From NCBI RefSeq assembly GCF_025950085.1, contig NZ_JAPDDS010000001.1, positions 1 through 64,000 on the forward strand: a stretch of 64,000 bases of DNA, in the 5' to 3' direction. The position numbers were made by a program, and so were the translations under genes. Position 1 is the stretch's first letter, and each line of letters begins with the position of its first letter. The notes under the pieces are model-generated. The model did no database searches, was not told the origin of the DNA, and saw only the letters and a program-made list of their open reading frames with translations. Below are positions 1 through 64,000 of the stretch, piece after piece. The DNA comes from Luteolibacter flavescens. GTDB lineage: Bacteria; Verrucomicrobiota; Verrucomicrobiia; Verrucomicrobiales; Akkermansiaceae.

Positions 1-72
1 GTGGCTGCGCCTGTTGCGAAGAAGGCGGCTGCGCCTGTTGCGAAGAAGGCGGCTGCGCCTGTTGCGAAGAAG
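1..72 (+). repeat. Three tandem 24-bp coding repeats
   Basis: Three head-to-tail 24-base units, differing only at one base near the start of each unit, encode an eight-residue period of the form (V/A)AAPVAKK. The repeat is in frame with the truncated gene that covers it. Near-identity at the DNA level suggests recent slippage or expansion, and the array probably continues to the left of the window. Confidence 0.85.
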
Positions 73-96
73 GTGGCAGAGAAGCGTGCCATTTAG
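1..96 (+). CDS. C-terminal end of an Ala/Pro/Lys-rich repeat protein (partial)
   Basis: Only the last 31 residues are inside the window; the start lies to the left. The tail consists of AAPVAKK repeats ending in VAEKRAI and a TAG stop. Low-complexity basic tails of this kind are known from histone H1-like and HU-type DNA-binding proteins, where they contact DNA without a fixed fold, and from some ribosome- or RNA-associated proteins. No folded domain is visible, so the assignment goes no further than a basic, probably nucleic-acid-binding tail. Confidence 0.6.
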   Translation: MAAPVAKKAAAPVAKKAAAPVAKKVAEKRAI

Positions 97-171
97 GTTC
101 ACACCACTGCCGTAACTATCCGGAAGGGGATATTTTGCTCGGTTGTTTACGGGGCCAGAAAGTTTAAACCG

Positions 172-348
172 ATGGGTTTGCTTGTTGACGGACTCGGCCC
201 CATGGGTTTTGAGAGTTACCGTCAGAGGTTTCTTGCGGAGGAGAGGATTCGCACCGGGCGCCGGATGGCGGCGGAAATCGATACTCCCCGGGACAAGACT
301 GTTTGCATGCTTGTGACAGAGGCTGAGAAGCAGGAGATCGATGAATGA
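172..348 (+). CDS. Small hypothetical protein, 58 aa, ribbon-helix-helix-like end
   Basis: The ORF starts with ATG at 172; a second in-frame ATG lies at 202. Its C-terminal part (KTVCMLVTEAEKQEIDE) resembles the beta-strand plus first helix of ribbon-helix-helix DNA-binding proteins, but the second helix is missing or very short. The stop overlaps the start of the next small ORF (ATGAATGA at 341-348), which suggests translational coupling and argues that both are real. No function is assigned. It could be a remnant of a plasmid- or mobilisation-type regulator. Confidence 0.4.
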   Translation: MGLLVDGLGPMGFESYRQRFLAEERIRTGRRMAAEIDTPRDKTVCMLVTEAEKQEIDE

Positions 349-499
349 TCTAGCCGCGCGATTCAGCCGAACTCGATCTGCCGTGTTGGCCAAGATCGTC
401 ACCGCCTTTGTCGCTGATGCCTCCGAAGGCGGGGAGCCAGCGCGCTTGCTGGAGCTTTTTGGCGAGTGCCGGGGAGCGATGGGCTGCGGAAAGCCCTGA
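341..499 (+). CDS. Small hypothetical protein, 52 aa
   Basis: The start codon overlaps the end of the preceding small ORF in another frame, a layout typical of coupled genes. The product is mostly helical in appearance (FSRTRSAVLAKIVTAFVADA, then RLLELFGECRGAM) and ends abruptly after GCGKP, so it may be a truncated version of a longer protein. I do not recognise the family. The palindromic repeat region follows directly. Confidence 0.35.
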   Translation: MNDLAARFSRTRSAVLAKIVTAFVADASEGGEPARLLELFGECRGAMGCGKP

Positions 500-834
500 A
501 ACGGAGGATCGAAGGCTGTTTCAGCCGGGTTCGCCGGAACGAGGGTGGACGAAATGAAGTAAGCGGTGGAGTAAATCTGGAACGAAAGAAGCTCTCAGGA
601 TTCCCTGATTACAGCGTTTTACAGGGACTTCGAGGTGAAAAGGCGCCATTCTCAGCGATTTGGGCAATGGGGGACTCCGTAAGTCACTGATTTTCCGAAG
701 CGAAAGCGAGGGGATTCCTGAGTTCCCTGTTGCCCGTAATTACAGGGAACTTGATTGCTTCGGTAACCACAGATGGCGGAGGTGGCTTGGACGAAGCACA
801 GGGAGGTGTTATTTGAATGTAATCCCTCAGAATC
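500..834. other. Gene-free stretch with degenerate palindromes
   Basis: No convincing gene is present. The stretch holds two related CCCTG/CAGGG palindromes (601-630 and 722-752). Near its right end a good Shine-Dalgarno-like GGGAGG (801-806) is followed at 817 by ATG and immediately by TAA, so a ribosome recruited there would meet a start-stop pair 18 bases upstream of the true ATG of the next gene. Short ORFs across the palindromes have no recognisable protein character. Confidence 0.5.
601..752. repeat. Two copies of a TTCCCTG...CAGGGA inverted-repeat unit
   Basis: Copy one (601-630) has arms TCCCTG (602-607) and CAGGGA (622-627). Copy two has perfect 9-bp arms GTTCCCTGT (722-730) and ACAGGGAAC (742-750) around an 11-base loop. 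Both copies share the frame TTCCCTG, about 14 bases, TTACAGGGA, one or two bases, CTT, so they are homologous units about 122 bp apart. They look like a REP-type or element-end repeat, not an operator of a specific gene. Confidence 0.6.
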
Positions 835-2106
835 ATGGAATCAGAGCCTGAAGCCAAGCAGCCAACACGACGTGAGCTATACGAACGAGTCTGGACAACT
901 CCAGCAACAAAGCTGGCCGCCGAGCTTGGAATCTCCGATGTCGCGTTTGCCAAGCGTTGCAAGAAGCTGAACATCCTTCGTCCCTCCCGCGGCTACTGGG
1001 CGAAGCTCGCGGCCGGGCAAAGTCCGCGTAAAGATCCGCTCCCTCCCGGAGACGAAGAGAAGCTGCTTGGTCAAGACCAGGTGTCGAGCCGCATCGACTT
1101 TCCCGACAGCAGCAGGAGTCTTCACTCTGCTGCTCGAGAGCTCCTGGCTGCACTTCGGTCGGCGAAGCCAGACAACGATGGCCTCGTTAAGGCGAAAGGA
1201 CCTTCATTCCCCGAAGTGGAAGTCTCTAAAGCGTTGGCCGAGCACGCCGCACGCTGCGTCAGCACGATCATTGTTTCAGCGGAACGGCGCGCTGTGTCGT
1301 TCAAAGGTGTCCGCCGCTCTTACGGGACGGCCCACTTTGAAAGAGAGCGAGAGGAATTGTACCTAACCGTGAGCGAGAAGGTTGTCACCTCGAAGAGACA
1401 GCCCACCGAGCTAGACAAGCGCCGACCGCCTTGGGAATGGGAAACGAATGTTCGTGAGGTTTCAAAACGTCTGACATTTTCCATTAGCACTGACGAATAT
1501 CGTCGAGGCCGTTCCGACAAGAGGTGGACCGAAAGCGAGGATAAATCCACCGAAGAAACCCTACGGGCGGTAGTAGATGGCATTTGCGATTATTACATTG
1601 AGCGGGATCGTGCGCGCATCCGGGAAGAAGAACGGCGGCGTGAACAAGCCGAGGCATACAAGCGAGAACAGGAAGAGGAGCGCAAAAAGAAGCATCTTGA
1701 TTCGATCCAAGCGACCGCGAGGCAGAGGGCGGCCGACCTGGTCATAGCGGCCGAGTGGTGGCGAATCTACCGGAATGCGTGCGAGTTTGTCGCTGCATGT
1801 GAAGGAAGGTGGCGTGATTCTCAAGAACTGGTGCTGACTGCCGACCAAGAGGATTGGCTCCGCTGGGCACGAGAGCACGTTGAGTCACTTTCACCGTTCG
1901 AACTGGGTTTCCCAGACCCGACCGTGGATGGAGAGTTCGACACGGAGGCCGTCCCGTTCGGTGGCCCGTATCCACAAACGAGGAAGCTACCGAGGCCGCC
2001 GACGATGCCGGAGCTTAACCCTCCTCCCACCCAGCAATACTCAAGCTGGGGGCATGCGCCTGATCCCAAGCCCTACCCATTCTGGCTGAAGTATCAGCGG
2101 AGGTAG
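835..2106 (+). CDS. Conserved hypothetical protein, N-terminal HTH-like domain and coiled coil
   Basis: The product has 423 residues. Residues about 13-60 (RRELYERVWTTPATKLAAEL, then GISDVAFAKRC and GYWAKLAAG) form a helix-turn-helix-like module that I recognise from a widespread family of uncharacterised proteins in mobile and defence regions. Residues about 255-300 are a strongly charged Arg/Glu coiled coil, and the C terminus is Pro-rich. There is no signal peptide and no catalytic motif. The ATG at 835 is used because the in-frame ATG at 817 is directly followed by TAA. The gene faces the convergent minus-strand defence block. A DNA-binding accessory or regulatory role is possible but unproven. 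Confidence 0.75.
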   Translation: MESEPEAKQPTRRELYERVWTTPATKLAAELGISDVAFAKRCKKLNILRPSRGYWAKLAAGQSPRKDPLPPGDEEKLLGQDQVSSRIDFPDSSRSLHSAARELLAALRSAKPDNDGLVKAKGPSFPEVEVSKALAEHAARCVSTIIVSAERRAVSFKGVRRSYGTAHFEREREELYLTVSEKVVTSKRQPTELDKRRPPWEWETNVREVSKRLTFSISTDEYRRGRSDKRWTESEDKSTEETLRAVVDGICDYYIERDRARIREEERRREQAEAYKREQEEERKKKHLDSIQATARQRAADLVIAAEWWRIYRNACEFVAACEGRWRDSQELVLTADQEDWLRWAREHVESLSPFELGFPDPTVDGEFDTEAVPFGGPYPQTRKLPRPPTMPELNPPPTQQYSSWGHAPDPKPYPFWLKYQRR

Positions 2107-2121
2107 TCCAGACAGACGGCC

Positions 2122-3282
2122 TTAGAGCGCAGCGATGTCGTCCAGAAGGAATTTGTCCCTTTCCAAGATCTTCGAACGAATCGCGGGTGTTCTGACAAGC
2201 TCCTTCAGGGCCGCTGGTGAGCCAGCTCCCGGAGTGTGAACGATGGGCCGAAGGGCTTTTGAAATTGATTGGGATTCCAGCCTCAGGAGATTTCGCCGGA
2301 TATTGGGGATCTGATCCAATGCGGGGCACCATTTCGCCCCTCGATCCAGCAGCAAGTTCATGCATGAGATTGCGGCTTCTTCCCGTTCCTTCAGCCTGTA
2401 TGAGTAGAAAGAGGGACAAGGAAAACTCTCCAGCAATCTTTCGAGCCCCAAGCAAGTAGGGGGATACCCTTGATTGATCAAAGGGCCAGGAAGAAATCGA
2501 AGGATCTCCTTCAAGATTTCAACGGATTCGCAGAACGCCGCTCGACTCAGAAGCACGTTGGCCTGCTCAGAGTTCGGCCGCAACTGCAACGCCTTGAATA
2601 CCTCCAAGTCTCCGCTCATCGCGCCTCGCTCCGCCGGCATCCATCCATAGTCTTCGTCGTCCTCGTCATCCCACGTATCGTCGAGGTTGTACGGGACCCT
2701 CAAGAATGGGTCTGCTCCAGCCCAAACAAGGAGCGCTACCCATCGAGGTTTCTTTTCGTTGATCGCTTCGATTAGAGCCAATGAAGCTTGCCTTCTGAGC
2801 GCTGGAAACTCTTCCCCAAGCGATCGGATAAGGCCTAGAAGGGGACGAGCCCTGATCCGATTAAGCGCATGTGCAAAGGCATTTTCCTTCGCTGGATCCA
2901 TTCCGCTTCGAAGCGCTCGTTCAATGAGCTCCGGCCTTACGGTCTCGCAAATCTCTTCGAAATCCATCTCGGTCAAGGAAGCACCGTGATTCTCTATCAA
3001 CTCCGCGAGATCCCAGCGCTTCATTTCCATCGAATCCGCTAGTGCCCGATCGAGGGTCGCCTGACTCCATCCTCCGAGCCTCAAAAGTTCCTCAACCATG
3101 CTGTGAAATCCCGTTTCCACGGCCTTCAGAAGAGGACTGAAATTGGCCGGCACCGATGGATCAAGGACGTCGGGCAGCTGTAGGGCGGGCCTCTTTCGAA
3201 GAATTTCATTGAGCTTGCCCGTTTTCACCAAGTTGAGGAGCTCCTGAAGCTCACTTGATGGCAGGTATCGATCCCGAGGCAT
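2122..3282 (-). CDS. Ankyrin-repeat-like protein
   Basis: The product has about 386 residues from ATG at 3282; a GTG two codons upstream is an alternative. Several degenerate ankyrin-type units can be seen, for example the stretch beginning FSPLLKAVETGFHSMVEELL and the later VALLVWAGADPFLRVP. An acidic DDTWDDEDDEDYG segment lies about mid-protein. There is no enzyme motif, signal peptide or membrane helix. It starts only 47 bases after the helicase stop, so it is probably the last gene of the helicase/PLD/DUF6361 transcript. Ankyrin proteins usually act as binding scaffolds. A sensor or immunity role for the upstream enzymes is an inference. Confidence 0.6.
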   Translation of the reverse strand: MPRDRYLPSSELQELLNLVKTGKLNEILRKRPALQLPDVLDPSVPANFSPLLKAVETGFHSMVEELLRLGGWSQATLDRALADSMEMKRWDLAELIENHGASLTEMDFEEICETVRPELIERALRSGMDPAKENAFAHALNRIRARPLLGLIRSLGEEFPALRRQASLALIEAINEKKPRWVALLVWAGADPFLRVPYNLDDTWDDEDDEDYGWMPAERGAMSGDLEVFKALQLRPNSEQANVLLSRAAFCESVEILKEILRFLPGPLINQGYPPTCLGLERLLESFPCPSFYSYRLKEREEAAISCMNLLLDRGAKWCPALDQIPNIRRNLLRLESQSISKALRPIVHTPGAGSPAALKELVRTPAIRSKILERDKFLLDDIAAL

Positions 3283-3329
3283 TTGCACGCACTAGCATGC
3301 TTTTGACGCTTCGGAAAGGCCCTGACAAA

Positions 3330-6300
3330 TCACGGATTTCGGCTTGGCGGGCTCAAATCGATCCTAAGCTCCGTGATAATTGCTGCACGCTCCGCCTCTG
3401 GAACCTCGGTCAAGAGGTAGGCGATGAGATCTTCCTGTCGGCTCTGACCCAACACCAGTCGATAAAGGGCGAGCGACTTTCGAAGCAAAGACAGGCGATC
3501 AACTTCTCGACTGAACGGAAGAGCAGGAACGTGCCGTTCAATCATGGCTTCACCTGGGTAGTGCCAATAGGGCACCAAATCATTGTCTCCGGCTCCCCGG
3601 CTGGACCGTGCTAAAGCGAAGAGATCATTCCACGCGTCCCCTTCATCCCTTGCCAGAGCTTCGAGGCCATGAGCCGAAGCAAGATTCTTTCGAATGGCAT
3701 GGCCCTTGTAGCGATGGACGCGGCCTTCGCGTTGCTCCAAGTCCACCGGATTCGCCGGAAGATTCCAATGGGTGATCGCGTGACAATAGTGATGAAAATC
3801 CAAGCCTTCTTGACCGACAGAGGTTGATACCAGGACGAAAGGCCAGAACGGCGAATTGAAGGCACCCCGGACTCGCTCTTTCCGTGTGCCGGAAGAGCCC
3901 ACAATTGGCGGGCCAAGTTCCTCGTTCCTTCTCTCATCACCGAAGCGCATGGCAAACCGTATCCGCATCGACTCATCCGACACTTTGACCTCGCGAGCAT
4001 ACTTTGGAGCATCGATCCGATCCACGCGAAGCGAAGCAACGCGGAGAGTCACCGACGCAATCAACTCGGCGGCAATTCCCTCCGCAACCTCGGCGCTGGA
4101 TGAAGACGAGCCTCCGAGCGATTCGCGAAGAACATGGGAGTATTCATCCAGGACCGCCTGAAGCTGACCTGCGTGGGAATACTCGAGAACCCGTCGCCAA
4201 TATGCGTATGCCTTGAATTCAGCCCGGACCATTTCGGTGACCTCGACGTGGTTGAAGAGTGTCAGAAAAGCCCTGCCAGCCTGTGCCGCGGAGATGCGGG
4301 TTCTCAAGCAGGCTCCGGGAGCGAGTTCGGTGACGCGGGCCAATGCCCGGAGCGCTGCAGTGGCAGGGCCGGCTGAGGCGATCAGTGCCAGAACCTTGAA
4401 GAGGTCAGGTGGAGGCGGGCCGAGCACCAGCCCGTCGTAGCGAATGCGCTCAACAGTTTCCTTCGCGTCCTGTACGTGCCGGGACCAACCGGCATCTTCC
4501 TCTGCCGATTCGGCGCCAGCCCAGCGTGAGGAGAGTTCCTCCAATTTCCACCACTCCCGGGATTGCTTCGGGAAGAACCGGAAATCCAAGAGCATCGGGA
4601 CAATCCAATACCAACGCTCGTCGGGATTGCCTGTAGTATCCGAGTCGATGGCTAGGCTCTCCACCAAGGTTTTCAGCCTGCTCTCGAAAACTTCGAGCAC
4701 CTCCAAAGCAGAGAAGTGTCCTGTACGCGCCAAATCCCGCGGGTCGAGCTCGCGGGCAAAAGTGATGCACGGATACACAAGCCCCATAAGAGGTAGGCCG
4801 GTCAATCGTCCGGCCGAGATTCCAAAGCGCAGCAAACCGCGCTTCTTTTGCAGGATCTCTGCGGTCAAGCTCCCCTTTGGCGAAGAGGAACGCATCATCC
4901 GTCTTTCCGCTTCATAGGACACCAGGGCCGAGACAGCTTTCGGCACCACATGCCAGGCGGAAAACACCAATCGTTTGGTCGCCCCCTGTAGGGCTGGGTC
5001 GGCATATGGTCCGGCGGGCTCGTAGTAGCTCAAGGAGGGTGGGAGCCAAAGCAGCCGCCACATGCCCCGGTCCACGGTTTCCGCCAAAAGGCCACGCAGG
5101 CGTGGATTTGATGGATCAACAGGCTTGTAGGACTGCATCTGATCGACCGGCAAAAAAGACTCCGGAAAACTCTGGATCAACCCGATAAGGTCGCGGTCTC
5201 CGGTTGTATCCTTGAACGCGGATTTCAACGCGTAGGTATCCATAAAATTGAAGAGGTAGGGAGCCGACTTCCAGTAATCGACGACGTCCCCTTCCTCCAA
5301 ATGTTCAGCGACCTTTTGGGCTCCCAGGAAGGCCCGCACGTCGTGAGACTTCAGTTGTAGTCCGGCCGACTCCCGCTCGTGGAACATCCCGGCACGGGTT
5401 GTACTGTTTGCAAGCTTCTCGGTCCGTGCCATGACCTTCCGCAGGCGTTCCTGGAGCTGATCCTTCGCTTTCTTGAGAGAGGCCAGTCCCTCAGGACAAC
5501 GCACAGAGGGCAGGGCGGAGCGGTAGTCCTCCAACACTGCGGAACAGTCCGGGCCAGAAGACCTCTCCAGAAAGCTGAGCAGCGTGGAAAACTCCGAGAA
5601 CTGATCGTCCTCTTGCTCGTGATGCAGGCTTAGGCTCTTGTAAGGTGTCGCGGAAAGGAGCAGCAGGCGGGCACCGTGGCCAGCTTCTGATTCGAACAAG
5701 GATTGCGCGAGCTCGCCTGCTTCGGAGCGATCGTTGAGGAGATGGTTGAATCTCTGGAACTCGTCAAAAATGATCAGGTCCGGTTCCAGCGCATTCAAAC
5801 ACACTCGCGCAAGTAGCCGGCGGAGGTTTCCGATCCAGCGGGTCCGGCGCACCGTGGCTTCCCGCCCGGGCGTTATGTCGTTCCGGTGAAAGGTCCGCAG
5901 CAGATCTTCAAAGCGTGTGCGCAAGTTCGGCACACCTCTGGCGGTCTCGTCAGCCACTTGCTGCGCAAGCTGCCGGATGAAGGCCTCGGCAAGAGGGCGG
6001 TTCACGCTCGTTCGGTCGAAAGACTTCAGCGCTTTCTCGAATGAAGTCACACTGGCGTAATCGCACAGCACGTTGAGCGGCCTTCGGGATCCCTTTAGGT
6101 TCCAAGCCTCATCCAGAAGCGAGTAGAGCAGCACACGTTCCGGAACCGTTCCGCCATAGTTGTTCTGATCGAAGGAAGTTCCCGGGGTAAGCGCGATGAA
6201 GTTCACGCGATTCTTCCGGAGATCTTGAAGTTGCAGAGGGAGAAGAGTGAGGCGGGTTGATTGGGTTGTTGCGTTGCATCCGGGGATGCCGAGTCGCTGA

Positions 6301-6557
6301 ACATTCTGCCTTGCGATGTCGGCGTTGGAGCAGACATAAATCACATCGATCCGTTCGACCGTCTCCCAGAGATGATCGATGGCCCGGGCAATCACGCCCC
6401 GCGCAACGAGCGTTTTTCCGAGCCCGACCTCATCGGCCACGAGGAATCGACGGGTCGGGTCTTCTCCATAGAACCGATCGAAAACGTACTCCACCGTCGA
6501 GCGTTGAAAGTCCTTCAACCCGGCGATGACGGATGCAGTGTCGGGACGCGGGCTCAT
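3330..6557 (-). CDS. SNF2-like superfamily 2 helicase of a PLD/DUF6361 system
   Basis: The product has 1075 residues from the ATG at 6557, which overlaps the PLD stop as ATGA; an upstream ATG at 6647 would add 30 residues with no family support. Visible motifs are Walker A ADEVGLGKT (41-49), DEFQ box (about 264), SAT motif LLLSATPYK (about 300), and C-terminal motifs STSVGQEGLDFH (about 914) and QREGRVHRYKG (about 945). The order fits a Snf2-type ATP-dependent DNA translocase with a long helical insert between the two RecA lobes. There is no nuclease domain in this chain; cleavage would come from the neighbouring PLD protein. The neighbours suggest a phage-defence or restriction role, but I cannot match the trio to a named system. 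Confidence 0.85.
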   Translation of the reverse strand: MSPRPDTASVIAGLKDFQRSTVEYVFDRFYGEDPTRRFLVADEVGLGKTLVARGVIARAIDHLWETVERIDVIYVCSNADIARQNVQRLGIPGCNATTQSTRLTLLPLQLQDLRKNRVNFIALTPGTSFDQNNYGGTVPERVLLYSLLDEAWNLKGSRRPLNVLCDYASVTSFEKALKSFDRTSVNRPLAEAFIRQLAQQVADETARGVPNLRTRFEDLLRTFHRNDITPGREATVRRTRWIGNLRRLLARVCLNALEPDLIIFDEFQRFNHLLNDRSEAGELAQSLFESEAGHGARLLLLSATPYKSLSLHHEQEDDQFSEFSTLLSFLERSSGPDCSAVLEDYRSALPSVRCPEGLASLKKAKDQLQERLRKVMARTEKLANSTTRAGMFHERESAGLQLKSHDVRAFLGAQKVAEHLEEGDVVDYWKSAPYLFNFMDTYALKSAFKDTTGDRDLIGLIQSFPESFLPVDQMQSYKPVDPSNPRLRGLLAETVDRGMWRLLWLPPSLSYYEPAGPYADPALQGATKRLVFSAWHVVPKAVSALVSYEAERRMMRSSSPKGSLTAEILQKKRGLLRFGISAGRLTGLPLMGLVYPCITFARELDPRDLARTGHFSALEVLEVFESRLKTLVESLAIDSDTTGNPDERWYWIVPMLLDFRFFPKQSREWWKLEELSSRWAGAESAEEDAGWSRHVQDAKETVERIRYDGLVLGPPPPDLFKVLALIASAGPATAALRALARVTELAPGACLRTRISAAQAGRAFLTLFNHVEVTEMVRAEFKAYAYWRRVLEYSHAGQLQAVLDEYSHVLRESLGGSSSSSAEVAEGIAAELIASVTLRVASLRVDRIDAPKYAREVKVSDESMRIRFAMRFGDERRNEELGPPIVGSSGTRKERVRGAFNSPFWPFVLVSTSVGQEGLDFHHYCHAITHWNLPANPVDLEQREGRVHRYKGHAIRKNLASAHGLEALARDEGDAWNDLFALARSSRGAGDNDLVPYWHYPGEAMIERHVPALPFSREVDRLSLLRKSLALYRLVLGQSRQEDLIAYLLTEVPEAERAAIITELRIDLSPPSRNP

Positions 6558-8419
6558 TTCTTGGCGATGGATTGCTTTGCGACTTCCCAAATAGGCTCCC
6601 AGATTGACTGGAATTCCGGACCTACGAGATCCGAGGACTTCCCGCATCGCTGCAATGTCTCCAGGAGCGAGGCTACTCTTTCCATTTGGGCCGGGCCGCG
6701 GTGTAGAGCACGCAACATGGTTTCCAGCAGACAGGGTGGAGTGATAGCGAGGTCAGCAGCATCTCCTGCACCTTGGAGCAAAGTCGCCAATTCTCCGGAG
6801 GCGGCGGCATCTCCATCTCCATCTCCAGCCGCCAGCAGGAACAGGATGTAACGCAGGAGCTGCTCCTTTCCCTGAAGTAGAGCGGCCACCACGCGGTCCT
6901 GTCGGTCTGCCGGAGCACCCTCGAGCGGGAGATTCAATACGAAGGACGATTCGCGCTTCTTCCCGGCGATCTCACATTGCAAGCAGATGGCCAGCAGTGG
7001 CGTTAGAGCTTCATGCGAAACTTCTCGAAACGCCATGTCAGGTTCGAATGGCTGTGCCCGCTCTTCAGGCAGTGTGATCGGCCAAGCTTTCACCCGCACT
7101 CGTACGTCGGCGATTGTCGGAAATTCGTTCCACTGGAGACGCATATTGAACAGCGCCGGTTGCCCGCCCGCTGAAACGATGATCCGCGGCCGTCCCTCGA
7201 TTACCTCGCGCTTGAGCAAGCGGAATAGGTCGTCAAATTCTTGCCTCAATGGATCGGTCGGCATGGGAACCTCATCCATGCCGTAAATCTGGAGGAGATC
7301 GGAGAAGCCAGTCACACCCTTCTCTCCAGCCAGAAAGCGGTCAACGCCGACCTTGCTCTTCTTTCCCACCATTTCGACCATGAACTCGACGTTGCGCTCG
7401 AGTGCGTGATTAGTGGCATTGAAGGAGCCGCTGAAGACGCTGGCAGACCAGCCGCGATCGATCACAAAAAGCTTCGCATGCAAACCTTCCAAGACTTCAT
7501 CGGGTTCCGGATTCCGGGGCTCTTCAATCGCTTCCTCGCTGAGCTGGGGTCGGAGGAAGTGGACACTTTTGCAGCCCTTCAGGGTATCCACGGGGATATC
7601 CTGAAGGCTTTCGGCCCGGGATACCAAGTGAGTCGCCCGGCCGCGCATTAGGAAGTCGCGAATCACTGAATCGGAAAGGAATGGCGATACGATCAGGCTT
7701 TGGTCGCGTTTTTCACCGAAGGGTGCGCTTCTCTTTCCAGACAGCCCCGAGGTCCAGAAGCGGCATTCGCTCGCATCGAATCCCTCCGGCCATTCGAAGC
7801 GAACCCGCAATAGTTCATCAGCCATGCGGTGCGCTGCTCTCCTGCGACCTGCAGCAAGCGGATGCACGCAGAGGTTGGGGAGCGCTTCGACGAACTCCGC
7901 CAGCGGCCGGTTGGCGGAGATGGCTCTGGTTCGATCGGTGAGTTCTCCGTCCAGCGCCACCACCGTATCCCAAGAGCGATCAAAGGTGAGATTTCGGCTT
8001 AAGCAGAGTACGCGGTACTTTACGGAATCATCCTCGTCCACGTAGCGGACCACCCAGACCTTTGGATGGAAGACTCCCCCCGGTTCCTCCGGCTGAACCT
8101 CGTGAATGCAGGGTTCAAGGAAGGTGACAAGAGGTGAGTATTTCGTGGGAAGTCTGATATTGCCCGCCTGACAAAAGACCGAGAAGCGGTCACCATTCAA
8201 TCGAAGCGCCTCCAGCAAGGCCAGGGGATCCGACAATTCCTCGTCTTGCCTCTCCCAATCGAAGAACACGAAGGAGAGTGGCAGCATCAGCGCGCTCATC
8301 AGATCGAGCGAGAAGGTCGTTCCTATGGCCCGGTCAAACCGACAACCAGCGGGTGGGCGCAAAAGCTCCATGAGGTGGGAGCGTGAGTCTGGCCTAAGCA
8401 TGGCTCGCCTCCAGTCCAT
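6554..8419 (-). CDS. Phospholipase D-fold protein, probable nuclease
   Basis: The product has 621 residues from ATG at 8419; an ATG at 8401 is equally possible. Two HKD-like motifs are visible. The first, near residue 118, is FHPKVWVVR followed by SRNLTFDRSWD. The second and more canonical, near residue 316, is LHAKLFVID followed by SGSFNATNHALERNVE. The double-HKD layout is that of PLD-superfamily hydrolases, which in restriction systems cut DNA without a metal. The 5' end overlaps the DUF6361 gene by 26 bases and the 3' end overlaps the helicase start by 4, so the three are translationally coupled. No signal peptide or membrane helix is visible. A cytoplasmic nuclease working with the helicase is the simplest reading. 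Confidence 0.8.
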   Translation of the reverse strand: MDWRRAMLRPDSRSHLMELLRPPAGCRFDRAIGTTFSLDLMSALMLPLSFVFFDWERQDEELSDPLALLEALRLNGDRFSVFCQAGNIRLPTKYSPLVTFLEPCIHEVQPEEPGGVFHPKVWVVRYVDEDDSVKYRVLCLSRNLTFDRSWDTVVALDGELTDRTRAISANRPLAEFVEALPNLCVHPLAAGRRRAAHRMADELLRVRFEWPEGFDASECRFWTSGLSGKRSAPFGEKRDQSLIVSPFLSDSVIRDFLMRGRATHLVSRAESLQDIPVDTLKGCKSVHFLRPQLSEEAIEEPRNPEPDEVLEGLHAKLFVIDRGWSASVFSGSFNATNHALERNVEFMVEMVGKKSKVGVDRFLAGEKGVTGFSDLLQIYGMDEVPMPTDPLRQEFDDLFRLLKREVIEGRPRIIVSAGGQPALFNMRLQWNEFPTIADVRVRVKAWPITLPEERAQPFEPDMAFREVSHEALTPLLAICLQCEIAGKKRESSFVLNLPLEGAPADRQDRVVAALLQGKEQLLRYILFLLAAGDGDGDAAASGELATLLQGAGDAADLAITPPCLLETMLRALHRGPAQMERVASLLETLQRCGKSSDLVGPEFQSIWEPIWEVAKQSIAKK

Positions 8420-9617
8420 TGAAGATATCCTTTAGAATCCGCCTGCTATTGACCCAGCGGAACTCCAGCTGCGCGGAGCCGGCCTCTCTATTCCACAACT
8501 CTCTTGCGCGCGGGTTATCAATCCGGGCAAGGCTCTTCTTCAACCGCCGTTCCCGCTCCCCAATGAGGGTGCGTGCGCTCTGCAGGGATGCCAGCTTGGC
8601 CGGCTGATGCTTCAGGACCAGATCCCACCAAGCATTGATGAAATCCCGTGCTCCAGGATGGATTCTCAGATTTCCGTGATGGGCCTGCTCCCAGAACAAG
8701 GTTCGATCCCATTCTTCGAAGGCAGCCATACGGGCCTGCACCTTTTGCGCCCATTCCTCCATCCGGTCTCGGTAGTCGTTGGTTCCCTCACTCCAATCCG
8801 ACTGCTCTGCCAGGATAAGGTTATAGAGAAGGGCGGCACCGTGCATGATTTCCGAGAAGACCTGTGCATGGTTCACCAAGTTCCGGTTCGCCAGCGAGAA
8901 GGAAGCGAAATCCGGGTGCTCCCAGACAAAGTCCACCTTGTTCACCTGTCGCGGATTGGCTGCGAGTTCTGCGAGCAGAGATCCCGCGCAAGGATGGCTT
9001 AGGCGAATCCTTTCTCGAAGATACTCTGCTTCCGCCCGCGAAAGACGGAGTGAACAAGTTCCCGGGAAATCCTTTGGTGGCTCAATCAGTCCGCCATGCC
9101 AATTCGATGCGGCAAGGTCGTCATGCTCCTGGTCTCGTTCTTCACTGCGGCGACCATGGCGGAGGCGAAGCGAGTAATGGCGATCAAGACTTCGCTGATA
9201 CTGGGCTAGCGAGCCGCGGAAGGTTCTGATGCCCCAAACGCCGAGGCCTTGCCAATAGACGCTGCTGGGAAGCCGCTTCAGGGCAGTCCGGGCATACTTG
9301 CCGATGTTGCCGTCCTTGTCTTCCGATCGTTCGATCGCCTCAATCAACTCCGTTTCAGCTTTGCGCCCGCGGGCGGCAATAGCTGCAGAACCAACCTTCT
9401 TTTCCTCCAGGTCATGGTAAGTCCAAGCCACCAAAAGGAAGTAGCGAGCACGGGTCATGATAGTGCTCGTCCCCGGGAAAAGCTGGTCTGCGAAGGAGTC
9501 GCGAACGGAGCCCAATCCCAGCTCGTCCCGGGTATCTCGCTCTTTGAAGAGATCGACGACTTCAAGCATCTTGCGCCGGTCTCGTTCGGAATAGTCGAGC
9601 CAAGTAAATAATGACAT
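8394..9617 (-). CDS. DUF6361 family protein
   Basis: The product has 407 residues. The start SLFTWLDYSERDRRKMLEVV and the following LFPGTSTIMTRARYFLLVAW are characteristic of the DUF6361 family, recognised by eye. The rest is helical and basic with no catalytic motif I can identify. The ATG at 9617 has an AAGG Shine-Dalgarno about seven bases upstream, so this is the first gene of the coupled DUF6361-PLD-helicase unit. A 195-base gap separates it from the end of the SEFIR/KAP gene and could hold its own promoter. The biochemical role of the family is unknown to me; recognition of foreign DNA or regulation of the other two proteins is a guess. Confidence 0.75.
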   Translation of the reverse strand: MSLFTWLDYSERDRRKMLEVVDLFKERDTRDELGLGSVRDSFADQLFPGTSTIMTRARYFLLVAWTYHDLEEKKVGSAAIAARGRKAETELIEAIERSEDKDGNIGKYARTALKRLPSSVYWQGLGVWGIRTFRGSLAQYQRSLDRHYSLRLRHGRRSEERDQEHDDLAASNWHGGLIEPPKDFPGTCSLRLSRAEAEYLRERIRLSHPCAGSLLAELAANPRQVNKVDFVWEHPDFASFSLANRNLVNHAQVFSEIMHGAALLYNLILAEQSDWSEGTNDYRDRMEEWAQKVQARMAAFEEWDRTLFWEQAHHGNLRIHPGARDFINAWWDLVLKHQPAKLASLQSARTLIGERERRLKKSLARIDNPRARELWNREAGSAQLEFRWVNSRRILKDIFNGLEASHA

Positions 9618-9812
9618 CGAGACCTTTCTTCTGAAAATTGACCGCGCCCAGCTCGAATGAGTAGGAGCGCGTGGTGGATTGATCTTCGGCTAGTATTCGG
9701 GTTCGGGCCTCGTGGGCATGAAGGAATTGGAAATCAAGGGAGAGCGAATTGCCAGCTTGATCCCCGCTGTATGAATGACGTCAATTCCGGGGCAATCTGG
9801 GACCGGAGCTTT

Positions 9813-12800
9813 TCACCGGTCGCATGTCACCTGCCTGACAATGCGTTCGAGGTTCTCTGGAAGCCGGATCGCATCGACCTTTGCCTCGGGCAGAATACTT
9901 TTGATCAGGTGTGCGGCGATCCCCGAAACAATGGAGTCCTTCAGCGAGGTCCCCGGTTCTTGCTGGTGAATCAAAAGGCGCACCAGCTCGAAGCGGATCT
10001 TGATCATGAGCAGCGAGCGCGGCGTGAAATGAGAGCCGGGCACCTGTGACAAGACGCGCCGCAGGGCACGCGCTTCCAAATTCCGTGCGGTCTTTATGTC
10101 CTCGCTGCCAGGCATGGGCGGAGATACGTGCGCTGGCGAGGGCATCGCATCGGCCTTCTCTTCCCCCATCCCCGGAACAATTGCCCGCGGAGTGTCCCCG
10201 ACCATTTCTGATGATACCTCGCTTCGTCGCGGAATCTGAGCGAGCAGTTCCCGCGTCTCCTCCTTCACCTGCCGGAAAAGCTCCGCCTCATCTCGAGCGG
10301 AAGTCTCCAGTTCCTTCCCGTGCCTGTCCGCTCCTCGCACCTGAGCGAAGAGTTCCTGTGTGGTCTCCGCCACTTCCCGTGTGATTCCCGCCAGATTGCG
10401 CACGAGTTCTTCCGGATTCTTCGATGGCTCAGACGACCGCCCTGAATCCGGCTCATCCCGGGCCATCGTGCCGGGCTCGTGTGGTTCCTCTTCATCTTGA
10501 AGCGGAAAGAGAGAATCCAGCAATTGTTCCCGATGATCCTCCTGCAGCTCTGGCAGGGCGAACTCGCAAAGGAAGATCTTCTCTCGATGCGTCCGGCGGT
10601 ACCACCTGCCTTCTTCTTTGCCCTTCGCAAGAGGGCTCGATCTTGCTCGGCGGTCGAGCGCTTCGTGAAGCAGGTCCAGATCCATCAGCATTGCCATCTG
10701 AAGTCGGCCGCTCATCGCCGGATCATCGACAAAGAGCCGCAGGCACTCGATCACCGCCAACATCTGCTTATCGTCGCAGCGGTCCAGATCATCCACGGTC
10801 AGGAGCAGGGTCTGGAAGCGCTCCAGTGGCCGGGATGCCACGCGGAGGTAGAGGAGAAAGATCAAGCTTAGCGTCACCACCACAGCATAGCCTGCCCATG
10901 GATGCGAGGGTTTTACCGCAGGAGGCATTACCGGCAAAAGCGAGGCCGGGATCTGCGCCGCGACTTGCTTCAGGGCTGAGAGGTCCACTTGCCGGATACG
11001 CAGCGCTAGATCGCGTGCCTGCTGCAGATGCATTGCCAGCTCGCGCGCACGTGCCTGCTGCTCTTCGAACGAGTGAATCAACGGTAGCACCGGGCTCCAA
11101 TTCGCGGTGCCAGGCCACGGCGACGGCAAGAGCTGCGCTTCGGAATGGGGTGCCGGCAACTTCTCCGGAATTCTCCAGCGCTGTGGAGCGCCGTTGAAAT
11201 CGATCGAGGGGAGGATTTCCAACATTGCTGCGCGCCTAGCCAGCTCTTCCTCCAATTGCCGCCGGTCATCGGCTTCCTTCTCGGTCTGGAGCCGTGCCTC
11301 CTGCTCAGCCTTAGTCCTAGCGTCCTCCGCTGACTTCGCCTGCTGGTAGGCTGCCATCTTCCCAGAGTGGGCTTTGTCGATGGACCAGCATGCCGCCACC
11401 GCACTCACGATGACCAGTAATCTAACAGCAAGGCGCATCCACGATCCCAACTTCCCGGGGCGGAAGTCCACCCAATCAAGATCCGGATCCGCCTTTTCGC
11501 TCGCAGGCGTGATCCACAGCTGGAGCAGGCGCTTCAGGTCGCGCCCCACCACGGCCTGCAGGCCCAGCTTGTCCGCATACTCCGGCACCTTCAGATAACC
11601 GCGGGTCACCACGTATCCGATCTTCCAAGCCCGGAAGAGGAAGCCGAGGATCAGCAGAGCCCCCACCCAACCCGCGATGCTCCAGATGTGATGCATCCAC
11701 TCCCCAAGCGCCAGTCTCGCCACCACGAGCAACAGCACACCGGAAACCAGCGGCCACCACCCGCTCTCTAGCAGTCCACAGCGGAATGACAGCCGAAGTC
11801 GCTGCAGCCAACTATGATTCTCTGCCGCCTCACGGATCCGTTCGTAGAGATGCACCCATACCTCAGGCCGCGAGGGAAACCGCCACGCGCTGAAATCCAC
11901 CACCGCATAGGAAGGATGCGGCTCCGGATGACCGTGGAAGAATACCGACACGCTGCCGGGCCTCTTCAACTCGGTTTCGTCCTTCTTGGTATCCCCCGTA
12001 TCGTCACCCGTCTGGGAATTCAATTGTGCCGTCAGGCGGGGAATCTCTTTGTGGTCTTGCAAGAGCTCCGACACTTTCTTCATCAGTGTCGACTTGCCCC
12101 GGCCCCACTCGCCATACAGCGCGAAGATAAAATCGGTGGTTCTGGACTCCTGATCGGAGTTCTCCCGTGGCCGGCGGCCGGAGAGGAAGATCGTCGCGAT
12201 GCTTTCCGCAGTCCTGTCGATGTCTAGGCACAGCGCGTTGTAGCGGGACGGGCCAAGACCTTTTCCCAATGCCACTGCCGTTGAATCCTTGTCGCAGCCC
12301 GCCGATTCGAGCACGCTCTGCCAAGGGGTGTCGTGATCTTCGTCTTGCGAGGAAAGGTGCTCGATGAGGATGTCGCCCGCCTTTTCGGGATCGAAACCCA
12401 GCCGCTTCAGTTCTTCATGAATCCTCCTTCCCGCGGGGCTGGAGTTCAGGCTCAGGAATGCCGCGAGCAGATGTCGCGCGGCGATCCAGCTCCCCTCCCT
12501 GCGGCACTTGCCGGCGATGCGCGCCGCTTCCCTCCACAGTATCACGGCGGTCTCGCCCGCCTCCACCCCGCTCGGTTGCGGGTAGTGAGGCACCATGCGC
12601 GCCACCTCCACGCTACGCAGCTCGTCGAGATCATCCGCAGTGAGACCCAACTGCTCCACATACGAGGCCGGAAGGGAAATCTCGATGTCGCCGCTCTTCA
12701 CGAGCGGCTGCTCCGCAAGCCCCACCTCGATGAAAGCGATGTAGATCGATGACGCGGTGACCGTAGGGGATGACTTGGCCTCGTGAAGGCCCGCGCAATC

Positions 12801-14672
12801 CTCCCACGCGTTGTGACCGATCTTCCAACAGCAGGCGGAAGGAGTGAAGCCTTCTACGGATCGTAGAAAGTCCCTTACCCGAGCCGCATCTTCAGGGGTT
12901 AGTGTGAGATCCCGCGTCTCGACCGGCGAGATTCCGTCACGAGCTGCGCGGCGCATGCGAAAGAGGTGCTCCGGATCGAGCTTTTCTCGTTTCACGGGCT
13001 CCCGGCGGATGGCGAGGCCGGTCGGCGGGTTCGTGAGCAGCTCTCGCACGGCCTCGAATGTTTCAAGGCTCTCATTATTCCAGTCGATCCATGTGGCGAG
13101 TTCGCTCAGCACCTTCTGCCACTCCCCGGCTCGCTCCTGCGGGGCGATCTCCTGATAGACTACGTTTGCCAAAACCCAGAAAGCTTGGCCCGCATGGATG
13201 ACATCTCCTCTGCGCAGGATCATCGACCCGGCTAGCAAATCGCTCTCTCCGGGCTCGAGCATCGCCGCCAGGAGATGGTGACCACGAATCAATCCTTGAT
13301 CTCCCGCAACGACTTCGACCAATGCCTTGCAGCGTTCCGCCAGGTCGTGCAGCGATGGATCGATCTCTGACTCCATCGGTTCATCACGGGCAGGCGATGG
13401 CTCTCCTCCTCGGAAAAACTCCTCTGTGAGTAGTGCGTTGAAGTTTCTCCAGTCCGGCGTGACACCTGTAGATAGCAGGTTCCCGAAGACGTCATCCGGA
13501 GACTCCGAATCCGAACCAGCGGCCTTTTCGGCCGCATGGATCATGGCTGTGAGAAACAGAGCGCGCGGTGTGAGTTCTGCCCGGAAGCCTTTCATCGCTA
13601 TCCGTGATTCCCGGAGTGATCGGGCGGCGGCGCGGTGCCGTTCACGTAGGAGATGAATGATGTCGACAAGTTCGCTGCTCCACGGGAAATCGAGGCCATC
13701 GCGGAAGAGTATTACCTCGGGAGTGCGGGGCAGCGGCTCATCCCCCCCGGACAGCGCGTGAAGCAGCGCCGCTGTTACGATCTCCCGCAAGTCGCCTAGA
13801 GAACGGAAATGCCACGTCAGGAAGTCGGTCTTCCCGGCAGGCGACACTACGTCAGCCCTTATCGGACTGATGAATCCATCCTTTCTACCTCCGGTAATGG
13901 AAATCTCTTCCGGATGGAAAACAAGGATGTCCCTCAATGCCCCGGCCCGCTTCCTCGCCATGGCTCGTTCAAAGTCCACTTCGCGGAAGGGACCCTCGCC
14001 ACGTGGTCGCGGCACAAAAACTCCGATGAAGATGTCGGCATCGTCCACGATGTCTAAGGCCTCACGCGTGTCAGGCGAACTTCCGGAGCGGATGCGTCCG
14101 GTGAACACCGGGCGGACACGGGCGGCGTCACAAGCGTCCTGCACTACGATCCGGTAGTCCTCCCGCTCGATCAAATCACCTCCGATCGCTGCTGTTAGCA
14201 TCCCCGGTTCCTTGGGTGTGCGGACGTCAGTCCCCTTGATCCAGCTCACCAATTCAGCAAAGTCGTCATTCTCATGATACTGGCGGCGGCTTTCCAGCCA
14301 CGGCGTCACGTAATTGAGTTCGTCCGGATCGGAATAGACGATTCGGACGTCTTGGAAGCGGTGGGGCGCCCGCTCCTTCATCTCGTAAATCCGATCCACC
14401 GCATGAATCGTGATCCTTTCTGGATCCGGCTCTGCTGTCTCGGTGAAGGTCTCAAAACAATCCTTGGAGCCAATGATGAGAATCTTGTCAGCACGGTTGA
14501 TGTACTCAGACGTCCATGCTCGCCAATCAATCTTGGTCTCGCCCGATTCAACTTCGTGAAACTGGTCGAAGAACACCTCGATCCCATTTTTCCTCAGGCG
14601 TTTCGCCAGGCTTTGCACGCGATCATTCCGTGCGTCATCGGCTCGGCGGTAGGTGATGAAGGCACTCGGCAT
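9813..14672 (-). CDS. SEFIR / Clp-N-like / KAP-type P-loop NTPase multidomain protein
   Basis: This single chain has 1619 residues. Residues 1-150 (start PSAFITYRRADDARNDRVQS) match a SEFIR/TIR-like domain. Residues about 170-290 form a second Rossmann-like signalling domain of DUF4062 type (ADIFIGVFVPRPRGEGPFRE). Residues about 350-500 and 700-800 contain Clp-N-like helical repeats (LTPRALFLTAMIHAAEKA; IAARHLLAAFLSL). A KAP-type NTPase follows with Walker A GEWGRGKST near 857 and Walker B LLLTVDDLDRC near 1292. Membrane helices lie near 975-1025, 1087 and 1264, inserted within the NTPase region as is known for KAP proteins. The C-terminal tail is Glu/Pro-rich. SEFIR and TIR domains often cleave NAD or make signals, and KAP NTPases are membrane-associated defence ATPases. 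Combined, this suggests an abortive-infection sensor-effector; that function is inferred. Confidence 0.8.
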   Translation of the reverse strand: MPSAFITYRRADDARNDRVQSLAKRLRKNGIEVFFDQFHEVESGETKIDWRAWTSEYINRADKILIIGSKDCFETFTETAEPDPERITIHAVDRIYEMKERAPHRFQDVRIVYSDPDELNYVTPWLESRRQYHENDDFAELVSWIKGTDVRTPKEPGMLTAAIGGDLIEREDYRIVVQDACDAARVRPVFTGRIRSGSSPDTREALDIVDDADIFIGVFVPRPRGEGPFREVDFERAMARKRAGALRDILVFHPEEISITGGRKDGFISPIRADVVSPAGKTDFLTWHFRSLGDLREIVTAALLHALSGGDEPLPRTPEVILFRDGLDFPWSSELVDIIHLLRERHRAAARSLRESRIAMKGFRAELTPRALFLTAMIHAAEKAAGSDSESPDDVFGNLLSTGVTPDWRNFNALLTEEFFRGGEPSPARDEPMESEIDPSLHDLAERCKALVEVVAGDQGLIRGHHLLAAMLEPGESDLLAGSMILRRGDVIHAGQAFWVLANVVYQEIAPQERAGEWQKVLSELATWIDWNNESLETFEAVRELLTNPPTGLAIRREPVKREKLDPEHLFRMRRAARDGISPVETRDLTLTPEDAARVRDFLRSVEGFTPSACCWKIGHNAWEDCAGLHEAKSSPTVTASSIYIAFIEVGLAEQPLVKSGDIEISLPASYVEQLGLTADDLDELRSVEVARMVPHYPQPSGVEAGETAVILWREAARIAGKCRREGSWIAARHLLAAFLSLNSSPAGRRIHEELKRLGFDPEKAGDILIEHLSSQDEDHDTPWQSVLESAGCDKDSTAVALGKGLGPSRYNALCLDIDRTAESIATIFLSGRRPRENSDQESRTTDFIFALYGEWGRGKSTLMKKVSELLQDHKEIPRLTAQLNSQTGDDTGDTKKDETELKRPGSVSVFFHGHPEPHPSYAVVDFSAWRFPSRPEVWVHLYERIREAAENHSWLQRLRLSFRCGLLESGWWPLVSGVLLLVVARLALGEWMHHIWSIAGWVGALLILGFLFRAWKIGYVVTRGYLKVPEYADKLGLQAVVGRDLKRLLQLWITPASEKADPDLDWVDFRPGKLGSWMRLAVRLLVIVSAVAACWSIDKAHSGKMAAYQQAKSAEDARTKAEQEARLQTEKEADDRRQLEEELARRAAMLEILPSIDFNGAPQRWRIPEKLPAPHSEAQLLPSPWPGTANWSPVLPLIHSFEEQQARARELAMHLQQARDLALRIRQVDLSALKQVAAQIPASLLPVMPPAVKPSHPWAGYAVVVTLSLIFLLYLRVASRPLERFQTLLLTVDDLDRCDDKQMLAVIECLRLFVDDPAMSGRLQMAMLMDLDLLHEALDRRARSSPLAKGKEEGRWYRRTHREKIFLCEFALPELQEDHREQLLDSLFPLQDEEEPHEPGTMARDEPDSGRSSEPSKNPEELVRNLAGITREVAETTQELFAQVRGADRHGKELETSARDEAELFRQVKEETRELLAQIPRRSEVSSEMVGDTPRAIVPGMGEEKADAMPSPAHVSPPMPGSEDIKTARNLEARALRRVLSQVPGSHFTPRSLLMIKIRFELVRLLIHQQEPGTSLKDSIVSGIAAHLIKSILPEAKVDAIRLPENLERIVRQVTCDR

Positions 14673-14681
14673 GAAGTTAGA

Positions 14682-14706
14682 GGGAGAGCGTCCGCGTCAC
14701 TCTCCC
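14682..14706 (-). promoter_or_regulatory. Stem-loop just upstream of the SEFIR/KAP start codon
   Basis: On the minus strand the arms GGGAGAG and CTCTCCC enclose an 11-base loop and end 9 bases before the ATG at 14672. The left arm is the only purine-rich Shine-Dalgarno-like sequence nearby, so folding would hide it. This could limit translation of a toxic protein, or it may be an operator dyad in the promoter region. No proof is available from the sequence alone. Confidence 0.3.
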
Positions 14707-14930
14707 GGAATTCAGGTGGGGTGGACAAGCAATTCCGTATCTCTATGACAGGTCGTCCTGTTCAGCGGTCGGCTGCTTAACCAGCTGCCAATGGAAAAAT
14801 TCCTTGTCCCTTTGGCATCCTCGAAAGCGTCTTCAATAGCGAAAGCATGCTTGGGCGTCTTGTGGGAGAGAGGCGAAACTGCATGAGGTAAGCTGGGTTT
14901 CTGGACCACCAAGCTCCAGAAACCACTTGC

Positions 14931-15196
14931 ATGAATCCGAAGCACCGTCGGCGTTATACTGCCGATTTCAAAGCCCAGGCTCTCGCGCTTCTTGAGGACC
15001 GCAAGCCCGTTTCCCCACTCGCCCAGGAACTCGGAATCAGCGACAATCTCCTCTTCGCTTGGCGGCTGGCCTCGCAGCGCGCGTAGGGCGGCAGCGAAGG
15101 ACCGCAAATCGCAGGCGGGCGGGACGCAGCGGACGAACTGCGCACGCTGCGCCGGGAACTCGCCCGCACAAAGATGGAGAACGACATTAATAAAAA
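14931..15196 (+). pseudogene. IS3-family transposase OrfA remnant
   Basis: From ATG at 14931, 51 residues (starting NPKHRRRYTADFKAQALALL, then ELGISDNLLFAWR) match the N-terminal helix-turn-helix of IS3-type OrfA proteins. A TAG at 15084 interrupts the frame, and after a frame change the C-terminal leucine-zipper part continues (ADELRTLRRELARTKMENDI, about 15131-15190). OrfB is absent and no terminal inverted repeats are evident. The rest of the 14673-15241 interval has nothing else I can identify. It marks the seam between the SEFIR/helicase block and the restriction operon. Confidence 0.75.
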
Positions 15197-15241
15197 GCCG
15201 CGGTCACTTGTTGAGTCTGAGTTTACATTAAGCTCTGAAGA

Positions 15242-15946
15242 TCACGAAAATTCGGTTTTTTCCAACCTCACCTTCAACGTCCGCCAGTTCGGCAAGAGCA
15301 CCGACAATTGCCTGAAGAACGCTTTGTCGTGCGCCGGATGCTTGAGGTGGCAGATCTCGTGAACGATCACGTAGTCGATGCAAGGACCCGGAGTGTGGAT
15401 GAGCTCGGGATTCAGCGCGATTCTCCCGTCCGCGCTCGCGCTGCCCCAGCGCTTCGGCATCTGGCGGAGCTGAAGCCTGGGTTCAGGCAGGCGTCGCTTG
15501 CGGCACCAGTCCGCCCACGATGCGACGCGCTTCTGAAATTGTTCCTTCGCACGGACGCGGAACCAGCTCTTCAAGGCCGCCTCCACTTCGGCAGCCTCGG
15601 CGTTCGGCGTGGCGATTTGGAAGAAGCCGCCCTTCAAAATTACGCTCGTGGATTCGCCCATGGTCACCTTCAGCCGGTACTGCCGGCCGAGGTAGCGATG
15701 CGTTGCGCCCGAAACGTAGCGTCGGGGCGGCGGGGCGATGTTCATCTCGCGAAAGGCGCGGCGCTGGGTGGCGATCCAGCGGGAACGCTTCTCAACCTTC
15801 GCGAGGATCGCGTCCTCCGCGGCGTCCTCCGGGGCGGCGAGTTCCAGCGAGCCATCGGGCAGCACGCTGATCGCCAGCGTCCGTCGCCGGCTGCGCCTGA
15901 GAACGGCGGGGCCTGCCGGCGTTTCGAGTGTCTGGATTTCAGACAT
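15242..15946 (-). CDS. M48/YgjP-like (DUF45) metallopeptidase
   Basis: The product has 234 residues. The zinc motif HEICHLKHPAHDKAFF near the C terminus, with WASADGRIALNPELIH-type sequence before it (SASADGRIALNPELI), is characteristic of the YgjP/SprT-like DUF45 peptidases. This gene is very often found directly after hsdR in type I restriction operons. Its start overlaps the hsdR stop by eight bases, so it is the last gene of the operon. The exact substrate in this setting is unknown. Housekeeping proteolysis or processing of the restriction subunit are possibilities, and the sequence does not choose between them. Confidence 0.85.
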   Translation of the reverse strand: MSEIQTLETPAGPAVLRRSRRRTLAISVLPDGSLELAAPEDAAEDAILAKVEKRSRWIATQRRAFREMNIAPPPRRYVSGATHRYLGRQYRLKVTMGESTSVILKGGFFQIATPNAEAAEVEAALKSWFRVRAKEQFQKRVASWADWCRKRRLPEPRLQLRQMPKRWGSASADGRIALNPELIHTPGPCIDYVIVHEICHLKHPAHDKAFFRQLSVLLPNWRTLKVRLEKTEFS

Positions 15947-18900
15947 CGTCGGATCGATGGATGGCGATGGTAATGACCGCCTCGATGATGGCGTCCATCT
16001 GCTCGTAGCTCATCGGGATGCCCTTTTCCTTCTGCAGTCGGAAGAGGAAATCATCCAGGTCGTTCCGCATCCGGTTCTGAGCGTCCACGTTTTCGCGCCA
16101 GCGCACCACGGCGTGCTTGCGGATGATGTCCTCCATGTCGCAGGCCGCGCCGGCGAGCACTTGCTCGATGGGATCCGGTGGCGCCGGCCGGGAGACACGG
16201 TATTCAACCGGATCCTCGCGCAAGACGGAGGACGACGGCGAATCCGCGCGGGCACCCGGGTTCATCTTCTCCTTCAGCGCGCCGAAGAGGGCGCGGGACA
16301 GGTCCCGCTCCTTGAGGATGTCCGGGGCTTCCTGGGACTTGCCGTCGCGGATCTGCTCCATGATCTCGGTCACGCGCTTCAGGTATTCGGCATCGGTGAT
16401 TCGCTGCGCCTTGTAGTCGTCGATCGCCTGCTGGAGCAGCGCGGAGAACTTCCGGTAGAAGAAGGGATCCTCGTCCATCTTCTCGGTGATCGTCTTCTTG
16501 GTCCGGTTGGCGATCGTGTCGGCCTTCGCCCGCGGGCTCTGCGCCCGGTCGACTTCCGCCTGGAAGGCTTCCCGCTCGAAGATGTTCACCGGCTCCACGA
16601 TTTGGAGGATCTCGTCCGCCTGGACGTAGGTGTTCAGCATCTTCTGGATCTGCTTCTCGTAGTCGCGGTAGTCGATCTCCTCGGCGTAGCGCAGCTTCAC
16701 GCTGGCCCGCAGCTTCTGGAAAAAGGCGGCATCCTGCTTGTAGCGCTCCACCTTGTCCCGCGGCGTGTCGGAGATCCAGCGGATGCTGGAAAGCGCCATC
16801 TTCAGCACGCGGGAGAAACGCGAGAGCCGGGTGTAGAAATCGTCGCGGACGTCCTTCGCCTCCAAGGCCAGCTCGAAGGCTTCCTCGTCCTTCTTGTTCG
16901 GAACCGCCTTGAAGAGATCCCACACGAGGTCGTGATAGCCGGGCAGCTTCTTCAGCTCCTCCGTGAGGTCGGTGAGGGTACCCTCCAGATCCTCGGCATC
17001 GAACTTCCCGTCCAGGCTGCCGTAAAGCTCCAGCGCGTCGTGGAGCTGGGTGACCACGCCGTAGTAGTCGATGATGTAGCCGTAGTCCTTGCCCGGATGG
17101 AGGCGGTTCACGCGGGCGATCGCCTGCAGCAGGTTGTGCTCCTTCAGACCGCGGGCAATGTAGAGGACCACGTTGCGCGGTGCGTCGAAGCCGGTCAGCA
17201 GCTTGTCCACCACGATCAGGATCTCCGGCTCCTCGCCCTTCTTGAAGGCGTCGATAATGCGGCGGTTGTATTCTTTCTCGCTGCCATACTTGGCCATCAT
17301 CGCCTTCCAGAACAGCTCCACGCTCTCGTCCTGCTCCGGCTGCCGGTGCTCCTCCGGGTTCTCTATCTCGCCGAGGCCGGAAATGATCACCTCGCTGGTG
17401 ACCTTGCCGAATTGGTCGAGGAAGCTCTTCAGAAGCAGCGCCTCCTTCTTGCCCGGCGCGGTGAGCTGGCCCTTGAAGCCGGTGCCCGACCACTGCTTGG
17501 AAAAGTGCTGCGAGACATCCCAGGCGATCAGGTAAAGCCGGCTGTGCAGGCGGTTCAGTTCGTCGCGGGCGGCGAACTTCCGCTTCAGGTCCGCTTTCTG
17601 TTCCTTGGTCAGGCCCTCGCACATGGCTTCGAACATCGGGTCGATCGCCTTGCGATTCACCTCCTGCATCACGTGGCGGCCCTCGTAGAGCAGCGGCACC
17701 ACCGCCTCGTCTTCCACTGCGTCGCGGATCGTGTAGGCGGGATCGATGAAGCCGCCGAATTTCTTCGCCGTGCTCTTCTCCTCCTTCATCAGCGGCGTGC
17801 CGGTGAAGCCGATGTAGCAGGACTTCGGCAGCGCCTTTTGCATCAGGATGTTCGCCTCGCCGTAGTGGCTGCGGTGGCTTTCATCCACCAGCACGAAGAG
17901 GTTCTCGTCCTCGATCGTGAAGCTCTTCGACTCCTTCGCCGCGGCGCCGAATTTCTGGATCAGGGTGGTGATCACTCCGGCCCGGTCGTCCTTCAGGAGC
18001 TGGATCAGGTGGGCGCCGGTCTTCGCCTGCTGCGGTTCCTTGCCGCATTGGTGAAAGGTCTTCCAGATCTGCTCGTCCAGGTCGATGCGGTCGGTCACGA
18101 TCACCACCCGCGCGTTCGGGATGCCCTTCTCCAGCGCTAGCGCCTTGCCGAGCAGCACCATGGCCAATGACTTGCCGGAGCCCTGCGTCTGCCAGATCAC
18201 GCCGCCCTTGCGGCGGCCCAGCGGATCCCGCTGGCGCACGCGCTCCAGCGTGCTGCGGATCGCGAAATACTGCTGGTAGCGGGCGATCTTCTTCACCGCG
18301 CCGCCCTCGTCGTAGATGATGAACTGGCGGGCCAGCTCGATCAGCCGCTCCGGCCGGCACAGCGACCACAACAGGAGATCCTGACCGGTCGGCTCGCGGC
18401 CGTGCATCGCCTGCTCCTCGATCTCCTCCTTGGCGAAGGCGAAGAGGCCCTTGAAGAGCTTCGCGTGCTCGTCCGGCCGCAAGGGCAGGTTCACCGCGGA
18501 GCGGACCGAGTCGCGGACCTCGTGCATCTCCCGCCACTTCGCCCAGAACTTCAGCGGCGTGCCGGTGGTCGCGTAGCTGCCGTCGTTCTTGTTCAGCGCG
18601 ATGAGAAGCTGGCTGTGGATGAAAAGCTGCGGGATCTCGTCCTCCTGCTGGTTACGCAGGTTCTGCTTCACCGCTTCCTCCAGCGAATGCTTCACGTCCG
18701 GCCGCTTGCACTCGATCACCACGAAGGGGATGCCATTGACGAAGCACACGATGTCCGGCCGCCGCGTCTCGTGGCTGCCGGTTCGCTCCACATCATACTC
18801 CGCGGTGACATGAAAGGTGTTGTTCCACGGGTTCTCCCAATCGATGTAGCGCAGGGTGAAGCCCTTGGTCTCGCCATCGATCGTCTGGTCCAGGCTCTTG

Positions 18901-19205
18901 CCCAGCGTCAACAGGTCGTAGACCTTCTCGCTGGTGCGGACCAGGCCCTCGAAGGGGAGATCGCGCAGCGCCTCGATTGCCTTGGCGATGTTCTCCTGGC
19001 TGAAAGGTACCTCTTTGCCCTTGAAGGAAACCCGGTTCAGTCGCTGGAGCTGGCGGGCCAAGGTGTCTTCCAGCAGCACCCGGCCGAGTCGGCCGCGACG
19101 TTCGACCGCGACTTCTTCCGGGCTCAGATAGCCGTAGCCGAGCTGTTGGAGAAGACGCAGCGCCGGGATTTGGCTGATAGGAGCTTCTTTGAAGTCGGGG
19201 GTCAT
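15939..19205 (-). CDS. hsdR: Type I restriction enzyme, R subunit
   Basis: The product has 1088 residues from the ATG at 19205, which overlaps the upstream stop as ATGA; a longer TTG start at 19271 is less likely. The nuclease motif appears as VVIECKRPD near residue 165. The helicase part has QGSGKSLAM near 342, VDESHRSHYG near 440, GFTGTPL near 465 and LLTGFDAPRN near 670, followed by a helical C terminus that binds the M2S core. It translocates DNA with ATP and cuts unmodified DNA. It sits three genes away from hsdS, with SIR2-like, Fic and AlbA_2 genes inserted between. Length and motif order indicate an intact subunit. Confidence 0.95.
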   Translation of the reverse strand: MTPDFKEAPISQIPALRLLQQLGYGYLSPEEVAVERRGRLGRVLLEDTLARQLQRLNRVSFKGKEVPFSQENIAKAIEALRDLPFEGLVRTSEKVYDLLTLGKSLDQTIDGETKGFTLRYIDWENPWNNTFHVTAEYDVERTGSHETRRPDIVCFVNGIPFVVIECKRPDVKHSLEEAVKQNLRNQQEDEIPQLFIHSQLLIALNKNDGSYATTGTPLKFWAKWREMHEVRDSVRSAVNLPLRPDEHAKLFKGLFAFAKEEIEEQAMHGREPTGQDLLLWSLCRPERLIELARQFIIYDEGGAVKKIARYQQYFAIRSTLERVRQRDPLGRRKGGVIWQTQGSGKSLAMVLLGKALALEKGIPNARVVIVTDRIDLDEQIWKTFHQCGKEPQQAKTGAHLIQLLKDDRAGVITTLIQKFGAAAKESKSFTIEDENLFVLVDESHRSHYGEANILMQKALPKSCYIGFTGTPLMKEEKSTAKKFGGFIDPAYTIRDAVEDEAVVPLLYEGRHVMQEVNRKAIDPMFEAMCEGLTKEQKADLKRKFAARDELNRLHSRLYLIAWDVSQHFSKQWSGTGFKGQLTAPGKKEALLLKSFLDQFGKVTSEVIISGLGEIENPEEHRQPEQDESVELFWKAMMAKYGSEKEYNRRIIDAFKKGEEPEILIVVDKLLTGFDAPRNVVLYIARGLKEHNLLQAIARVNRLHPGKDYGYIIDYYGVVTQLHDALELYGSLDGKFDAEDLEGTLTDLTEELKKLPGYHDLVWDLFKAVPNKKDEEAFELALEAKDVRDDFYTRLSRFSRVLKMALSSIRWISDTPRDKVERYKQDAAFFQKLRASVKLRYAEEIDYRDYEKQIQKMLNTYVQADEILQIVEPVNIFEREAFQAEVDRAQSPRAKADTIANRTKKTITEKMDEDPFFYRKFSALLQQAIDDYKAQRITDAEYLKRVTEIMEQIRDGKSQEAPDILKERDLSRALFGALKEKMNPGARADSPSSSVLREDPVEYRVSRPAPPDPIEQVLAGAACDMEDIIRKHAVVRWRENVDAQNRMRNDLDDFLFRLQKEKGIPMSYEQMDAIIEAVITIAIHRSDDV

Positions 19206-20407
19206 TGGTGAGGATGCCACCTCCCTTCTTCGTTGTAGTTGATGGAGCCAGCTCTGCCGCAGGCGTTCCAAACTTGATCGAACAAAGGACGAAGGAGAAT
19301 GTCGGCGGGTTGATCGGGCGTTTCGATGAGAACCTCTTCGGTAAGGAGGTGGTCGCGATTGATCGCCGCATGATCATAGTGAACGGAGTGCGACGGTGAG
19401 ACATACATCCAGAATCCTCGGACATTGAGGAGACTCAGGCTCAATGAATACGGCAGGGGAATGCCAATTGAGGCCAAAGCTTCCAGGTAACCGGGCAACG
19501 CCTCCATAAGCTTCTGCTCCCACGCGATGGAAGGAATGATCTTTGGCTTCGGGCTACCTTCTTTCCATTGTCGCGGTTCCAGCAACTGGGTTTCGACGAC
19601 CTCGATAAACCCCTTCCTGAACAATTGGACGTAGGACGTCGTTTTGCCTTCGTGATTCGAGGCTTTCACCACGAGCCCGTCAAAATTGAACGCCGGCCCC
19701 CAACCCGAACAGTTCATTGGCTTGAGGCGAAAGTTCTGATCTGCCTTGCGAAGCTCCTCCGTATGGAGACGTCCTTCCCTCCGGAATCCATCGAGGGGAA
19801 GGATATGGAGCGCAAGCATGTGGGATCCGGCTAACTCGACTGGAGCTTCACCGCTTGCCAGGCGGTTGATCCGATCCAAACGGAATGCCCTGAGGCGTTC
19901 GGCATAGGTTTCTCCAGCATTGAACGCCAGTCGGAGCTCATGAACATCCAGGTCATACTTGCCATTCGAGTTTCGACCGCAGAATCGACTGATCCCGCTG
20001 TGCTTCACCATGTGGGGTGCCGAAAAGCTCCGGGGGATTCGAATGATCAACACATGCTTGCCCGAGATAAGGGGTACCGACCTCACCCGTGTGCCCACGA
20101 TGCGAGGTTGCACGAAGTCCCTAAGCAAGTTCTCAACTTTTCCGGCTGCGTCGTCAGGATTAAGATTATTCAGTCCAACAAGCTCACCAGCCACGCCATC
20201 GGCTTCAGAGATTCCGAAAATCAGATCTCCGCCGTCGGTATTGGCGAACGCCGTCAGGTCGCTAAGAAACTCCCTCTTCTGTTCATCGGTTGCGAACTGA
20301 AGGGTCTGCTTATACTCGATGTTTTTGCTTTCCGGAATGCGATCCTCGACGAGGCGTTGCAGATCGCTTTCGGAAACTGCATCTAGGGAAAGGTGAATGA
20401 GGGACAT
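19202..20407 (-). CDS. AlbA_2/Schlafen-type putative DNA-binding or RNase-like protein
   Basis: The product has 401 residues from the ATG at 20407; a GTG at 20470 overlapping the Fic gene is an alternative. Residues about 12-60 (ESKNIEYKQTLQF, LTAFANTDGGDLIFGI) match the AlbA_2 domain, related to the Schlafen core. Proteins with this domain occur in restriction and toxin operons and have been linked to nucleic-acid binding, and Schlafens to tRNA/RNA cleavage. The C-terminal 250 residues show no motif I know. The stop is coupled to hsdR by ATGA, so synthesis is tied to the restriction subunit. Confidence 0.75.
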   Translation of the reverse strand: MSLIHLSLDAVSESDLQRLVEDRIPESKNIEYKQTLQFATDEQKREFLSDLTAFANTDGGDLIFGISEADGVAGELVGLNNLNPDDAAGKVENLLRDFVQPRIVGTRVRSVPLISGKHVLIIRIPRSFSAPHMVKHSGISRFCGRNSNGKYDLDVHELRLAFNAGETYAERLRAFRLDRINRLASGEAPVELAGSHMLALHILPLDGFRREGRLHTEELRKADQNFRLKPMNCSGWGPAFNFDGLVVKASNHEGKTTSYVQLFRKGFIEVVETQLLEPRQWKEGSPKPKIIPSIAWEQKLMEALPGYLEALASIGIPLPYSLSLSLLNVRGFWMYVSPSHSVHYDHAAINRDHLLTEEVLIETPDQPADILLRPLFDQVWNACGRAGSINYNEEGRWHPHQ

Positions 20408-20445
20408 GGCGCGGTCGGAGATCAGGGGGGCGATTTCGTGCTGGG

Positions 20446-21207
20446 CTAGTCGGTCGAAATTCCGTTCCACGGCAGGCTGAGTGCATGGAAGTAGGGCTGG
20501 AAGCTGTCTCGCACGATGTCGCTCACGATCCCCAGAAACGGTTCGCGGTTCCCGCGCACGTGATCCTCATCCAAGGACCGGTAATACTCCAAGCGCCGCT
20601 CCACCGGCAGCACGGCGGCGGGATAGCCGGCCTTCATCAGTTCCAGGTTCATCAGCAACCGCGAGGTGCGGCCATTGCCATCGACGAAGGGATGGATCTT
20701 CACGAAGTCACTGTGAACGCGCGCGGCGCGCTCGACCGGGTGAAGGCTGCCCGCCTCGTCGCGATACCACGTGATGAAGCGTTCCATCAGCTCCGGAACC
20801 ACGAGCTGGTCCGGCGGCAAATGCTCGGCACCGGAAATGCGGACGTTCACCGTCCGGTAGCGGCCGGCGTTGTCGTCATTGATGCCTTTCAGGATGAGCT
20901 GGTGCAGCGACTTGATCGTCCACTCGCTCAGCGGCTCGTTCTTCGCGATCCCTTCTTCCAACAGCAAAATGGCGTCGCGGTGATTCACGGCTTCCAAGTG
21001 CTCCCGCAAGGTATGGCCGCCGATGGTGATGCCCTCCAGCGCCACCTTCGTCTCGCGCAAGGTCAGCGTGTTGCCCTCGATCGCGTTCGAGTGGTAGGTC
21101 CAGCGGACGATCAGGTCTTCCCGCAGGTTGGCAACGATCGCCGGGGCAAGCGGGCGATGCTGGTCGAGAGCTGCTTTGAGTCGGTCAATGGTAGTGAAAG
21201 CGTCCAT
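20446..21207 (-). CDS. Fic family protein, class II (AMPylator-like)
   Basis: The product has 253 residues. The active-site motif HPFVDGNGRTSR is complete near residues 169-180, so NMP transfer (usually AMPylation) to a target protein is expected. An N-terminal inhibitory-helix motif of the (S/T)xxxE(G/N) type is present as SNAIEG near residue 40, marking a class II enzyme kept silent until the helix moves. It lies between the SIR2-like and AlbA_2 genes in the hsd operon, with a 12-base gap upstream. Fic proteins within hsd operons are a recurring arrangement; target and trigger are unknown. Confidence 0.9.
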   Translation of the reverse strand: MDAFTTIDRLKAALDQHRPLAPAIVANLREDLIVRWTYHSNAIEGNTLTLRETKVALEGITIGGHTLREHLEAVNHRDAILLLEEGIAKNEPLSEWTIKSLHQLILKGINDDNAGRYRTVNVRISGAEHLPPDQLVVPELMERFITWYRDEAGSLHPVERAARVHSDFVKIHPFVDGNGRTSRLLMNLELMKAGYPAAVLPVERRLEYYRSLDEDHVRGNREPFLGIVSDIVRDSFQPYFHALSLPWNGISTD

Positions 21208-21219
21208 GAGATTGGGGGA

Positions 21220-22761
21220 TCACGTGATCAAATACTCGTCGGCAATCGCTTTGAGCCAGATCTCTCCGTCGACTTCGCGGTTGTTCCGGTCGACCGCCAC
21301 CGGGGCGATCCGGCCACGATTGGCTTCGGAGAGCCTCAGCTTCTCCAAGAGCTCCGACTTGATCTGATCCTTGGTCTGGCCGTTGGCGGGACGAACCCAG
21401 AAAAGGGTCTTGCCATGCTCCTCGACGAGCTTCCGGAACAAGCCGTTGATGTGGCTGTCATCCGTGTTGAAACCGAAGCCAACGACCGCCAGGGCGTCGC
21501 ATTGCGTGAACTGGTCGAAAAGTTCCACATACCGCCGCGACATGCTCACGGACGTCAGCGGCTTCAGTCCGCTTTGAGTGAGAATGAAGGGGACATGGAG
21601 TTGGTCGGCCGGAACTTCCTCAGGTGTATCCGCATTGACGACATCGTTGGTATAGGGGTTGTAGTAGTCGGTGACACCGCCATTGAGGTAAAACGTCTCA
21701 GGAAGCTCGAAGCCGAGGTCGCCGGCAAACCGTTCCAGAAGGCTGTTGTAATTGGAGGTCCCGATGGCCCCTAGCTCAATGTCCAGATCGTTTGCCTTCG
21801 CGAGGTCGTGGTAATAGCCCTCGCCCGGGAGAGCATCGTCCGCCGGCATTTGCGAGACGATGTAGGTCCTGGCGAGACGCATGAAGATCACCATCTTGGT
21901 AAACTTCGCCCACTCCGTTTTCGGGGCGAACAGGTAGCGGAAGTGATTATCGATCAGGGCTTGGTAGTCCAGGATCCCGTCGAACAGGGCTTCGAGAACT
22001 CCCCTCGCGAGCGCGCATAGCATGTCGACCAATGTCGGATTCTCGATCGCATTGAAATCAGTGCGCTCGGTGATGAGCAAGTCGATGGCATCGAGCCCCC
22101 CCTTGCTCATCTCCACGCGGAAGAGGCCGGCTACGTCGTCAAAGATGGGAAGATCGTCGGGAGCTTCGCTGAAGATCTCTTGATTGAGGCGGCTGATGAG
22201 GTCGTGGCCGCATGAACCCACGAGCAGCTGGAGGAATGAAACGGCAAAGCGCTTGAGGAGGGTTGCCTCCGGGTGGGCGCGGAGCACGTCAAGCAATGCC
22301 GAGTAGTAGCGGGAGCCGAAGATCTGCCCATGCTCGCCAAGCATCGCATTGAGGCGGATGACCTGGCTGTAGACCTCGGTGCCGAGTTCTTTGCCGAATT
22401 CGGCACGGTAGGCGGTCTTAAGTGCTGCCTCATCGAATTGGAGCCTCGCAAATTGGGCTTCGGCGAGCGTGTCGAAATCACCCAAACGCTGGATCAGTCG
22501 GTGCTTTTTGTTTTCGATCGACGACTCGATGAGGCTGCTGAACTCCGATTTTCCAAAGGCGTGGAGGTTCTTGGACCAGAATTTATCGGGCAGCCATTTC
22601 GTTGCGTATGCAGTGAACCGGTTGATCCGCTGCAGCTCCTCACGAAGCTTTTGCTTCTCCTCGGTGGGATCGAGTCGGAAGAGTTCGATCGCGAACTTGC
22701 CGCCGGAGGGGAGTCCGTAGGCTATCTCGGCGCCAGCGCCAAAAAAGAGTCCAAGTTTCAT
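21220..22761 (-). CDS. SIR2-like domain protein in the hsd operon
   Basis: The product has 513 residues. The N terminus (FFGAGAEIAYGLPSGG, residues 6-20) resembles the NAD-binding GAGxS region of SIR2-like proteins. Later GTSNYNSLLER (about 333), YLNGGVTDYYNP and VVGFGFNTDDSHINGLF (about 424) fit the SIR2_2/SIR2-like fold found in defence NADases. The canonical sirtuin GAGIS is altered to GAGAE, so catalysis should be tested. The start overlaps hsdS as ATGA, showing the gene is an integral operon member. A likely role is an NAD-depleting or NAD-sensing back-up effector tied to the restriction complex. This is inferred from domain and context. Confidence 0.75.
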   Translation of the reverse strand: MKLGLFFGAGAEIAYGLPSGGKFAIELFRLDPTEEKQKLREELQRINRFTAYATKWLPDKFWSKNLHAFGKSEFSSLIESSIENKKHRLIQRLGDFDTLAEAQFARLQFDEAALKTAYRAEFGKELGTEVYSQVIRLNAMLGEHGQIFGSRYYSALLDVLRAHPEATLLKRFAVSFLQLLVGSCGHDLISRLNQEIFSEAPDDLPIFDDVAGLFRVEMSKGGLDAIDLLITERTDFNAIENPTLVDMLCALARGVLEALFDGILDYQALIDNHFRYLFAPKTEWAKFTKMVIFMRLARTYIVSQMPADDALPGEGYYHDLAKANDLDIELGAIGTSNYNSLLERFAGDLGFELPETFYLNGGVTDYYNPYTNDVVNADTPEEVPADQLHVPFILTQSGLKPLTSVSMSRRYVELFDQFTQCDALAVVGFGFNTDDSHINGLFRKLVEEHGKTLFWVRPANGQTKDQIKSELLEKLRLSEANRGRIAPVAVDRNNREVDGEIWLKAIADEYLIT

Positions 22762-23987
22762 TCAGCTTCAGGGGTTACGCGGATCTTACCGGTGAGAAGC
22801 CGCTGCATCAGCCCTCGCTTTTGCTGGTCGAGGGCGTCGCGTTGGCGGCGGAGGAGGGCGAGTTCTTGGTCGGCGGTGTCGAGAAGGGAGCCGATCTGTT
22901 CCTGCTCTTCAAATGACGGAACTTTGAGTTCGATGTTCAGGAAGGCGGTTTTGCTAAGGACGCGATTTCGTCCAGCGCCGCCCGGCGAAGCGAGGCCGCA
23001 GTCGAACACGAAGCGCTTGCTGCGGATGTAGTGGCGGAAGAATGAGCGGGACGCTAGGCCGTCCTTGAAGAGGAACGTGGGAAAGCGATGGGAAACAAGG
23101 GCTCCGTCGGCTACATCCGGAACGATTGCGGCTGCTCCTTCCCAAGCAAAGGTGATGTTGACGACGAGGTCGCCAGCCTTGAGTTCAAAAAGCTCGTCGA
23201 GGGCAATCCCTTCCGGCTTGAAGTCCGGTTTGAGGAATACGCCCTTGCCGTGGCTCCGAATGCCTGCCGCCAGAAAGCTGCCGGTTGGCTTGGGGACAGT
23301 CCTACTAATTGGAGTTAAGAGATCGCCCAAGGTGGCGACTTTCCATTTTCCATTCGCCCCCTTCACCCGCTTCTTGCCGGTGAGAAGCTGCTGCATGAGC
23401 GCCTGTTTGCGGCGGTCCTTGGCGGCGATGAGGGCGTCGAGCCTTTCGAGGGCCTCGTCCCAGGTGCTGAGGATGTCGGCGATCTTGCGCTGCTCAGTGA
23501 GGGGCGGAGTGAGCGCAACGAGTCTCAAGAAGGAGCCTTTTTGGATCTTCTTCATGCTCTGGCTCGTGCCGGACGCAATGGATTGAAGTAAACGCCGGCA
23601 GTCGTCGGAGCCGATGACGTAGGCGAGCCAGCGCATGGACACCGAATCACGGTCCTTGGGACGAAGAAGCCAAAGCGTGTCGGGAAGGAACGACAGGGGG
23701 AAATCGTCTCCGACATAGGCAGATGCTCCGACGAGGGCTGGGGTGTTGCTCCGGCTAATTAGGATCGTGTCGCTTTCTGCGTGGACGATCAGTCGTCTGG
23801 CTTCGCCATTCGCCGGGGTCTTCAAATCGTGGGGATTGAAGCGACCGCCGGTGACACAACTGAGGCGGAGGACGCCAGGCAGGGTAGGCTGGGGAGGCCT
23901 CTCATCAGCAAGCACACTGACGCCGCTTACCGGTTGGCAGAGGATTTGCCCCAGGTGCTTTTCAGACCAATCCGCGGGCTTTCTCAT
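22758..23987 (-). CDS. hsdS: Type I restriction enzyme, specificity subunit
   Basis: The product has 409 residues, full length for HsdS. Two target-recognition domains are separated by conserved helices: the first ends with PPLTEQRKIADILSTWDEAL and the QALMQQLLTGKKRV helix near residue 205, the second with PSFEEQEQIGSLLDTADQEL and the matching GLMQRLLTGKIRV. The two half-sites give a bipartite recognition sequence that cannot be read from sequence. ATGA overlaps join it to hsdM upstream and the SIR2-like gene downstream. Confidence 0.93.
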   Translation of the reverse strand: MRKPADWSEKHLGQILCQPVSGVSVLADERPPQPTLPGVLRLSCVTGGRFNPHDLKTPANGEARRLIVHAESDTILISRSNTPALVGASAYVGDDFPLSFLPDTLWLLRPKDRDSVSMRWLAYVIGSDDCRRLLQSIASGTSQSMKKIQKGSFLRLVALTPPLTEQRKIADILSTWDEALERLDALIAAKDRRKQALMQQLLTGKKRVKGANGKWKVATLGDLLTPISRTVPKPTGSFLAAGIRSHGKGVFLKPDFKPEGIALDELFELKAGDLVVNITFAWEGAAAIVPDVADGALVSHRFPTFLFKDGLASRSFFRHYIRSKRFVFDCGLASPGGAGRNRVLSKTAFLNIELKVPSFEEQEQIGSLLDTADQELALLRRQRDALDQQKRGLMQRLLTGKIRVTPEAE

Positions 23988-25477
23988 ACCCCCAGCTCCT
24001 CCAAGTATCCCTGCATCTTCGCCCGCACTTCGGCGAGCTCGGCTTCCAGGGTGGTGATTTCCCGCTTCACCGCGTCGAGGTCGATCTCGGCTTCCTCCTC
24101 GAACGTATCGACGTAGCGCGGGATGTTGAGATTGAAGGCGTTGTCGGCGAGTTCCTGCGAGGTGGCGCGGTAGGCGTATTTCTCGACCGTCTGGAAGGCG
24201 CGGTAAGTGGCGTCGATTTTGGTGAGGTGCTCGTCGGTGAGGACGTTCTGGTTCTTGGCATCCTTGAACTCGCGGGAGGCGTCGATGAAGAGGACGTCGC
24301 CGTGGGTCTTGCCCTTGTTGAAGAGCAGGATGGCGGCGGGGATGCCGGTGCCGAAGAAGAGATTCGCCGGCAGGCCGATGACGGCTTCGAGCAGGTTCTC
24401 TTTAATCAGCGCCTCGCGGATGCGGCCCTCCGCCGCGCCGCGGAACAGCACGCCGTGGGGAACCACGACGCCGACCCGACCGCTGCCCTCGCGGGCGGTT
24501 TCGATCATGTGGGTGATAAAGGCCCAGTCGCCCTTCGACTTCGGCGGCCGGCCGCGGTGGAAGCGGTGGAAGGGATCAGCCTCCGCTTCGTCGTGGCCCC
24601 ACTTGTCGAGCGAGAAGGGGGGATTGGCGACGACGATGTCGAACTTCATCAGCTGGTGGTCGCCATCGAAGAGCCGCGGATTCCGCAGGGTATCTCCCCA
24701 CTCGATGCGGAAGTTGTCCATGCCGTGGAGGAACATGTTCATGCGGCAGAGCGCATGGGTGGTGCCGTTCATTTCCTGGCCGTAGAGGGCGAAGTCCCGC
24801 TCGTCCGCTTGGCGGCCGACCTTGATGAGCAGCGAGCCGGAGCCGCAGGTGGGATCGCAGATAGTGTCGCCCTTCTTTGGTGCCAGCAGCAGGGCGAGGA
24901 GCTTCGAGACCTGGCCGGGCGTATAGAACTCGCCGGCCTTTTTCCCGGCATCCGAGGCGAAGCGCTCCAGCAGGTACTCGTAGACATTTCCGATCACGTC
25001 CTCCTCGCCGACGATGGACGGGCGGAGGTCGAGCTTCGGCGAGGCGAAGTCTTCCAACAGGAGCTTGAGCCGGGCATTCCGGTCGCGGGTCTGGCCGAGC
25101 TTGGATTCGGAATTGAAATCGACCTCGCGAAAGACGCCTTCGAGTTTCGCCTTGTTCGCCTCCTCGATGCCGGCGAGGGCGACATTCATCCGCTCGCCGA
25201 TGTCGGTCCCGGTGCGCAGGGCGTGAATGCTGTAGAAGTCGCAGCCGTCCGGGAGCTGGAAGCGCTCGCGCGCCATGCGGCGGGCGACGCGGACTTCGTC
25301 GCCATCGTACTCGCGCAGGTAGGCATCGCGGTGGTCGCGCCAGACGTCGGTGATGTATTTCCAGAACAGCATCACGAGGATGTAGTTCCGGTAGTTCTCG
25401 GCATCGACGACGCCGCGGAAGGTATCGCAGGCGCGCCAGGCGACGTCGTTGATTTCGGACTGGTTGATCTTGGACAT
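23984..25477 (-). CDS. hsdM: Type I restriction-modification N6-adenine methyltransferase, M subunit
   Basis: The product has 497 residues. The HsdM N-terminal domain (from ALTWRACDTF-like WRACDTFRGVVDAENYRNYI) is followed by motif I DPTCGSGSLLIKVG near residue 210 and the catalytic NPPF motif (VVANPPFSLDKW near 290), placing it in the N6-adenine class. The C terminus ends in a coiled coil (ITTLEAELAEVRAKM) typical for HsdS contact. It lies 11 bases after the half-size S gene and overlaps hsdS by ATGA. Length and motifs suggest an active enzyme. Confidence 0.95.
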   Translation of the reverse strand: MSKINQSEINDVAWRACDTFRGVVDAENYRNYILVMLFWKYITDVWRDHRDAYLREYDGDEVRVARRMARERFQLPDGCDFYSIHALRTGTDIGERMNVALAGIEEANKAKLEGVFREVDFNSESKLGQTRDRNARLKLLLEDFASPKLDLRPSIVGEEDVIGNVYEYLLERFASDAGKKAGEFYTPGQVSKLLALLLAPKKGDTICDPTCGSGSLLIKVGRQADERDFALYGQEMNGTTHALCRMNMFLHGMDNFRIEWGDTLRNPRLFDGDHQLMKFDIVVANPPFSLDKWGHDEAEADPFHRFHRGRPPKSKGDWAFITHMIETAREGSGRVGVVVPHGVLFRGAAEGRIREALIKENLLEAVIGLPANLFFGTGIPAAILLFNKGKTHGDVLFIDASREFKDAKNQNVLTDEHLTKIDATYRAFQTVEKYAYRATSQELADNAFNLNIPRYVDTFEEEAEIDLDAVKREITTLEAELAEVRAKMQGYLEELGV

Positions 25478-25488
25478 GGAAGGTGGGG

Positions 25489-26076
25489 TCAGGGGCGGTG
25501 GGCCCGGTTGATCAAGGTTTCTTCAAGGTGGAGGTGGCGAAGCACGGCAAGCCGGGATTCCAGGTCGCAGGCGTGATGGTGGAGGCGATCCGTCTCGACG
25601 ATGGCATGCTGGATTTCCCAGGAGGGAAGTGGCACCTGGAACGCCTCCATCGCGCCTTTCTGGAGCGTGAGGACATTGGAGCCGCGGCGATGAAGGTCGA
25701 AGTAGTCGGTGGCATCTCGGGTTCGAAGGAGCCATGCGACATAGGCGGGCATGACTTTCCGAGAAGACGGGCGGATGATGAAGAACTGCGCGCCCACGAA
25801 GCATGGGGAATCGCTTCCTTCGAATAGGGACGCTGTGGTTCTCGCCCCGCGGTTCGGGAAAAGGATGTCGTCGGGACGGAGGACGACGGAGCTGCTGATC
25901 GCTTCCCGGGGGGAAACGCGGGTGAAATCCTGAGTGAGGAAGCCTCCGCGATCGTCGAGGTCGCTGATCTGGATGAGGCGGAAAGACCCCGCGGGGTCGG
26001 GACGGGTGGCGTCCCGGCCTCGCAGGGTGGCTCCCATGCGAACGCTCGCGAGTTCGGCTAACGTGTGGTTCGACAT
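25489..26076 (-). CDS. Half-size type I specificity subunit-like protein (single recognition domain)
   Basis: The product has 195 residues, about half an HsdS. It carries one recognition-domain-like unit (SFRLIQISDLDDRGGFLTQ, then ILFPNRGARTTASLF) and a short C-terminal helix (PLPSWEIQHAIVETDRL) but not a second unit. It sits between the DUF3892 gene and hsdM, with gaps of 13 and 11 bases, so it is co-transcribed with a full hsdS. Half-S proteins can dimerise and replace HsdS in known systems. Here it could provide a second specificity or modulate HsdS; it might also be an anti-restriction or decoy subunit. It is intact, without frameshift. Confidence 0.75.
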   Translation of the reverse strand: MSNHTLAELASVRMGATLRGRDATRPDPAGSFRLIQISDLDDRGGFLTQDFTRVSPREAISSSVVLRPDDILFPNRGARTTASLFEGSDSPCFVGAQFFIIRPSSRKVMPAYVAWLLRTRDATDYFDLHRRGSNVLTLQKGAMEAFQVPLPSWEIQHAIVETDRLHHHACDLESRLAVLRHLHLEETLINRAHRP

Positions 26077-26089
26077 GGGAGATCCGGGC

Positions 26090-26377
26090 TTAAGGGCACT
26101 CCGGGAGGCTGAGCAGATTGTTCGGCTGCTCCCCGTCGTTTTCCGTCTTCAGGTACTTCCGTCCGCGCGCGCTGACGGCGACGATCACCCGGACCTTCTT
26201 GCCAGCTTCAAACGTGTAGAAGCTCCACTTGCCGGACTCGATCCCGGCGATGGCAGCATCGACGTCGAGTTTCCAGCGGGTGCGGTCGGCATTGAGGCCG
26301 CCGATGTTCTTGATGCGCTCATCCGCCGCGTGGCGGTCCGTCTTGTTGATGCAGGATACCTGCACTTCAGTAGCCAT
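26090..26377 (-). CDS. DUF3892 family small protein
   Basis: The product has 95 residues. The pattern VSCINKTDRHAADERIKNIG, then AIAGIESGKWSFYTF and a final VIVAVSARGRKYLKTENDGE, is typical of DUF3892 proteins, small standalone proteins of unknown function common in accessory islands. It is the first gene of the minus-strand hsd operon, 13 bases before the half-S gene. Upstream is a GC-rich hairpin (arms CCCCGCC and GGCGGGG around 26397-26419), which lies in the leader of this operon. No catalytic motif is seen. Confidence 0.75.
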   Translation of the reverse strand: MATEVQVSCINKTDRHAADERIKNIGGLNADRTRWKLDVDAAIAGIESGKWSFYTFEAGKKVRVIVAVSARGRKYLKTENDGEQPNNLLSLPECP

Positions 26378-26854
26378 GGTCTTATTTCAGTGGTCCCCGC
26401 CCGTCCGCACGGCGGGGAATTTCCTTGAACCGGACCATCAGGAGAGTAGGCGTTTGGTTCTCTAGGCCGCGCTTCATCTCAGGATGTGCCGGACGAATGG
26501 GCCCGAAGAGCACCTGCTCTTCGGGCTTTTTTCGGCGGACGCGGCAATTCATATCGTGGGCGTTGGATGGTGGCAATGGGGAAATTTGGAATTTTGAATC
26601 ATACATGATAATCGTGATTTTGCGGCTGTAGGGGATTCGCCGGAGCGGCGAATCTGCATCGCACCCAAAGGGCCTGCGATTTGAGCGGCTACCTTTCGAA
26701 GCTGCGAGCGTTGCTGAAGTCGTCTTGCCCGCCGTCAGAACCGGGCGGGACGGAGCGGTTTCCCCCGATAATTTCAAGAGTGCCTGTCAAACCATGACGT
26801 TAGCCCAGCAGTTACAGACTTCCGTCCCGAAGCCCCCTGCTCCAAGGTGGCCCG
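26378..26854. other. Intergenic region between divergent hsd operon and mobile cassette
   Basis: No protein gene is convincing here. The region contains a GC-rich hairpin next to the DUF3892 start, a strong plus-strand intrinsic terminator (26501-26532) that no plus-strand gene explains, an AT-rich segment (about 26575-26630) that could hold promoters, and a hairpin with arms GATTCGCCG and CGGCGAATC (26634-26654). It is the shared control region of two opposite transcription units. Confidence 0.5.
26501..26532 (+). terminator. Strong intrinsic terminator without an upstream protein gene
   Basis: The arms GCCCGAAGAGC and GCTCTTCGGGC form a perfect 11-bp stem around a four-base ACCT loop, followed by six T residues on the plus strand. 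On the minus strand there is no T-run after the stem, so it acts on plus-strand transcription. All genes to the left for more than 11 kb lie on the minus strand, which suggests either an unannotated small RNA ending here or an insulator protecting the downstream cassette. Confidence 0.8.
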
Positions 26855-27691
26855 GTGAGTAGCGATGGTGTTCCTGTGGTGCCACATGACGATGGCGTTT
26901 TCGAATTTCAGAAGAAATTGGAGCATTCGCCGGTCGGTATCGCGGAGTTCGCTCAAGACGTAATCAGCGCTTTTCGTATCAAGGAACAAGAGAGGGTGCG
27001 TAAACTTAAGAAGCCGATCACCACGCCCCGCGGTATCCCGCTCGAGGTCGTCATGGAAGACATGAGGAAGCGTGCCGGTACCATCTCTCATGCTTCGACC
27101 CAACTCCATCACTTCGACACCAAGTATGAGCACCAGAACACAAAGCGTCTCGATGCGTTCGTCATGCATGCCGAACCCGTATACTCGAGCTTGGCTGTGG
27201 CCTCGAAGCACCATGAAAGCTACTGCTGGAAAGTAGCACTGCTAAATGCCTTTCGCGTTCTGGACCTCATGGGAGAATCCAACGTTGAGTTTCCCTTTGA
27301 TTGGATCCACTTGGATGTTCGTCCATCGGATTCGAATTTTGCCGGACTGCTGTCGTCAGCTTCATTCCAGATGGGCTTCTATTACGCGAAAGCCCAGGCA
27401 ATGAGGAATGCGACTGTCATGCTCCTGGGAAGGCAAATGTCGAATGGCCGGAAGGGTCATCAAACGCCGATGGGGCAGATCATACATGGCGCCTGTGAAG
27501 AGATTTTGATCCGGGGTGAGAGCCTGATCCAGAAGAACATTTCTAGGAGGGTCATGCAGATCTTGGAAGAGCAAGGTAAGGGATCCACCCAAAATGCCCG
27601 CTATGAGATCTGGGTTGGTGACCAAGTGGAGGTCGTTAATTCCAAGAAGCTCGGGAAGTTCATCCGCGATTTTCGCGACAAGCTTCTTTAA
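26855..27691 (+). CDS. Hypothetical protein, first gene of the mobile cassette
   Basis: The product has 278 residues from a GTG start at 26855 with an AAGGTGG sequence five bases upstream. I do not recognise the family. The N-terminal half is charged and helical (FRIKEQERVRKLKKPITTP), the middle contains FPFDWIHLDV, and a moderately hydrophobic segment lies at FAGLLSSASFQMGFYYAKAQ. No signal peptide, Walker or metal motif is seen. It precedes the ParB-methyltransferase gene by 93 bases and shares its direction, so it may be an accessory gene of the same element. Confidence 0.6.
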   Translation: MSSDGVPVVPHDDGVFEFQKKLEHSPVGIAEFAQDVISAFRIKEQERVRKLKKPITTPRGIPLEVVMEDMRKRAGTISHASTQLHHFDTKYEHQNTKRLDAFVMHAEPVYSSLAVASKHHESYCWKVALLNAFRVLDLMGESNVEFPFDWIHLDVRPSDSNFAGLLSSASFQMGFYYAKAQAMRNATVMLLGRQMSNGRKGHQTPMGQIIHGACEEILIRGESLIQKNISRRVMQILEEQGKGSTQNARYEIWVGDQVEVVNSKKLGKFIRDFRDKLL

Positions 27692-27784
27692 AATCATGCC
27701 CACCATTGCGATGGTGGGTACGACTGCCGGTAGCGTTCTCGGGAAAAATGTCCTTCAAAATGGCGCGTTGCACATTCGCGCCAC

Positions 27785-29092
27785 ATGAAGACAGCCCTCG
27801 AAATCGAAACCATTCCCGTAGCCGAGCTCGTTTCCCACGAGCAGAATCCCCGTAAGCACAGCAAGAAGCAGGTCCGCCAGATTGCCGACAGCATCCGGAC
27901 CTTCGGGTTCAAGGTGCCCGTGCTCGTGGACGCCAACAACCGCCTCATTTGCGGTCACGGGCGAGTAGCTGCCTGCAAGCTTCTCGGCATCGAGTCGGTG
28001 CCGGCGATTCGGGCAGGCGATTTGGACGACGCGAAGATCCGTGCCTACATGATTGCCGACAACCGGCTCACCGAGAACGCCGAGTGGGACGACATCCTTC
28101 TCGCCGAGAACTTCAAGGTTCTCTCCGAGCTCGATCTGGACTTCGAGCTTGAGGTGACCGGCTTCGACTACGGGGACATTGAGAGTCTCATCTCAGCGGA
28201 AGAGGGGAAATCGACAGAAGAGCCCCCGGTTCCGTCGCCAGACTCGGTGCCCGCGGTCGCCCGACCCGGGGATATCTGGCTACTCGGCGAGCATCGTGTT
28301 TTGTGCGGCGATAGTCTGGACCGGGCTTCCTATCGGAAGTTGTTCCCCGGCAAGGCCAGGGCCTCGATCGTTTTCACGGATCCTCCCTACAATCTTCCCG
28401 CCAAAGACATCGGGAAGACCTGCGAAGCGAGTCACGGTGATTTTGCCATGGGATCGGGCGAGATGAGTTCCGCCGAGTTCCAGGCATTCCTTGAAACCGT
28501 CTTCGACCACCTTGGCTCTTTCTCCAGGAGCGGATCCATCCACTACATTTGCATGGATTGGCGCCATGCTCCCGAACTGCTTGCTGCGGGGAAGGCATCC
28601 TACTCCGAATTGAAGAATCTTTGCGTCTGGACCAAGAGCACAGGCGGGATGGGAACCTTTTACCGCAGCCAGCATGAACTGGTCTTCGTTTTCAAGAGCG
28701 GCACTGGCAAGCACCAGAACCACTTCGAATTGGGGCAGCACGGTCGCCACCGGACCAATGTATGGAGCTATCCGTCGGTGATGCACTTGAAGGGTACGGA
28801 TGGCGACAAGGGTGGGAAGGAGGCCCTCAGCCTCCATCCAACCATCAAGCCTGTGGCAATGATAGAGGATGCCCTCAAGGATTGCTCGAAGCGCGGCGAG
28901 GTTGTCCTGGATCCCTTCCTGGGTAGCGGCAGCACGCTCATCGCTGCGGAGAAGACCGGCCGGGTCTGCCATGGCATCGAGCTTTCGCCCCGGTACGTCG
29001 ATGTTGCCATCACCCGTTGGCAGCAGTGGACCGGTAAGGATGCGGTCCATTCCGAGACCGGCGTAACCTACGCGGAAACCCAACTCCTCTGA
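27785..29092 (+). CDS. ParB-like / DNA N4- or N6-methyltransferase fusion
   Basis: The product has 435 residues. The first 110 form a ParB/Spo0J-type nuclease-like domain (NPRKHSKKQVRQIADSIRTF, RLICGHGRVAACKLLGI, MIADNRLTENAEWD). The C-terminal half is a beta-class DNA methyltransferase with motif IV DPPYNLP near residue 198 and the AdoMet-binding DPFLGSGSTLIAAEKTGR near 376. This fusion is common in phages and integrated elements, where it modifies the element's own DNA. It is four bases upstream of the DUF5681 gene. Both domains look complete. The recognition sequence is unknown. Confidence 0.92.
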   Translation: MKTALEIETIPVAELVSHEQNPRKHSKKQVRQIADSIRTFGFKVPVLVDANNRLICGHGRVAACKLLGIESVPAIRAGDLDDAKIRAYMIADNRLTENAEWDDILLAENFKVLSELDLDFELEVTGFDYGDIESLISAEEGKSTEEPPVPSPDSVPAVARPGDIWLLGEHRVLCGDSLDRASYRKLFPGKARASIVFTDPPYNLPAKDIGKTCEASHGDFAMGSGEMSSAEFQAFLETVFDHLGSFSRSGSIHYICMDWRHAPELLAAGKASYSELKNLCVWTKSTGGMGTFYRSQHELVFVFKSGTGKHQNHFELGQHGRHRTNVWSYPSVMHLKGTDGDKGGKEALSLHPTIKPVAMIEDALKDCSKRGEVVLDPFLGSGSTLIAAEKTGRVCHGIELSPRYVDVAITRWQQWTGKDAVHSETGVTYAETQLL

Positions 29093-29096
29093 TCTT

Positions 29097-29477
29097 ATGA
29101 AGAGCACATTTCCGGACGATGATGACGACAACGAGGTGGGTTATCGCAAGCCGCCCAAGGGTTCCCGGTTCAAGAAGGGCCAGTCAGGCAATCCCTTGGG
29201 GAGACCGAAGAAGAAGAGAACCAATGCCGAGCTACTCAACGACCTGCTCGAAGAAAAAATCAAGGTCGGTGACAAGATCATGACCAAGCGCCAGGCTCTG
29301 TACCTCTCGCTCGTGAATGATGCGATCAAGGGGAAGGCCAGTGCCCGGAACACGGTGCTCGCGCTGGTCAATGACGAGGAGGTGGAGCTGGAAGAGTTTG
29401 AGGAAACCCTCGACGACAAGATCGCCTTTTTTGAGGTCCAGCGTCTCATGTCAAAGCGAGAGAAGGAGGACAAATGA
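29097..29477 (+). CDS. DUF5681 domain protein
   Basis: The product has 126 residues. The N terminus has the hallmark GSRFKKGQSGNPLGRPKKKR motif of DUF5681, followed by a helical region and an acidic Glu-rich segment. Proteins of this type are regularly encoded directly before terminase-like genes in phage-derived elements and may play the part of a small terminase subunit, which is a suggestion from context only. The stop overlaps the next start as ATGA, so the two proteins are probably made in fixed ratio. Confidence 0.85.
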   Translation: MKSTFPDDDDDNEVGYRKPPKGSRFKKGQSGNPLGRPKKKRTNAELLNDLLEEKIKVGDKIMTKRQALYLSLVNDAIKGKASARNTVLALVNDEEVELEEFEETLDDKIAFFEVQRLMSKREKEDK

Positions 29478-30484
29478 CCGAATCTCAGTTTCTCTATCGA
29501 ATGCGGTTCAGAAGCTTCGTCGACTTCGCATTTCGCGAGCTTCATCCGGATGAGTCGTTCGTGAGGAACTGGCACATCGACCTGATGACCGAGATGCTCC
29601 AGATGATGCATCTGGAGCGAGGCCACGATCTTCGGCGGGTGATTTTCAATCTGCCTCCCGGTTATCTGAAAACCCACATTTGCTCGGTTTCGTTCCCCGC
29701 CTGGCTCCTTGGTCGTGATCCGAGGAAGTCAGTCCTGATTCTATCGGAAGATCCTGAGCCCGCCTTCGAGATCCAGGAGCGCTGTGCTGAACTCATCGGT
29801 AGCCAACGCTTCCGATCCGTCTTTCCCCGGGCGCGTATCAAGAAGGCATCCCGCTCGCTGGAACTGGACTATGGCGGCTGGATCCGGCACGCCGGCATCG
29901 GTTACTCATCCCGTCACACGAAGAGCGACATCGTGATCATCGACAACCCGCAGAGCTTGCACAGCCTGGACCGTATCAAGCCTGAACACTTTGCCGAGAT
30001 TGGCAGGTTGCTGAAACAGCCCAAGGAGGGGCTCATCGTAATGAACACCCGTCGGATCGCCGCCACCGACCTCAGCTGGTTCTTTCACGTGAAGCTCAAC
30101 GGTTGGGGGAGGGTTTCGATTCCTGCCGTCGCTCTGGAAGACGAGACCTGGAGTATTCCGCCCGACATTAACCACGTTCAAAAGAAGGGGGATCTCCTCT
30201 GTTTTTCGTTGGAGGGATGGGAAGACATACAAGGTCACTTGGCGGCGATGGGAGGCGAGGCATTCAGCTATCAGTATCTCCAAGGGCAATATTCACCGCC
30301 AACGAGTGGCGAGATCGAGTTGCCGGATCGCGACGGGATGAGCTGGAGAGCGATCGGCAATTTCGATCCGACCTGGTCTACCCAAAGGCATCTGGAGAAG
30401 CTCCGCGTTCTGGAGACGGAGCGGCGCAAGGCTCTTTACGAGGGCAGTGGGGATGGACCTTTTGATACCAGCTCATTTGTTTGA
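29474..30484 (+). CDS. Terminase large-subunit-like ATPase, truncated form
   Basis: The product has 336 residues, against about 450-550 for usual large terminases. The ATPase half is visible: Walker A-like LPPGYLKTH near residue 60 and a Walker B-like VIIDNPQS near 155. In phage terminases this position usually reads IIDDP, so the second acidic residue is replaced by Asn here. The C-terminal region has no recognisable RNase H-type nuclease acid cluster and ends soon after a segment containing EAFSYQYLQGQYSPP, where nuclease domains would begin. No portal or capsid genes are nearby. It may be a repurposed DNA translocase of this cassette. Confidence 0.8.
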   Translation: MTESQFLYRMRFRSFVDFAFRELHPDESFVRNWHIDLMTEMLQMMHLERGHDLRRVIFNLPPGYLKTHICSVSFPAWLLGRDPRKSVLILSEDPEPAFEIQERCAELIGSQRFRSVFPRARIKKASRSLELDYGGWIRHAGIGYSSRHTKSDIVIIDNPQSLHSLDRIKPEHFAEIGRLLKQPKEGLIVMNTRRIAATDLSWFFHVKLNGWGRVSIPAVALEDETWSIPPDINHVQKKGDLLCFSLEGWEDIQGHLAAMGGEAFSYQYLQGQYSPPTSGEIELPDRDGMSWRAIGNFDPTWSTQRHLEKLRVLETERRKALYEGSGDGPFDTSSFV

Positions 30485-30559
30485 GATGGCTCTCAGAGGG
30501 AGCGAAATCTCTCAGTATGACTTGATCTGCCTGTAACGTGGAGCGTGTGTCGCCGGGAC

Positions 30560-31009
30560 ATGCAATCCATTGAGGATCTGGAAAAAATGACCAAGGACGA
30601 GCTGCTTGACCGGTGGCAGAAGCTCCCGGGTAGGCAGCCTCCTCCGGGGCGGATCGACCGATTGCTTCGCGAACTTGCCTATCGCTTGCAGGAGGAGGAG
30701 TTCGGACGACTCGACAAGAATACGACCGTCTCACTGCGCCGCCACATGGCTGAGTTCGGAAAGTCGCTTCGCTCCCCGCAACCGGCTTCCGCCGGGATCA
30801 AAACCCCGGCGAAAGTGGTTCTGGAAGCAGGGTCGGTGCTCACTCGCGAATGGGACGGCAAACGCATCACCGTTCAAATCGCCGGCCCGCGACAGTTCGT
30901 GTGGGAAGGTAAGGCCTTCAAATCCCTGAGTGCGCTCGCCCGCAAGATCACCGGCCAGCATTTGTCAGGACCATTGTTTTTCGGACTGAAGGAGGAATGC
31001 CATGGCTGA
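30560..31009 (+). CDS. DUF2924 family protein
   Basis: The product has 149 residues from the ATG at 30560; an upstream GTG at 30545 is possible but adds nothing family-like. The C-terminal part (GSVLTREWDGKRITVQI, then FKSLSALARKITGQHLSGPL) is characteristic of DUF2924, which almost always accompanies a large serine recombinase in phage-like elements. The last eight bases overlap the recombinase start, so it is translationally coupled to it. A function as directionality or DNA-binding partner of the recombinase is plausible but unproven. Confidence 0.88.
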   Translation: MQSIEDLEKMTKDELLDRWQKLPGRQPPPGRIDRLLRELAYRLQEEEFGRLDKNTTVSLRRHMAEFGKSLRSPQPASAGIKTPAKVVLEAGSVLTREWDGKRITVQIAGPRQFVWEGKAFKSLSALARKITGQHLSGPLFFGLKEECHG

Positions 31010-32795
31010 GAAGGTCAAGCGATGCGCGATTTACACGCGGAAGAGCACCGAGGATGGACTCGAACAGGAATACAATTCCCTCGATGCCCAGCGGGATGCC
31101 GCCACCGCCTTCATCCGCTCCCAGAAGCATGAGGGCTGGAAACCCATCAAGGAAACCTATGACGACGGGGGAATTTCGGGAGGGCACATGGATCGACCGG
31201 GACTCCAGCGATTGTTGGCTGACATTCGCGGGAGGAAGATTGACGTTGTCGTGGTCTACAAGGTTGACCGCCTCTCGCGATCCCTGGCCGACTTCGCCCA
31301 GCTCATGAAGCTGTTCGACTTGCATGACGTGTCCTTCGTGTCGGTCACCCAACAGTTCAATACCTCCAGCAGCATGGGCCGGCTCACGCTCAACGTGCTG
31401 CTTTCCTTCGCCCAATTCGAACGAGAGGTCACCGGCGAGCGCATCCGCGACAAAATCGCTCTCTCCAAGCAGAAGGGCATGTGGATGGGAGGGATTCCGC
31501 CACTTGGATATGACGTCCGTGAGCGGAAGCTCCTCATCAATCCGACGGAAGCTGAAACCGTTAGAACCTGCTTCCAAACCTACCTCGAAAAGTCCGGCCT
31601 CATTGAATCGGTTCTGGAACTCAACCAGCTGAACCTGACGACGAAGGCATTCACAAGTTTGAAGGGACGGGTCCAGCTGCCACGGCCATGGGTAGCAAAG
31701 GAACTCCACCGGTTGCTCACCAATCCGATCTATCGCGGGCTGATCCGGCACAAAGGCAACGAGTATCCGGGCGAGCACGAAGCCATCATCGCCTCCGATG
31801 TTTGGAACTCGGTTCAATCCAAGCTTCGCCAGCAGCAGTCAGACTTCCGCAGGACTGCCGGTCATCTCAACGAAACTGCCATTGCCAAGACCCGCCTGGT
31901 CCATCCCCTCAAGGGCTTCCTCTTTGGCATCGATGGACAGGCACTTACTCCGACCTACACCAACAAGAGCGAGAAAGCCGCCAACGGAACCAAAACGCGA
32001 AAGCGCTATCGCTACTACGTTTCCCAGCAGGCGATCCGCCAAGGATACGGCACCTCACCACTCAAAACCATCAGCGCTCCCTTGCTGGAGGATGCGGTGC
32101 GCCGGATGCTCATCCACGCCTTGTCCGATCTTGCTGGATTCTCTTCGTCCGAAAAATTGTCAACGGATGAGGTCCGTCATCGCCTCGGCATGCACGCCAG
32201 ACACCTCGCCCGGCTCGACACTCCGGTTGAATTAGGAACGTGGCTCTCGAATGCTACCCCGAGGATCGTGGTTGTGACTGACATGGTGGCGATCCACATC
32301 CCTCAAGATCGTCTGACAATGCTGGCGGAATCGCTCCCGGAGGGGGGCGCGGAATCGGATTCTCTCCTAGACGGAATCCCTGCCGCGGTGACCTGTGAGA
32401 ACGGTCAGGTGATCTTGACGGCAACGATCTCCTTCAAATCGCGGCGCGGCCGGTCGGAGATCATCGACGGACGAACCGGCGAGGAGATTGGCGTGCGCCA
32501 CACCGCCCCGAATCGGGCACTGATCCAAACCATCGCCCAAGCAGAATTCTGGAGATCGGAACTCGCTCTGCATCCGGAAAAGACCCTTCAGGAAATCACT
32601 GAGGGATACGGGGTGAAGCCGACCTATATTAGACGACTCCTCAACGCCGCTTATCTTGCTCCGGCAATCAAGAAGTCGATTTTCCAAGGAACCCAGCCCG
32701 CTCGGCTTCAGGTGCAGGACCTGTTGACGCAACGCTCGCTCGACTGGAGAACACAAATGCTCGACCTGGGGTTCGACGATTCGGTGGCAGCCTGA
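31002..32795 (+). CDS. Large serine recombinase
   Basis: The product has 597 residues. The resolvase domain starts with CAIYTRKSTEDGLEQEYNSL, whose Ser in YTRKS is the expected nucleophile, and continues with VYKVDRLSRSLADF. A recombinase domain (GMWMGGIPPLGYDV, LTNPIYRGLIRHKG) and a C-terminal region of about 300 residues follow. The length fits large serine integrases that insert and excise elements. It is the last gene of the cassette and lies 204 bases from the tRNA-Ser gene. No att core can be assigned from the sequence alone. Confidence 0.93.
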   Translation: MAEKVKRCAIYTRKSTEDGLEQEYNSLDAQRDAATAFIRSQKHEGWKPIKETYDDGGISGGHMDRPGLQRLLADIRGRKIDVVVVYKVDRLSRSLADFAQLMKLFDLHDVSFVSVTQQFNTSSSMGRLTLNVLLSFAQFEREVTGERIRDKIALSKQKGMWMGGIPPLGYDVRERKLLINPTEAETVRTCFQTYLEKSGLIESVLELNQLNLTTKAFTSLKGRVQLPRPWVAKELHRLLTNPIYRGLIRHKGNEYPGEHEAIIASDVWNSVQSKLRQQQSDFRRTAGHLNETAIAKTRLVHPLKGFLFGIDGQALTPTYTNKSEKAANGTKTRKRYRYYVSQQAIRQGYGTSPLKTISAPLLEDAVRRMLIHALSDLAGFSSSEKLSTDEVRHRLGMHARHLARLDTPVELGTWLSNATPRIVVVTDMVAIHIPQDRLTMLAESLPEGGAESDSLLDGIPAAVTCENGQVILTATISFKSRRGRSEIIDGRTGEEIGVRHTAPNRALIQTIAQAEFWRSELALHPEKTLQEITEGYGVKPTYIRRLLNAAYLAPAIKKSIFQGTQPARLQVQDLLTQRSLDWRTQMLDLGFDDSVAA

Positions 32796-32909
32796 CCGAT
32801 CGGACCGTCGAAAACCCTCTCGGAGTTCCTCGAATCCGGAAAGTGAACCACGGCCTGAATCGATTTGAGAGATTGCGTCTGGGATTTAGGAAAGAGGAGT
32901 ACAAAGCGG

Positions 32910-32934
32910 CGCCCCTCCCGATTAGAGAGGGGCG
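32910..32934. terminator. GC-rich stem-loop between recombinase and tRNA-Ser
   Basis: The arms CGCCCCTC and GAGGGGCG form an 8-bp perfect stem with a 9-base loop. There is no clean T-run on the plus strand. On the minus strand the sequence after the stem is CCGCTTTGTACT, a weak T-tract, so the hairpin could terminate tRNA-Ser transcription as well as the convergent recombinase transcript. Confidence 0.45.
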
Positions 32935-32999
32935 GAATCCCGCGGAACCAAGGGAAATTCCCCGGTGAAAGTGAACCTTCCGGTTCATCTCTCAGAAAG

Positions 33000-33090
33000 T
33001 GGCGGACCGGGAGGGATTCGAACCCTCGGTACCCTTGTGAGGTACGCACCTTTAGCAAAGGTGTGCTTTCGACCACTCAGCCACCGATCC
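33000..33090 (-). tRNA. tRNA-Ser (anticodon GCT)
   Basis: Read on the minus strand, the 7-bp acceptor stem pairs GGATCGG with CCGGTCC (one T-G pair). The anticodon stem CACCT/AGGTG carries the loop TTGCTAA with anticodon GCT for AGC/AGU serine codons. A long variable arm and a GGTTCGAATCC T-arm are present, and the discriminator G is followed by an encoded CCA. This is a class II tRNA of 91 bases with CCA. Its 3' end faces the recombinase and the accessory region. Confidence 0.97.
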
Positions 33091-33212
33091 TGACTTGCGT
33101 CGCGCGGGAGGTTGAACACACGCGCGGGAAGTCGTCAACCATCCCGAAGCAGAAATCTCACAGTTCTTGCCGAAGCTTGAAACGGGCGGGGGAGTCGTGG
33201 CGCTATTTCCCC

Positions 33213-33638
33213 ATGAGAGCGCTCTTGCTGGTGGCCCTTGCCGGGCTTTCGTCGTGTTCCCTTTTCAAGGATGAGGACAAGCCGGAGGTCTCGGAGACGA
33301 AGCCGAGCCTGGTGGGTCGGATCGCCTCGGTGCCAGAGGGGGGAGATTTCGTGTTGATCGAGTCCTACGGCACGTGGCGGGTGCCGGATGGCGGCATGCT
33401 CACCGGGATCGGCACGGAGGGGCGCGCATCGAACCTTTTGGCCACCGGGGAGAAGCTCGGGCAGTTTTCTGCGGCGGACATTCGTTCAGGGGTGGCGAAA
33501 GTTGGGGATTCAGTATATTTTCGTCCGATTAAAGATGACAAGCCCCCCGGAGAGTTCGTAGAAACACCCAGTGCGAGCCAAGCGCCGCCAGCGACGGAAC
33601 CAAAAACAACCACCGGCGATATCCCGGCAAAACCATGA
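33213..33638 (+). CDS. Small lipoprotein, hypothetical
   Basis: The product has 141 residues from ATG at 33213; longer versions would run through the tRNA and are rejected. The N terminus RALLLVALAGLSSCSLF is a lipoprotein signal with lipobox LSSC, so the mature protein is anchored at Cys after residue 15. A small beta-rich domain (VGRIASVPEGGDFVLIESYG, then VYFRPIK) follows, ending in a Pro/Thr-rich tail. The family is not recognised. It is a monocistronic envelope protein just outside the island boundary. Confidence 0.75.
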   Translation: MRALLLVALAGLSSCSLFKDEDKPEVSETKPSLVGRIASVPEGGDFVLIESYGTWRVPDGGMLTGIGTEGRASNLLATGEKLGQFSAADIRSGVAKVGDSVYFRPIKDDKPPGEFVETPSASQAPPATEPKTTTGDIPAKP

Positions 33639-33784
33639 ATTTCAAAATGATTCGCCTGCATCCCGAGTGTTAGGCGGTGAATTTGAAATTTGGTCTTGCT
33701 TACAGTCCGGTGACCTTGTTAGGTTCTTCTCCGCAAAGGCTGTGCTCCCTTACATGTCCCGAAAGATGAATACTACAACCAGCC

Positions 33785-34246
33785 ATGAAACTGAGCACCT
33801 CGGGCGCCCCCGGCGCCTCTCTGCATGCCGATGCCGATCGCCTCGCTGACTTCGTCCTGTTCACGCAGCGCAGCTGCATCCTGAACCTGTCCAACGAACT
33901 CAACAAAGGCAACGTGTCGTTCCCCCAGTTCTTCCTCCTGACCTACCTTTCCAGCGAAGAGTATCTGACGATGTCGGATATCGCGAAGAAGATGGGTCAC
34001 TCGACCGCCGCGGCCACGGGCCTCGTCGATCGTTTGGAAAAGCTCGGGTACGTCGAGCGCGTTCACGCCGCGGAAGACCGCCGCAAGATCATGGTCCGCA
34101 TCACCACCAAGGGTGTGGATCTGGTCGGAAAAATGCGGAAGGAAATCGCCGCGGACCTCGCAAACATCCTCTCTGAAATGGACGAGGATCAGGCCGAGGC
34201 CGTCGAGCACACGAAGCGTGCCATTCGGGCGCGCGCTATCGCGTGA
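33785..34246 (+). CDS. MarR-family transcriptional regulator
   Basis: The product has 153 residues. The winged helix is evident: MSDIAKKMGHSTAAATGLVD is the recognition region and LEKLGYVERVHAAEDRRKIM is the wing with the DRR motif typical of MarR proteins. Flanking helices would form the dimer interface and ligand pocket. A strong terminator lies 40 bases after the stop. The target promoter is not evident; autoregulation from the 146-base upstream gap is likely by family habit. Confidence 0.9.
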   Translation: MKLSTSGAPGASLHADADRLADFVLFTQRSCILNLSNELNKGNVSFPQFFLLTYLSSEEYLTMSDIAKKMGHSTAAATGLVDRLEKLGYVERVHAAEDRRKIMVRITTKGVDLVGKMRKEIAADLANILSEMDEDQAEAVEHTKRAIRARAIA

Positions 34247-34284
34247 GCGACGAGTCCGCTGGCGCCCCCATAGGCGGATCGATC

Positions 34285-34330
34285 GCGCCCCCGTCACGAT
34301 TTGTGCCCGTGACGGGGGCGCTCTCTTTTC
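34285..34330 (+). terminator. Strong intrinsic terminator after the MarR gene
   Basis: The arms GCGCCCCCGTCACG (34285-34298) and CGTGACGGGGGCGC (34308-34321) form a perfect 14-bp stem with a 9-base loop, followed by TCTCTTTTCC. This is a clear rho-independent terminator. It lies inside a 5' extension of the next reading frame (GTG at 34243 to ATG at 34333), which argues against the early start. Confidence 0.88.
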
Positions 34331-34332
34331 CA

Positions 34333-34998
34333 ATGTCATTCCTGAATCCTCTCAACCGGCTGCCCGGTATCCGGGCCGGCTGGATCGGTCGTTTGGACGG
34401 CGTCGAGGCGACGACCGATCGCGACGAAACCCTTTCCAACCTGCGGCCGCTCCATGAGGAGATCGTCCGCCGCGACTTTGGCAGCGACCGGTGGTGGCGC
34501 GCCGAGCAGGTGCATGGCAGCGGCGTGGCCGTGGTGCCGGGAGAGGCGACGAAGATGGCCGGTGACGGCCTGCCCGTGGTCCCGGACGTCGATGGCCTCG
34601 TCACGGCGGCACCCGGCGAGGTGCTGGGCATTTACGTGGCCGACTGCGGTGCCATCTGGCTCGCGGATCGCAGGACGGGAGCCATCGGGCTGCTGCATTC
34701 CGGGAAAAAGGGGACCGAGCTGAATATCCTCGGCCGGGCGATTACCCTGATGGGCGAGAAGTATGGCACCGAGCCCGCCGATCTCGTGGTGGTGCTGGGC
34801 CCGTGCATCCGGCCTCCGCATTACGAAATCGATTTCGCCGCCGAGATCGCCCGCCAGGCAAAGGCCGCCGGGGTGGGGGAATTTCACGACGAGGGTGACG
34901 ATACCGCCTGCGACCTGACGCGGCACTACAGCTACCGCATCGAAAAAGGCTGCACGGGCCGGATGCTTGCGCTCATGGTCCGCGAGGAAACCGCATGA
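34333..34998 (+). CDS. YfiH/LACC1-family multicopper-like purine nucleoside phosphorylase
   Basis: The product has 221 residues from ATG at 34333. The family's metal/catalytic residues appear as YVADCGA (Cys), LLHSGKKG (His) and LGPCIRPPHYEID (Cys), although the usual HAGWRG is changed to HSGKKG. Members act on purine nucleosides or, in some reports, in peptidoglycan-linked steps. The longer GTG-started frame would translate through a 14-bp terminator hairpin and is unlikely, but then almost no leader remains before the ATG. The stop overlaps ispE by ATGA. Confidence 0.8.
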   Translation: MSFLNPLNRLPGIRAGWIGRLDGVEATTDRDETLSNLRPLHEEIVRRDFGSDRWWRAEQVHGSGVAVVPGEATKMAGDGLPVVPDVDGLVTAAPGEVLGIYVADCGAIWLADRRTGAIGLLHSGKKGTELNILGRAITLMGEKYGTEPADLVVVLGPCIRPPHYEIDFAAEIARQAKAAGVGEFHDEGDDTACDLTRHYSYRIEKGCTGRMLALMVREETA

Positions 34999-35834
34999 GC
35001 ACCCTGACCGTCGAAGCGCCCGCCAAGCTGAACCTGACCCTGCGCGTCCTGCGCAAGCGGGAGGACGGCTTCCATGAGATCGACTCGTGGATGGTGCGGC
35101 TGCCGGGTCTCCACGACACGCTGACCTTTGCCACCGCGGAGGCCGACTCCTTCACCTGCAATGACCCGGGTGTCCCGTCCGATGACTCGAATCTGGTGCT
35201 GAAGGCACTCGCCGCGTATCGCGCCGAGACCGGCTTCGCACAGCCCCTGGCGATTCATTTGGAAAAGCGCGTCCCGCACGGGGCCGGGCTCGGCGGCGGC
35301 AGCAGCGATGCCGCAGCGACCCTCGCGGCGCTGGACCGGCTCCACGACCAGCCGCTCGGAACGGATCGCCTCATGGAAATCGCGGCGACCTTTGGCTCGG
35401 ACATCCCGTTTTTCCTCGGCACGCCCTCGGCCCGCTCAACCGGGCGGGGGGAGGTCATCGTGGCCGCGGACGTGCCGCCGCCCTTGCCGGTGCTACTGCT
35501 GAAGCCGTCCTTCGGAGTCGCGACGCCGGACGCCTATTGCAATTGCCTCGGTGCGGAGGCGCTGGCAGGAGTCCGCCACGAAGCGCAGGTTTTTCCGTGG
35601 GGCGAGCTGGTCAATGATCTCGAGAAGCCGGTCTTCCGGAAGCACCTCTTCCTCGCCGAGATGAAGACCTGGCTGCTGGCCCGGCCGGAGGTGGCGGGCG
35701 CCCTCATGAGCGGCTCCGGATCTACCATGTTTGCCGTACTTCGCGACCCGGCGATGGCCGGTGCCGTGATCGCTACCGCCCGCGCCGAGCTCGACCCCAC
35801 GCTGTGGGCATGGAGCGGGACGGTGTGCGGGTGA
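34995..35834 (+). CDS. ispE: 4-diphosphocytidyl-2-C-methyl-D-erythritol kinase
   Basis: The product has 279 residues. The GHMP-kinase start APAKLNLTLRVLRKREDGFH and the ATP-binding loop PHGAGLGGGSSDAAATL are intact, and the C-terminal GSGSTMFAV motif is present. It phosphorylates CDP-ME in the non-mevalonate isoprenoid pathway, in the cytoplasm. It is coupled to the YfiH gene by ATGA. Length matches the family. Confidence 0.93.
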   Translation: MSTLTVEAPAKLNLTLRVLRKREDGFHEIDSWMVRLPGLHDTLTFATAEADSFTCNDPGVPSDDSNLVLKALAAYRAETGFAQPLAIHLEKRVPHGAGLGGGSSDAAATLAALDRLHDQPLGTDRLMEIAATFGSDIPFFLGTPSARSTGRGEVIVAADVPPPLPVLLLKPSFGVATPDAYCNCLGAEALAGVRHEAQVFPWGELVNDLEKPVFRKHLFLAEMKTWLLARPEVAGALMSGSGSTMFAVLRDPAMAGAVIATARAELDPTLWAWSGTVCG

Positions 35835-35902
35835 GGGCGGGGCATCCTTCCGATCACCGCAGACGGTGACCGGAAGAAGTGAAGGCAGGGCCCGCCGCTA
35901 CC

Positions 35903-37306
35903 TCACGCGTGGTGCAGCAGGATGGAATTCGCCGCGAAGTGATCGGACAGGATGTCCGAGACGATCACCAGCGGGGTACCCGGGCGCACCAGATCCGCGG
36001 CGCGGAGCATCTCCACGGCACGGTGGATGGTCTCGTCGATGGTGGCGGCGAAGGGGAGCTTGAAGGCTTCCACATTCCGAGTCGCCGCGAGCTGGCGGCA
36101 GACCCGGTCCTTTGGCGTGAAGGCGTAGAAGCCATTCGTGCGCGGGCGGAGCATGGCCGTGTGATTTGCCATCACACCGCGGCGGGTCAGCACGATCAAG
36201 CGGGCGTCGGGCAGGGAATCCACCAGAGTCACCGCGGCGCGTGCTGCCTTCTGGCGTTCGTCGCGCAGCAGCACGCACTGGCCGTAGCCGAGGCCGCCGG
36301 TGCGCTCGATGCGCATGCTGATTTTCACCAGCGCCTCCACGCAGCGCAGCGGGTGCAGGCCCACGCTGGTCTCGCCGGAGAGCATCAGGCAGTCGGCCTC
36401 CTCGTAGGCGGCATTTGCCACGTCTGTCACCTCGGCGCGGGTCGGCGTCGGGTTCTGGATCATCGACTCGAGCAACTGCGTCGCGACGATGACCCGCTTG
36501 CCAAGCTCGTGGCAGCGTTTCACCAGGCGGCGCTGCAGAATGGGCAGCTCCTCGAATTCCACCTCCACGCCCAGGTCACCGCGGGCGACCATGATCACGT
36601 CGGTCGCCTGGATGATGGCGTCGATGTTTCGGATGGCCTCCTGGTCCTCGATCTTGGAAACGATCTGCGCCCCGCCTTCCAAGGCCTCCACGGCTTCGCG
36701 GAGTTCCCGCACGTGGGCGGCATCGCGGACAAAGGAGCCGGCGATGTAGTCGGCGTCGCATTCCACGGCGAGGGCGAGGTCCCCGCGGTCCTTTTCCGTC
36801 AGGGCAGGGAGATTCAGGCGGGTGCCGGGGAGATTGATGTGGCGGCGCGAGCCGAGTTTGCCCGCGGTCTTGCACTCGCAGATGATGCGGTCGTCCTTCT
36901 TGGTCTTGATCTCCATCAGCATCGTGCCGTTGTCCACGACGAGCGTGCGGCCTTCGGCCACGTCGGCCATCAGGCCGCCGTAGTTCACGGTGGTGGAGAG
37001 TTCGATGGACGGCTCGGAGTCGCTTTTGCGGAACTCGACCAGATCGCCGATCTTCAGCTCGTAGGGCTTCTCCAGATCGCCGGTGCGGATGGAGGGGCCG
37101 GTCAGGTCGAAGAGGACGGCGATGTGGGCGGAGCGATCCGCGGCGGCCTTTCGCACCCGGCGAGCCATCTCGCGGGCCCACTCGTGCTTGGCGTGGCTCA
37201 TATTGAGCCGGAAGACGTTGGTGCCGAGGTCGATCAGTTGGCCGATGGTTTCCTCGGACTCCGTCGCCGGGCCGAGGGTGATGATGATCTTGGTTCTGCG
37301 AGACAT
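35903..37306 (-). CDS. pyk: Pyruvate kinase
   Basis: The product has 467 residues from ATG at 37306, directly before SRRTKIIITLGPATES; longer frames are rejected because they precede the conserved start. The signature region (VARGDLGVEV near mid-protein) and MLSGETSVGLHPLRCVEAL are intact, as are the substrate and metal residues around IVSKIEDQEA. It makes ATP and pyruvate from PEP in glycolysis. It is divergent from purC across 218 bases. Confidence 0.95.
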   Translation of the reverse strand: MSRRTKIIITLGPATESEETIGQLIDLGTNVFRLNMSHAKHEWAREMARRVRKAAADRSAHIAVLFDLTGPSIRTGDLEKPYELKIGDLVEFRKSDSEPSIELSTTVNYGGLMADVAEGRTLVVDNGTMLMEIKTKKDDRIICECKTAGKLGSRRHINLPGTRLNLPALTEKDRGDLALAVECDADYIAGSFVRDAAHVRELREAVEALEGGAQIVSKIEDQEAIRNIDAIIQATDVIMVARGDLGVEVEFEELPILQRRLVKRCHELGKRVIVATQLLESMIQNPTPTRAEVTDVANAAYEEADCLMLSGETSVGLHPLRCVEALVKISMRIERTGGLGYGQCVLLRDERQKAARAAVTLVDSLPDARLIVLTRRGVMANHTAMLRPRTNGFYAFTPKDRVCRQLAATRNVEAFKLPFAATIDETIHRAVEMLRAADLVRPGTPLVIVSDILSDHFAANSILLHHA

Positions 37307-37524
37307 GGTCCGGGGCGAGCCTGAGAGCGGGGGAGGCGAGAGTCCAGCGGTGAAGCGTGCATCTTCCGTGCCGGTTTCGTGGCAGACCCGTGGGAATATC
37401 CGGCGGCACGGCGATCCCGGCCGAGCTGCGGAGGGGGCCCGGCGTTTCCCTCGACGGTAGATTTTCGCGACACCCGCAGTGCCGCAGCTTGACCCCCGCC
37501 CGGCGCATTCGTACCTCTCCGCGC

Positions 37525-38241
37525 ATGGAACCGCTGTACGAGGGAAAGGCAAAGCGTCTCTGGGCCACCGAAAACCCGGACGTGCTGCGCATGGAGTTCA
37601 AGAATGACGCCACCGCCTTCAACGGCGAGAAGAAGGCGCAATTCGAGGACAAGGGCCGCCTGAACAACGCCATCAGCACCCTCATCTACGGCTTTCTGGA
37701 AAAAGAAGGCGTTCCCACCCACTTCGTCCGGCAGATCGACGAGACGAATGTGGAAGTCCGCAAGGTGGACATCCTCATGGTGGAGGTCATCATCCGGAAT
37801 CTCGCCGCAGGGAGCTTCACGAAGCGCACCGGCGTGGCCGAGGGTACGGAGTTTTCCCAGCCGATCATCGAGTTTTGCATCAAGAGCGACGAACTCGGCG
37901 ACCCGCTGGTGAATGACGACTACATCCGCGAGCTGAAGCTGGCCACGCCCGAGGAACTCGCCTTCCTCCGAGCCTCGGCGCTGAAGGTGAATGACATTCT
38001 TGGCAAGTTTTTCGCCGAGTGCGGCCTGAAGCTTGTCGATTTCAAGCTCGAGTTCGGCCGTCTCTCGACCGATCCCGGCACCGTGGTGCTGGCCGACGAG
38101 ATCAGCCCGGATGGCTGCCGCCTCTGGGACCTGAAGACCGGCGAGAAGATGGACAAGGATCGCTTCCGCCGCGACCTCGGTGGCGTCATGGAGGCTTACG
38201 CCGAAGTGCTGGAGCGTGTGAAAGCGGCCACTGCGGGCTGA
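37525..38241 (+). CDS. purC: Phosphoribosylaminoimidazole-succinocarboxamide synthase
   Basis: The product has 238 residues, standard length for bacterial PurC. Hallmarks are the start EPLYEGKAKRLWAT, RNLAAGSFTKRTG, and the C-terminal FKLEFGRL and LADEISPDGCRLWD. It joins aspartate to CAIR in purine synthesis. It is monocistronic, with a gap to the low-GC gene downstream. Confidence 0.96.
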   Translation: MEPLYEGKAKRLWATENPDVLRMEFKNDATAFNGEKKAQFEDKGRLNNAISTLIYGFLEKEGVPTHFVRQIDETNVEVRKVDILMVEVIIRNLAAGSFTKRTGVAEGTEFSQPIIEFCIKSDELGDPLVNDDYIRELKLATPEELAFLRASALKVNDILGKFFAECGLKLVDFKLEFGRLSTDPGTVVLADEISPDGCRLWDLKTGEKMDKDRFRRDLGGVMEAYAEVLERVKAATAG

Positions 38242-38452
38242 GGTAGCCCGCCAATTTTCTCCACACGATGTCTACCCTCTTCGTGATCGGTCAGACTTGC
38301 CATGTTGGACATGAAATCGCATGAATTTTGGGGAGAGATCGTCTTGATGAGGTCATTGGGCCTGCCGCTAACACGACGTGGAGGGATGGGGCGTAGTAAC
38401 CAAGGTGATTTTAGTATTTCAGATGTAAGTAAAGCTCTCGAATTGCCAAGCG

Positions 38453-38827
38453 TTGTTTCGCGATAAATTGGTGATTTCCCTTGCAGTGAAAATAATTTAT
38501 CTAATTGGATTTTCTCTGTTTGTGGCGATTGCCATGCTGGTGTTTTTTCCGATGTCTGATCTGAGTGGGCATGGGGTCACTGCTGTGGAGGCTAGGGCCA
38601 TCCGGAAGGAGTTGGTGTCTTGCGGATTTTACTACCATGATTGGAAATTTGTGCGTCTTCTCAAGGGCTCTAAAGTCACCGGTATTGACCTTAAGGTGTT
38701 GGAGGGCAGAGGTGTGGGGGTGAGATCTATATTTGTCAGGGTGTCTGAAAATGGTGGTTCAAGTGTTGATTATGTTTTCCGTCCGGAGACTCAGGAGTGG
38801 AAGAGGCTCGGGTGGAGTATTGATTGA
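38453..38827 (+). CDS. Hypothetical protein with one N-terminal membrane helix, low GC
   Basis: The product has up to 124 residues from a TTG at 38453; a GTG at 38471 is an alternative. One hydrophobic helix (IIYLIGFSLFVAIAMLVFFP) is followed by a small soluble domain. The family is not recognised. The gene and its flanks (38242-39110) are visibly richer in A/T than neighbours. A 45-codon frame at 38977-39114 downstream (MHRRLIDNDLPTVPTLCW) may be the tail of another broken gene. Recent acquisition or relaxed selection is possible. Confidence 0.5.
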   Translation: MFRDKLVISLAVKIIYLIGFSLFVAIAMLVFFPMSDLSGHGVTAVEARAIRKELVSCGFYYHDWKFVRLLKGSKVTGIDLKVLEGRGVGVRSIFVRVSENGGSSVDYVFRPETQEWKRLGWSID

Positions 38828-39110
38828 ATAGAAACGACGTTTTGGATTAATAGATGGTATTTATCGTCCTTGGGATGATTTTAGGGACGAGATTCCGCTA
38901 GCTACTTGCAGCGATCTCAAAACAGCGTCATCCGCAATCAGGCGACTGCGCGTATCTGTCTGAATTGCTCTACATCATGCATCGGCGTCTCATCGACAAC
39001 GATTTGCCGACTGTCCCAACTCTATGCTGGGTCACCGTGGGGATTCTTGGCGGCATCACGCTGTGGATCCGCACGTGGCGGAGACGCGGGAGAATGAGAG
39101 CGGTTTACTG

Positions 39111-40442
39111 TTAGATCCGCTCCTTCACCCACGCCAGCGCCTGCTCCCGCCCGGTCAGGCGGCCTTCCAATTGCTCCGTCTGCACGGACTCGAGCAGGTC
39201 TCGGAAAACGGGGCCGGGTTGCAGGCCGAGGGAGATCAGGTCCCGCCCCGTGACCAATGGCGACGGGATCAGCGGCTCGGCGGCGAATTCCACCTGCTTG
39301 GCCTTCACGAATTCCAGGTTCTCCGTGAAGCCATTCGACGAGGCGCAATCGACGCGGTGCAACTCCAGCTCCATCGGGAAGGTGGGCACCGCCATGAAGC
39401 GCTTCAGCTTTGCCACGCGCATCTGCTGCACATTCATGAACTGCATGTGCCGCGAGACCATGAAGCTCACGGACTCGATGACGTCATTCGGATACCTCAT
39501 CCGGCGCAGGATCTCCTCCGCCATCGTCGCGCCGAGGGCGTCGTGGCCACTGAAGCGGATGCGGTCGCCATCCAGCGTGCGGGTGGGCGGCTTGGCGATG
39601 TCGTGCAGCAGGACGGCCAGGCAAAGCTCCAGCGGCGCATCGTCCGCCAGCATCGTCAGCATGATCTTCGTGTGCGTGAAGACGTCGCCCTCGGGATGCC
39701 ACTCGGGAGGCTGGTCGCAGCCGATTAGCTCCAGCACCTCGGGCAGGAAATGGTGGATGAGCCCGGAATCCACCAGCAACTCCAGGGCGCGCGCGCGCTT
39801 TGGCAGCACGATCATGCGGGAGAATTCATCGCGGATGCGCTCCGGAGAGATCCGCGCCAGTCCAGCGGCGTGCCCGCACATCGCCGCCCAGGTGGCGGGC
39901 TCGATTTCGAAGCCAAGCGTCACCGCGAAACGGACCGCGCGCATCAGTCGCAACGAGTCCTCGGAGAAGCGCGCCGCGGGATCGCCGATGGCGCGTAGCA
40001 CGCAGGCGTCGAGGTCGGCCTTGCCACCGACGAAGTCGATCACCTCGCCGGTCTGGGGATTTTCGAAGAGCCCGTTGATCGTGAAGTCGCGTCGCTGAGA
40101 GTCTTCCTCCGGCGAGGAAAAGCTCACTGTCTCCGGCCGCCGGCCATCGCGATACGAGCCATCCGTGCGGAAGGTGGCGATCTCCACGTGATGCCCGTGG
40201 GACTTCGCGATCACCACGCCGAAGTGCGCGCCGACCTCGTTCGCTCCCGGGAAGATGCGGATCACTTCCTCCGGGATGGCGGAGGTGGCGATGTCGTAGT
40301 CCTTAGGCGCTTTTCCCAGCAGGCGGTCGCGCACGCAGCCACCTGCGAAGTACGCGATATGGCCTTCATCCGTCAGACGCTTGGCGAGGGCTACCGCTGT
40401 GGATCGGGCATCGGGCACGCGTGGGTGATACACTTCCGGCAT
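39111..40442 (-). CDS. CCA tRNA nucleotidyltransferase / poly(A) polymerase-family protein with HD domain
   Basis: The product has 443 residues from ATG at 40442. Class II nucleotidyltransferase motifs are present: GGCVRDRLLGKAPKDYDIAT (residues 34-53), with the catalytic Asp pair DYD, then RRDFTINGLF and the RNA-binding helices FSEDSLRLMRAVRFAV and RISPERIRDEFSRM. The C-terminal half carries an HD-type site (LLHDIAKPPT). The enzyme either adds or repairs tRNA CCA ends or polyadenylates RNA; the two families are hard to separate by eye. It is divergent from the halogenase-like gene. Confidence 0.85.
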   Translation of the reverse strand: MPEVYHPRVPDARSTAVALAKRLTDEGHIAYFAGGCVRDRLLGKAPKDYDIATSAIPEEVIRIFPGANEVGAHFGVVIAKSHGHHVEIATFRTDGSYRDGRRPETVSFSSPEEDSQRRDFTINGLFENPQTGEVIDFVGGKADLDACVLRAIGDPAARFSEDSLRLMRAVRFAVTLGFEIEPATWAAMCGHAAGLARISPERIRDEFSRMIVLPKRARALELLVDSGLIHHFLPEVLELIGCDQPPEWHPEGDVFTHTKIMLTMLADDAPLELCLAVLLHDIAKPPTRTLDGDRIRFSGHDALGATMAEEILRRMRYPNDVIESVSFMVSRHMQFMNVQQMRVAKLKRFMAVPTFPMELELHRVDCASSNGFTENLEFVKAKQVEFAAEPLIPSPLVTGRDLISLGLQPGPVFRDLLESVQTEQLEGRLTGREQALAWVKERI

Positions 40443-40540
40443 TATGAGAACAAGACGCGCGGTGGGGACCCCATGCGAGGCGTCGCCGCAGGAGTTTTGG
40501 CTTCGCAGGGCCGGGCGGGAGGGCAAATCTACCTGCCGAC

Positions 40541-41830
40541 ATGACTCCCGATGTTGCCATCCTCGGAGCCGGGCCGGCGGGCTCGACTCTGGCTGCCCTG
40601 CTCGCCCAGCGTGGTTACAAGGTGCTGGTCTTCGACGATGCGAAGCGCCCCGAGCTGCTGGTCGGCGAGTCTCTGGTGCCGGCGACGGTGCCTGTGATGC
40701 AACGGCTCGGCATCGAGGAAAAGGTGAAGACCTACTCGCAGCACAAGCCGGGCGTGACCTTCCTGCACCGCCACGGCAGCAGGGTCGATTTCACCTTCGG
40801 CGTCGTCGCCGGGACCGTGCCCTACGCCTACAATATCCCGCGCCCGCAATTTGACGATACGCTGCGCGAGCGTGCGGAGGAGCTGGGCGCGCGCTTCATC
40901 ACGCACCGGGCGACAGTGGAGAAAGGGGACGAGGCACGGGAGATCCAGCTTTCTGCGGAGACGCTTGCGGCCGCGAGGCTGGACGGGCATCCGAAGTTGC
41001 TCATCGATGCGACCGGGCGCGCGCGCCTGTTTGCGCGGACGCTGCGCATCGGGGCGAAGACCGGCGAACGCAGCGACGTCGCCTACTTCGCGCATTACGA
41101 GGATTTCCGGCATGACTTCCCGCCGGATGGGCAGGTGGTCATCACCATCCTGGAGCAGGGCTGGAGCTGGCGCATCCCGCTGCCGGGCCGGCTGTCCGTG
41201 GGCATCGTGATCCACAAGGACGCGGCGAAGACCTACGGGTCCACTCCCGAGGAAAGGCTGGACCACGCTCTGAGGACCGAGCCGCTCTTGAAGGATCAAG
41301 CGAAGGATGCGAAGCGCGTCACGCCGGTGATGACCTACACGAATTACCAACTCGTCTCCGATCGCGGGCACGGCCCGGGTTGGGCTGCATGTGGCGATTC
41401 ATTCGGCTTCGTCGATCCGATGCTCTCGCCGGGCCTCTTCATGGCGCTGGAGTCGGCGCGTTTGTTAGACACGCATGTTTTCTCGAAAGGGGCCTCCGTG
41501 CTCGACCGGCCGGGCGAGATGGCGGCGGGATTCGCCGGAGCGGAGGCAGAGCTCCGCGACTGGCACCAGAGCTGGTGGGAGCTGATCCGGCACTTCTACG
41601 ATGGCGGCATCTTCTCGATGTACGAGACGGGCACGAATTTCTCCGCGCAGTTCAAGGGCTGGCCGGGCATCCGCTTCGTGGAGGACCACATGACGAAGCA
41701 CATAGCGTCAATGGCCTCCGGGGCATTCACGCGCAGGAAATACAGCCGCGGGCTGGTGAGCTTCATGCGGAAATACATGCTCCGCAACTGCCGCCCGCCC
41801 GAGGACTACGCGGTTCTGCCGGTGAAGTAA
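40541..41830 (+). CDS. FAD-dependent halogenase-like oxidoreductase
   Basis: The product has 429 residues. The N-terminal FAD fold is shown by ILGAGPAGSTLAALLAQRG, with GESLVPATVPVMQRLG after it. Near residue 208 it has GWSWRIPLPG, which fits the WxWxIP motif used to mark flavin-dependent halogenases, and GDSFGFVDPMLSPGLFMALE is the second FAD contact. Related proteins include geranylgeranyl reductases and halogenase-like enzymes of aryl-polyene and resorcinol clusters. No other pigment or polyketide gene is adjacent, so the substrate is open. Confidence 0.75.
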   Translation: MTPDVAILGAGPAGSTLAALLAQRGYKVLVFDDAKRPELLVGESLVPATVPVMQRLGIEEKVKTYSQHKPGVTFLHRHGSRVDFTFGVVAGTVPYAYNIPRPQFDDTLRERAEELGARFITHRATVEKGDEAREIQLSAETLAAARLDGHPKLLIDATGRARLFARTLRIGAKTGERSDVAYFAHYEDFRHDFPPDGQVVITILEQGWSWRIPLPGRLSVGIVIHKDAAKTYGSTPEERLDHALRTEPLLKDQAKDAKRVTPVMTYTNYQLVSDRGHGPGWAACGDSFGFVDPMLSPGLFMALESARLLDTHVFSKGASVLDRPGEMAAGFAGAEAELRDWHQSWWELIRHFYDGGIFSMYETGTNFSAQFKGWPGIRFVEDHMTKHIASMASGAFTRRKYSRGLVSFMRKYMLRNCRPPEDYAVLPVK

Positions 41831-41833
41831 GGA

Positions 41834-41922
41834 GTGTCGACATCCTGTCGACACGCAGCGGACGGGGAAGACTCGTGTGAAAGCCTGCCCCGTCCGTAAT
41901 TTCCGCGGTGTCACCACCGCGG
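41834..41922. repeat. Three consecutive hairpins between convergent genes, palindromic element copy 1
   Basis: GTGTCGACA (41834-41842) pairs with TGTCGACAC (41846-41854) around TCC. CGGACGGGG (41859-41867) pairs with CCCCGTCCG (41888-41896). CCGCGGTG (41903-41910) pairs with CACCGCGG (41915-41922). None has a T-run. The GTCGACA-then-GCGGACGG layout is shared with 51951-51993, which suggests a dispersed extragenic palindrome that may also help end the two convergent transcripts. Confidence 0.55.
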
Positions 41923-41944
41923 CCACATTCCAAAATTCGGGCCG

Positions 41945-43228
41945 TCAGACGGTGACTGCCGCTTCCTCGTGGGCGCGTCGTACTTCCTCGCCGATGATGG
42001 CGACTCCGCGGCGGACGACGCTCTCGTCCATCGTGAAGGTCATGCGCAGGCACTCGTGGCGGTGCTGCCAGGACTCGTCGTCGTGGCCGAAGAAGAAGTA
42101 GTGCCCGGAGATGATGAGCACGCCGCGCTTCTTCAGGCGCTCGTAGAGCTCGCGCGAGGTGATGGGCAGGCCGGGGAACCACAGCCACAGGAAGAGCGCG
42201 CCCTCGCTACGATGGATGTAGTAGTCGAAGTCCTCGCCGAAGCTCTCCGCGACGAACTCGCGCGCCTGGCGGGACTTCTCGATGTAGAAGGGGCGCACCG
42301 TCTCGTTCGCCAGTTGCAGGATCTCGCCGCTTTCCATCAGCGGCAGAGCGATGGACTGGCCGATATTCGGATTCGCGAGGCCGACGACGGCGCTCATCGA
42401 GGCGACCGCGGCGGCGATCTTCGGGTTTGCGACCACGATGCCGGTGCGGGTGCCCGGCAGGCCGATCTTCGAGAGGCTCAGGGTGAGGATGATGTGGTCG
42501 TCCCACACCGGCTTCGCCTCGGTGAAGATGATATTGGGGAAGGGCGCGCCGTAGGCATTGTCGATGATCAGCGGGATGCCGTGTGCCTTCGCGAGGTCGG
42601 AGAGGCGGGCGATTTCCTCGTCGGTCAGCACGTTGCCGGTCGGGTTCGTCGGGCGGGACACACAGATCGCCGCGATGTCGTCCGTCACGGCCAGCGCGTC
42701 GAAGTCCACGCGGTATTTGAACTCATGCGGGCCGGTCTTCTCGATCTTCGGCGGCACGGCGCGGAAAAGATCGCCGCACGATCCTTGGTTCGCGTAGCCG
42801 ATGTATTCCGGCACCAGCGGGAGCAGGATCTTCTTCCGGCGGCCGTCCGGCATCTCGCCGGCCAGCAGGTTGAAGAGGAAGAAGAACGCCGTCTGCCCGC
42901 CTGCGGTGACCGCAATGTGTTCCGGGCCGAGCTGCCAGCCGAATTCGCGACGGAAAAGCGATGCGACGGCGGCGATGAATTTCGGATTTCCGCGCGGCGG
43001 ATCGTAGTTCGCCAGCGTGCGCTCCATCACGCCCGGCTCGGCGAGGATCTCCTCCATGCGGCGGCGCCAGAGGGCATTCACCTCCGGGATGTGGGCGGGC
43101 TGCCCGCCGCCGAGCATGCAGATGTCCGGGCCACCGGTGGCGAGAGCGTGGCCGAGGTCGTCCATGAGTTCCTCGATGCCGCTGCCTCCGGCGAGCTGCC
43201 GGCCGAAATTTGAGAATTCCTGTGTCAT
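41945..43228 (-). CDS. avtA: Valine-pyruvate aminotransferase
   Basis: The product has 427 residues from ATG at 43228; the longer frame adds no family sequence. The fold type I aminotransferase pattern includes AVTAGGQTAFFFLFNLLAG, SRPTNPTGNVL, IDNAYGAPFPN and the PLP-lysine region LTLSLSKIGLPGTRTG near residue 252. ICMLGGGQPAHIPEVNALW near the start is typical of AvtA. It makes alanine and alpha-ketoisovalerate from valine and pyruvate, or the reverse. Divergent from the peroxiredoxin gene across 73 bases. Confidence 0.9.
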   Translation of the reverse strand: MTQEFSNFGRQLAGGSGIEELMDDLGHALATGGPDICMLGGGQPAHIPEVNALWRRRMEEILAEPGVMERTLANYDPPRGNPKFIAAVASLFRREFGWQLGPEHIAVTAGGQTAFFFLFNLLAGEMPDGRRKKILLPLVPEYIGYANQGSCGDLFRAVPPKIEKTGPHEFKYRVDFDALAVTDDIAAICVSRPTNPTGNVLTDEEIARLSDLAKAHGIPLIIDNAYGAPFPNIIFTEAKPVWDDHIILTLSLSKIGLPGTRTGIVVANPKIAAAVASMSAVVGLANPNIGQSIALPLMESGEILQLANETVRPFYIEKSRQAREFVAESFGEDFDYYIHRSEGALFLWLWFPGLPITSRELYERLKKRGVLIISGHYFFFGHDDESWQHRHECLRMTFTMDESVVRRGVAIIGEEVRRAHEEAAVTV

Positions 43229-43301
43229 GTAGTGGGTGCCGTTGACCGTCGGGTGCCGGACCCTATAGTGCCCGCTCTTTCCAGAACAACCCCTGAAAAA
43301 C

Positions 43302-43796
43302 ATGCCTCTCCAAGTTGGCGAAAAAGCCCCTGATTTCACCCTAGTTACGAAAACCGCCGAAGGCCCGCAGCTCGTGAAGCTCTCCGACGAGATCGGCAAG
43401 TCGAACATCGTCCTGCTTTTCGTGCCGATGGCCTTCACCGGCGTCTGCACCACCGAGCTGTGCGACATTTCCGGCGGTATCTCGGAATACGAGGCACTGG
43501 ATGCCAAGGTCTTCGGCATCTCCGGCGACAGCCCCTTCGCCCAAGAGGCGTGGGCGAAGCAGTCCGGCATCACGCTGCCGCTGCTGAGCGACTACGAGCA
43601 CACCGTGGCAAAGGCCTATGGCGTCGCCTACGAGCAATTCCTGCCCGAGGCGAACCTGATCATGGGCGGCGTGGCAAAGCGCTCCGCCTTCGTGATCGAT
43701 AAGGAAGGCGTGATCCGCTACTCCGAAGCACAGGATCACCCGAAGGACCTGCCGAATTTCGAAGCCGTGAAGGCGGCTCTACAGTCGCTCGCCTGA
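43302..43796 (+). CDS. Peroxiredoxin, AhpE/Prx5-like
   Basis: The product has 164 residues. The peroxidatic Cys lies at about residue 49 within PMAFTGVCTTELC, and a second Cys at 54 could act as resolving residue in a short CxxxxC pair, an unusual close spacing. FGISGDSPFAQEAWAK and SAFVIDKEGVIRY support the thioredoxin-fold peroxiredoxin. It reduces peroxides in the cytoplasm; the electron donor is not evident. A bidirectional terminator follows. Confidence 0.92.
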   Translation: MPLQVGEKAPDFTLVTKTAEGPQLVKLSDEIGKSNIVLLFVPMAFTGVCTTELCDISGGISEYEALDAKVFGISGDSPFAQEAWAKQSGITLPLLSDYEHTVAKAYGVAYEQFLPEANLIMGGVAKRSAFVIDKEGVIRYSEAQDHPKDLPNFEAVKAALQSLA

Positions 43797-43816
43797 GCAA
43801 CTGCCCCATCATCATG

Positions 43817-43850
43817 AAAAAGGCCGCGGGGATCACCCGCGGCCTTTTTT
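43817..43850. terminator. Bidirectional intrinsic terminator
   Basis: The arms AGGCCGCGGG (43821-43830) and CCCGCGGCCT (43836-43845) form a 10-bp stem with a five-base GATCA loop, preceded by an A-run and followed by a T-run. It therefore works for both the peroxiredoxin gene on the plus strand and the convergent SH3 lipoprotein gene on the minus strand. Confidence 0.9.
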
Positions 43851-43871
43851 GTGGTCGTGAGAAGAGCGGGA

Positions 43872-44456
43872 TCAGCGCTCGACCGGGGCATCGCCATCGG
43901 CCTCGTTGCCCGGGGGCAGTGGTGCGGGCTCAGGCTCGGCAGCAGGAGGCACCACGGGCTCGATCTCCGGTACGGGCGGGATGTCCTGGATGACCGGTGC
44001 TTCCGGATCAATGACCGGCGGGATGGTGGGGATACCCGGGTCGATGACCGGCGGGATGCTGCCCGGTGCGGGCGGATAGACCTGGATGGCATCGACGGAT
44101 GCACCTGCCGGAGCGGACGCCTCGCCGATGAGCACCGAGGGAACGAAGCCGACCTCACCGCTGGCGAGCTCGACCTTCGCATAGCTGCCATCGTCGGTGA
44201 TGACCTTCATCTCGGTATTGGAAGGGAGCAGCTTCTCGGCCGTGGCATCGCCGCTCGGGCGGGTCTTGAAGAAGGCCGCTTCCATGCTCGAGTGAACGTA
44301 GGAGCCCGGTTTCAGGCCGCGCGCCGCCACGGTGGCTGTCCGCGTGGATCCCGGTGGTCCCAGCGGATTGAAGTCGCCTCCGGTGGTCACCGTGCCGGTT
44401 TCGCAGGAAGCCATGACGAGCGCCAGCGGAGCGAGGGTCAGGAAATGTCGATTCAT
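43872..44456 (-). CDS. SH3-domain lipoprotein with Pro-rich tail
   Basis: The product has 194 residues from ATG at 44456. The start NRHFLTLAPLALVMASCETG is a lipoprotein signal with lipobox VMASC. A bacterial SH3-like domain follows (AAFFKTRPSGDATAEKLLPS, then DDGSYAKVELASGEVGFVPS), and the C terminus is Pro/Glu-rich with repeats around PPVIDP. A cell-wall or envelope-associated role is likely. No enzyme domain is present. Confidence 0.8.
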   Translation of the reverse strand: MNRHFLTLAPLALVMASCETGTVTTGGDFNPLGPPGSTRTATVAARGLKPGSYVHSSMEAAFFKTRPSGDATAEKLLPSNTEMKVITDDGSYAKVELASGEVGFVPSVLIGEASAPAGASVDAIQVYPPAPGSIPPVIDPGIPTIPPVIDPEAPVIQDIPPVPEIEPVVPPAAEPEPAPLPPGNEADGDAPVER

Positions 44457-44493
44457 GAAGCTGCCATCACGCTGACATGCACATACGTACGGG

Positions 44494-45348
44494 TCAACGG
44501 GATAACAGGAGCGCATCGACATGCTCGCGCAGGGCGATTTGCCATTCGCGGGGCTTTTTTCCCAGCATGGCGTCCAGTCGGGACGTCGCCATCGCCGTGT
44601 GGCGCGGACGGGCGGCGCGGAATGCGGTCATCTCCGCCATGGGGACTGCCTTCACCTCCGGCACGGAGATGTCATGTGTGGAAAGGTGCTTGGCGATCTC
44701 CAAGGCCATGCCGTGCCAGCTCACGGGCTCGCCACTCTGGCAGCCGTGGAAGACGCCTCCCGGGCAGCCTGCCGACAGCCACGCGGCCACCCATTCGCAG
44801 AGATCCGGCGTGAAGCAGGGCAGCGAATACTTGTCCGCCACTGCGGCGAGATCCTGGCCGGCCAAGGCCTTGGCGACGATCTGGTCCGGGAAGGCAGGCT
44901 TTTCCGGGCCGAAGACCCATGAGACGCGCATCACCGCGCCGCCTGCAGCGAGCACGCCGGATTCTCCGGCGGCCTTCGTCTTCCCATAGACGGAAAGCGG
45001 GGATGGGGCCTCATCCTCGTGCCGCAGGCCGGGAGATACCCCGTCGAAAACGTAGTCGGTGCTGAAATGGAGGACCGGTCGACCTTGGCAAGCCATCACC
45101 AGCCTGCCCGGGGCATCGGCATTCACGCGGTGCGCCAGCGCGGGCTCTTCCTCGCACTGCTCCAGGCTGGTCAGCCCTGCCGGATTCAGCAGGACGTCGA
45201 AGTCGAGGTCTTCCAATACCCGCTCGCACCCGGGCGCGGACAGGTCCAGCCGGGTGCGGGGGAGTGCGACGATTTCGTGACACGCCGCCAAGCGGTCGGC
45301 CAAGGCGCGGCCGACGCGGCCCGTGGTACCGGTGATCGCCAGTCGCAT
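44494..45348 (-). CDS. dTDP-4-dehydrorhamnose reductase-like SDR enzyme
   Basis: The product has 284 residues from ATG at 45348. NAD(P)-binding start RLAITGTTGRVGRALADRL, HFSTDYVFDG and the catalytic YGKTKAAGE are all present, typical of RfbD-type reductases that make dTDP-L-rhamnose. It starts 7 bases after the small membrane protein gene. Divergent manC suggests a sugar-nucleotide/surface-polysaccharide setting, but no other rhamnose gene is adjacent. The exact substrate is therefore tentative. Confidence 0.8.
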   Translation of the reverse strand: MRLAITGTTGRVGRALADRLAACHEIVALPRTRLDLSAPGCERVLEDLDFDVLLNPAGLTSLEQCEEEPALAHRVNADAPGRLVMACQGRPVLHFSTDYVFDGVSPGLRHEDEAPSPLSVYGKTKAAGESGVLAAGGAVMRVSWVFGPEKPAFPDQIVAKALAGQDLAAVADKYSLPCFTPDLCEWVAAWLSAGCPGGVFHGCQSGEPVSWHGMALEIAKHLSTHDISVPEVKAVPMAEMTAFRAARPRHTAMATSRLDAMLGKKPREWQIALREHVDALLLSR

Positions 45349-45355
45349 CGCCCGG

Positions 45356-45652
45356 TCAGATGCCGAGGTGGGCGTCGTAGTCGCCGTGTGCCCCGGTGTC
45401 GCGGATCTTCCGCAGTCGGCGGCGGGCACCGAGCTTGCTTTCCGGGCCGTTGACGAGATTCACCACGCCGCCAATTGCCAGCGGCAGCAGCGTCGCGATG
45501 CCCATGACCGCGAAGCCGATGGCCACACCGCGGCGGGCGCGGGCGTGCATCATTTCGCCGAGGATGAGGCCGCCGGCGGCACCCAGCAGGGCAGGCGCTG
45601 CCAGTGCGGTTGCTTCGGTCCAGTTGCGTTCGCCGTCGTCGTCGGGGTTCAT
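45356..45652 (-). CDS. Small membrane protein, hypothetical
   Basis: The product has 98 residues. Two hydrophobic segments (ALAAPALLGAAGGLILGEMM; IGFAVMGIATLLPLAIGGVV) flank a basic RARRGV turn, followed by a charged tail. No family is recognised. It lies in one unit with the reductase gene and divergent from manC (100 bases). Confidence 0.65.
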   Translation of the reverse strand: MNPDDDGERNWTEATALAAPALLGAAGGLILGEMMHARARRGVAIGFAVMGIATLLPLAIGGVVNLVNGPESKLGARRRLRKIRDTGAHGDYDAHLGI

Positions 45653-45752
45653 GAAAGAAAGCCTAACACTCCGGCGGCGGCAGACAATCCCTGAAAATGC
45701 CACGCGATTCGCCCTTCCCCCCGCCGCCGGGGTCGCTAGGGTCCTGCCGCAC

Positions 45753-46835
45753 ATGCCTGACCCCTCCACCACCTACGCCCTGATCCTCGCCGGCGGATCC
45801 GGAACCCGCTTCTGGCCGCTGAGCCGCAATGCGAAGCCGAAGCAACTGCTGAATCTCTTCGGCGACACCACCCTGCTGGAGCAGACGATCGCCCGCCTCG
45901 ATGGCTTGGTGCCGGTGGAGAACATTCTCATCCTCACGAATGCCCAGCAGGAAGCCGGTGTCCGCGAGGTGGCTTCGATGTTGCCTCCGGAAAACATCTT
46001 CGCCGAGCCTGCCAAGCGTGACACCGCACCCGCCGTGGCGCTCGGCATCGCCCTCGTCGCCGCGCGGAATCCCGACGCGCTGATGATGGTGCTGCCCGCC
46101 GACCAGCTTATCCAGGACACCGCCGCCTACCACGCCGTGATGCGTGACGCGCTGGCCGCCGCGGAGAAGTCCGACGGCCTCGTCACCATCGGCATCAAGC
46201 CCACTTGGCCATGTCCGTCCTACGGCTACATCGAGCGCGGCTCCCGCGCCTCCATCCCCGGGCTGGAGTGCGACCAGATGCCCGCCGAGGTGAAGCGCTT
46301 CCGCGAGAAGCCGAGCACCGAGCTGGCCGAGCAATTCCTCGCCCAGGGCGGCTTCTGCTGGAATGCCGGCATGTTCGTCTGGTCGCTGCCGAATGTGATC
46401 CGCGAGCTGACCACGCATCAGCCCGAGCTGGCCTCCTTCATTTCCGAGATCCGCCGATCCTCGGACATCACGGCCACCGTGGCGGCCCAGTTCCCGAAGC
46501 TCACGCCGATCTCCATCGACTACGGCCTCATGGAAAAGGCCCGCCGCGTCCTGAACATCGAGGCGACCTTCGACTGGGACGACGTGGGCTCCTGGATCTC
46601 CGTGGCCACCTACCTAGACAAGGTCGGCAATGACAACCGCGTGAATACCCCGGTGTCCGAAATCGATTCCGAGAACAACGTGGTCTTCAACGCGCGGAAG
46701 GGCAGCCACATCGCGCTGCTCGGCGTGGATGACCTGATCATCGTGCAGACCGAGGACGCGCTGCTCATCGCCAACCGCCACCAGGCGGACGCGATCAAGA
46801 AGCTCTCCGACAAGCTGCCGCCGGAACTGCTGTAA
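45753..46835 (+). CDS. manC: Mannose-1-phosphate guanylyltransferase
   Basis: The product has 360 residues from ATG at 45753. It is the short, single-domain form without a C-terminal isomerase. The nucleotidyltransferase signature LILAGGSGTRFWPLSRNAKP with the following KQLL is complete, and FREKPSTELAEQFLAQGGFCWNAG-type sequence (REKPSTELAEQFL) and DWDDVGSW are conserved. It makes GDP-mannose for surface polysaccharide or glycan building. Divergent from the reductase unit; strong terminators follow. Confidence 0.93.
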   Translation: MPDPSTTYALILAGGSGTRFWPLSRNAKPKQLLNLFGDTTLLEQTIARLDGLVPVENILILTNAQQEAGVREVASMLPPENIFAEPAKRDTAPAVALGIALVAARNPDALMMVLPADQLIQDTAAYHAVMRDALAAAEKSDGLVTIGIKPTWPCPSYGYIERGSRASIPGLECDQMPAEVKRFREKPSTELAEQFLAQGGFCWNAGMFVWSLPNVIRELTTHQPELASFISEIRRSSDITATVAAQFPKLTPISIDYGLMEKARRVLNIEATFDWDDVGSWISVATYLDKVGNDNRVNTPVSEIDSENNVVFNARKGSHIALLGVDDLIIVQTEDALLIANRHQADAIKKLSDKLPPELL

Positions 46836-46841
46836 AAAAGA

Positions 46842-46901
46842 GAAGCGGCCGAGGCCGCTTCCGGGAGGTGGCTGCCGCTGGATGCGGCAGCCACTTTTTT
46901 T
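46842..46901 (+). terminator. Tandem hairpins with T-run after manC
   Basis: A first hairpin has arms GAAGCGGC and GCCGCTTC (46842-46861). A second has 11-bp arms GTGGCTGCCGC (46868-46878) and GCGGCAGCCAC (46884-46894) around TGGAT, followed by seven T residues. The second is a clear intrinsic terminator for manC and lies between convergent genes. Confidence 0.9.
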
Positions 46902-46921
46902 ATCTTCGCGGCGGGGCCGGA

Positions 46922-48310
46922 TTACTTGTTAGGCACCATCGAGTAGAGGGCCATGGTCATGCAATAGGCCTCGTCGGCGCGCATCTCCTTCTTCTCGTGG
47001 CCGCTGCCCCAGGAGTCGGTGTAGTAGATCTTGTGCTCGCCGGGATCCGCCGAGGTGAAGTTGTAGCCGATGATCAGGCGCATGTGACCGCCGTAGCTCT
47101 GTGGCAGGCCCTTTTCCTTGAACATGCCGAGATAGAGCGTCCAGCAGAGCGGGATGCCCTGGTCCACGTATTCCTTCACCTTGCGCTCGAAGTGGGCGAA
47201 GGCCTGCTGGCCACGCTTCATGTCGCGGAAGGTTTCCTTGTGGGCGTTGAACCAGAACTGGCGGGGATCGACGTAGTAGTTGTCGGTATCGATGTCGATG
47301 GTCTTCACGCCGGCCTTCTTTGCAGCGGAGTTGTAGCCGCGGAGGTCGCGCTCGGCCCGCTTGTCGTCATACTCGATGTGCTTGAGCGTGCGCAGGTGGA
47401 TCTTGCCGGTGACGCGCTGGAAGGCCTTCTCCATTTCATCGCCCGAGGTGCCGTGGTCATCGGTATTGGCAAGCTGGGCCATCTCGTGCTGGTCGATCTC
47501 GGCACCGAAGTAGCGGGCGACACGCTCGACACTCGCGACGACGCAGTAGCCCTTCTGCCCCTGGTCCACCATCGGGACGCCTTCCACCCAGGTGAAGCCC
47601 TTGTCGTCCTTCTTCACGTTGTTCGCGAAGCTGGTGCGGCGGGCCATCTTGGTCGGCGCGTTCTTGGCGGCGCTGATGGAGGTGAGGCGCAGGCGGATGA
47701 ATTCGGCGCGCTTCGAGGAGCGGTTCATGCTGCCCTCGAGGAGGACCGCGGTGTCGCCCTTCTTCCACATCCAGCCTTCGAGGGGCACGGCACCCTGCTG
47801 GTTACGCACCTCGGAGCGGACGGCCATCTTCTCGTCGATGAGGTCCTTCCACTCCTTCAGCTTCGTCTGGTAGCTGGCGAGCGTGATCTCGCCGTCATCG
47901 CCGCGGTTGAAGAGCGAGATGGTGGCGTCGCTGGCATTGCCCTCGCGGCCGCGGATGACCACCTCGCCGACCTTCTTTCCGAGCATCTGATAGAGACCGG
48001 GTTCCGAGCGCAGGCCGTCCTTGTCGGACGAGAGCCATTCCATGTACTTCGGGCCGCGATTGAAGAGGAAGATCTCCACGTCGCCGTCCTCGTCGTCCTG
48101 GATTTCGACTTTCTTCTTGTCGTCCTTGTCCTCCTTCTCGGGAGGATTGGTGGACTTCCGCACATCTTCGAGAGACTTCGTCCAGAGATTTTCGTCGAAG
48201 ATCACGTCATCCAGCACACGTGGCGTGTTCTTCTTCTCGTCGGCCTGGAGGGGCCCGAGGAGTGATACAGCGAGGAGGAGGGGAGTGATGAGTTTCACAG
48301 CGGGGAGCAT
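46922..48310 (-). CDS. Secreted C39/papain-like cysteine peptidase
   Basis: The product has 462 residues. A signal peptide (KLITPLLLAVSLLGPLQA) starts the protein. A very acidic/basic segment (PPEKEDKDDKKKVEIQDDED) and a middle domain follow. The peptidase part has the Cys region VPMVDQGQKGYCVVASVERV near residue 253, the His in GGHMRLIIGYN near 410 and the Asp in IYYTDSWG. All three catalytic residues are present, so activity is likely. It acts in the periplasm or outside; the substrate is unknown. A palindrome (ACGTG/CACGT, 48374-48389) lies in its upstream region. Confidence 0.8.
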   Translation of the reverse strand: MLPAVKLITPLLLAVSLLGPLQADEKKNTPRVLDDVIFDENLWTKSLEDVRKSTNPPEKEDKDDKKKVEIQDDEDGDVEIFLFNRGPKYMEWLSSDKDGLRSEPGLYQMLGKKVGEVVIRGREGNASDATISLFNRGDDGEITLASYQTKLKEWKDLIDEKMAVRSEVRNQQGAVPLEGWMWKKGDTAVLLEGSMNRSSKRAEFIRLRLTSISAAKNAPTKMARRTSFANNVKKDDKGFTWVEGVPMVDQGQKGYCVVASVERVARYFGAEIDQHEMAQLANTDDHGTSGDEMEKAFQRVTGKIHLRTLKHIEYDDKRAERDLRGYNSAAKKAGVKTIDIDTDNYYVDPRQFWFNAHKETFRDMKRGQQAFAHFERKVKEYVDQGIPLCWTLYLGMFKEKGLPQSYGGHMRLIIGYNFTSADPGEHKIYYTDSWGSGHEKKEMRADEAYCMTMALYSMVPNK

Positions 48311-48501
48311 GTAGTGACTAAAGTTATATTGTCCAACATCTGTCGGTGGAAAAATCGGCGAGTTGTCAAATTGACGTGTTAATTCACGTAATCTTCACAA
48401 AGCGCATCTTGTTTCAGGCAAATTGCCCTGCGCTCCCCGCCTCAGGGCCGGAAAGGGAAATCGGATTGTCAAAAACCGCAGGCTTGGTAGTTCACCACCT
48501 G

Positions 48502-48855
48502 ATGACACAAGACTCGCGCGAAGCCCTGATCGAACTGCTTTTCCTGGCGCTCTATCTCGATGACCACCTCTCGCTCGCCGAGGACTCCGTGGTGACGGAT
48601 GCGCTGGATTCGATCGGCTGGGACTCCGAGCATCCGCGCGAAATCTGCATCCTCAAGGCATTCTCGAGGGCGCGCGAGGCCTACTCCTGCGAGCTGAAGA
48701 CGGAGGAATACCTCTCGGTGCGCGCCGAGATCATCAAGAAGGCCGGCACCGAGTCCACCGCGCTGACGTGGCTCTACAAGGTGCTGGGAGCCGACGGCAT
48801 CTCGGACACGGAGGCCCGCTACCTGAAGATGCTGGAGAAGCGTTGGTTCGCGTGA
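48502..48855 (+). CDS. TerB-like small helical protein
   Basis: The product has 117 residues. It is all-helical with a TerB/DjlA-like pattern (ALIELLFLALYLDDHLSLAE, then WLYKVLGADGISDTEARYL), whose acidic residues can bind metal. ATG at 48502 is chosen since longer versions run into the promoter area. TerB-domain proteins are linked to tellurite resistance and stress responses, but no other ter gene is nearby. Confidence 0.7.
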   Translation: MTQDSREALIELLFLALYLDDHLSLAEDSVVTDALDSIGWDSEHPREICILKAFSRAREAYSCELKTEEYLSVRAEIIKKAGTESTALTWLYKVLGADGISDTEARYLKMLEKRWFA

Positions 48856-48867
48856 TTCCGCGTCAGG

Positions 48868-49761
48868 TCATTTCTCCTTCGCGAGCATCGTGAGGTAGGT
48901 CGTGGCGGCGCTGCCCAGATCGGACTTCGGGTCGAGCCGCTCGATCTCCTTGAGCACGGCGGCGAGGCCCGTTTTCTTCTCCGGCCAGCGCTGGTAGAGG
49001 GCGAAGCGGGCGGCCAGCGCCTCCTGCTTCTGGTCCTTGGTGAGCTGCGGCTTTTCCAGCCAGCTCCCGATCTCTGCGTCGGCGTCGGTGAATTTACCGG
49101 CCTTCCCTTGATCGACGGCCAGCTCGAGCAGCTTGCGGCCCGGGAAGGTGTAGCGTGCGACAGCGCCGCTACTGTCCCCGGGATCGGCCTTCTTCATCTC
49201 GTCGATGACGGGCTTGTAGGCGTCCTTCGGCCCGACACCAATGCCCAGCAGATCGAGACCGGCGGCGAGCTGCGTGGCCTTCCGGGGGCCCAGCATGTCC
49301 GCGGCGCGTTGCCAGAGGTCGTCGCGCTTCTTCCGCACATCGATGGCGCGCTGGATGGCCTGCTGGGGGCGGCCTAGTGAATCGAGCTCCGGCATGCCCT
49401 CGCGCAGCGCGACGAGCCGGCCGTCCTTGTCGAAGAGGGCGATGGCCGGCAGGCTTCGCGGCTTCACCGGGCAGGCTTCGTTCAGCTTCGCCAGTGCCTC
49501 GTCGTCGTCGGACGGGTTCTCCTTGCGGTCGATGTCGAGGATGAGCAGGTCGTTTCCAGCCGCCTTTTCGAAGTCCACGGATGTCCAGCGGCTGGCGAGC
49601 TTCTTGCCCGGCGTGCACCAGTCGGAGCCGTGGAAGAGGACCGCGATGTCCTGCCCGCCGGACTTCGCCTTCTGCAGGGCAGCGGGGAAGTCGGCGACGC
49701 GCTCGGCGGCGGAGAGCGTGTGGCAAACTACGAGGAAAATAGTAGCAAGGGAGATCTTCAT
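48868..49761 (-). CDS. Secreted thioredoxin-fold protein
   Basis: The product has 297 residues from ATG at 49761, which begins a signal peptide (KISLATIFLVVCHTLSAAE); a GTG at 49785 overlapping the upstream stop is an alternative. A thioredoxin-like domain contains VLFHGSDWCTPGKKLASRW, with only one Cys (WCTPGK) in place of the CxxC pair, and RSLPAIALFDKDGRLVAL. The C-terminal half is helical. A redox enzyme is doubtful without the second Cys; it may be a binding protein. Same direction as the transglutaminase-like gene. Confidence 0.75.
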   Translation of the reverse strand: MKISLATIFLVVCHTLSAAERVADFPAALQKAKSGGQDIAVLFHGSDWCTPGKKLASRWTSVDFEKAAGNDLLILDIDRKENPSDDDEALAKLNEACPVKPRSLPAIALFDKDGRLVALREGMPELDSLGRPQQAIQRAIDVRKKRDDLWQRAADMLGPRKATQLAAGLDLLGIGVGPKDAYKPVIDEMKKADPGDSSGAVARYTFPGRKLLELAVDQGKAGKFTDADAEIGSWLEKPQLTKDQKQEALAARFALYQRWPEKKTGLAAVLKEIERLDPKSDLGSAATTYLTMLAKEK

Positions 49762-49781
49762 CGGGGAAATCGGTAAGCGGT

Positions 49782-51842
49782 TCACTGCAGACGGCGCCCA
49801 TAGACGTGGATGGCGGAAAGGTGGAAAACCTCCTTGCGGTCGTCATCGCGCTCGATCTTCACCCATCCGACACGCGGGGCCTTTCCTGTCAGGTCGATGC
49901 GCCACGGGCCTCCCGGCTTTTCGGTGCGGAAGACCTCCTGCCAGCCCTGGCCGTCTTCGGAAACGGACACTTTCAGCGGCACGATGCGGCTCGCGTTGTA
50001 GCCCGTGGAGGTGTCGGTGAAGGCGATGCCGGAGAGTTCGCCGAGCTTGGCAAAGCGGACCACCACATGGGGATTCACCTCCGAGTCGGTGTGGAGGCGA
50101 CCGCCCTTTGCTTCCAGCACCGCGGCATGGCTTTCGGGGGCGTCCCAATTCGAGGTGGTCGAGAGCCGGATCAGCCCGCCTGCCGAGAGCAGTTCCCCGG
50201 GGAAGGGCTCCATTGGCGGGAGCTTCGGTCCGTCGTCCGTCGCCACCGCCCGCGCGAGTGCCTGGAAGGCCTCGACATTGTCGGTGGCTGCCGCCGCGAG
50301 GATCGCGGGGCGCAGTGCCTTGCGCGTCGAGTCGCCCGCGCTGCCGCCCGTGGAAAGGCCGCGCCCGAGGGCTTCATACCACGCGGTGTCGCCGCCCTTT
50401 CCGAAGCGCTCACTGCCCCACGCCACGACCGGGGCGAGCCAGTCGGACTTGGATTGCAGCGAGACCACCTGCTCGAAGAATTCCAGCTCCGCAGCGGGCT
50501 TGCCCAGCATCTTCGCCTGCTCGCCGAGCGCCTTTGGCAGGTCCCACATCACCGGCCCCTTGTGACTGGCGATGGCATTGTGGAAGGACAGCAGGAAGGG
50601 AATGCGCTCGTCCTCCGGCACGACTCCGATCATCGCGACCTCGATGTCCTTCACCACGTCCCACGCGGCCTCGGGATAGGTGGCGAGGGCGGCCAGTGCA
50701 TCGTCGTGGACCTTCTTCCACGCGAGAGGCTCCGGCTTTCGTGAATCCCGCAGCCAAGCGACGTACTCGGACCACAGCGGGCGGTCGAGCGGCTGGGCCT
50801 TCAGCGCGAGCAGGTAAGCCTTCTCCGCAAGGTCCGGATTTCCCCCGCGCAGGGCACGCGCCTGCCAGAGGTGCAGCGAACTACGATCCGTGGCGTACTT
50901 CTCGCCGAGCACCTTTTCCTGCAGCACGAGCTGAGTCCACGTCCTGCCCCAGAGCGAGGTGTGGAGGCCGCGCTCCCAGGAGAGCGAGTAGGCGGGCGTC
51001 CACTCGCCCGGGGCCGTGCGCACCGCGTAGGCGCAGTGGCCGGGCTCGCCCATGGTGATTGCCGGGATGCCATTCGCTCGTGCGGCGGTGGCACCGTAGT
51101 GGGACAGCGAGCCGCAGACGCCGCCGACCTCGCGCACGCGCTCGGCGTGGATCATCTTCTCGAATGGCGCGTAGTATCTGCTGCCGTGGATCGAGTCGCC
51201 GAAAACATTCTCCAGCCGGTAGGGAGCCTGCCAGCACGCATCGGTGTAGTCCTTCACCGGCAGCTTCACGTGATCGCGCAGCCAGAGCATCGACTCCTCG
51301 CCCCAGCCGCCGTCGCCCGCCCAGCCTCCATTGCCCCCTGCGGAAACGACGAAGCGTTTTTCCCAGGTCGCGAGGGTGTCGAAGACCGGGTGGAGCTTGC
51401 CCGCCTTCCGCGAGTCGCGGAAGTAGCGGTAGCGCTCGTCGGCCTGATCCTCCGGCCAATCCTTCGCCGCATACATCAGGGCCACGGCGGCGGCGGTGGT
51501 GAGCTCGTGGCGGTCGGCCATGCCGGAGCGGTCCTGTTTCCACAGCGCCTCGGCGATGCGCATCATCTTCGCCGGATCTTCGGGGAGCGGGCCGGAGAAC
51601 ATCAGCTCGTCCAGCAGCGTGCCCTGCATCTCGCGGAAGAAGGTCGAGCGCGGGCCATTCGAAAGCGCCTTCCATTCCCTCGGCCCCAGCACGCGCTCAA
51701 GCTCGGCCATGGCCCACTGGCGTCGCACCACGGTATCCGTGGCATCCACCTTCAGTGCCGCCTCGGTCCGGGGGAGGGATATTTCAGCGATGCCGGTGCC
51801 CGTGAGAGCGAACAGCAGCAGCGGGGCAGAACAGAGCTTCAT
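49782..51842 (-). CDS. Secreted transglutaminase-like protein with C-terminal discoidin-type domain
   Basis: The product has 686 residues from ATG at 51842, starting with a signal peptide (KLCSAPLLLFALTGTGIAE). The papain-like transglutaminase core is visible at GGVCGSLSHYGATAARANG (Cys near 241) and GEPGHCAYAV (His near 267). The last 130 residues resemble an F5/8 type C (discoidin) beta-sandwich: VVVRFAKLGELSGIAFTDTS, then VSVSEDGQGWQEVF. It probably binds and acts on extracellular or periplasmic polymer. The pair with the following thioredoxin-fold gene looks like a small operon. Confidence 0.75.
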   Translation of the reverse strand: MKLCSAPLLLFALTGTGIAEISLPRTEAALKVDATDTVVRRQWAMAELERVLGPREWKALSNGPRSTFFREMQGTLLDELMFSGPLPEDPAKMMRIAEALWKQDRSGMADRHELTTAAAVALMYAAKDWPEDQADERYRYFRDSRKAGKLHPVFDTLATWEKRFVVSAGGNGGWAGDGGWGEESMLWLRDHVKLPVKDYTDACWQAPYRLENVFGDSIHGSRYYAPFEKMIHAERVREVGGVCGSLSHYGATAARANGIPAITMGEPGHCAYAVRTAPGEWTPAYSLSWERGLHTSLWGRTWTQLVLQEKVLGEKYATDRSSLHLWQARALRGGNPDLAEKAYLLALKAQPLDRPLWSEYVAWLRDSRKPEPLAWKKVHDDALAALATYPEAAWDVVKDIEVAMIGVVPEDERIPFLLSFHNAIASHKGPVMWDLPKALGEQAKMLGKPAAELEFFEQVVSLQSKSDWLAPVVAWGSERFGKGGDTAWYEALGRGLSTGGSAGDSTRKALRPAILAAAATDNVEAFQALARAVATDDGPKLPPMEPFPGELLSAGGLIRLSTTSNWDAPESHAAVLEAKGGRLHTDSEVNPHVVVRFAKLGELSGIAFTDTSTGYNASRIVPLKVSVSEDGQGWQEVFRTEKPGGPWRIDLTGKAPRVGWVKIERDDDRKEVFHLSAIHVYGRRLQ

Positions 51843-51950
51843 GGCGAGAAAACGCCACAAAAGCGGTTTTTGTTTCGAATTTAATGCAAAAAAGGACGCG
51901 TTTAATGATCGCTGGCCCATAAGTGGGCTCATGAATAAAGCAATGAGGCT

Positions 51951-51993
51951 TGTCGATGTGTCGTCGACATTTGTGCGGACGGAACGTCCGCAC
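51951..51993. repeat. Palindromic extragenic element copy 2
   Basis: TGTCGA (51951-51956) pairs with TCGACA (51964-51969), and GTGCGGACG (51973-51981) pairs perfectly with CGTCCGCAC (51985-51993) around GAA. The order GTCGACA then GCGGACGG matches the element at 41834-41900. It lies between the starts of the transglutaminase-like gene and the end of the GH57 gene, in a 177-base gap. Confidence 0.55.
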
Positions 51994-52019
51994 TCCTCAA
52001 AATCCTCGCAGTCGCAGCG

Positions 52020-53468
52020 TCAGAAGTCGTGCTCCAGCACCTCGATCGCGCGGCGGCACAGCTCGCGGCCGTAGTCGGTCCACTGGCCCTCGCCCCAGTA
52101 GCGGTAGCAGCTCGTCTGGCTGCACAGCAGGTGGTAGAGCGCGTTCTTGTAGCGCGGGTCGGTGGGCGGCACGCCGGCCTTCGTGATCTTCTCGGCGAAA
52201 AGCGCGGATGCCTCCTCCATGGGGCCGAGCACGTGGTCGTAGCCCTTCACCCATGAGATGTCACTCGTCCAGCTCCCGCCGTCCATGTGGAAAGGCTGAG
52301 CGTGCTGCTTGCAGTCCTCGATGACCTCCGCGAGCTTCTCCGGTCCGCCGCCATCGGGCATGCGTTCCCAGATCTTTTGCTGCATCGACGGCTGGATGGC
52401 GGTGAAGTCCGCCTCGCCGATGCCCAGCGTCTCGAGGTATTCCAGATACTCGGTCACGTTCACCGCAGGGGTCTCGCTGTCGGTGGCCTCGGCCATCGCT
52501 TCGAGGAATTTCGGGGGGAACTCGTTCATCATCACGCCGCCGTTTTCCCCGTCGGCGATCTGCGTGACCAAGCGGGGCACCGTTTTGCCCTTCAGCTCGG
52601 TATTGGGAAGGCTCTTCGCCTCGTAGTAGGGCTGCATCTGCGCGACCAGCTTCGTGTCGCTGCCCTGTGTCTTGATGATGGCGATGATGCTGACTTCCTC
52701 GCCGGAGGAATTCCGCGCGACGAGGCGGTGGGGCAGGTGAGGGGCACCGAGGCCGTGGCCGGTGCCGCATTCTTCCACTGTGTGCTCTTGCACGAGCACC
52801 CAGCGGTAGCCGCACTCCTTTAGCGTCTTGACGAACTCGTAGCAGACGTCCGGGTGATTCGGCAGCGCCATCTCGGACGGCGAGAAGCCCCGCACGCGGT
52901 TCAGCGCCTCATGGCCGAAGAGCGCGGCGAAGTGATTCTGCCAGGCCTTCACATGCAGGCGGAAATCCTGCACCGGCGTGGACGGTGCGACAGCGTGACC
53001 CCAAGGCGCGCCCAGCCACTCCACGCAACGCGAGTAGGCGGGGTCGGTGGTAAGGGCACGCAGGGCATCGATCACGTGCGTCGCCCCCATCGAGGCGAGC
53101 CCGTCGAAAAGACAGCCGGAATACTCCAGCATCACGCGCGGCTTCTTCCCCTGCGCCACGAGCTGCGGGACGAATTCCCCGATGCGCTTGTAGCACCACT
53201 CGAAGACCGGGGCGTTGTGATTGTCGCCGATGCCCTGGTTCTCCATCATGCTCTGGAGATTCCCGATCACGGCGGCGGTCCTGAGATCGCCGCCGCCTGC
53301 CGGGATCAGCGGCTGGTGCATGTGGAGCGCGATCGCGAAGGTGGCGCGCGCCTTGCCGAAGTCGATGTCGCTGTTTGGCAGGGCGACCGGGCCGGTGTGG
53401 GCCATGGTGGCTGCGACGGCCTCTTCATCACCGCAAATCGGTGGGATCTGGCTCTCCAAGGTGGGCAT
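52020..53468 (-). CDS. Glycoside hydrolase family 57 protein
   Basis: The product has 482 residues. GH57 motif 1 ALHMHQPLIP lies at about residues 47-56, the nucleophile-bearing region appears as RGFSPSEMALPNHPDV, and an acidic motif IADGENGG follows. No signal peptide is seen, so it acts in the cytoplasm, probably on glycogen or maltodextrins: alpha-amylase, branching enzyme or glucanotransferase. It lies in the same direction as glgA (166-base gap) within the glycogen block. Confidence 0.82.
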   Translation of the reverse strand: MPTLESQIPPICGDEEAVAATMAHTGPVALPNSDIDFGKARATFAIALHMHQPLIPAGGGDLRTAAVIGNLQSMMENQGIGDNHNAPVFEWCYKRIGEFVPQLVAQGKKPRVMLEYSGCLFDGLASMGATHVIDALRALTTDPAYSRCVEWLGAPWGHAVAPSTPVQDFRLHVKAWQNHFAALFGHEALNRVRGFSPSEMALPNHPDVCYEFVKTLKECGYRWVLVQEHTVEECGTGHGLGAPHLPHRLVARNSSGEEVSIIAIIKTQGSDTKLVAQMQPYYEAKSLPNTELKGKTVPRLVTQIADGENGGVMMNEFPPKFLEAMAEATDSETPAVNVTEYLEYLETLGIGEADFTAIQPSMQQKIWERMPDGGGPEKLAEVIEDCKQHAQPFHMDGGSWTSDISWVKGYDHVLGPMEEASALFAEKITKAGVPPTDPRYKNALYHLLCSQTSCYRYWGEGQWTDYGRELCRRAIEVLEHDF

Positions 53469-53634
53469 GGGAATGAGAGGGGTTGAAAGGTCGGTATCCT
53501 AACCGAATCGGCGGTGAGGGAAATCGGTTTCCTTGTTCTCGCGAGAGATCATCGACGGGCCGCCATCCGGGCACGACGGTGCTTCGTCATAGGACGTGCC
53601 TCCGACTCGTGAGATGGGTGCCCGGTCGATTGGA

Positions 53635-55248
53635 TCAGGCCGCGGGGCGCGAGCGTGTGGCCAGCGCGGCCTTCGGCAGCACCGGCTTCGCGGCAGGGCG
53701 CGGCTCGGGCTCGGCGATGACTTCGTCGAGCGTCGGTGCGACCACCGGCCGGTCGAGCAGGCGCTCGTAAAGTTCCACGTAGCCTGCAGTGAAGCGGGCG
53801 GGGTCGAATTCACTGCGGCTCTGGCGCATGATGCGGGTGATCTCGCGCTCGCGGATTTCCTTCGGCTGGAGGTGGAACCACATCGCCTCGTCGATCGCCC
53901 AGCGGAAACCCGCAGCATTCGGGTCCTCGAAGGAGAAGCCATTGCCCAGCGAATTCTCGGAATCCAGCCGGCGCACCGTATCGCGCAGTCCGCCGGTGGC
54001 GTGGACGATCGGCAGGCAGCCGTAGAGCGGAGCGATCATCTGCGGCAGTCCGCAGGGCTCGAAGAGCGAAGGCATCAGCATGTAGTCCGACCCGGCGAAG
54101 GCCAGGCGGGCCAGACGCTCGTCGAAGTCGCGGATGGCGACGCGGCGGTGCAGGTGGTGGTAGTTGTTGATGTGATGCAGCAGATGCTGGTGCGGTCCAT
54201 CGGCCACCACCACGATCTGGAGCTTGCGGTCCCAGTAGTCGGAGACGGTGCGCTGGAGGATGTCGCAGAGGAGCTGCGGGCCCTTCTGGATGGGATCCAA
54301 GCGGGAGGGCCAGAAGAAGATCGCGGCATCCGGATCTTCCTCGAGTCCGAGCTCGCGCTGCAGGGCCAGCTTGTTCGCGGCCTTGCCCTGCACGTGGTCG
54401 TGATCGCTGTAGGTCACCTCCAGCGAGGGGTCCGACTCGGGATCATAGGAGGGGTCCGGCGAATTCAGCACGCCGGACGCGCGGCCTGCGGCCATCTTCT
54501 GGCAGATCTCGCCACGCAGGAAGGCCCCGCCGTGGTGCTTGCCGTCCGCGAGTTCCTGGAGGAATCCGGGGCTCACCGTGGTGAGGTGGTCGGCGGCATA
54601 GACGCCCGTGCCCAGCATGTGGACAGGCACCGTGCTGCGGCACTGGTGATACTGGCCGGGCGGGCGGACGAAGTAGAGCTGGTTCCAGAAGTCGGCGGCA
54701 CCGATGCCCGCCGCCTCCATGGCCTCCAGCGTGATGTCGCGGCTGTGGATATTGTGCAGCGTGAAGAGGCACTTGATGCCACGGCGCTTCGCCATTGCCG
54801 GGATGAGTCCAGTCATCCAGTCATTGCAATGGATGATATCTGGTTGTACTTTCGGGATGATCTGTTGCATCACCTCCCTTTGAAACACGAGGGCGGTGTG
54901 GAGGCATTCGTGCGGATTGTCACTATAGACGCGTCCGAGATTGTGAAATGCATAGTCGTCCGCGAGGTGGATGCGCTGGTCGTGGGGGTGGACGGAGCTG
55001 TTGATGACCTCGTCTGGCAGGCGTCCGAGGTGGTCGCGCTGGAAGAGACGGCGGAAATTCGGCATCGCCACATGCACCTCGGCACCGAGGTCCACGAGGC
55101 CGGAAACGAGGGCCGCGGTGGCGTCCGCCAGACCGCCCGCTTTCGCGCGAATCAAGCCTGCACCGGGGCCCAGCGCCTGTGGCAGGTGGGTGATTTCCGG
55201 TGTGACGATGAGGATGCGCGGTGGCTTGGCAGGCGAGGGAGCGGACAT
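53635..55248 (-). CDS. glgA: Glycogen synthase, GT5
   Basis: The product has 537 residues from ATG at 55248. The ADP-glucose-binding KAGGLADATAALVSGL is at about residues 36-51, DIIHCNDWMTGLIPAM follows, and the C-terminal ASLFEPCGLPQMIAPLYG E-x7-E-type region and the GGLRDTV loop are intact. The N-terminal insertion (THLPQALGPGAGLIRAKAGG) is longer than in E. coli GlgA. The C-terminal 40 residues are Pro/Ala-rich. It elongates glycogen with ADP- or UDP-glucose. Confidence 0.9.
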   Translation of the reverse strand: MSAPSPAKPPRILIVTPEITHLPQALGPGAGLIRAKAGGLADATAALVSGLVDLGAEVHVAMPNFRRLFQRDHLGRLPDEVINSSVHPHDQRIHLADDYAFHNLGRVYSDNPHECLHTALVFQREVMQQIIPKVQPDIIHCNDWMTGLIPAMAKRRGIKCLFTLHNIHSRDITLEAMEAAGIGAADFWNQLYFVRPPGQYHQCRSTVPVHMLGTGVYAADHLTTVSPGFLQELADGKHHGGAFLRGEICQKMAAGRASGVLNSPDPSYDPESDPSLEVTYSDHDHVQGKAANKLALQRELGLEEDPDAAIFFWPSRLDPIQKGPQLLCDILQRTVSDYWDRKLQIVVVADGPHQHLLHHINNYHHLHRRVAIRDFDERLARLAFAGSDYMLMPSLFEPCGLPQMIAPLYGCLPIVHATGGLRDTVRRLDSENSLGNGFSFEDPNAAGFRWAIDEAMWFHLQPKEIREREITRIMRQSRSEFDPARFTAGYVELYERLLDRPVVAPTLDEVIAEPEPRPAAKPVLPKAALATRSRPAA

Positions 55249-55505
55249 GGGCAGAGCGACGGAAGGGAAATGAGAGGCGAGTGGAGAAGACTGGAACAGG
55301 AGCAGGAAAGTAACGCGGACCTCCGGGTCACATGCCAACCGGAGCGGGTGGCGATATTGTGAATAACACGACCCAGCAGACAGCGTGCCGACCTGCCGCG
55401 CGCCCCGCGTAAAACCCCGTAGGCGAGCCACAAGATAGATCAACCAACGATTCATGTTTTTATGATCGGCGATCGGCGTACGCGATCCGCCTATGCCATC
55501 AATCA

Positions 55506-55542
55506 TGCGTCACGGGAGATCGCTCATTCTTGCGTCACGGGA
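55506..55542. promoter_or_regulatory. Direct repeat of TGCGTCACGGGA
   Basis: The 12-base sequence occurs at 55506-55517 and again at 55531-55542, 25 bases apart from start to start, in the 387-base gap between divergent glgA and the GT4 gene. The wider gap also has a GATCGGCG...CGCGATCC dyad (about 55464-55490). This layout fits a regulator binding two sites to control both glycogen genes. The regulator is unknown. Confidence 0.4.
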
Positions 55543-55635
55543 AAGGGCTCGACTTTGGCCCGGCCAATGCTCACGACGTTGGCGGCTCGCAATTGACCCG
55601 GGGGATGCATGGCATCTGCCGGCATCGTTCCCTCC

Positions 55636-56979
55636 ATGAATCGGATTCGTGTTCTCAAACTGGGCTGGGAGTTTCCCCCCTTGATCAATGGCGGCCTCGG
55701 GGTTGCCTGCCTCGGACTTTCCCAGGCGCTCTCCAAACACGTCGATCTCCAGGTGATCGTGCCGCGCTCCGCGCCTGAGGCGGACTTCGAGGACTTCAAG
55801 CTCACCGGGCTGAACAACCTAAAGACCGAGGACCTCCAGCCCGTGGAGGGGAAGTATCACTACGAGAGCTTCGCGGAGATCCAGCGCGTGCCCATCCACC
55901 TCGACCCGTATGCTTCGGATGAGGCGGGCACCACGGAGATCGTGCGGCAGCCGGGCGGGGAGATCGCGTTTTCCCGCACGACACGCAGCCAGCTCGAGCA
56001 ATTCAAGACGGGCGAGCTCTACGGCGACGACCTCGGCACGAAGGTGATCGAGTTTTCCAAAGTGGCTGCGAAGATGGCCATGCTGCTGGACTTCGACGTG
56101 GTCCACGCGCACGACTGGATGACCTTTCTGGCGGGGGTGGAGGTGAAGAAGGCCACGGGCAAGCCGCTGGTGATCCACGTCCACGCCTCGCAGTACGACC
56201 GCGCCGGGGCGGCGGCCCGCGGCTGGATCTACGATCTGGAGAAATACGGGATGGAGGAGGCCGACGCCATCATCCCGGTGAGCCGCTACACGGGGAAGAT
56301 CTGCGCCGCCCACTACAACATCGACCCCGCGAAGATCCACCCGGTCCACAACGGGGCCGAGGCGGTGGATGCCTTCAGGACCAAGAAGCCCTTCCCGGAG
56401 AAGCTGGTCCTTTTCCTCGGTCGCCTGACCGCGCAGAAGGGGCCGGAGTTCTTCCTGGAGATCGCCACGCGGGTGCTGAAGAAGACGCGCAATGTCCGCT
56501 TCGTGATGGCCGGGACCGGCGAGCGCCTGAAGCCGCTGGCGGAGAGCACCGCCTTCCGCGGGCTCGGCGGGTATCTCCACTTCACGGGCTTCTTGAACAA
56601 GGAGAAGGTGAACGAGCTGCTCTCGATGACGGACATTTATTGCATGCCGTCCGTCTCGGAGCCCTTCGGCCTGTCCGCGCTGGAGGCCGCGCAATTCGGC
56701 ATCCCGGCGGTGATCTCGAAGCAATCCGGCGTGGCCGAGGTGCTGAAGGGCGCGCTGAAGGCCGACTACTGGGACGTGGACCTGATGGCCCAGCACATCA
56801 TCGACCTGCTGGAGGACGACGCGCTCCGCGAGCGGGTGGTGAAGCAGGCCGAGGAAGACATGGCCGCGGCCACTTGGGACGCCGCCGCCGAGAAGGTGGT
56901 GGAGATTTACGAGGAGCTGATTTCCCGGCCATCGAAGCCACGCGGGCCTGCCGATCCGCTGGGTCTTTTCCGCGACTGA
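55636..56979 (+). CDS. Glycogen synthase-like glycosyltransferase, GT4
   Basis: The product has 447 residues from ATG at 55636. It starts with VLKLGWEFPPLINGGLG, has VVHAHDWMTFLAGVEV and the sugar-nucleotide-binding region SVSEPFGLSALEAAQFG with the E-x7-E pair, followed by QSGVAEVLKG. The fold is GT-B. The type resembles archaeal/bacterial glycogen synthases and maltose-1-phosphate synthases (GlgM). It is followed at 28 bases by GH57, so the pair may make and trim alpha-glucan. Confidence 0.85.
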   Translation: MNRIRVLKLGWEFPPLINGGLGVACLGLSQALSKHVDLQVIVPRSAPEADFEDFKLTGLNNLKTEDLQPVEGKYHYESFAEIQRVPIHLDPYASDEAGTTEIVRQPGGEIAFSRTTRSQLEQFKTGELYGDDLGTKVIEFSKVAAKMAMLLDFDVVHAHDWMTFLAGVEVKKATGKPLVIHVHASQYDRAGAAARGWIYDLEKYGMEEADAIIPVSRYTGKICAAHYNIDPAKIHPVHNGAEAVDAFRTKKPFPEKLVLFLGRLTAQKGPEFFLEIATRVLKKTRNVRFVMAGTGERLKPLAESTAFRGLGGYLHFTGFLNKEKVNELLSMTDIYCMPSVSEPFGLSALEAAQFGIPAVISKQSGVAEVLKGALKADYWDVDLMAQHIIDLLEDDALRERVVKQAEEDMAAATWDAAAEKVVEIYEELISRPSKPRGPADPLGLFRD

Positions 56980-57007
56980 CGGCGAGCGGTCTTATCCCCC
57001 CTGAGCC

Positions 57008-58225
57008 ATGCCTCACACCTGCCTCTACTTCCAGGTGCATCAGCCGAACCGGCTGATACCGTATGACTTCTTCCAGATCGGCCAGCACGCCTTCTACGAG
57101 GATGACGGGCTGAATGCCGAGGTGCTGTCAAAGGTGGCGGAAAAGAGCTACCTGCCGGCAAACGCGCTTTTCAAGAAGGTCATCGAGCAGACGCACGGCC
57201 GCTTCCGCATGGCGCTCTCCATCAGCGGGACGGTGATCGAGCAGATGCAGCACCACCGGCCGGACGTGCTGGCCTCCTTCCAGGACCTGGTGGCCACCGG
57301 AAGCGTGGAGCTGCTGGCGGAGACCTACTACCACTCGCTGGCGATCCTTCACTCGCGGAAGGAATTCGAGCGCCAGGTCGAGCGGCACCTGGAGATCCTC
57401 GAGTCCGTTTTCCGCGTCCGCCCGCGGGTCTTCCGGAATACCGAGCTGATCTACAACAACGCCATCGCCGCGCAGGCGGAGACGATGGGCTTTGACGGGA
57501 TCATGGCGGAGGGAGTGCCGTGGGTGCTGAATGGCCAGTCGCCGAACCAGGTCTTCCGCGCGCCGTATGTGACGCGGATGAAAACGCTGCTGCGGAATGC
57601 CTCGCTCTCGGATGACCTCGGCTTCCGCTTTTCCGACAAGACCTGGAACGAGTGGCCGCTCACGGCGGAGAAATTCGCGGGATGGGTGAAGGACGCGCCG
57701 GGCGACGTGGTGAATCTCTTCATGGACTACGAGACCATCGGGGAGCACCAGTGGAAGGACACCGGCGTCTTCGAGTTCTGGGAGCGGTTGCCGGAGGCGA
57801 TGCTGGCCGAGGGCGTGAGCTGGGTCACTCCGGGCGAGGTGGTGGATCTCTTCAGCGCGACCCGGGAGTATGACTGCCACTGGCCGACCTCATGGGCGGA
57901 TGCCGAGCGCGACCTGAGCGCGTGGACGGGGAATGTGATGCAGCAGGAGGCCATCGCGAAAATCCACCGGCTGGAGGAGGAAGTGCTGGCCGCCCGGGAC
58001 CCGGACCTCACTCACGTGTGGGCGAAGCTGCAGACTTCGGATCACTTCTACTGGATGGCGACGAAGGGCGGCACGGATGGCAGCATCCACCAGTATTTCT
58101 CGCCCTACAGCACGCCGTACGACGCCTACATCTACTTCATGAATGCCCTCGGGGACCTGCAGGTGAGACTGCGGCGCATCCGGGAAGAGCGCGAGGCAGG
58201 CGGGGCGAGATCCGGCGAGCTCTAG
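57008..58225 (+). CDS. Glycoside hydrolase family 57, alpha-amylase-type
   Basis: The product has 405 residues. Motif 1 YFQVHQPNRLIP is at residues 7-18, the nucleophile region is VFRNTELIYNN near 143, and the acid/base region is NLFMDYETIGEHQW near 240. These match short GH57 alpha-amylases. No signal peptide, so cytoplasmic. It is co-directional with and 28 bases after the GT4 gene, a combination known from archaea and several bacterial phyla in glycogen turnover. Confidence 0.9.
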   Translation: MPHTCLYFQVHQPNRLIPYDFFQIGQHAFYEDDGLNAEVLSKVAEKSYLPANALFKKVIEQTHGRFRMALSISGTVIEQMQHHRPDVLASFQDLVATGSVELLAETYYHSLAILHSRKEFERQVERHLEILESVFRVRPRVFRNTELIYNNAIAAQAETMGFDGIMAEGVPWVLNGQSPNQVFRAPYVTRMKTLLRNASLSDDLGFRFSDKTWNEWPLTAEKFAGWVKDAPGDVVNLFMDYETIGEHQWKDTGVFEFWERLPEAMLAEGVSWVTPGEVVDLFSATREYDCHWPTSWADAERDLSAWTGNVMQQEAIAKIHRLEEEVLAARDPDLTHVWAKLQTSDHFYWMATKGGTDGSIHQYFSPYSTPYDAYIYFMNALGDLQVRLRRIREEREAGGARSGEL

Positions 58226-58821
58226 GGGACTGGGGCGCCCCCGTCATGAGGCGTTGGTTTGCAGGATGTTTCGGCTCCGGTGACATTCACCGGGCCTTGT
58301 GTGATGCATTTTGCGATGATTCCCCGCGTGGCAGAGTTCTTCACAAGATATTGGGAATGAATTCACAATGAAACCGGCGGGAAAAGGGCGGTCCATCGGG
58401 GGCAGGCGAGGGGAGGGGGGAATCTTGCAATGCCGACCCCGGCGCGCTAATCCATGAAGACGATCTACCGCTCTCGTTCCCTTGTTTTCCGGGGCATCAC
58501 CGGAGGAGTTCCAAGGACACAGACCGGTGGACCGGCTCGACGACTGATAGACCGGCTTACCGTCCCTCCCCCGGCGACAAGCCGCTGGATAAGAACCCGT
58601 CCGAACTGCTGAACCGCTGCCATATACCCCCTGATGATCGCGCTGTAAACCCGGGCGCACATCGTGGCGAGCAAGCAGTCGGACGGGAAGCGGCCCGAAG
58701 TTCGGTCCCGACACGCGAACATGCGTTCGCGAGTGGAGCGAGTTTATCGGAAGTTAGTGCGTAGTAGCGAAAATGATAATGCTTTTTGCAAGGGTGAGCG
58801 TGCAAAAGACACGACCGGGGG

Positions 58822-59049
58822 TTACCTGTTAGACAGGCTGGCGAGGCGGTCGGTTTTCTCGCTGCTGGCGACCTGCTTTGACGCATCGGCTTGGCCCGGA
58901 TTCGAGGTGGCCGACGTGTGCGTCATGCGCGGGGTGCCATCGCCCGGAGTGTCACTCTTGTCACCACTCCAAGGTCGCATGACCGCAAACATCAATGCGA
59001 TCACAGCAGCGGTCCGGAGGAGACAGGTAATGAATGAGGACGCAGTCAC
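58822..59049 (-). CDS. Candidate small membrane protein
   Basis: The frame has 75 codons from GTG at 59049, with a GGAG sequence ten bases upstream. The first 25 residues form one hydrophobic helix (SSFITCLLRTAAVIALMFAV) followed by a polar Ser/Thr/Asp-rich tail. No family is recognised. A longer version from ATG at 59184 is less likely because its N-terminal extension is Arg-rich and unstructured. It may be chance; support rests on the helix and RBS. Confidence 0.35.
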   Translation of the reverse strand: MTASSFITCLLRTAAVIALMFAVMRPWSGDKSDTPGDGTPRMTHTSATSNPGQADASKQVASSEKTDRLASLSNR

Positions 59050-59568
59050 AGCTACACTGCTCCAACACTTCCGGGAGGATTGCAAGGGACTTTCAGGTAT
59101 TCTCCCATCATTCGGCTGAGGGAAACTACGAAGGTACCGTACTTCGATGGATCGGGAACGCCATTTCCGCGTAGATCCACGCATCTGTTAGGCTGTTAAG
59201 CGCTGTTTTCCAGTCGGCTACGTAAATCGGGAGCGATGGATGAGAGCGACGAATGGACTGATGAGCGCTCTTCATCTTGGGATCGCCGGGTCGGTTTTCA
59301 GCGAGGAATTCCTGTCGTGTATGACACTGGACCCGGGCGGGATCTGTTAGGACATGCGTGATGACATGCAGGCGTCAGGAAAGATCTCCGTTTGCCTTGT
59401 CGCGATGTCGGTGAGATGGATAGCCGGGGCGGTCCGGCTGGGTGGTTCGATCGCGCATTGTTCCATACTCCCGCACGGAAGATCCCGTGGAAATCGTCCG
59501 ATGAAGGCGGGCGGGTGTGATGGCTCGGGCGGAATGAATTCCGCGTTCCCAGTGGGCATTCCCTGATG

Positions 59569-59595
59569 GAGCGCACCACACCGTAAGGTGCGCTC
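59569..59595. terminator. Hairpin after the PiuC-type gene
   Basis: The arms GAGCGCACC and GGTGCGCTC form a perfect 9-bp stem with a 9-base loop, 26 bases beyond the stop of the minus-strand dioxygenase gene. There is no T-run, so it may stabilise the 3' end of the message and is not a typical terminator. Confidence 0.4.
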
Positions 59596-59620
59596 GCCGA
59601 TGATCCCGGACGTGGGAAAA

Positions 59621-60313
59621 TTACATCTCCGCCCATTGGCGGATCAAGTTGTGATACACGCCGGTGAGTTGCACCGATGATTGGCTCGCCGCCTCGTGGT
59701 CGGGCAGGGCGGCGGAGAGGCGCTGGATGGCGATGTCCAGGTCGAAGAGCAGGGAGCGCTGCTCGTCCGAGCGGATCATGCTTTGCAGCCAGAAGAAGGA
59801 GCACAGCCGCGTGCCGCGAGTCACCGGGGTCACCTGGTGCAGGCTGGTGGAGGGGTAGAGCACCATGTGGCCGGCGGGGAGCTTCACGCTCTTCGAGCCG
59901 TAGGTGTCCTCGATGATGAGCTCGCCGCCGTCATACTCCTCCGGCCCGGCGAAGAAGAGCGTGCAGGAGAGATCCGTGCGGATGCGGTGCGGCGTGCCGG
60001 GGATCTGGCGGATGGAGCTGTCCACGTGGGTGCCAAAGGTCTGCCCGCCCGAGTAGCGGTTGAACATCGGAGGGAGGAAATGAAGGGGCAGCGCCGCAGA
60101 CTGGAAGAGCGGATTGACGGCGAGCGCGCGCAAGATCGCATCGCCCACCTCGCGGGCCACCGGGTGGGTGGCGGGGATCTGCATGTTGTCCTTTGCCTTC
60201 GCCGCCTGATGACCGGCGGTCGCCTTGCCATCCTGCCAGTCCGCCGTTTCAAGCAGACGGCGGCATTCAGCGGTCTGTTCGGCGGTCAGGACATCGGGGA
60301 TGCAAAGGATCAT
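59621..60313 (-). CDS. PiuC/PKHD-type Fe(II)/2-oxoglutarate-dependent dioxygenase
   Basis: The product has 230 residues from ATG at 60313. It begins [20 protein letters not shown] and has the iron ligands in [10 protein letters not shown] (HxD) and [10 protein letters not shown] (His), with Arg in [10 protein letters not shown] for 2-oxoglutarate. This family (PiuC/YbiX) is typically encoded next to catecholate-siderophore receptors. It is divergent from such a receptor here across 203 bases with a Fur-box-like site between. Biological substrate is not known. Confidence 0.92.
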
Positions 60314-60445
60314 GGACTTGTCTCGTCCCGGGCAGGGGTGGCGGGTCAAGGCGAATCCCCGCAATCAGCGGCCAAACCGCCATCGATTAGCGCTCGGTTG
60401 CCGTTTGCGTCACCCGGATGGAATTACTTTGACAGGTGGATTCAA

Positions 60446-60462
60446 TTGAGACGCATTCGCAA
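60446..60462. promoter_or_regulatory. Fur-box-like sequence
   Basis: TTGAGACGCATTCGCAA is an imperfect palindrome. Its central 15 bases match 12 of 15 of the 7-1-7 form TGAGAATCATTCTCA. It lies 55 bases before the TonB receptor ATG and 133 bases before the dioxygenase ATG, so it could control both divergent genes in response to iron. Confidence 0.6.
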
Positions 60463-60516
60463 CAGTCTTCGCCGCGACGCCATTGCGCCCGGCACGACTC
60501 ACTGATTCCGCGTCCA

Positions 60517-62787
60517 ATGAACTCCCACGACTCCAGTCTTCGTGCCTCCCGGCTTCCGGAAGGATTTGTCTTCACCGGCACCCTGTTTGCCCTCGGCCAA
60601 CTCGCTGCCCAAACTCCCGCTGTCACCGCCCCGAAGAAGGACGAGCAGAAGACGGAGAACATGAGCGAGCTGGTCGTGCAGGCCGACCTCGAGAAGAGCC
60701 TCTACAAGCCGGAGCGCCTCCAGACGCCGAAGCAGACCCAGCCGCTGCGCGACGTCGCCCAGACCGTGACCGTGATCCCGGCGGACGTGATGCGCGAGCA
60801 GGCCGCCTCGAATCTCCGCGACGTGCTGCGAAACGTGCCCGGCATCAGCATGCAGGCCGGTGAAGGCGGCGGCGGCCCTGCCGGTGACAATCTCGCGATC
60901 CGCGGCTTCGCGGCGCGCTCGGACATCTTCGTCGATGGCATGCGCGACGCGGCCAGCGGCGGCTACTCACGCGACCCCTTCAATTTCGAGCAGGTCGAAG
61001 TGACCAAGGGCCCGTCCTCCGCCTCGACCGGCCGCGGCTCCACCGGCGGCTCCATCAACATCGTCACCAAGACCCCGCACCTCGGGAACTCCTACGGCAC
61101 CTCGCTCAGCGGTGGCACGGACGACTACATGCGCGGCACCTTCGACCTGAATCAGGAATTCGCCGGCTGCGGTGCCGTTCGCCTGAATGGCGTCTGGCAC
61201 GAGCAGGACATCCCGGGCCGCGATGGTGTGGAAAACAAGCGCTGGGGTATCGCCCCGTCGATCTCGTGGGGCCTCGGCACCGACACGCGCTTCACGCTGA
61301 CCTACATGCACCTGGATCAGGACAACACGCCTGACTACGGCATCCCGTGGATCCCGCGGAACAGCGCCACCAACCCGCTGCTCCAGCCGGGCGTGCCGAT
61401 CGTGGACTTCGACCGCTGGTATGGCAATCCGCTGCGCGACTACGAGGAAATCCAGACCGACCTCATCACGGGTATCTTCGAGCACGACTTCAGCGATGAC
61501 CTGAAGCTGCGCACCACCTTGCGCTACGGCCGGAATGACCGCGACTCCGTCACCACCGCTCCGCGCTTCGCCGCCATCAATGACACCACGCCGGCCACGA
61601 ACCCGACGACCACGACGCTGAACCAGCAGTTCCAGTCGCGCGACCAGCTCGACGAGGCGCTCTTCGGCCAGGCCGACCTGCGCTATGACTTCAGCACCGG
61701 CAGCATCGAGCACAATCTCGTCGGTGGCTTCGAAGTGGGCCGCGAGAAGTCCCGCAACTACGGTCGCTCCGTGTATGACCCGGCCACCGGCCTGCCGGTC
61801 GCTGGCAATCCACAGATCGACTTCTTCACCGGCCAGGTGATCATCCCCTTCACCGGTGTGATCCAGCGCAATGGCTCCATCACCCAGACCATCTCGGACA
61901 CCACCGCCTTCTACCTCTTCGACACGGCGACGATCAACGAGCACTGGGAGATCTCCGGCGGCGTCCGCTGGGATAGCTACGACGTGGAGTACGCCTCGCG
62001 TGCCGCCTCCGGCGTGGTGAGCCCGCTGGAGCGCGAGGACTCGATGTTCAGCTACCGCGGTGCCATCACCTACAAGCCCGTCGAGCAAGGCAGCATCTAC
62101 CTCGGCTACGGCACGTCCTTCAATCCCTCCACCGAGAACCTGACGTACATCGCTGCCCCCACCGGCACGAACAACACGCTCAGCCTCTTCCAGGCGGACC
62201 CGGAGGAAAACGAGACCATCGAGCTGGGCACCAAGTGGGAGTTCTTCAATGACAAGCTCCTCCTCAGCGGTGCGATCTTCCGCACGGAGAAGACGAATGC
62301 GCGCACGACCGATCCGGCCGACCCGACCGTGGTCACGCTGACCGGCGAGCAGGTGGTGGAGGGCTTCGAGCTCGGCTTCACCGGCGCCATCACGGACAAC
62401 TGGCGCATCATCGGTGGCTACACCTACCTCGAGAGCGAGGTGAAGGCCTCCGCCGTGGCCGCAGAGCGCGGCTCCGAGGTGAGCAATACGCCGAAGAATT
62501 CCTTCAGCCTCTGGACCGTCTATGACCTGCCGAAGGGCTTCTCCGTCGGCGTGGGCACCCAGTACGTGGACAGCCGCTACAACAACAACAACCCGACCAC
62601 ACGCCAGGAGGCCCCCGACTTCACCCTCGTGAATGCGATGGCCAGCTACGCGATGAACGAGAACGTCACCTTCCAGCTCAATGTCGATAACGTCTTCGAT
62701 GAAGACTACATCGACCGCGTGGGCGGTGGCCACTTCGTCCCCGGCCAGGGCCGCTCGATCATCCTGAGCGCGAATATGAACTTCTAA
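60517..62787 (+). CDS. TonB-dependent siderophore receptor, Fiu-like
   Basis: The product has 756 residues from ATG at 60517. An unusual N terminus (GFVFTGTLFALGQLAAQT) serves as export signal. The plug domain has TVTVIPADVMREQAASNLRD, DNLAIRGFAARSDIFVDGMR and GGSINIVTKTP. The long beta-barrel ends in phenylalanine (SANMNF), needed for outer-membrane insertion. It likely imports ferric catecholate or similar siderophores by TonB energy. It is followed by PepSY and DUF2271 genes. Confidence 0.93.
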   Translation: MNSHDSSLRASRLPEGFVFTGTLFALGQLAAQTPAVTAPKKDEQKTENMSELVVQADLEKSLYKPERLQTPKQTQPLRDVAQTVTVIPADVMREQAASNLRDVLRNVPGISMQAGEGGGGPAGDNLAIRGFAARSDIFVDGMRDAASGGYSRDPFNFEQVEVTKGPSSASTGRGSTGGSINIVTKTPHLGNSYGTSLSGGTDDYMRGTFDLNQEFAGCGAVRLNGVWHEQDIPGRDGVENKRWGIAPSISWGLGTDTRFTLTYMHLDQDNTPDYGIPWIPRNSATNPLLQPGVPIVDFDRWYGNPLRDYEEIQTDLITGIFEHDFSDDLKLRTTLRYGRNDRDSVTTAPRFAAINDTTPATNPTTTTLNQQFQSRDQLDEALFGQADLRYDFSTGSIEHNLVGGFEVGREKSRNYGRSVYDPATGLPVAGNPQIDFFTGQVIIPFTGVIQRNGSITQTISDTTAFYLFDTATINEHWEISGGVRWDSYDVEYASRAASGVVSPLEREDSMFSYRGAITYKPVEQGSIYLGYGTSFNPSTENLTYIAAPTGTNNTLSLFQADPEENETIELGTKWEFFNDKLLLSGAIFRTEKTNARTTDPADPTVVTLTGEQVVEGFELGFTGAITDNWRIIGGYTYLESEVKASAVAAERGSEVSNTPKNSFSLWTVYDLPKGFSVGVGTQYVDSRYNNNNPTTRQEAPDFTLVNAMASYAMNENVTFQLNVDNVFDEDYIDRVGGGHFVPGQGRSIILSANMNF

Positions 62788-62874
62788 CCGTTCCCCCTCC
62801 TTTCATAGGTTGCTGCAACGGGTCGGGAGGTACGCCAGGGCGTGCTTCCCGGCCCGATTTTCCGTCTTTCGTCA

Positions 62875-63543
62875 ATGTCCGCCGCCAATCCAGCCCCCGT
62901 AGAGTCCGCCTTGAAATCCACCGCCGACGCGAAGAAGCGGAAGGCCTTCTGGACAAAGCAATTCTACCTCTGGCACTGGGTCAGCAGCGCCATCTGCCTG
63001 GCGGCGATGCTCCTCTTCGCCTTCACCGGCATCACGCTGAACCACGCGAAGGACATCCCCGCGAAGCCGAAGGTGAACGAGGTGAAGCTCGTCCTGCCGG
63101 AGGACCTCGCGAAGTCCATCGCCTACCAGAATGAGGCGGACACCGAGGCGCCGCTGCCGGATGAGATCTCCAAGTGGCTCGCCAAGGAGCTGCGCACCAC
63201 CGTGAAGGGCAAGTCCGCCGAGTGGTCGGAATTCGAGATCTATCTCAGCCTGCCGCGCCCGGGTGGCGATGCCTGGCTGACCATCGACCGCGAGACCGGC
63301 GACGTGGTGTACGAGCTCACGAAGCGCGGCGCGATCTCCTACCTGAACGACCTGCACAAGGGCCGGAACACGGGCACCGCGTGGTCGCTCTTCCTCGACG
63401 TCTTTTCGGTGGCCTGCATCGTCTTCTGCCTTACCGGTCTGGCGCTCCTGTGGGTGCATGCGAAGCGCCGCCCGAGGACGTGGCCCGCCGTCATCGCCGG
63501 CATCCTGTTGCCCGTCATCATCATCATCTTCTTCGTCCATTGA
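62875..63543 (+). CDS. PepSY-associated transmembrane protein
   Basis: The product has 222 residues from ATG at 62875. An N-terminal helix (WVSSAICLAAMLLFAFTGIT, after FYLWHW) and two C-terminal helices (VACIVFCLTGLALLWVH, AVIAGILLPVIIIIFFVH) frame a periplasmic PepSY-like domain (WLTIDRETGDVVYELTKRGA). Such proteins accompany siderophore receptors and may reduce iron or assist transfer. It lies 87 bases after the receptor gene. Confidence 0.85.
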   Translation: MSAANPAPVESALKSTADAKKRKAFWTKQFYLWHWVSSAICLAAMLLFAFTGITLNHAKDIPAKPKVNEVKLVLPEDLAKSIAYQNEADTEAPLPDEISKWLAKELRTTVKGKSAEWSEFEIYLSLPRPGGDAWLTIDRETGDVVYELTKRGAISYLNDLHKGRNTGTAWSLFLDVFSVACIVFCLTGLALLWVHAKRRPRTWPAVIAGILLPVIIIIFFVH

Positions 63544-63553
63544 TCTGATCCCC

Positions 63554-64000
63554 ATGAAAAAAGCATTCCTGCTGCTGACACCGGGACTCGCCACGGCGGG
63601 TGCCGGGGAAGTCCAGCTCACCATCGAAATCCCCCGGCTCGAAGTGGCCGAGTACCACCGCCCCTACATCGCCGCCTGGCTGGAGAAGCCGGACAAATCC
63701 CACGCCGCGAACCTGACCGTGTGGTACGACACGGAGATGAAGAACGCCGAGGGCGAGAAGTGGCTGAAGGACATCCGCCAGTGGTGGCGGAAGAGCGGCC
63801 GCTCGCTGAAGATGCCCGTGGACGGCGTGAGCAGCCCCACACGCCCCGTGGGCACGCACACCGTGGCCATCTCGGACAAGGCCGTGGACATGACCAAGCT
63901 GGCGGAAGGTGAATACACGCTCGTCGTGGAGGCCTCCCGCGAGGTCGGCGGCCGCGAGATGGTCCGCGTGCCCTTCAAGTGGGACGGCAAGACCACCGTG
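63554..64000 (+). CDS. DUF2271 family periplasmic protein (partial)
   Basis: The gene starts at ATG 63554 with a short signal peptide (KKAFLLLTPGLATAGA) and runs past the window end; 149 codons are visible. The sequence VTVWYDTEMKN-type stretch (NLTVWYDTEMKNAEGEKWL) and VVEASREVGGREMVRVPF fit DUF2271, a small beta-rich family regularly placed with PepSY proteins and TonB receptors. It begins 10 bases after the PepSY gene, so the three are likely one iron-regulated operon. Confidence 0.85.
   Translation, partial: MKKAFLLLTPGLATAGAGEVQLTIEIPRLEVAEYHRPYIAAWLEKPDKSHAANLTVWYDTEMKNAEGEKWLKDIRQWWRKSGRSLKMPVDGVSSPTRPVGTHTVAISDKAVDMTKLAEGEYTLVVEASREVGGREMVRVPFKWDGKTTV

Follow-up and report, generated by a model that had tools for sequence, protein, structure and literature searches.

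What function can be expected of a single bacterial protein in which a SEFIR domain, a DUF4062-like domain, a Clp-N-like repeat pair and a KAP NTPase with membrane segments follow one another from the N-terminus to the C-terminus? Such a protein is encoded by Luteolibacter flavescens within the first 64,000 nucleotides of contig NZ_JAPDDS010000001.1 (hereafter, the window). An earlier note on this DNA had described a five-part chain containing two Clp-N-like regions, and had proposed an anti-phage protein with the SEFIR part acting as the effector through NAD loss and with the Clp-N repeats as possible sensors of unfolded or phage proteins. The present analysis indicates that the architecture is real and unusual, and that it is built from known immune modules. 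The protein probably has a role in defence, judging by its domains and neighbours, and the explanation that we favour, tentatively, is a stand-alone membrane KAP immune protein, similar in kind to Tmn, whose tandem TIR-family domains would bind or assemble instead of cutting NAD.

Gene and general architecture

The single chain was confirmed, with the gene located on the minus strand; the plus strand across the same interval contains many stops. The GC content at the first, second and third codon positions is 0.66, 0.45 and 0.70, respectively, and the second position has the lowest GC content in all nine tested segments of the gene; because of this pattern, the frame can be taken for a single coding gene as opposed to one left open by chance. 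A search of the genome with the 1619-residue protein found one match only, the protein itself. The features of the gene and its surroundings are listed in Table 1.

Table 1. Features of the gene and of its neighbourhood in the window
Feature	Coordinates	Strand	Basis
Whole gene, 1619 codons and stop (ATG at 14672, stop at 9813)	9813..14672	-	
SEFIR domain, residues 4–142	14247..14663	-	Pfam PF08357, 2.3e-8; PADLOC bSEFIR
Ala91 codon	14400..14402	-	alignment
DUF4062-like (TIR/NDT-fold) domain, about residues 154–308	13749..14213	-	BLASTP, fold matches
Asp233 codon	13974..13976	-	alignment
Clp-N-like helical repeat pair, about residues 588–773	12354..12911	-	profile–profile comparison with shuffle controls
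First part of the KAP NTPase, containing Walker A, residues 845–954 (GEWGRGKS from 854)	11811..12140	-	Pfam and motif
Hydrophobic segments 1 and 2, residues 967–993 and 995–1016	11625..11774	-	hydropathy
Hydrophobic segment 3, residues 1075–1099	11376..11450	-	hydropathy
Hydrophobic segment 4, residues 1258–1282	10827..10901	-	hydropathy
Walker B region, LLLTVDDLDRC, residues 1289–1299	10776..10808	-	motif
ZacA (DUF6361), next gene downstream	8394..9617	-	PADLOC 9.6e-131; PF19888
ZacB (PLD-like)	6554..8419	-	PADLOC 3.8e-173
ZacC (helicase-like)	3330..6647	-	PADLOC E 0, 1105.6 bits
Type I restriction-modification cluster upstream of the gene (hsdR...hsdS-hsdM, enclosing Schlafen-AlbA_2 and Fic genes)	15939..25477	-	PADLOC and Pfam
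Serine recombinase (31002–32795, +) beside tRNA-Ser (33000–33090, -)	31002..33090		probable island edge

Two TIR-superfamily domains with replaced glutamates

The SEFIR/TIR-like start proposed in the earlier note is a SEFIR domain by the Pfam measure, PF08357 matching it with 34.9 bits against a gathering score of 23. The relatives used for the alignments of this domain and of the next one were chosen by SEFIR or DUF4062 searches within one bacterial order. The SEFIR glutamate that follows the glycine-rich turn, which we take to be catalytic by analogy with TIR domains, is present in 26 of the 27 aligned relatives (25 of the rows being distinct, since two pairs are duplicates), and the query has Ala91 at this position. 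The sole relative lacking the glutamate is a row whose frame stops one residue further on, and the alignment of the query with its closest SEFIR relative is gap-free around Ala91. The PADLOC model bSEFIR (PDLC03957) also recognises the N-terminal SEFIR domain (E 7.5e-10), only over profile positions 39–103 of 412; unlike in bSEFIR, most of the profile is unmatched, the glutamate is replaced and a KAP NTPase follows.

The second domain was likewise upheld. BLASTP searches related it to DUF4062 proteins (5e-11 and 1.5e-9), Pfam PF13271 gave only 13.2 bits, and the predicted structure of residues 140–819 (mean pLDDT 51.0), confident solely in the DUF4062-like part, yielded matches of that part to TIR/NDT-type folds; fold and homology together place the domain in DUF4062. 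Of the 21 distinct DUF4062 stretches matched, 20 extend to the site, and all 20 retain the second glutamate of the TExE-type motif and the threonine three residues before it; the glutamate is found in 11/11 of the best-scoring distinct places. The query has Asp233 and Arg230 at these positions, and the RYG motif is missing.

According to PMC13174449, DUF4062 is a TIR-like NADase family active in abortive infection, and the Swarozyc defence of Klebsiella pneumoniae requires E97. The invariant glutamate column would correspond to this E97 of KpSwz, so that the place of the Swarozyc-type active-site glutamate would be taken by Asp233. The query resembles Swarozyc in having a DUF4062-type fold and in lying near defence genes, and it differs from it in the replacement of the glutamate and the threonine and in the missing RYG motif; Swarozyc has a portal-binding auxiliary domain, whereas the DUF4062-like domain of the query is fused to SEFIR and KAP.

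The main rival explanation takes these likenesses further: one or both TIR-superfamily domains would still hydrolyse NAD+, e.g., via Asp233 or a nearby glutamate, and would be released by KAP assembly, leading to abortive infection as in Swarozyc and TIR systems. The family background and the fold matches of the DUF4062-like domain are in line with this, as are the acidic residues E231, D233 and E235 at the site; the exchange of glutamate for aspartate is a mild change, and some activity could remain. One case of TIR-like toxicity without the glutamate, TirD, is reported in PMC13142454. Against residual NADase activity stand both replaced columns, Ala91 in the SEFIR domain and Asp233 with Arg230 in the DUF4062-like domain, as well as the lost RYG motif, and we consider the persistence of NAD hydrolysis unlikely. 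Since Ala91 and Asp233 replace conserved glutamates, the reading of either domain as a standard NADase is weakened; the replacements argue, short of proof, that neither domain is one, and NADase activity would presumably be absent from the tandem. As both candidate catalytic sites look lost, the earlier idea of a SEFIR effector has to be changed.

Clp-N-like repeats and the membrane KAP NTPase

Residues 588–773 were compared with a Clp-N profile together with two relatives, P0001 (1069 aa, Brevifollis gellanilyticus, NZ_BKAG01000030.1, locus L024) and P0002 (989 aa, genome G024, locus L025), with which the query shares this region. The comparison scored 31.1, the best of 150 column shuffles reaching 8.06 and the reversed profile 2.09, and the region resembles the two-repeat N domain of ClpC/ClpB. 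The similarity is a remote one, because Pfam Clp_N (PF02861) itself does not match at E up to 1, and a search within the query genome yielded no match even at E up to 10. The five-part order of the earlier note is thereby reduced by one: SEFIR, DUF4062-like, one Clp-N-like region of two repeats and KAP were recovered, and the first Clp-N region, placed at residues 350–560, found no support in the profile–profile comparison, where only residues 588–773 matched the two-repeat profile. A finer single-repeat test, run without shuffle control, gave −0.4 bits near residues 462–477 and 0.2 bits near 727–763.

The KAP NTPase is recognised by PF07693 (3.7e-15; 56.4 bits against a gathering score of 20), and both Walker motifs as well as those of the KAP subfamily are intact. 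Walker B residue D1294 is situated 434 residues past K860 of Walker A, in good agreement with the distance of about 435 residues noticed earlier, and four hydrophobic segments above the hydropathy threshold lie between the two motifs, as expected for inserted membrane segments. The 158 residues between the third and fourth segments (1100–1257) are largely gapped in P0001 and P0002, where this stretch is much shorter. Since the C-terminal model (residues 610–1619) is poor, with a mean pLDDT of 39.9 that allows no fold claim for KAP or Clp-N, the membrane arrangement is drawn from hydropathy; the even number of crossings would leave both Walker motifs in the cytoplasm.

Assignment to named KAP families was tried as well. 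QatA was rejected (17.5 bits against 600 with the NCBIfam model; 17.4 bits over 29 residues with the PADLOC model), as was PifA, for which PADLOC gave no match to the query at E up to 0.01. The PADLOC scan listed no Tmn entry for the query. The PADLOC matches of QatA and PDC-S20 in the KAP part are short and weak, and the KAP-type models PifA, QatA and PDC-S20 also match four of the five other KAP-bearing proteins scanned; because of this, such matches say only that a protein has a KAP domain.

Genomic setting

The gene is followed on the same strand, 195 bp downstream, by zacA, and then by zacB and zacC. The YgjP, Schlafen-AlbA_2 and Fic genes are located between or beside the hsd genes of the upstream restriction-modification cluster (window positions 15242–21207, minus strand). 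A 513-aa gene without a Pfam match lies between hsdS and the Fic gene (21220–22761, minus strand); its PADLOC SIR2 matches are weak and confined to the C-terminal part (6.5e-4). Between the 1619-codon gene and the restriction-modification cluster, positions 14931–15086 of the plus strand encode a transposase fragment of 51 codons (HTH_Tnp_1, 1e-10). Near the recombinase, within the island, a gene at 27785–29092 (plus strand), resembling an orphan methylase, encodes an N6_N4 DNA methylase that is joined to a ParB_N domain.

In 2-kb bins, the GC content is 0.55–0.63 over window bases 1–34,000 and 0.58–0.67 beyond them, 13 of the 15 bins beyond 34,000 having a GC content of 0.62 or more, and the tRNA-Ser and the serine recombinase are situated at this step. 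The third-position GC of the query gene (0.70) and of zacABC (0.64–0.65) groups apart from that of hsdR (0.89) and hsdM (0.88), which suggests separate origins for the block of the query gene with zacABC and for the hsd block. A repeat of the tRNA end that would mark the other island end was not found within the 64-kb window, and one further near-copy of the tRNA end is present on another contig of the genome. The window starts at a contig end, where three near-identical repeats with a spacing of 24 bp (positions 3–77, plus strand) possibly represent a repetitive gene cut there.

Taken as a whole, the region looks like a mobile defence island. A defence role for the protein is likely because of zacABC on the same strand, the type I restriction-modification cluster and the lower-GC DNA ending at tRNA-Ser and the recombinase; the anti-phage reading of the earlier note thus gains support from context, and the make-up of the protein is in keeping with the modules SEFIR, DUF4062 and KAP being known to serve in defence. 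The protein is not a component of Zac itself, since in none of the six other Zac loci fetched does a related gene adjoin zacA, two of these loci ending within about 1 kb of zacA at a contig end (a seventh match, in genome G260, is a broken fragment and was left out of the six). Nothing on the Zac system was found among the matches listed in the open-licence literature.

The target of defence may be different: a membrane KAP exclusion protein of the PifA kind, or related to QatA-type KAPs, would act against plasmids or other mobile DNA and not against phages. The weak QatA and PDC-S20 matches lean in this direction, P0001 and P0002 weakly match PDC-S20, QatA and PifA too, and the island itself looks mobile; the lack of discrimination of these models among KAP proteins speaks against it, and we regard this explanation as quite improbable.

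Proposed mode of action and comparison with known systems

The domains, the intact Walker motifs, the replaced glutamates and the defence-gene setting were computed directly; for the defence function, its trigger and its membrane output, we infer the following course. The favoured stand-alone KAP immune protein would be a single-gene protein directed against phages or other mobile DNA and anchored in the inner membrane through the KAP NTPase. Its SEFIR and DUF4062-like tandem would bind a partner, a nucleotide-type ligand or its own copies, with no cutting of NAD; the Clp-N-like repeats would then bind a triggering protein or serve as the link between the N-terminus and the NTPase; finally, NTP binding or hydrolysis by KAP would switch or assemble the membrane part, so that the membrane is disturbed or the cell arrested. 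In a more specific form, which we consider rather unlikely to hold in all its parts, the protein would be a membrane KAP immune receptor in which Clp-N reads a protein trigger and the two TIR-superfamily domains, both catalytically dead, sense a ligand or provide a platform for assembly. If true, such a receptor would correspond, in bacteria, to TIR signalling of the adaptor type, its output being at the membrane and not a loss of NAD. The protein offers a clean test of whether TIR-superfamily domains with a replaced glutamate can signal enzyme-free in bacteria, and also of whether killing or arrest is the work of the KAP membrane part itself.

KAP NTPases serve several named defence systems. 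Tmn, according to a 2025 paper (PMC11846954), belongs to the KAP NTPases, has two unusual transmembrane domains and inhibits several phages; its precise mechanism is stated there to be unexplored. The query shares the KAP P-loop NTPase with Tmn, PifA and QatA and, going by this description, membrane segments with Tmn; it differs from them in its SEFIR, DUF4062 and Clp-N parts, none of which was found in the named KAP systems, and in its four hydrophobic segments, the third and fourth of which are separated by 158 residues. ClpN repeats are reported in PMC7159879 from predicted NTP-dependent conflict systems, fused there to a vWA domain, whereas in the query they are joined to KAP; neither of the words SEFIR and DUF4062 occurs in the text of PMC7159879. 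According to PMC10907252, some conflict proteins that are hypermutated have a KAP NTPase in place of a STAND NTPase.

Relatives and distribution

Whole-genome searches covered a sample of genomes and scored a few top candidates in each, and for this reason an absence is not proof. Within this scope, the protein was matched in 1 of 19 genomes of near relatives, the query genome itself, and any match at all was found in 15 of 288 genomes of the order Verrucomicrobiales, the whole chain being present only in the genome of the window. SEFIR was found at 26 places in 23 of the 288 order genomes, as well as in 7 of 278 genomes of the phylum, and KAP in 60 of the 288; reading the places listed for each side by side, SEFIR and KAP occur in one chain only in the window frame among the matches listed. 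The order SEFIR-DUF4062-ClpN-KAP thus seems to be rare, and with lower confidence we regard it as seen only here in the sampled sets. The remark that no described system has this full order held across the sampled genomes and the open-licence literature, where nothing was found that combines SEFIR with KAP, or with KAP, NTPase and Clp together; by title, the open-licence SEFIR papers since 2020 among the matches listed deal with IL-17, immune disease and animal receptors.

The ClpN-KAP core, in contrast to the whole chain, is shared: P0001 has 34% and P0002 30% identity to the query over this part, and all three proteins have the motifs RPEVWVHLY and DKLGLQAV in common. The core stretch of residues 915–1079 was matched only in genomes G044, G024 and G111 and in the window among the 288 order genomes, the KAP part in G111 being present in a fragment on a contig, and a core profile matched 4 of 387 phylum genomes, including that of the window, two of the four weakly. 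SEFIR and DUF4062 gave no match in P0001, P0002 or the G111 fragment at E up to 1. Since P0001 and P0002, both of Verrucomicrobiales, have the core but lack the tandem, the N-terminus may be exchangeable on a conserved ClpN-KAP part, and the data suggest an exchange of DUF4062 and SEFIR modules between NTPase cores. A plasmid tblastn search with the query gave no match; in a viral sequence scan with an alignment profile (A1), none of the 99 pattern stretches was a relative. A contig collection yielded no relative among 12 stretches with the single protein and one among 42 with profile A1, the Brevifollis record.

Rarity can also be read as a sign of decay: a SEFIR-DUF4062 segment would have recombined onto a ClpN-KAP protein, leaving a chimeric gene that is now functionless, with the residue losses as its trace. 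The restriction of the full order to this locus in the sets searched, the transposase fragment just upstream and the replacement of both catalytic positions agree with such a history; the 1619 codons without a stop, the gene-like codon GC in every tested segment and the intactness of both Walker motifs and of the KAP-subfamily motifs speak against it, making functional decay an improbable explanation. Clp-N repeats are classical chaperone parts, and the neighbourhood of P0001 is unremarkable by eye, with no defence genes recognised in the surrounding 19 kb of Brevifollis; a housekeeping or stress membrane NTPase with no tie to mobile elements is nevertheless very improbable given the patchy occurrence in 15 of 288 order genomes and the position of the window copy among zacABC and restriction-modification genes.

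For the favoured membrane KAP immune protein, an independent hint that SEFIR and KAP work together, seen once, comes from G258, a genome of the same family, where a KAP gene (884 aa) and a SEFIR gene adjoin on the same strand, 5 bases apart (locus L152, 2–3825, minus strand). The SEFIR of this locus keeps the conserved glutamate.

Several other arrangements were noticed in the course of the survey. P0002 is adjoined by an FRG-domain gene (L025, 12308–13858, minus strand) that matches the PADLOC candidate family PDC-S15 (1.3e-24), and two recombinase-like genes were seen by eye near this locus. A KAP protein of 1136 aa (L155, 4667–8074, minus strand) has first 60 residues that by eye resemble the start of a trypsin-like protease, Pfam giving KAP and AAA parts only. 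By eye, the chains at L091 (642–7028) and L092 (6035–9199, plus strand) are WD40-GTPase proteins, two of which hold SEFIR near the C-terminus, representing another SEFIR arrangement in Verrucomicrobiales.
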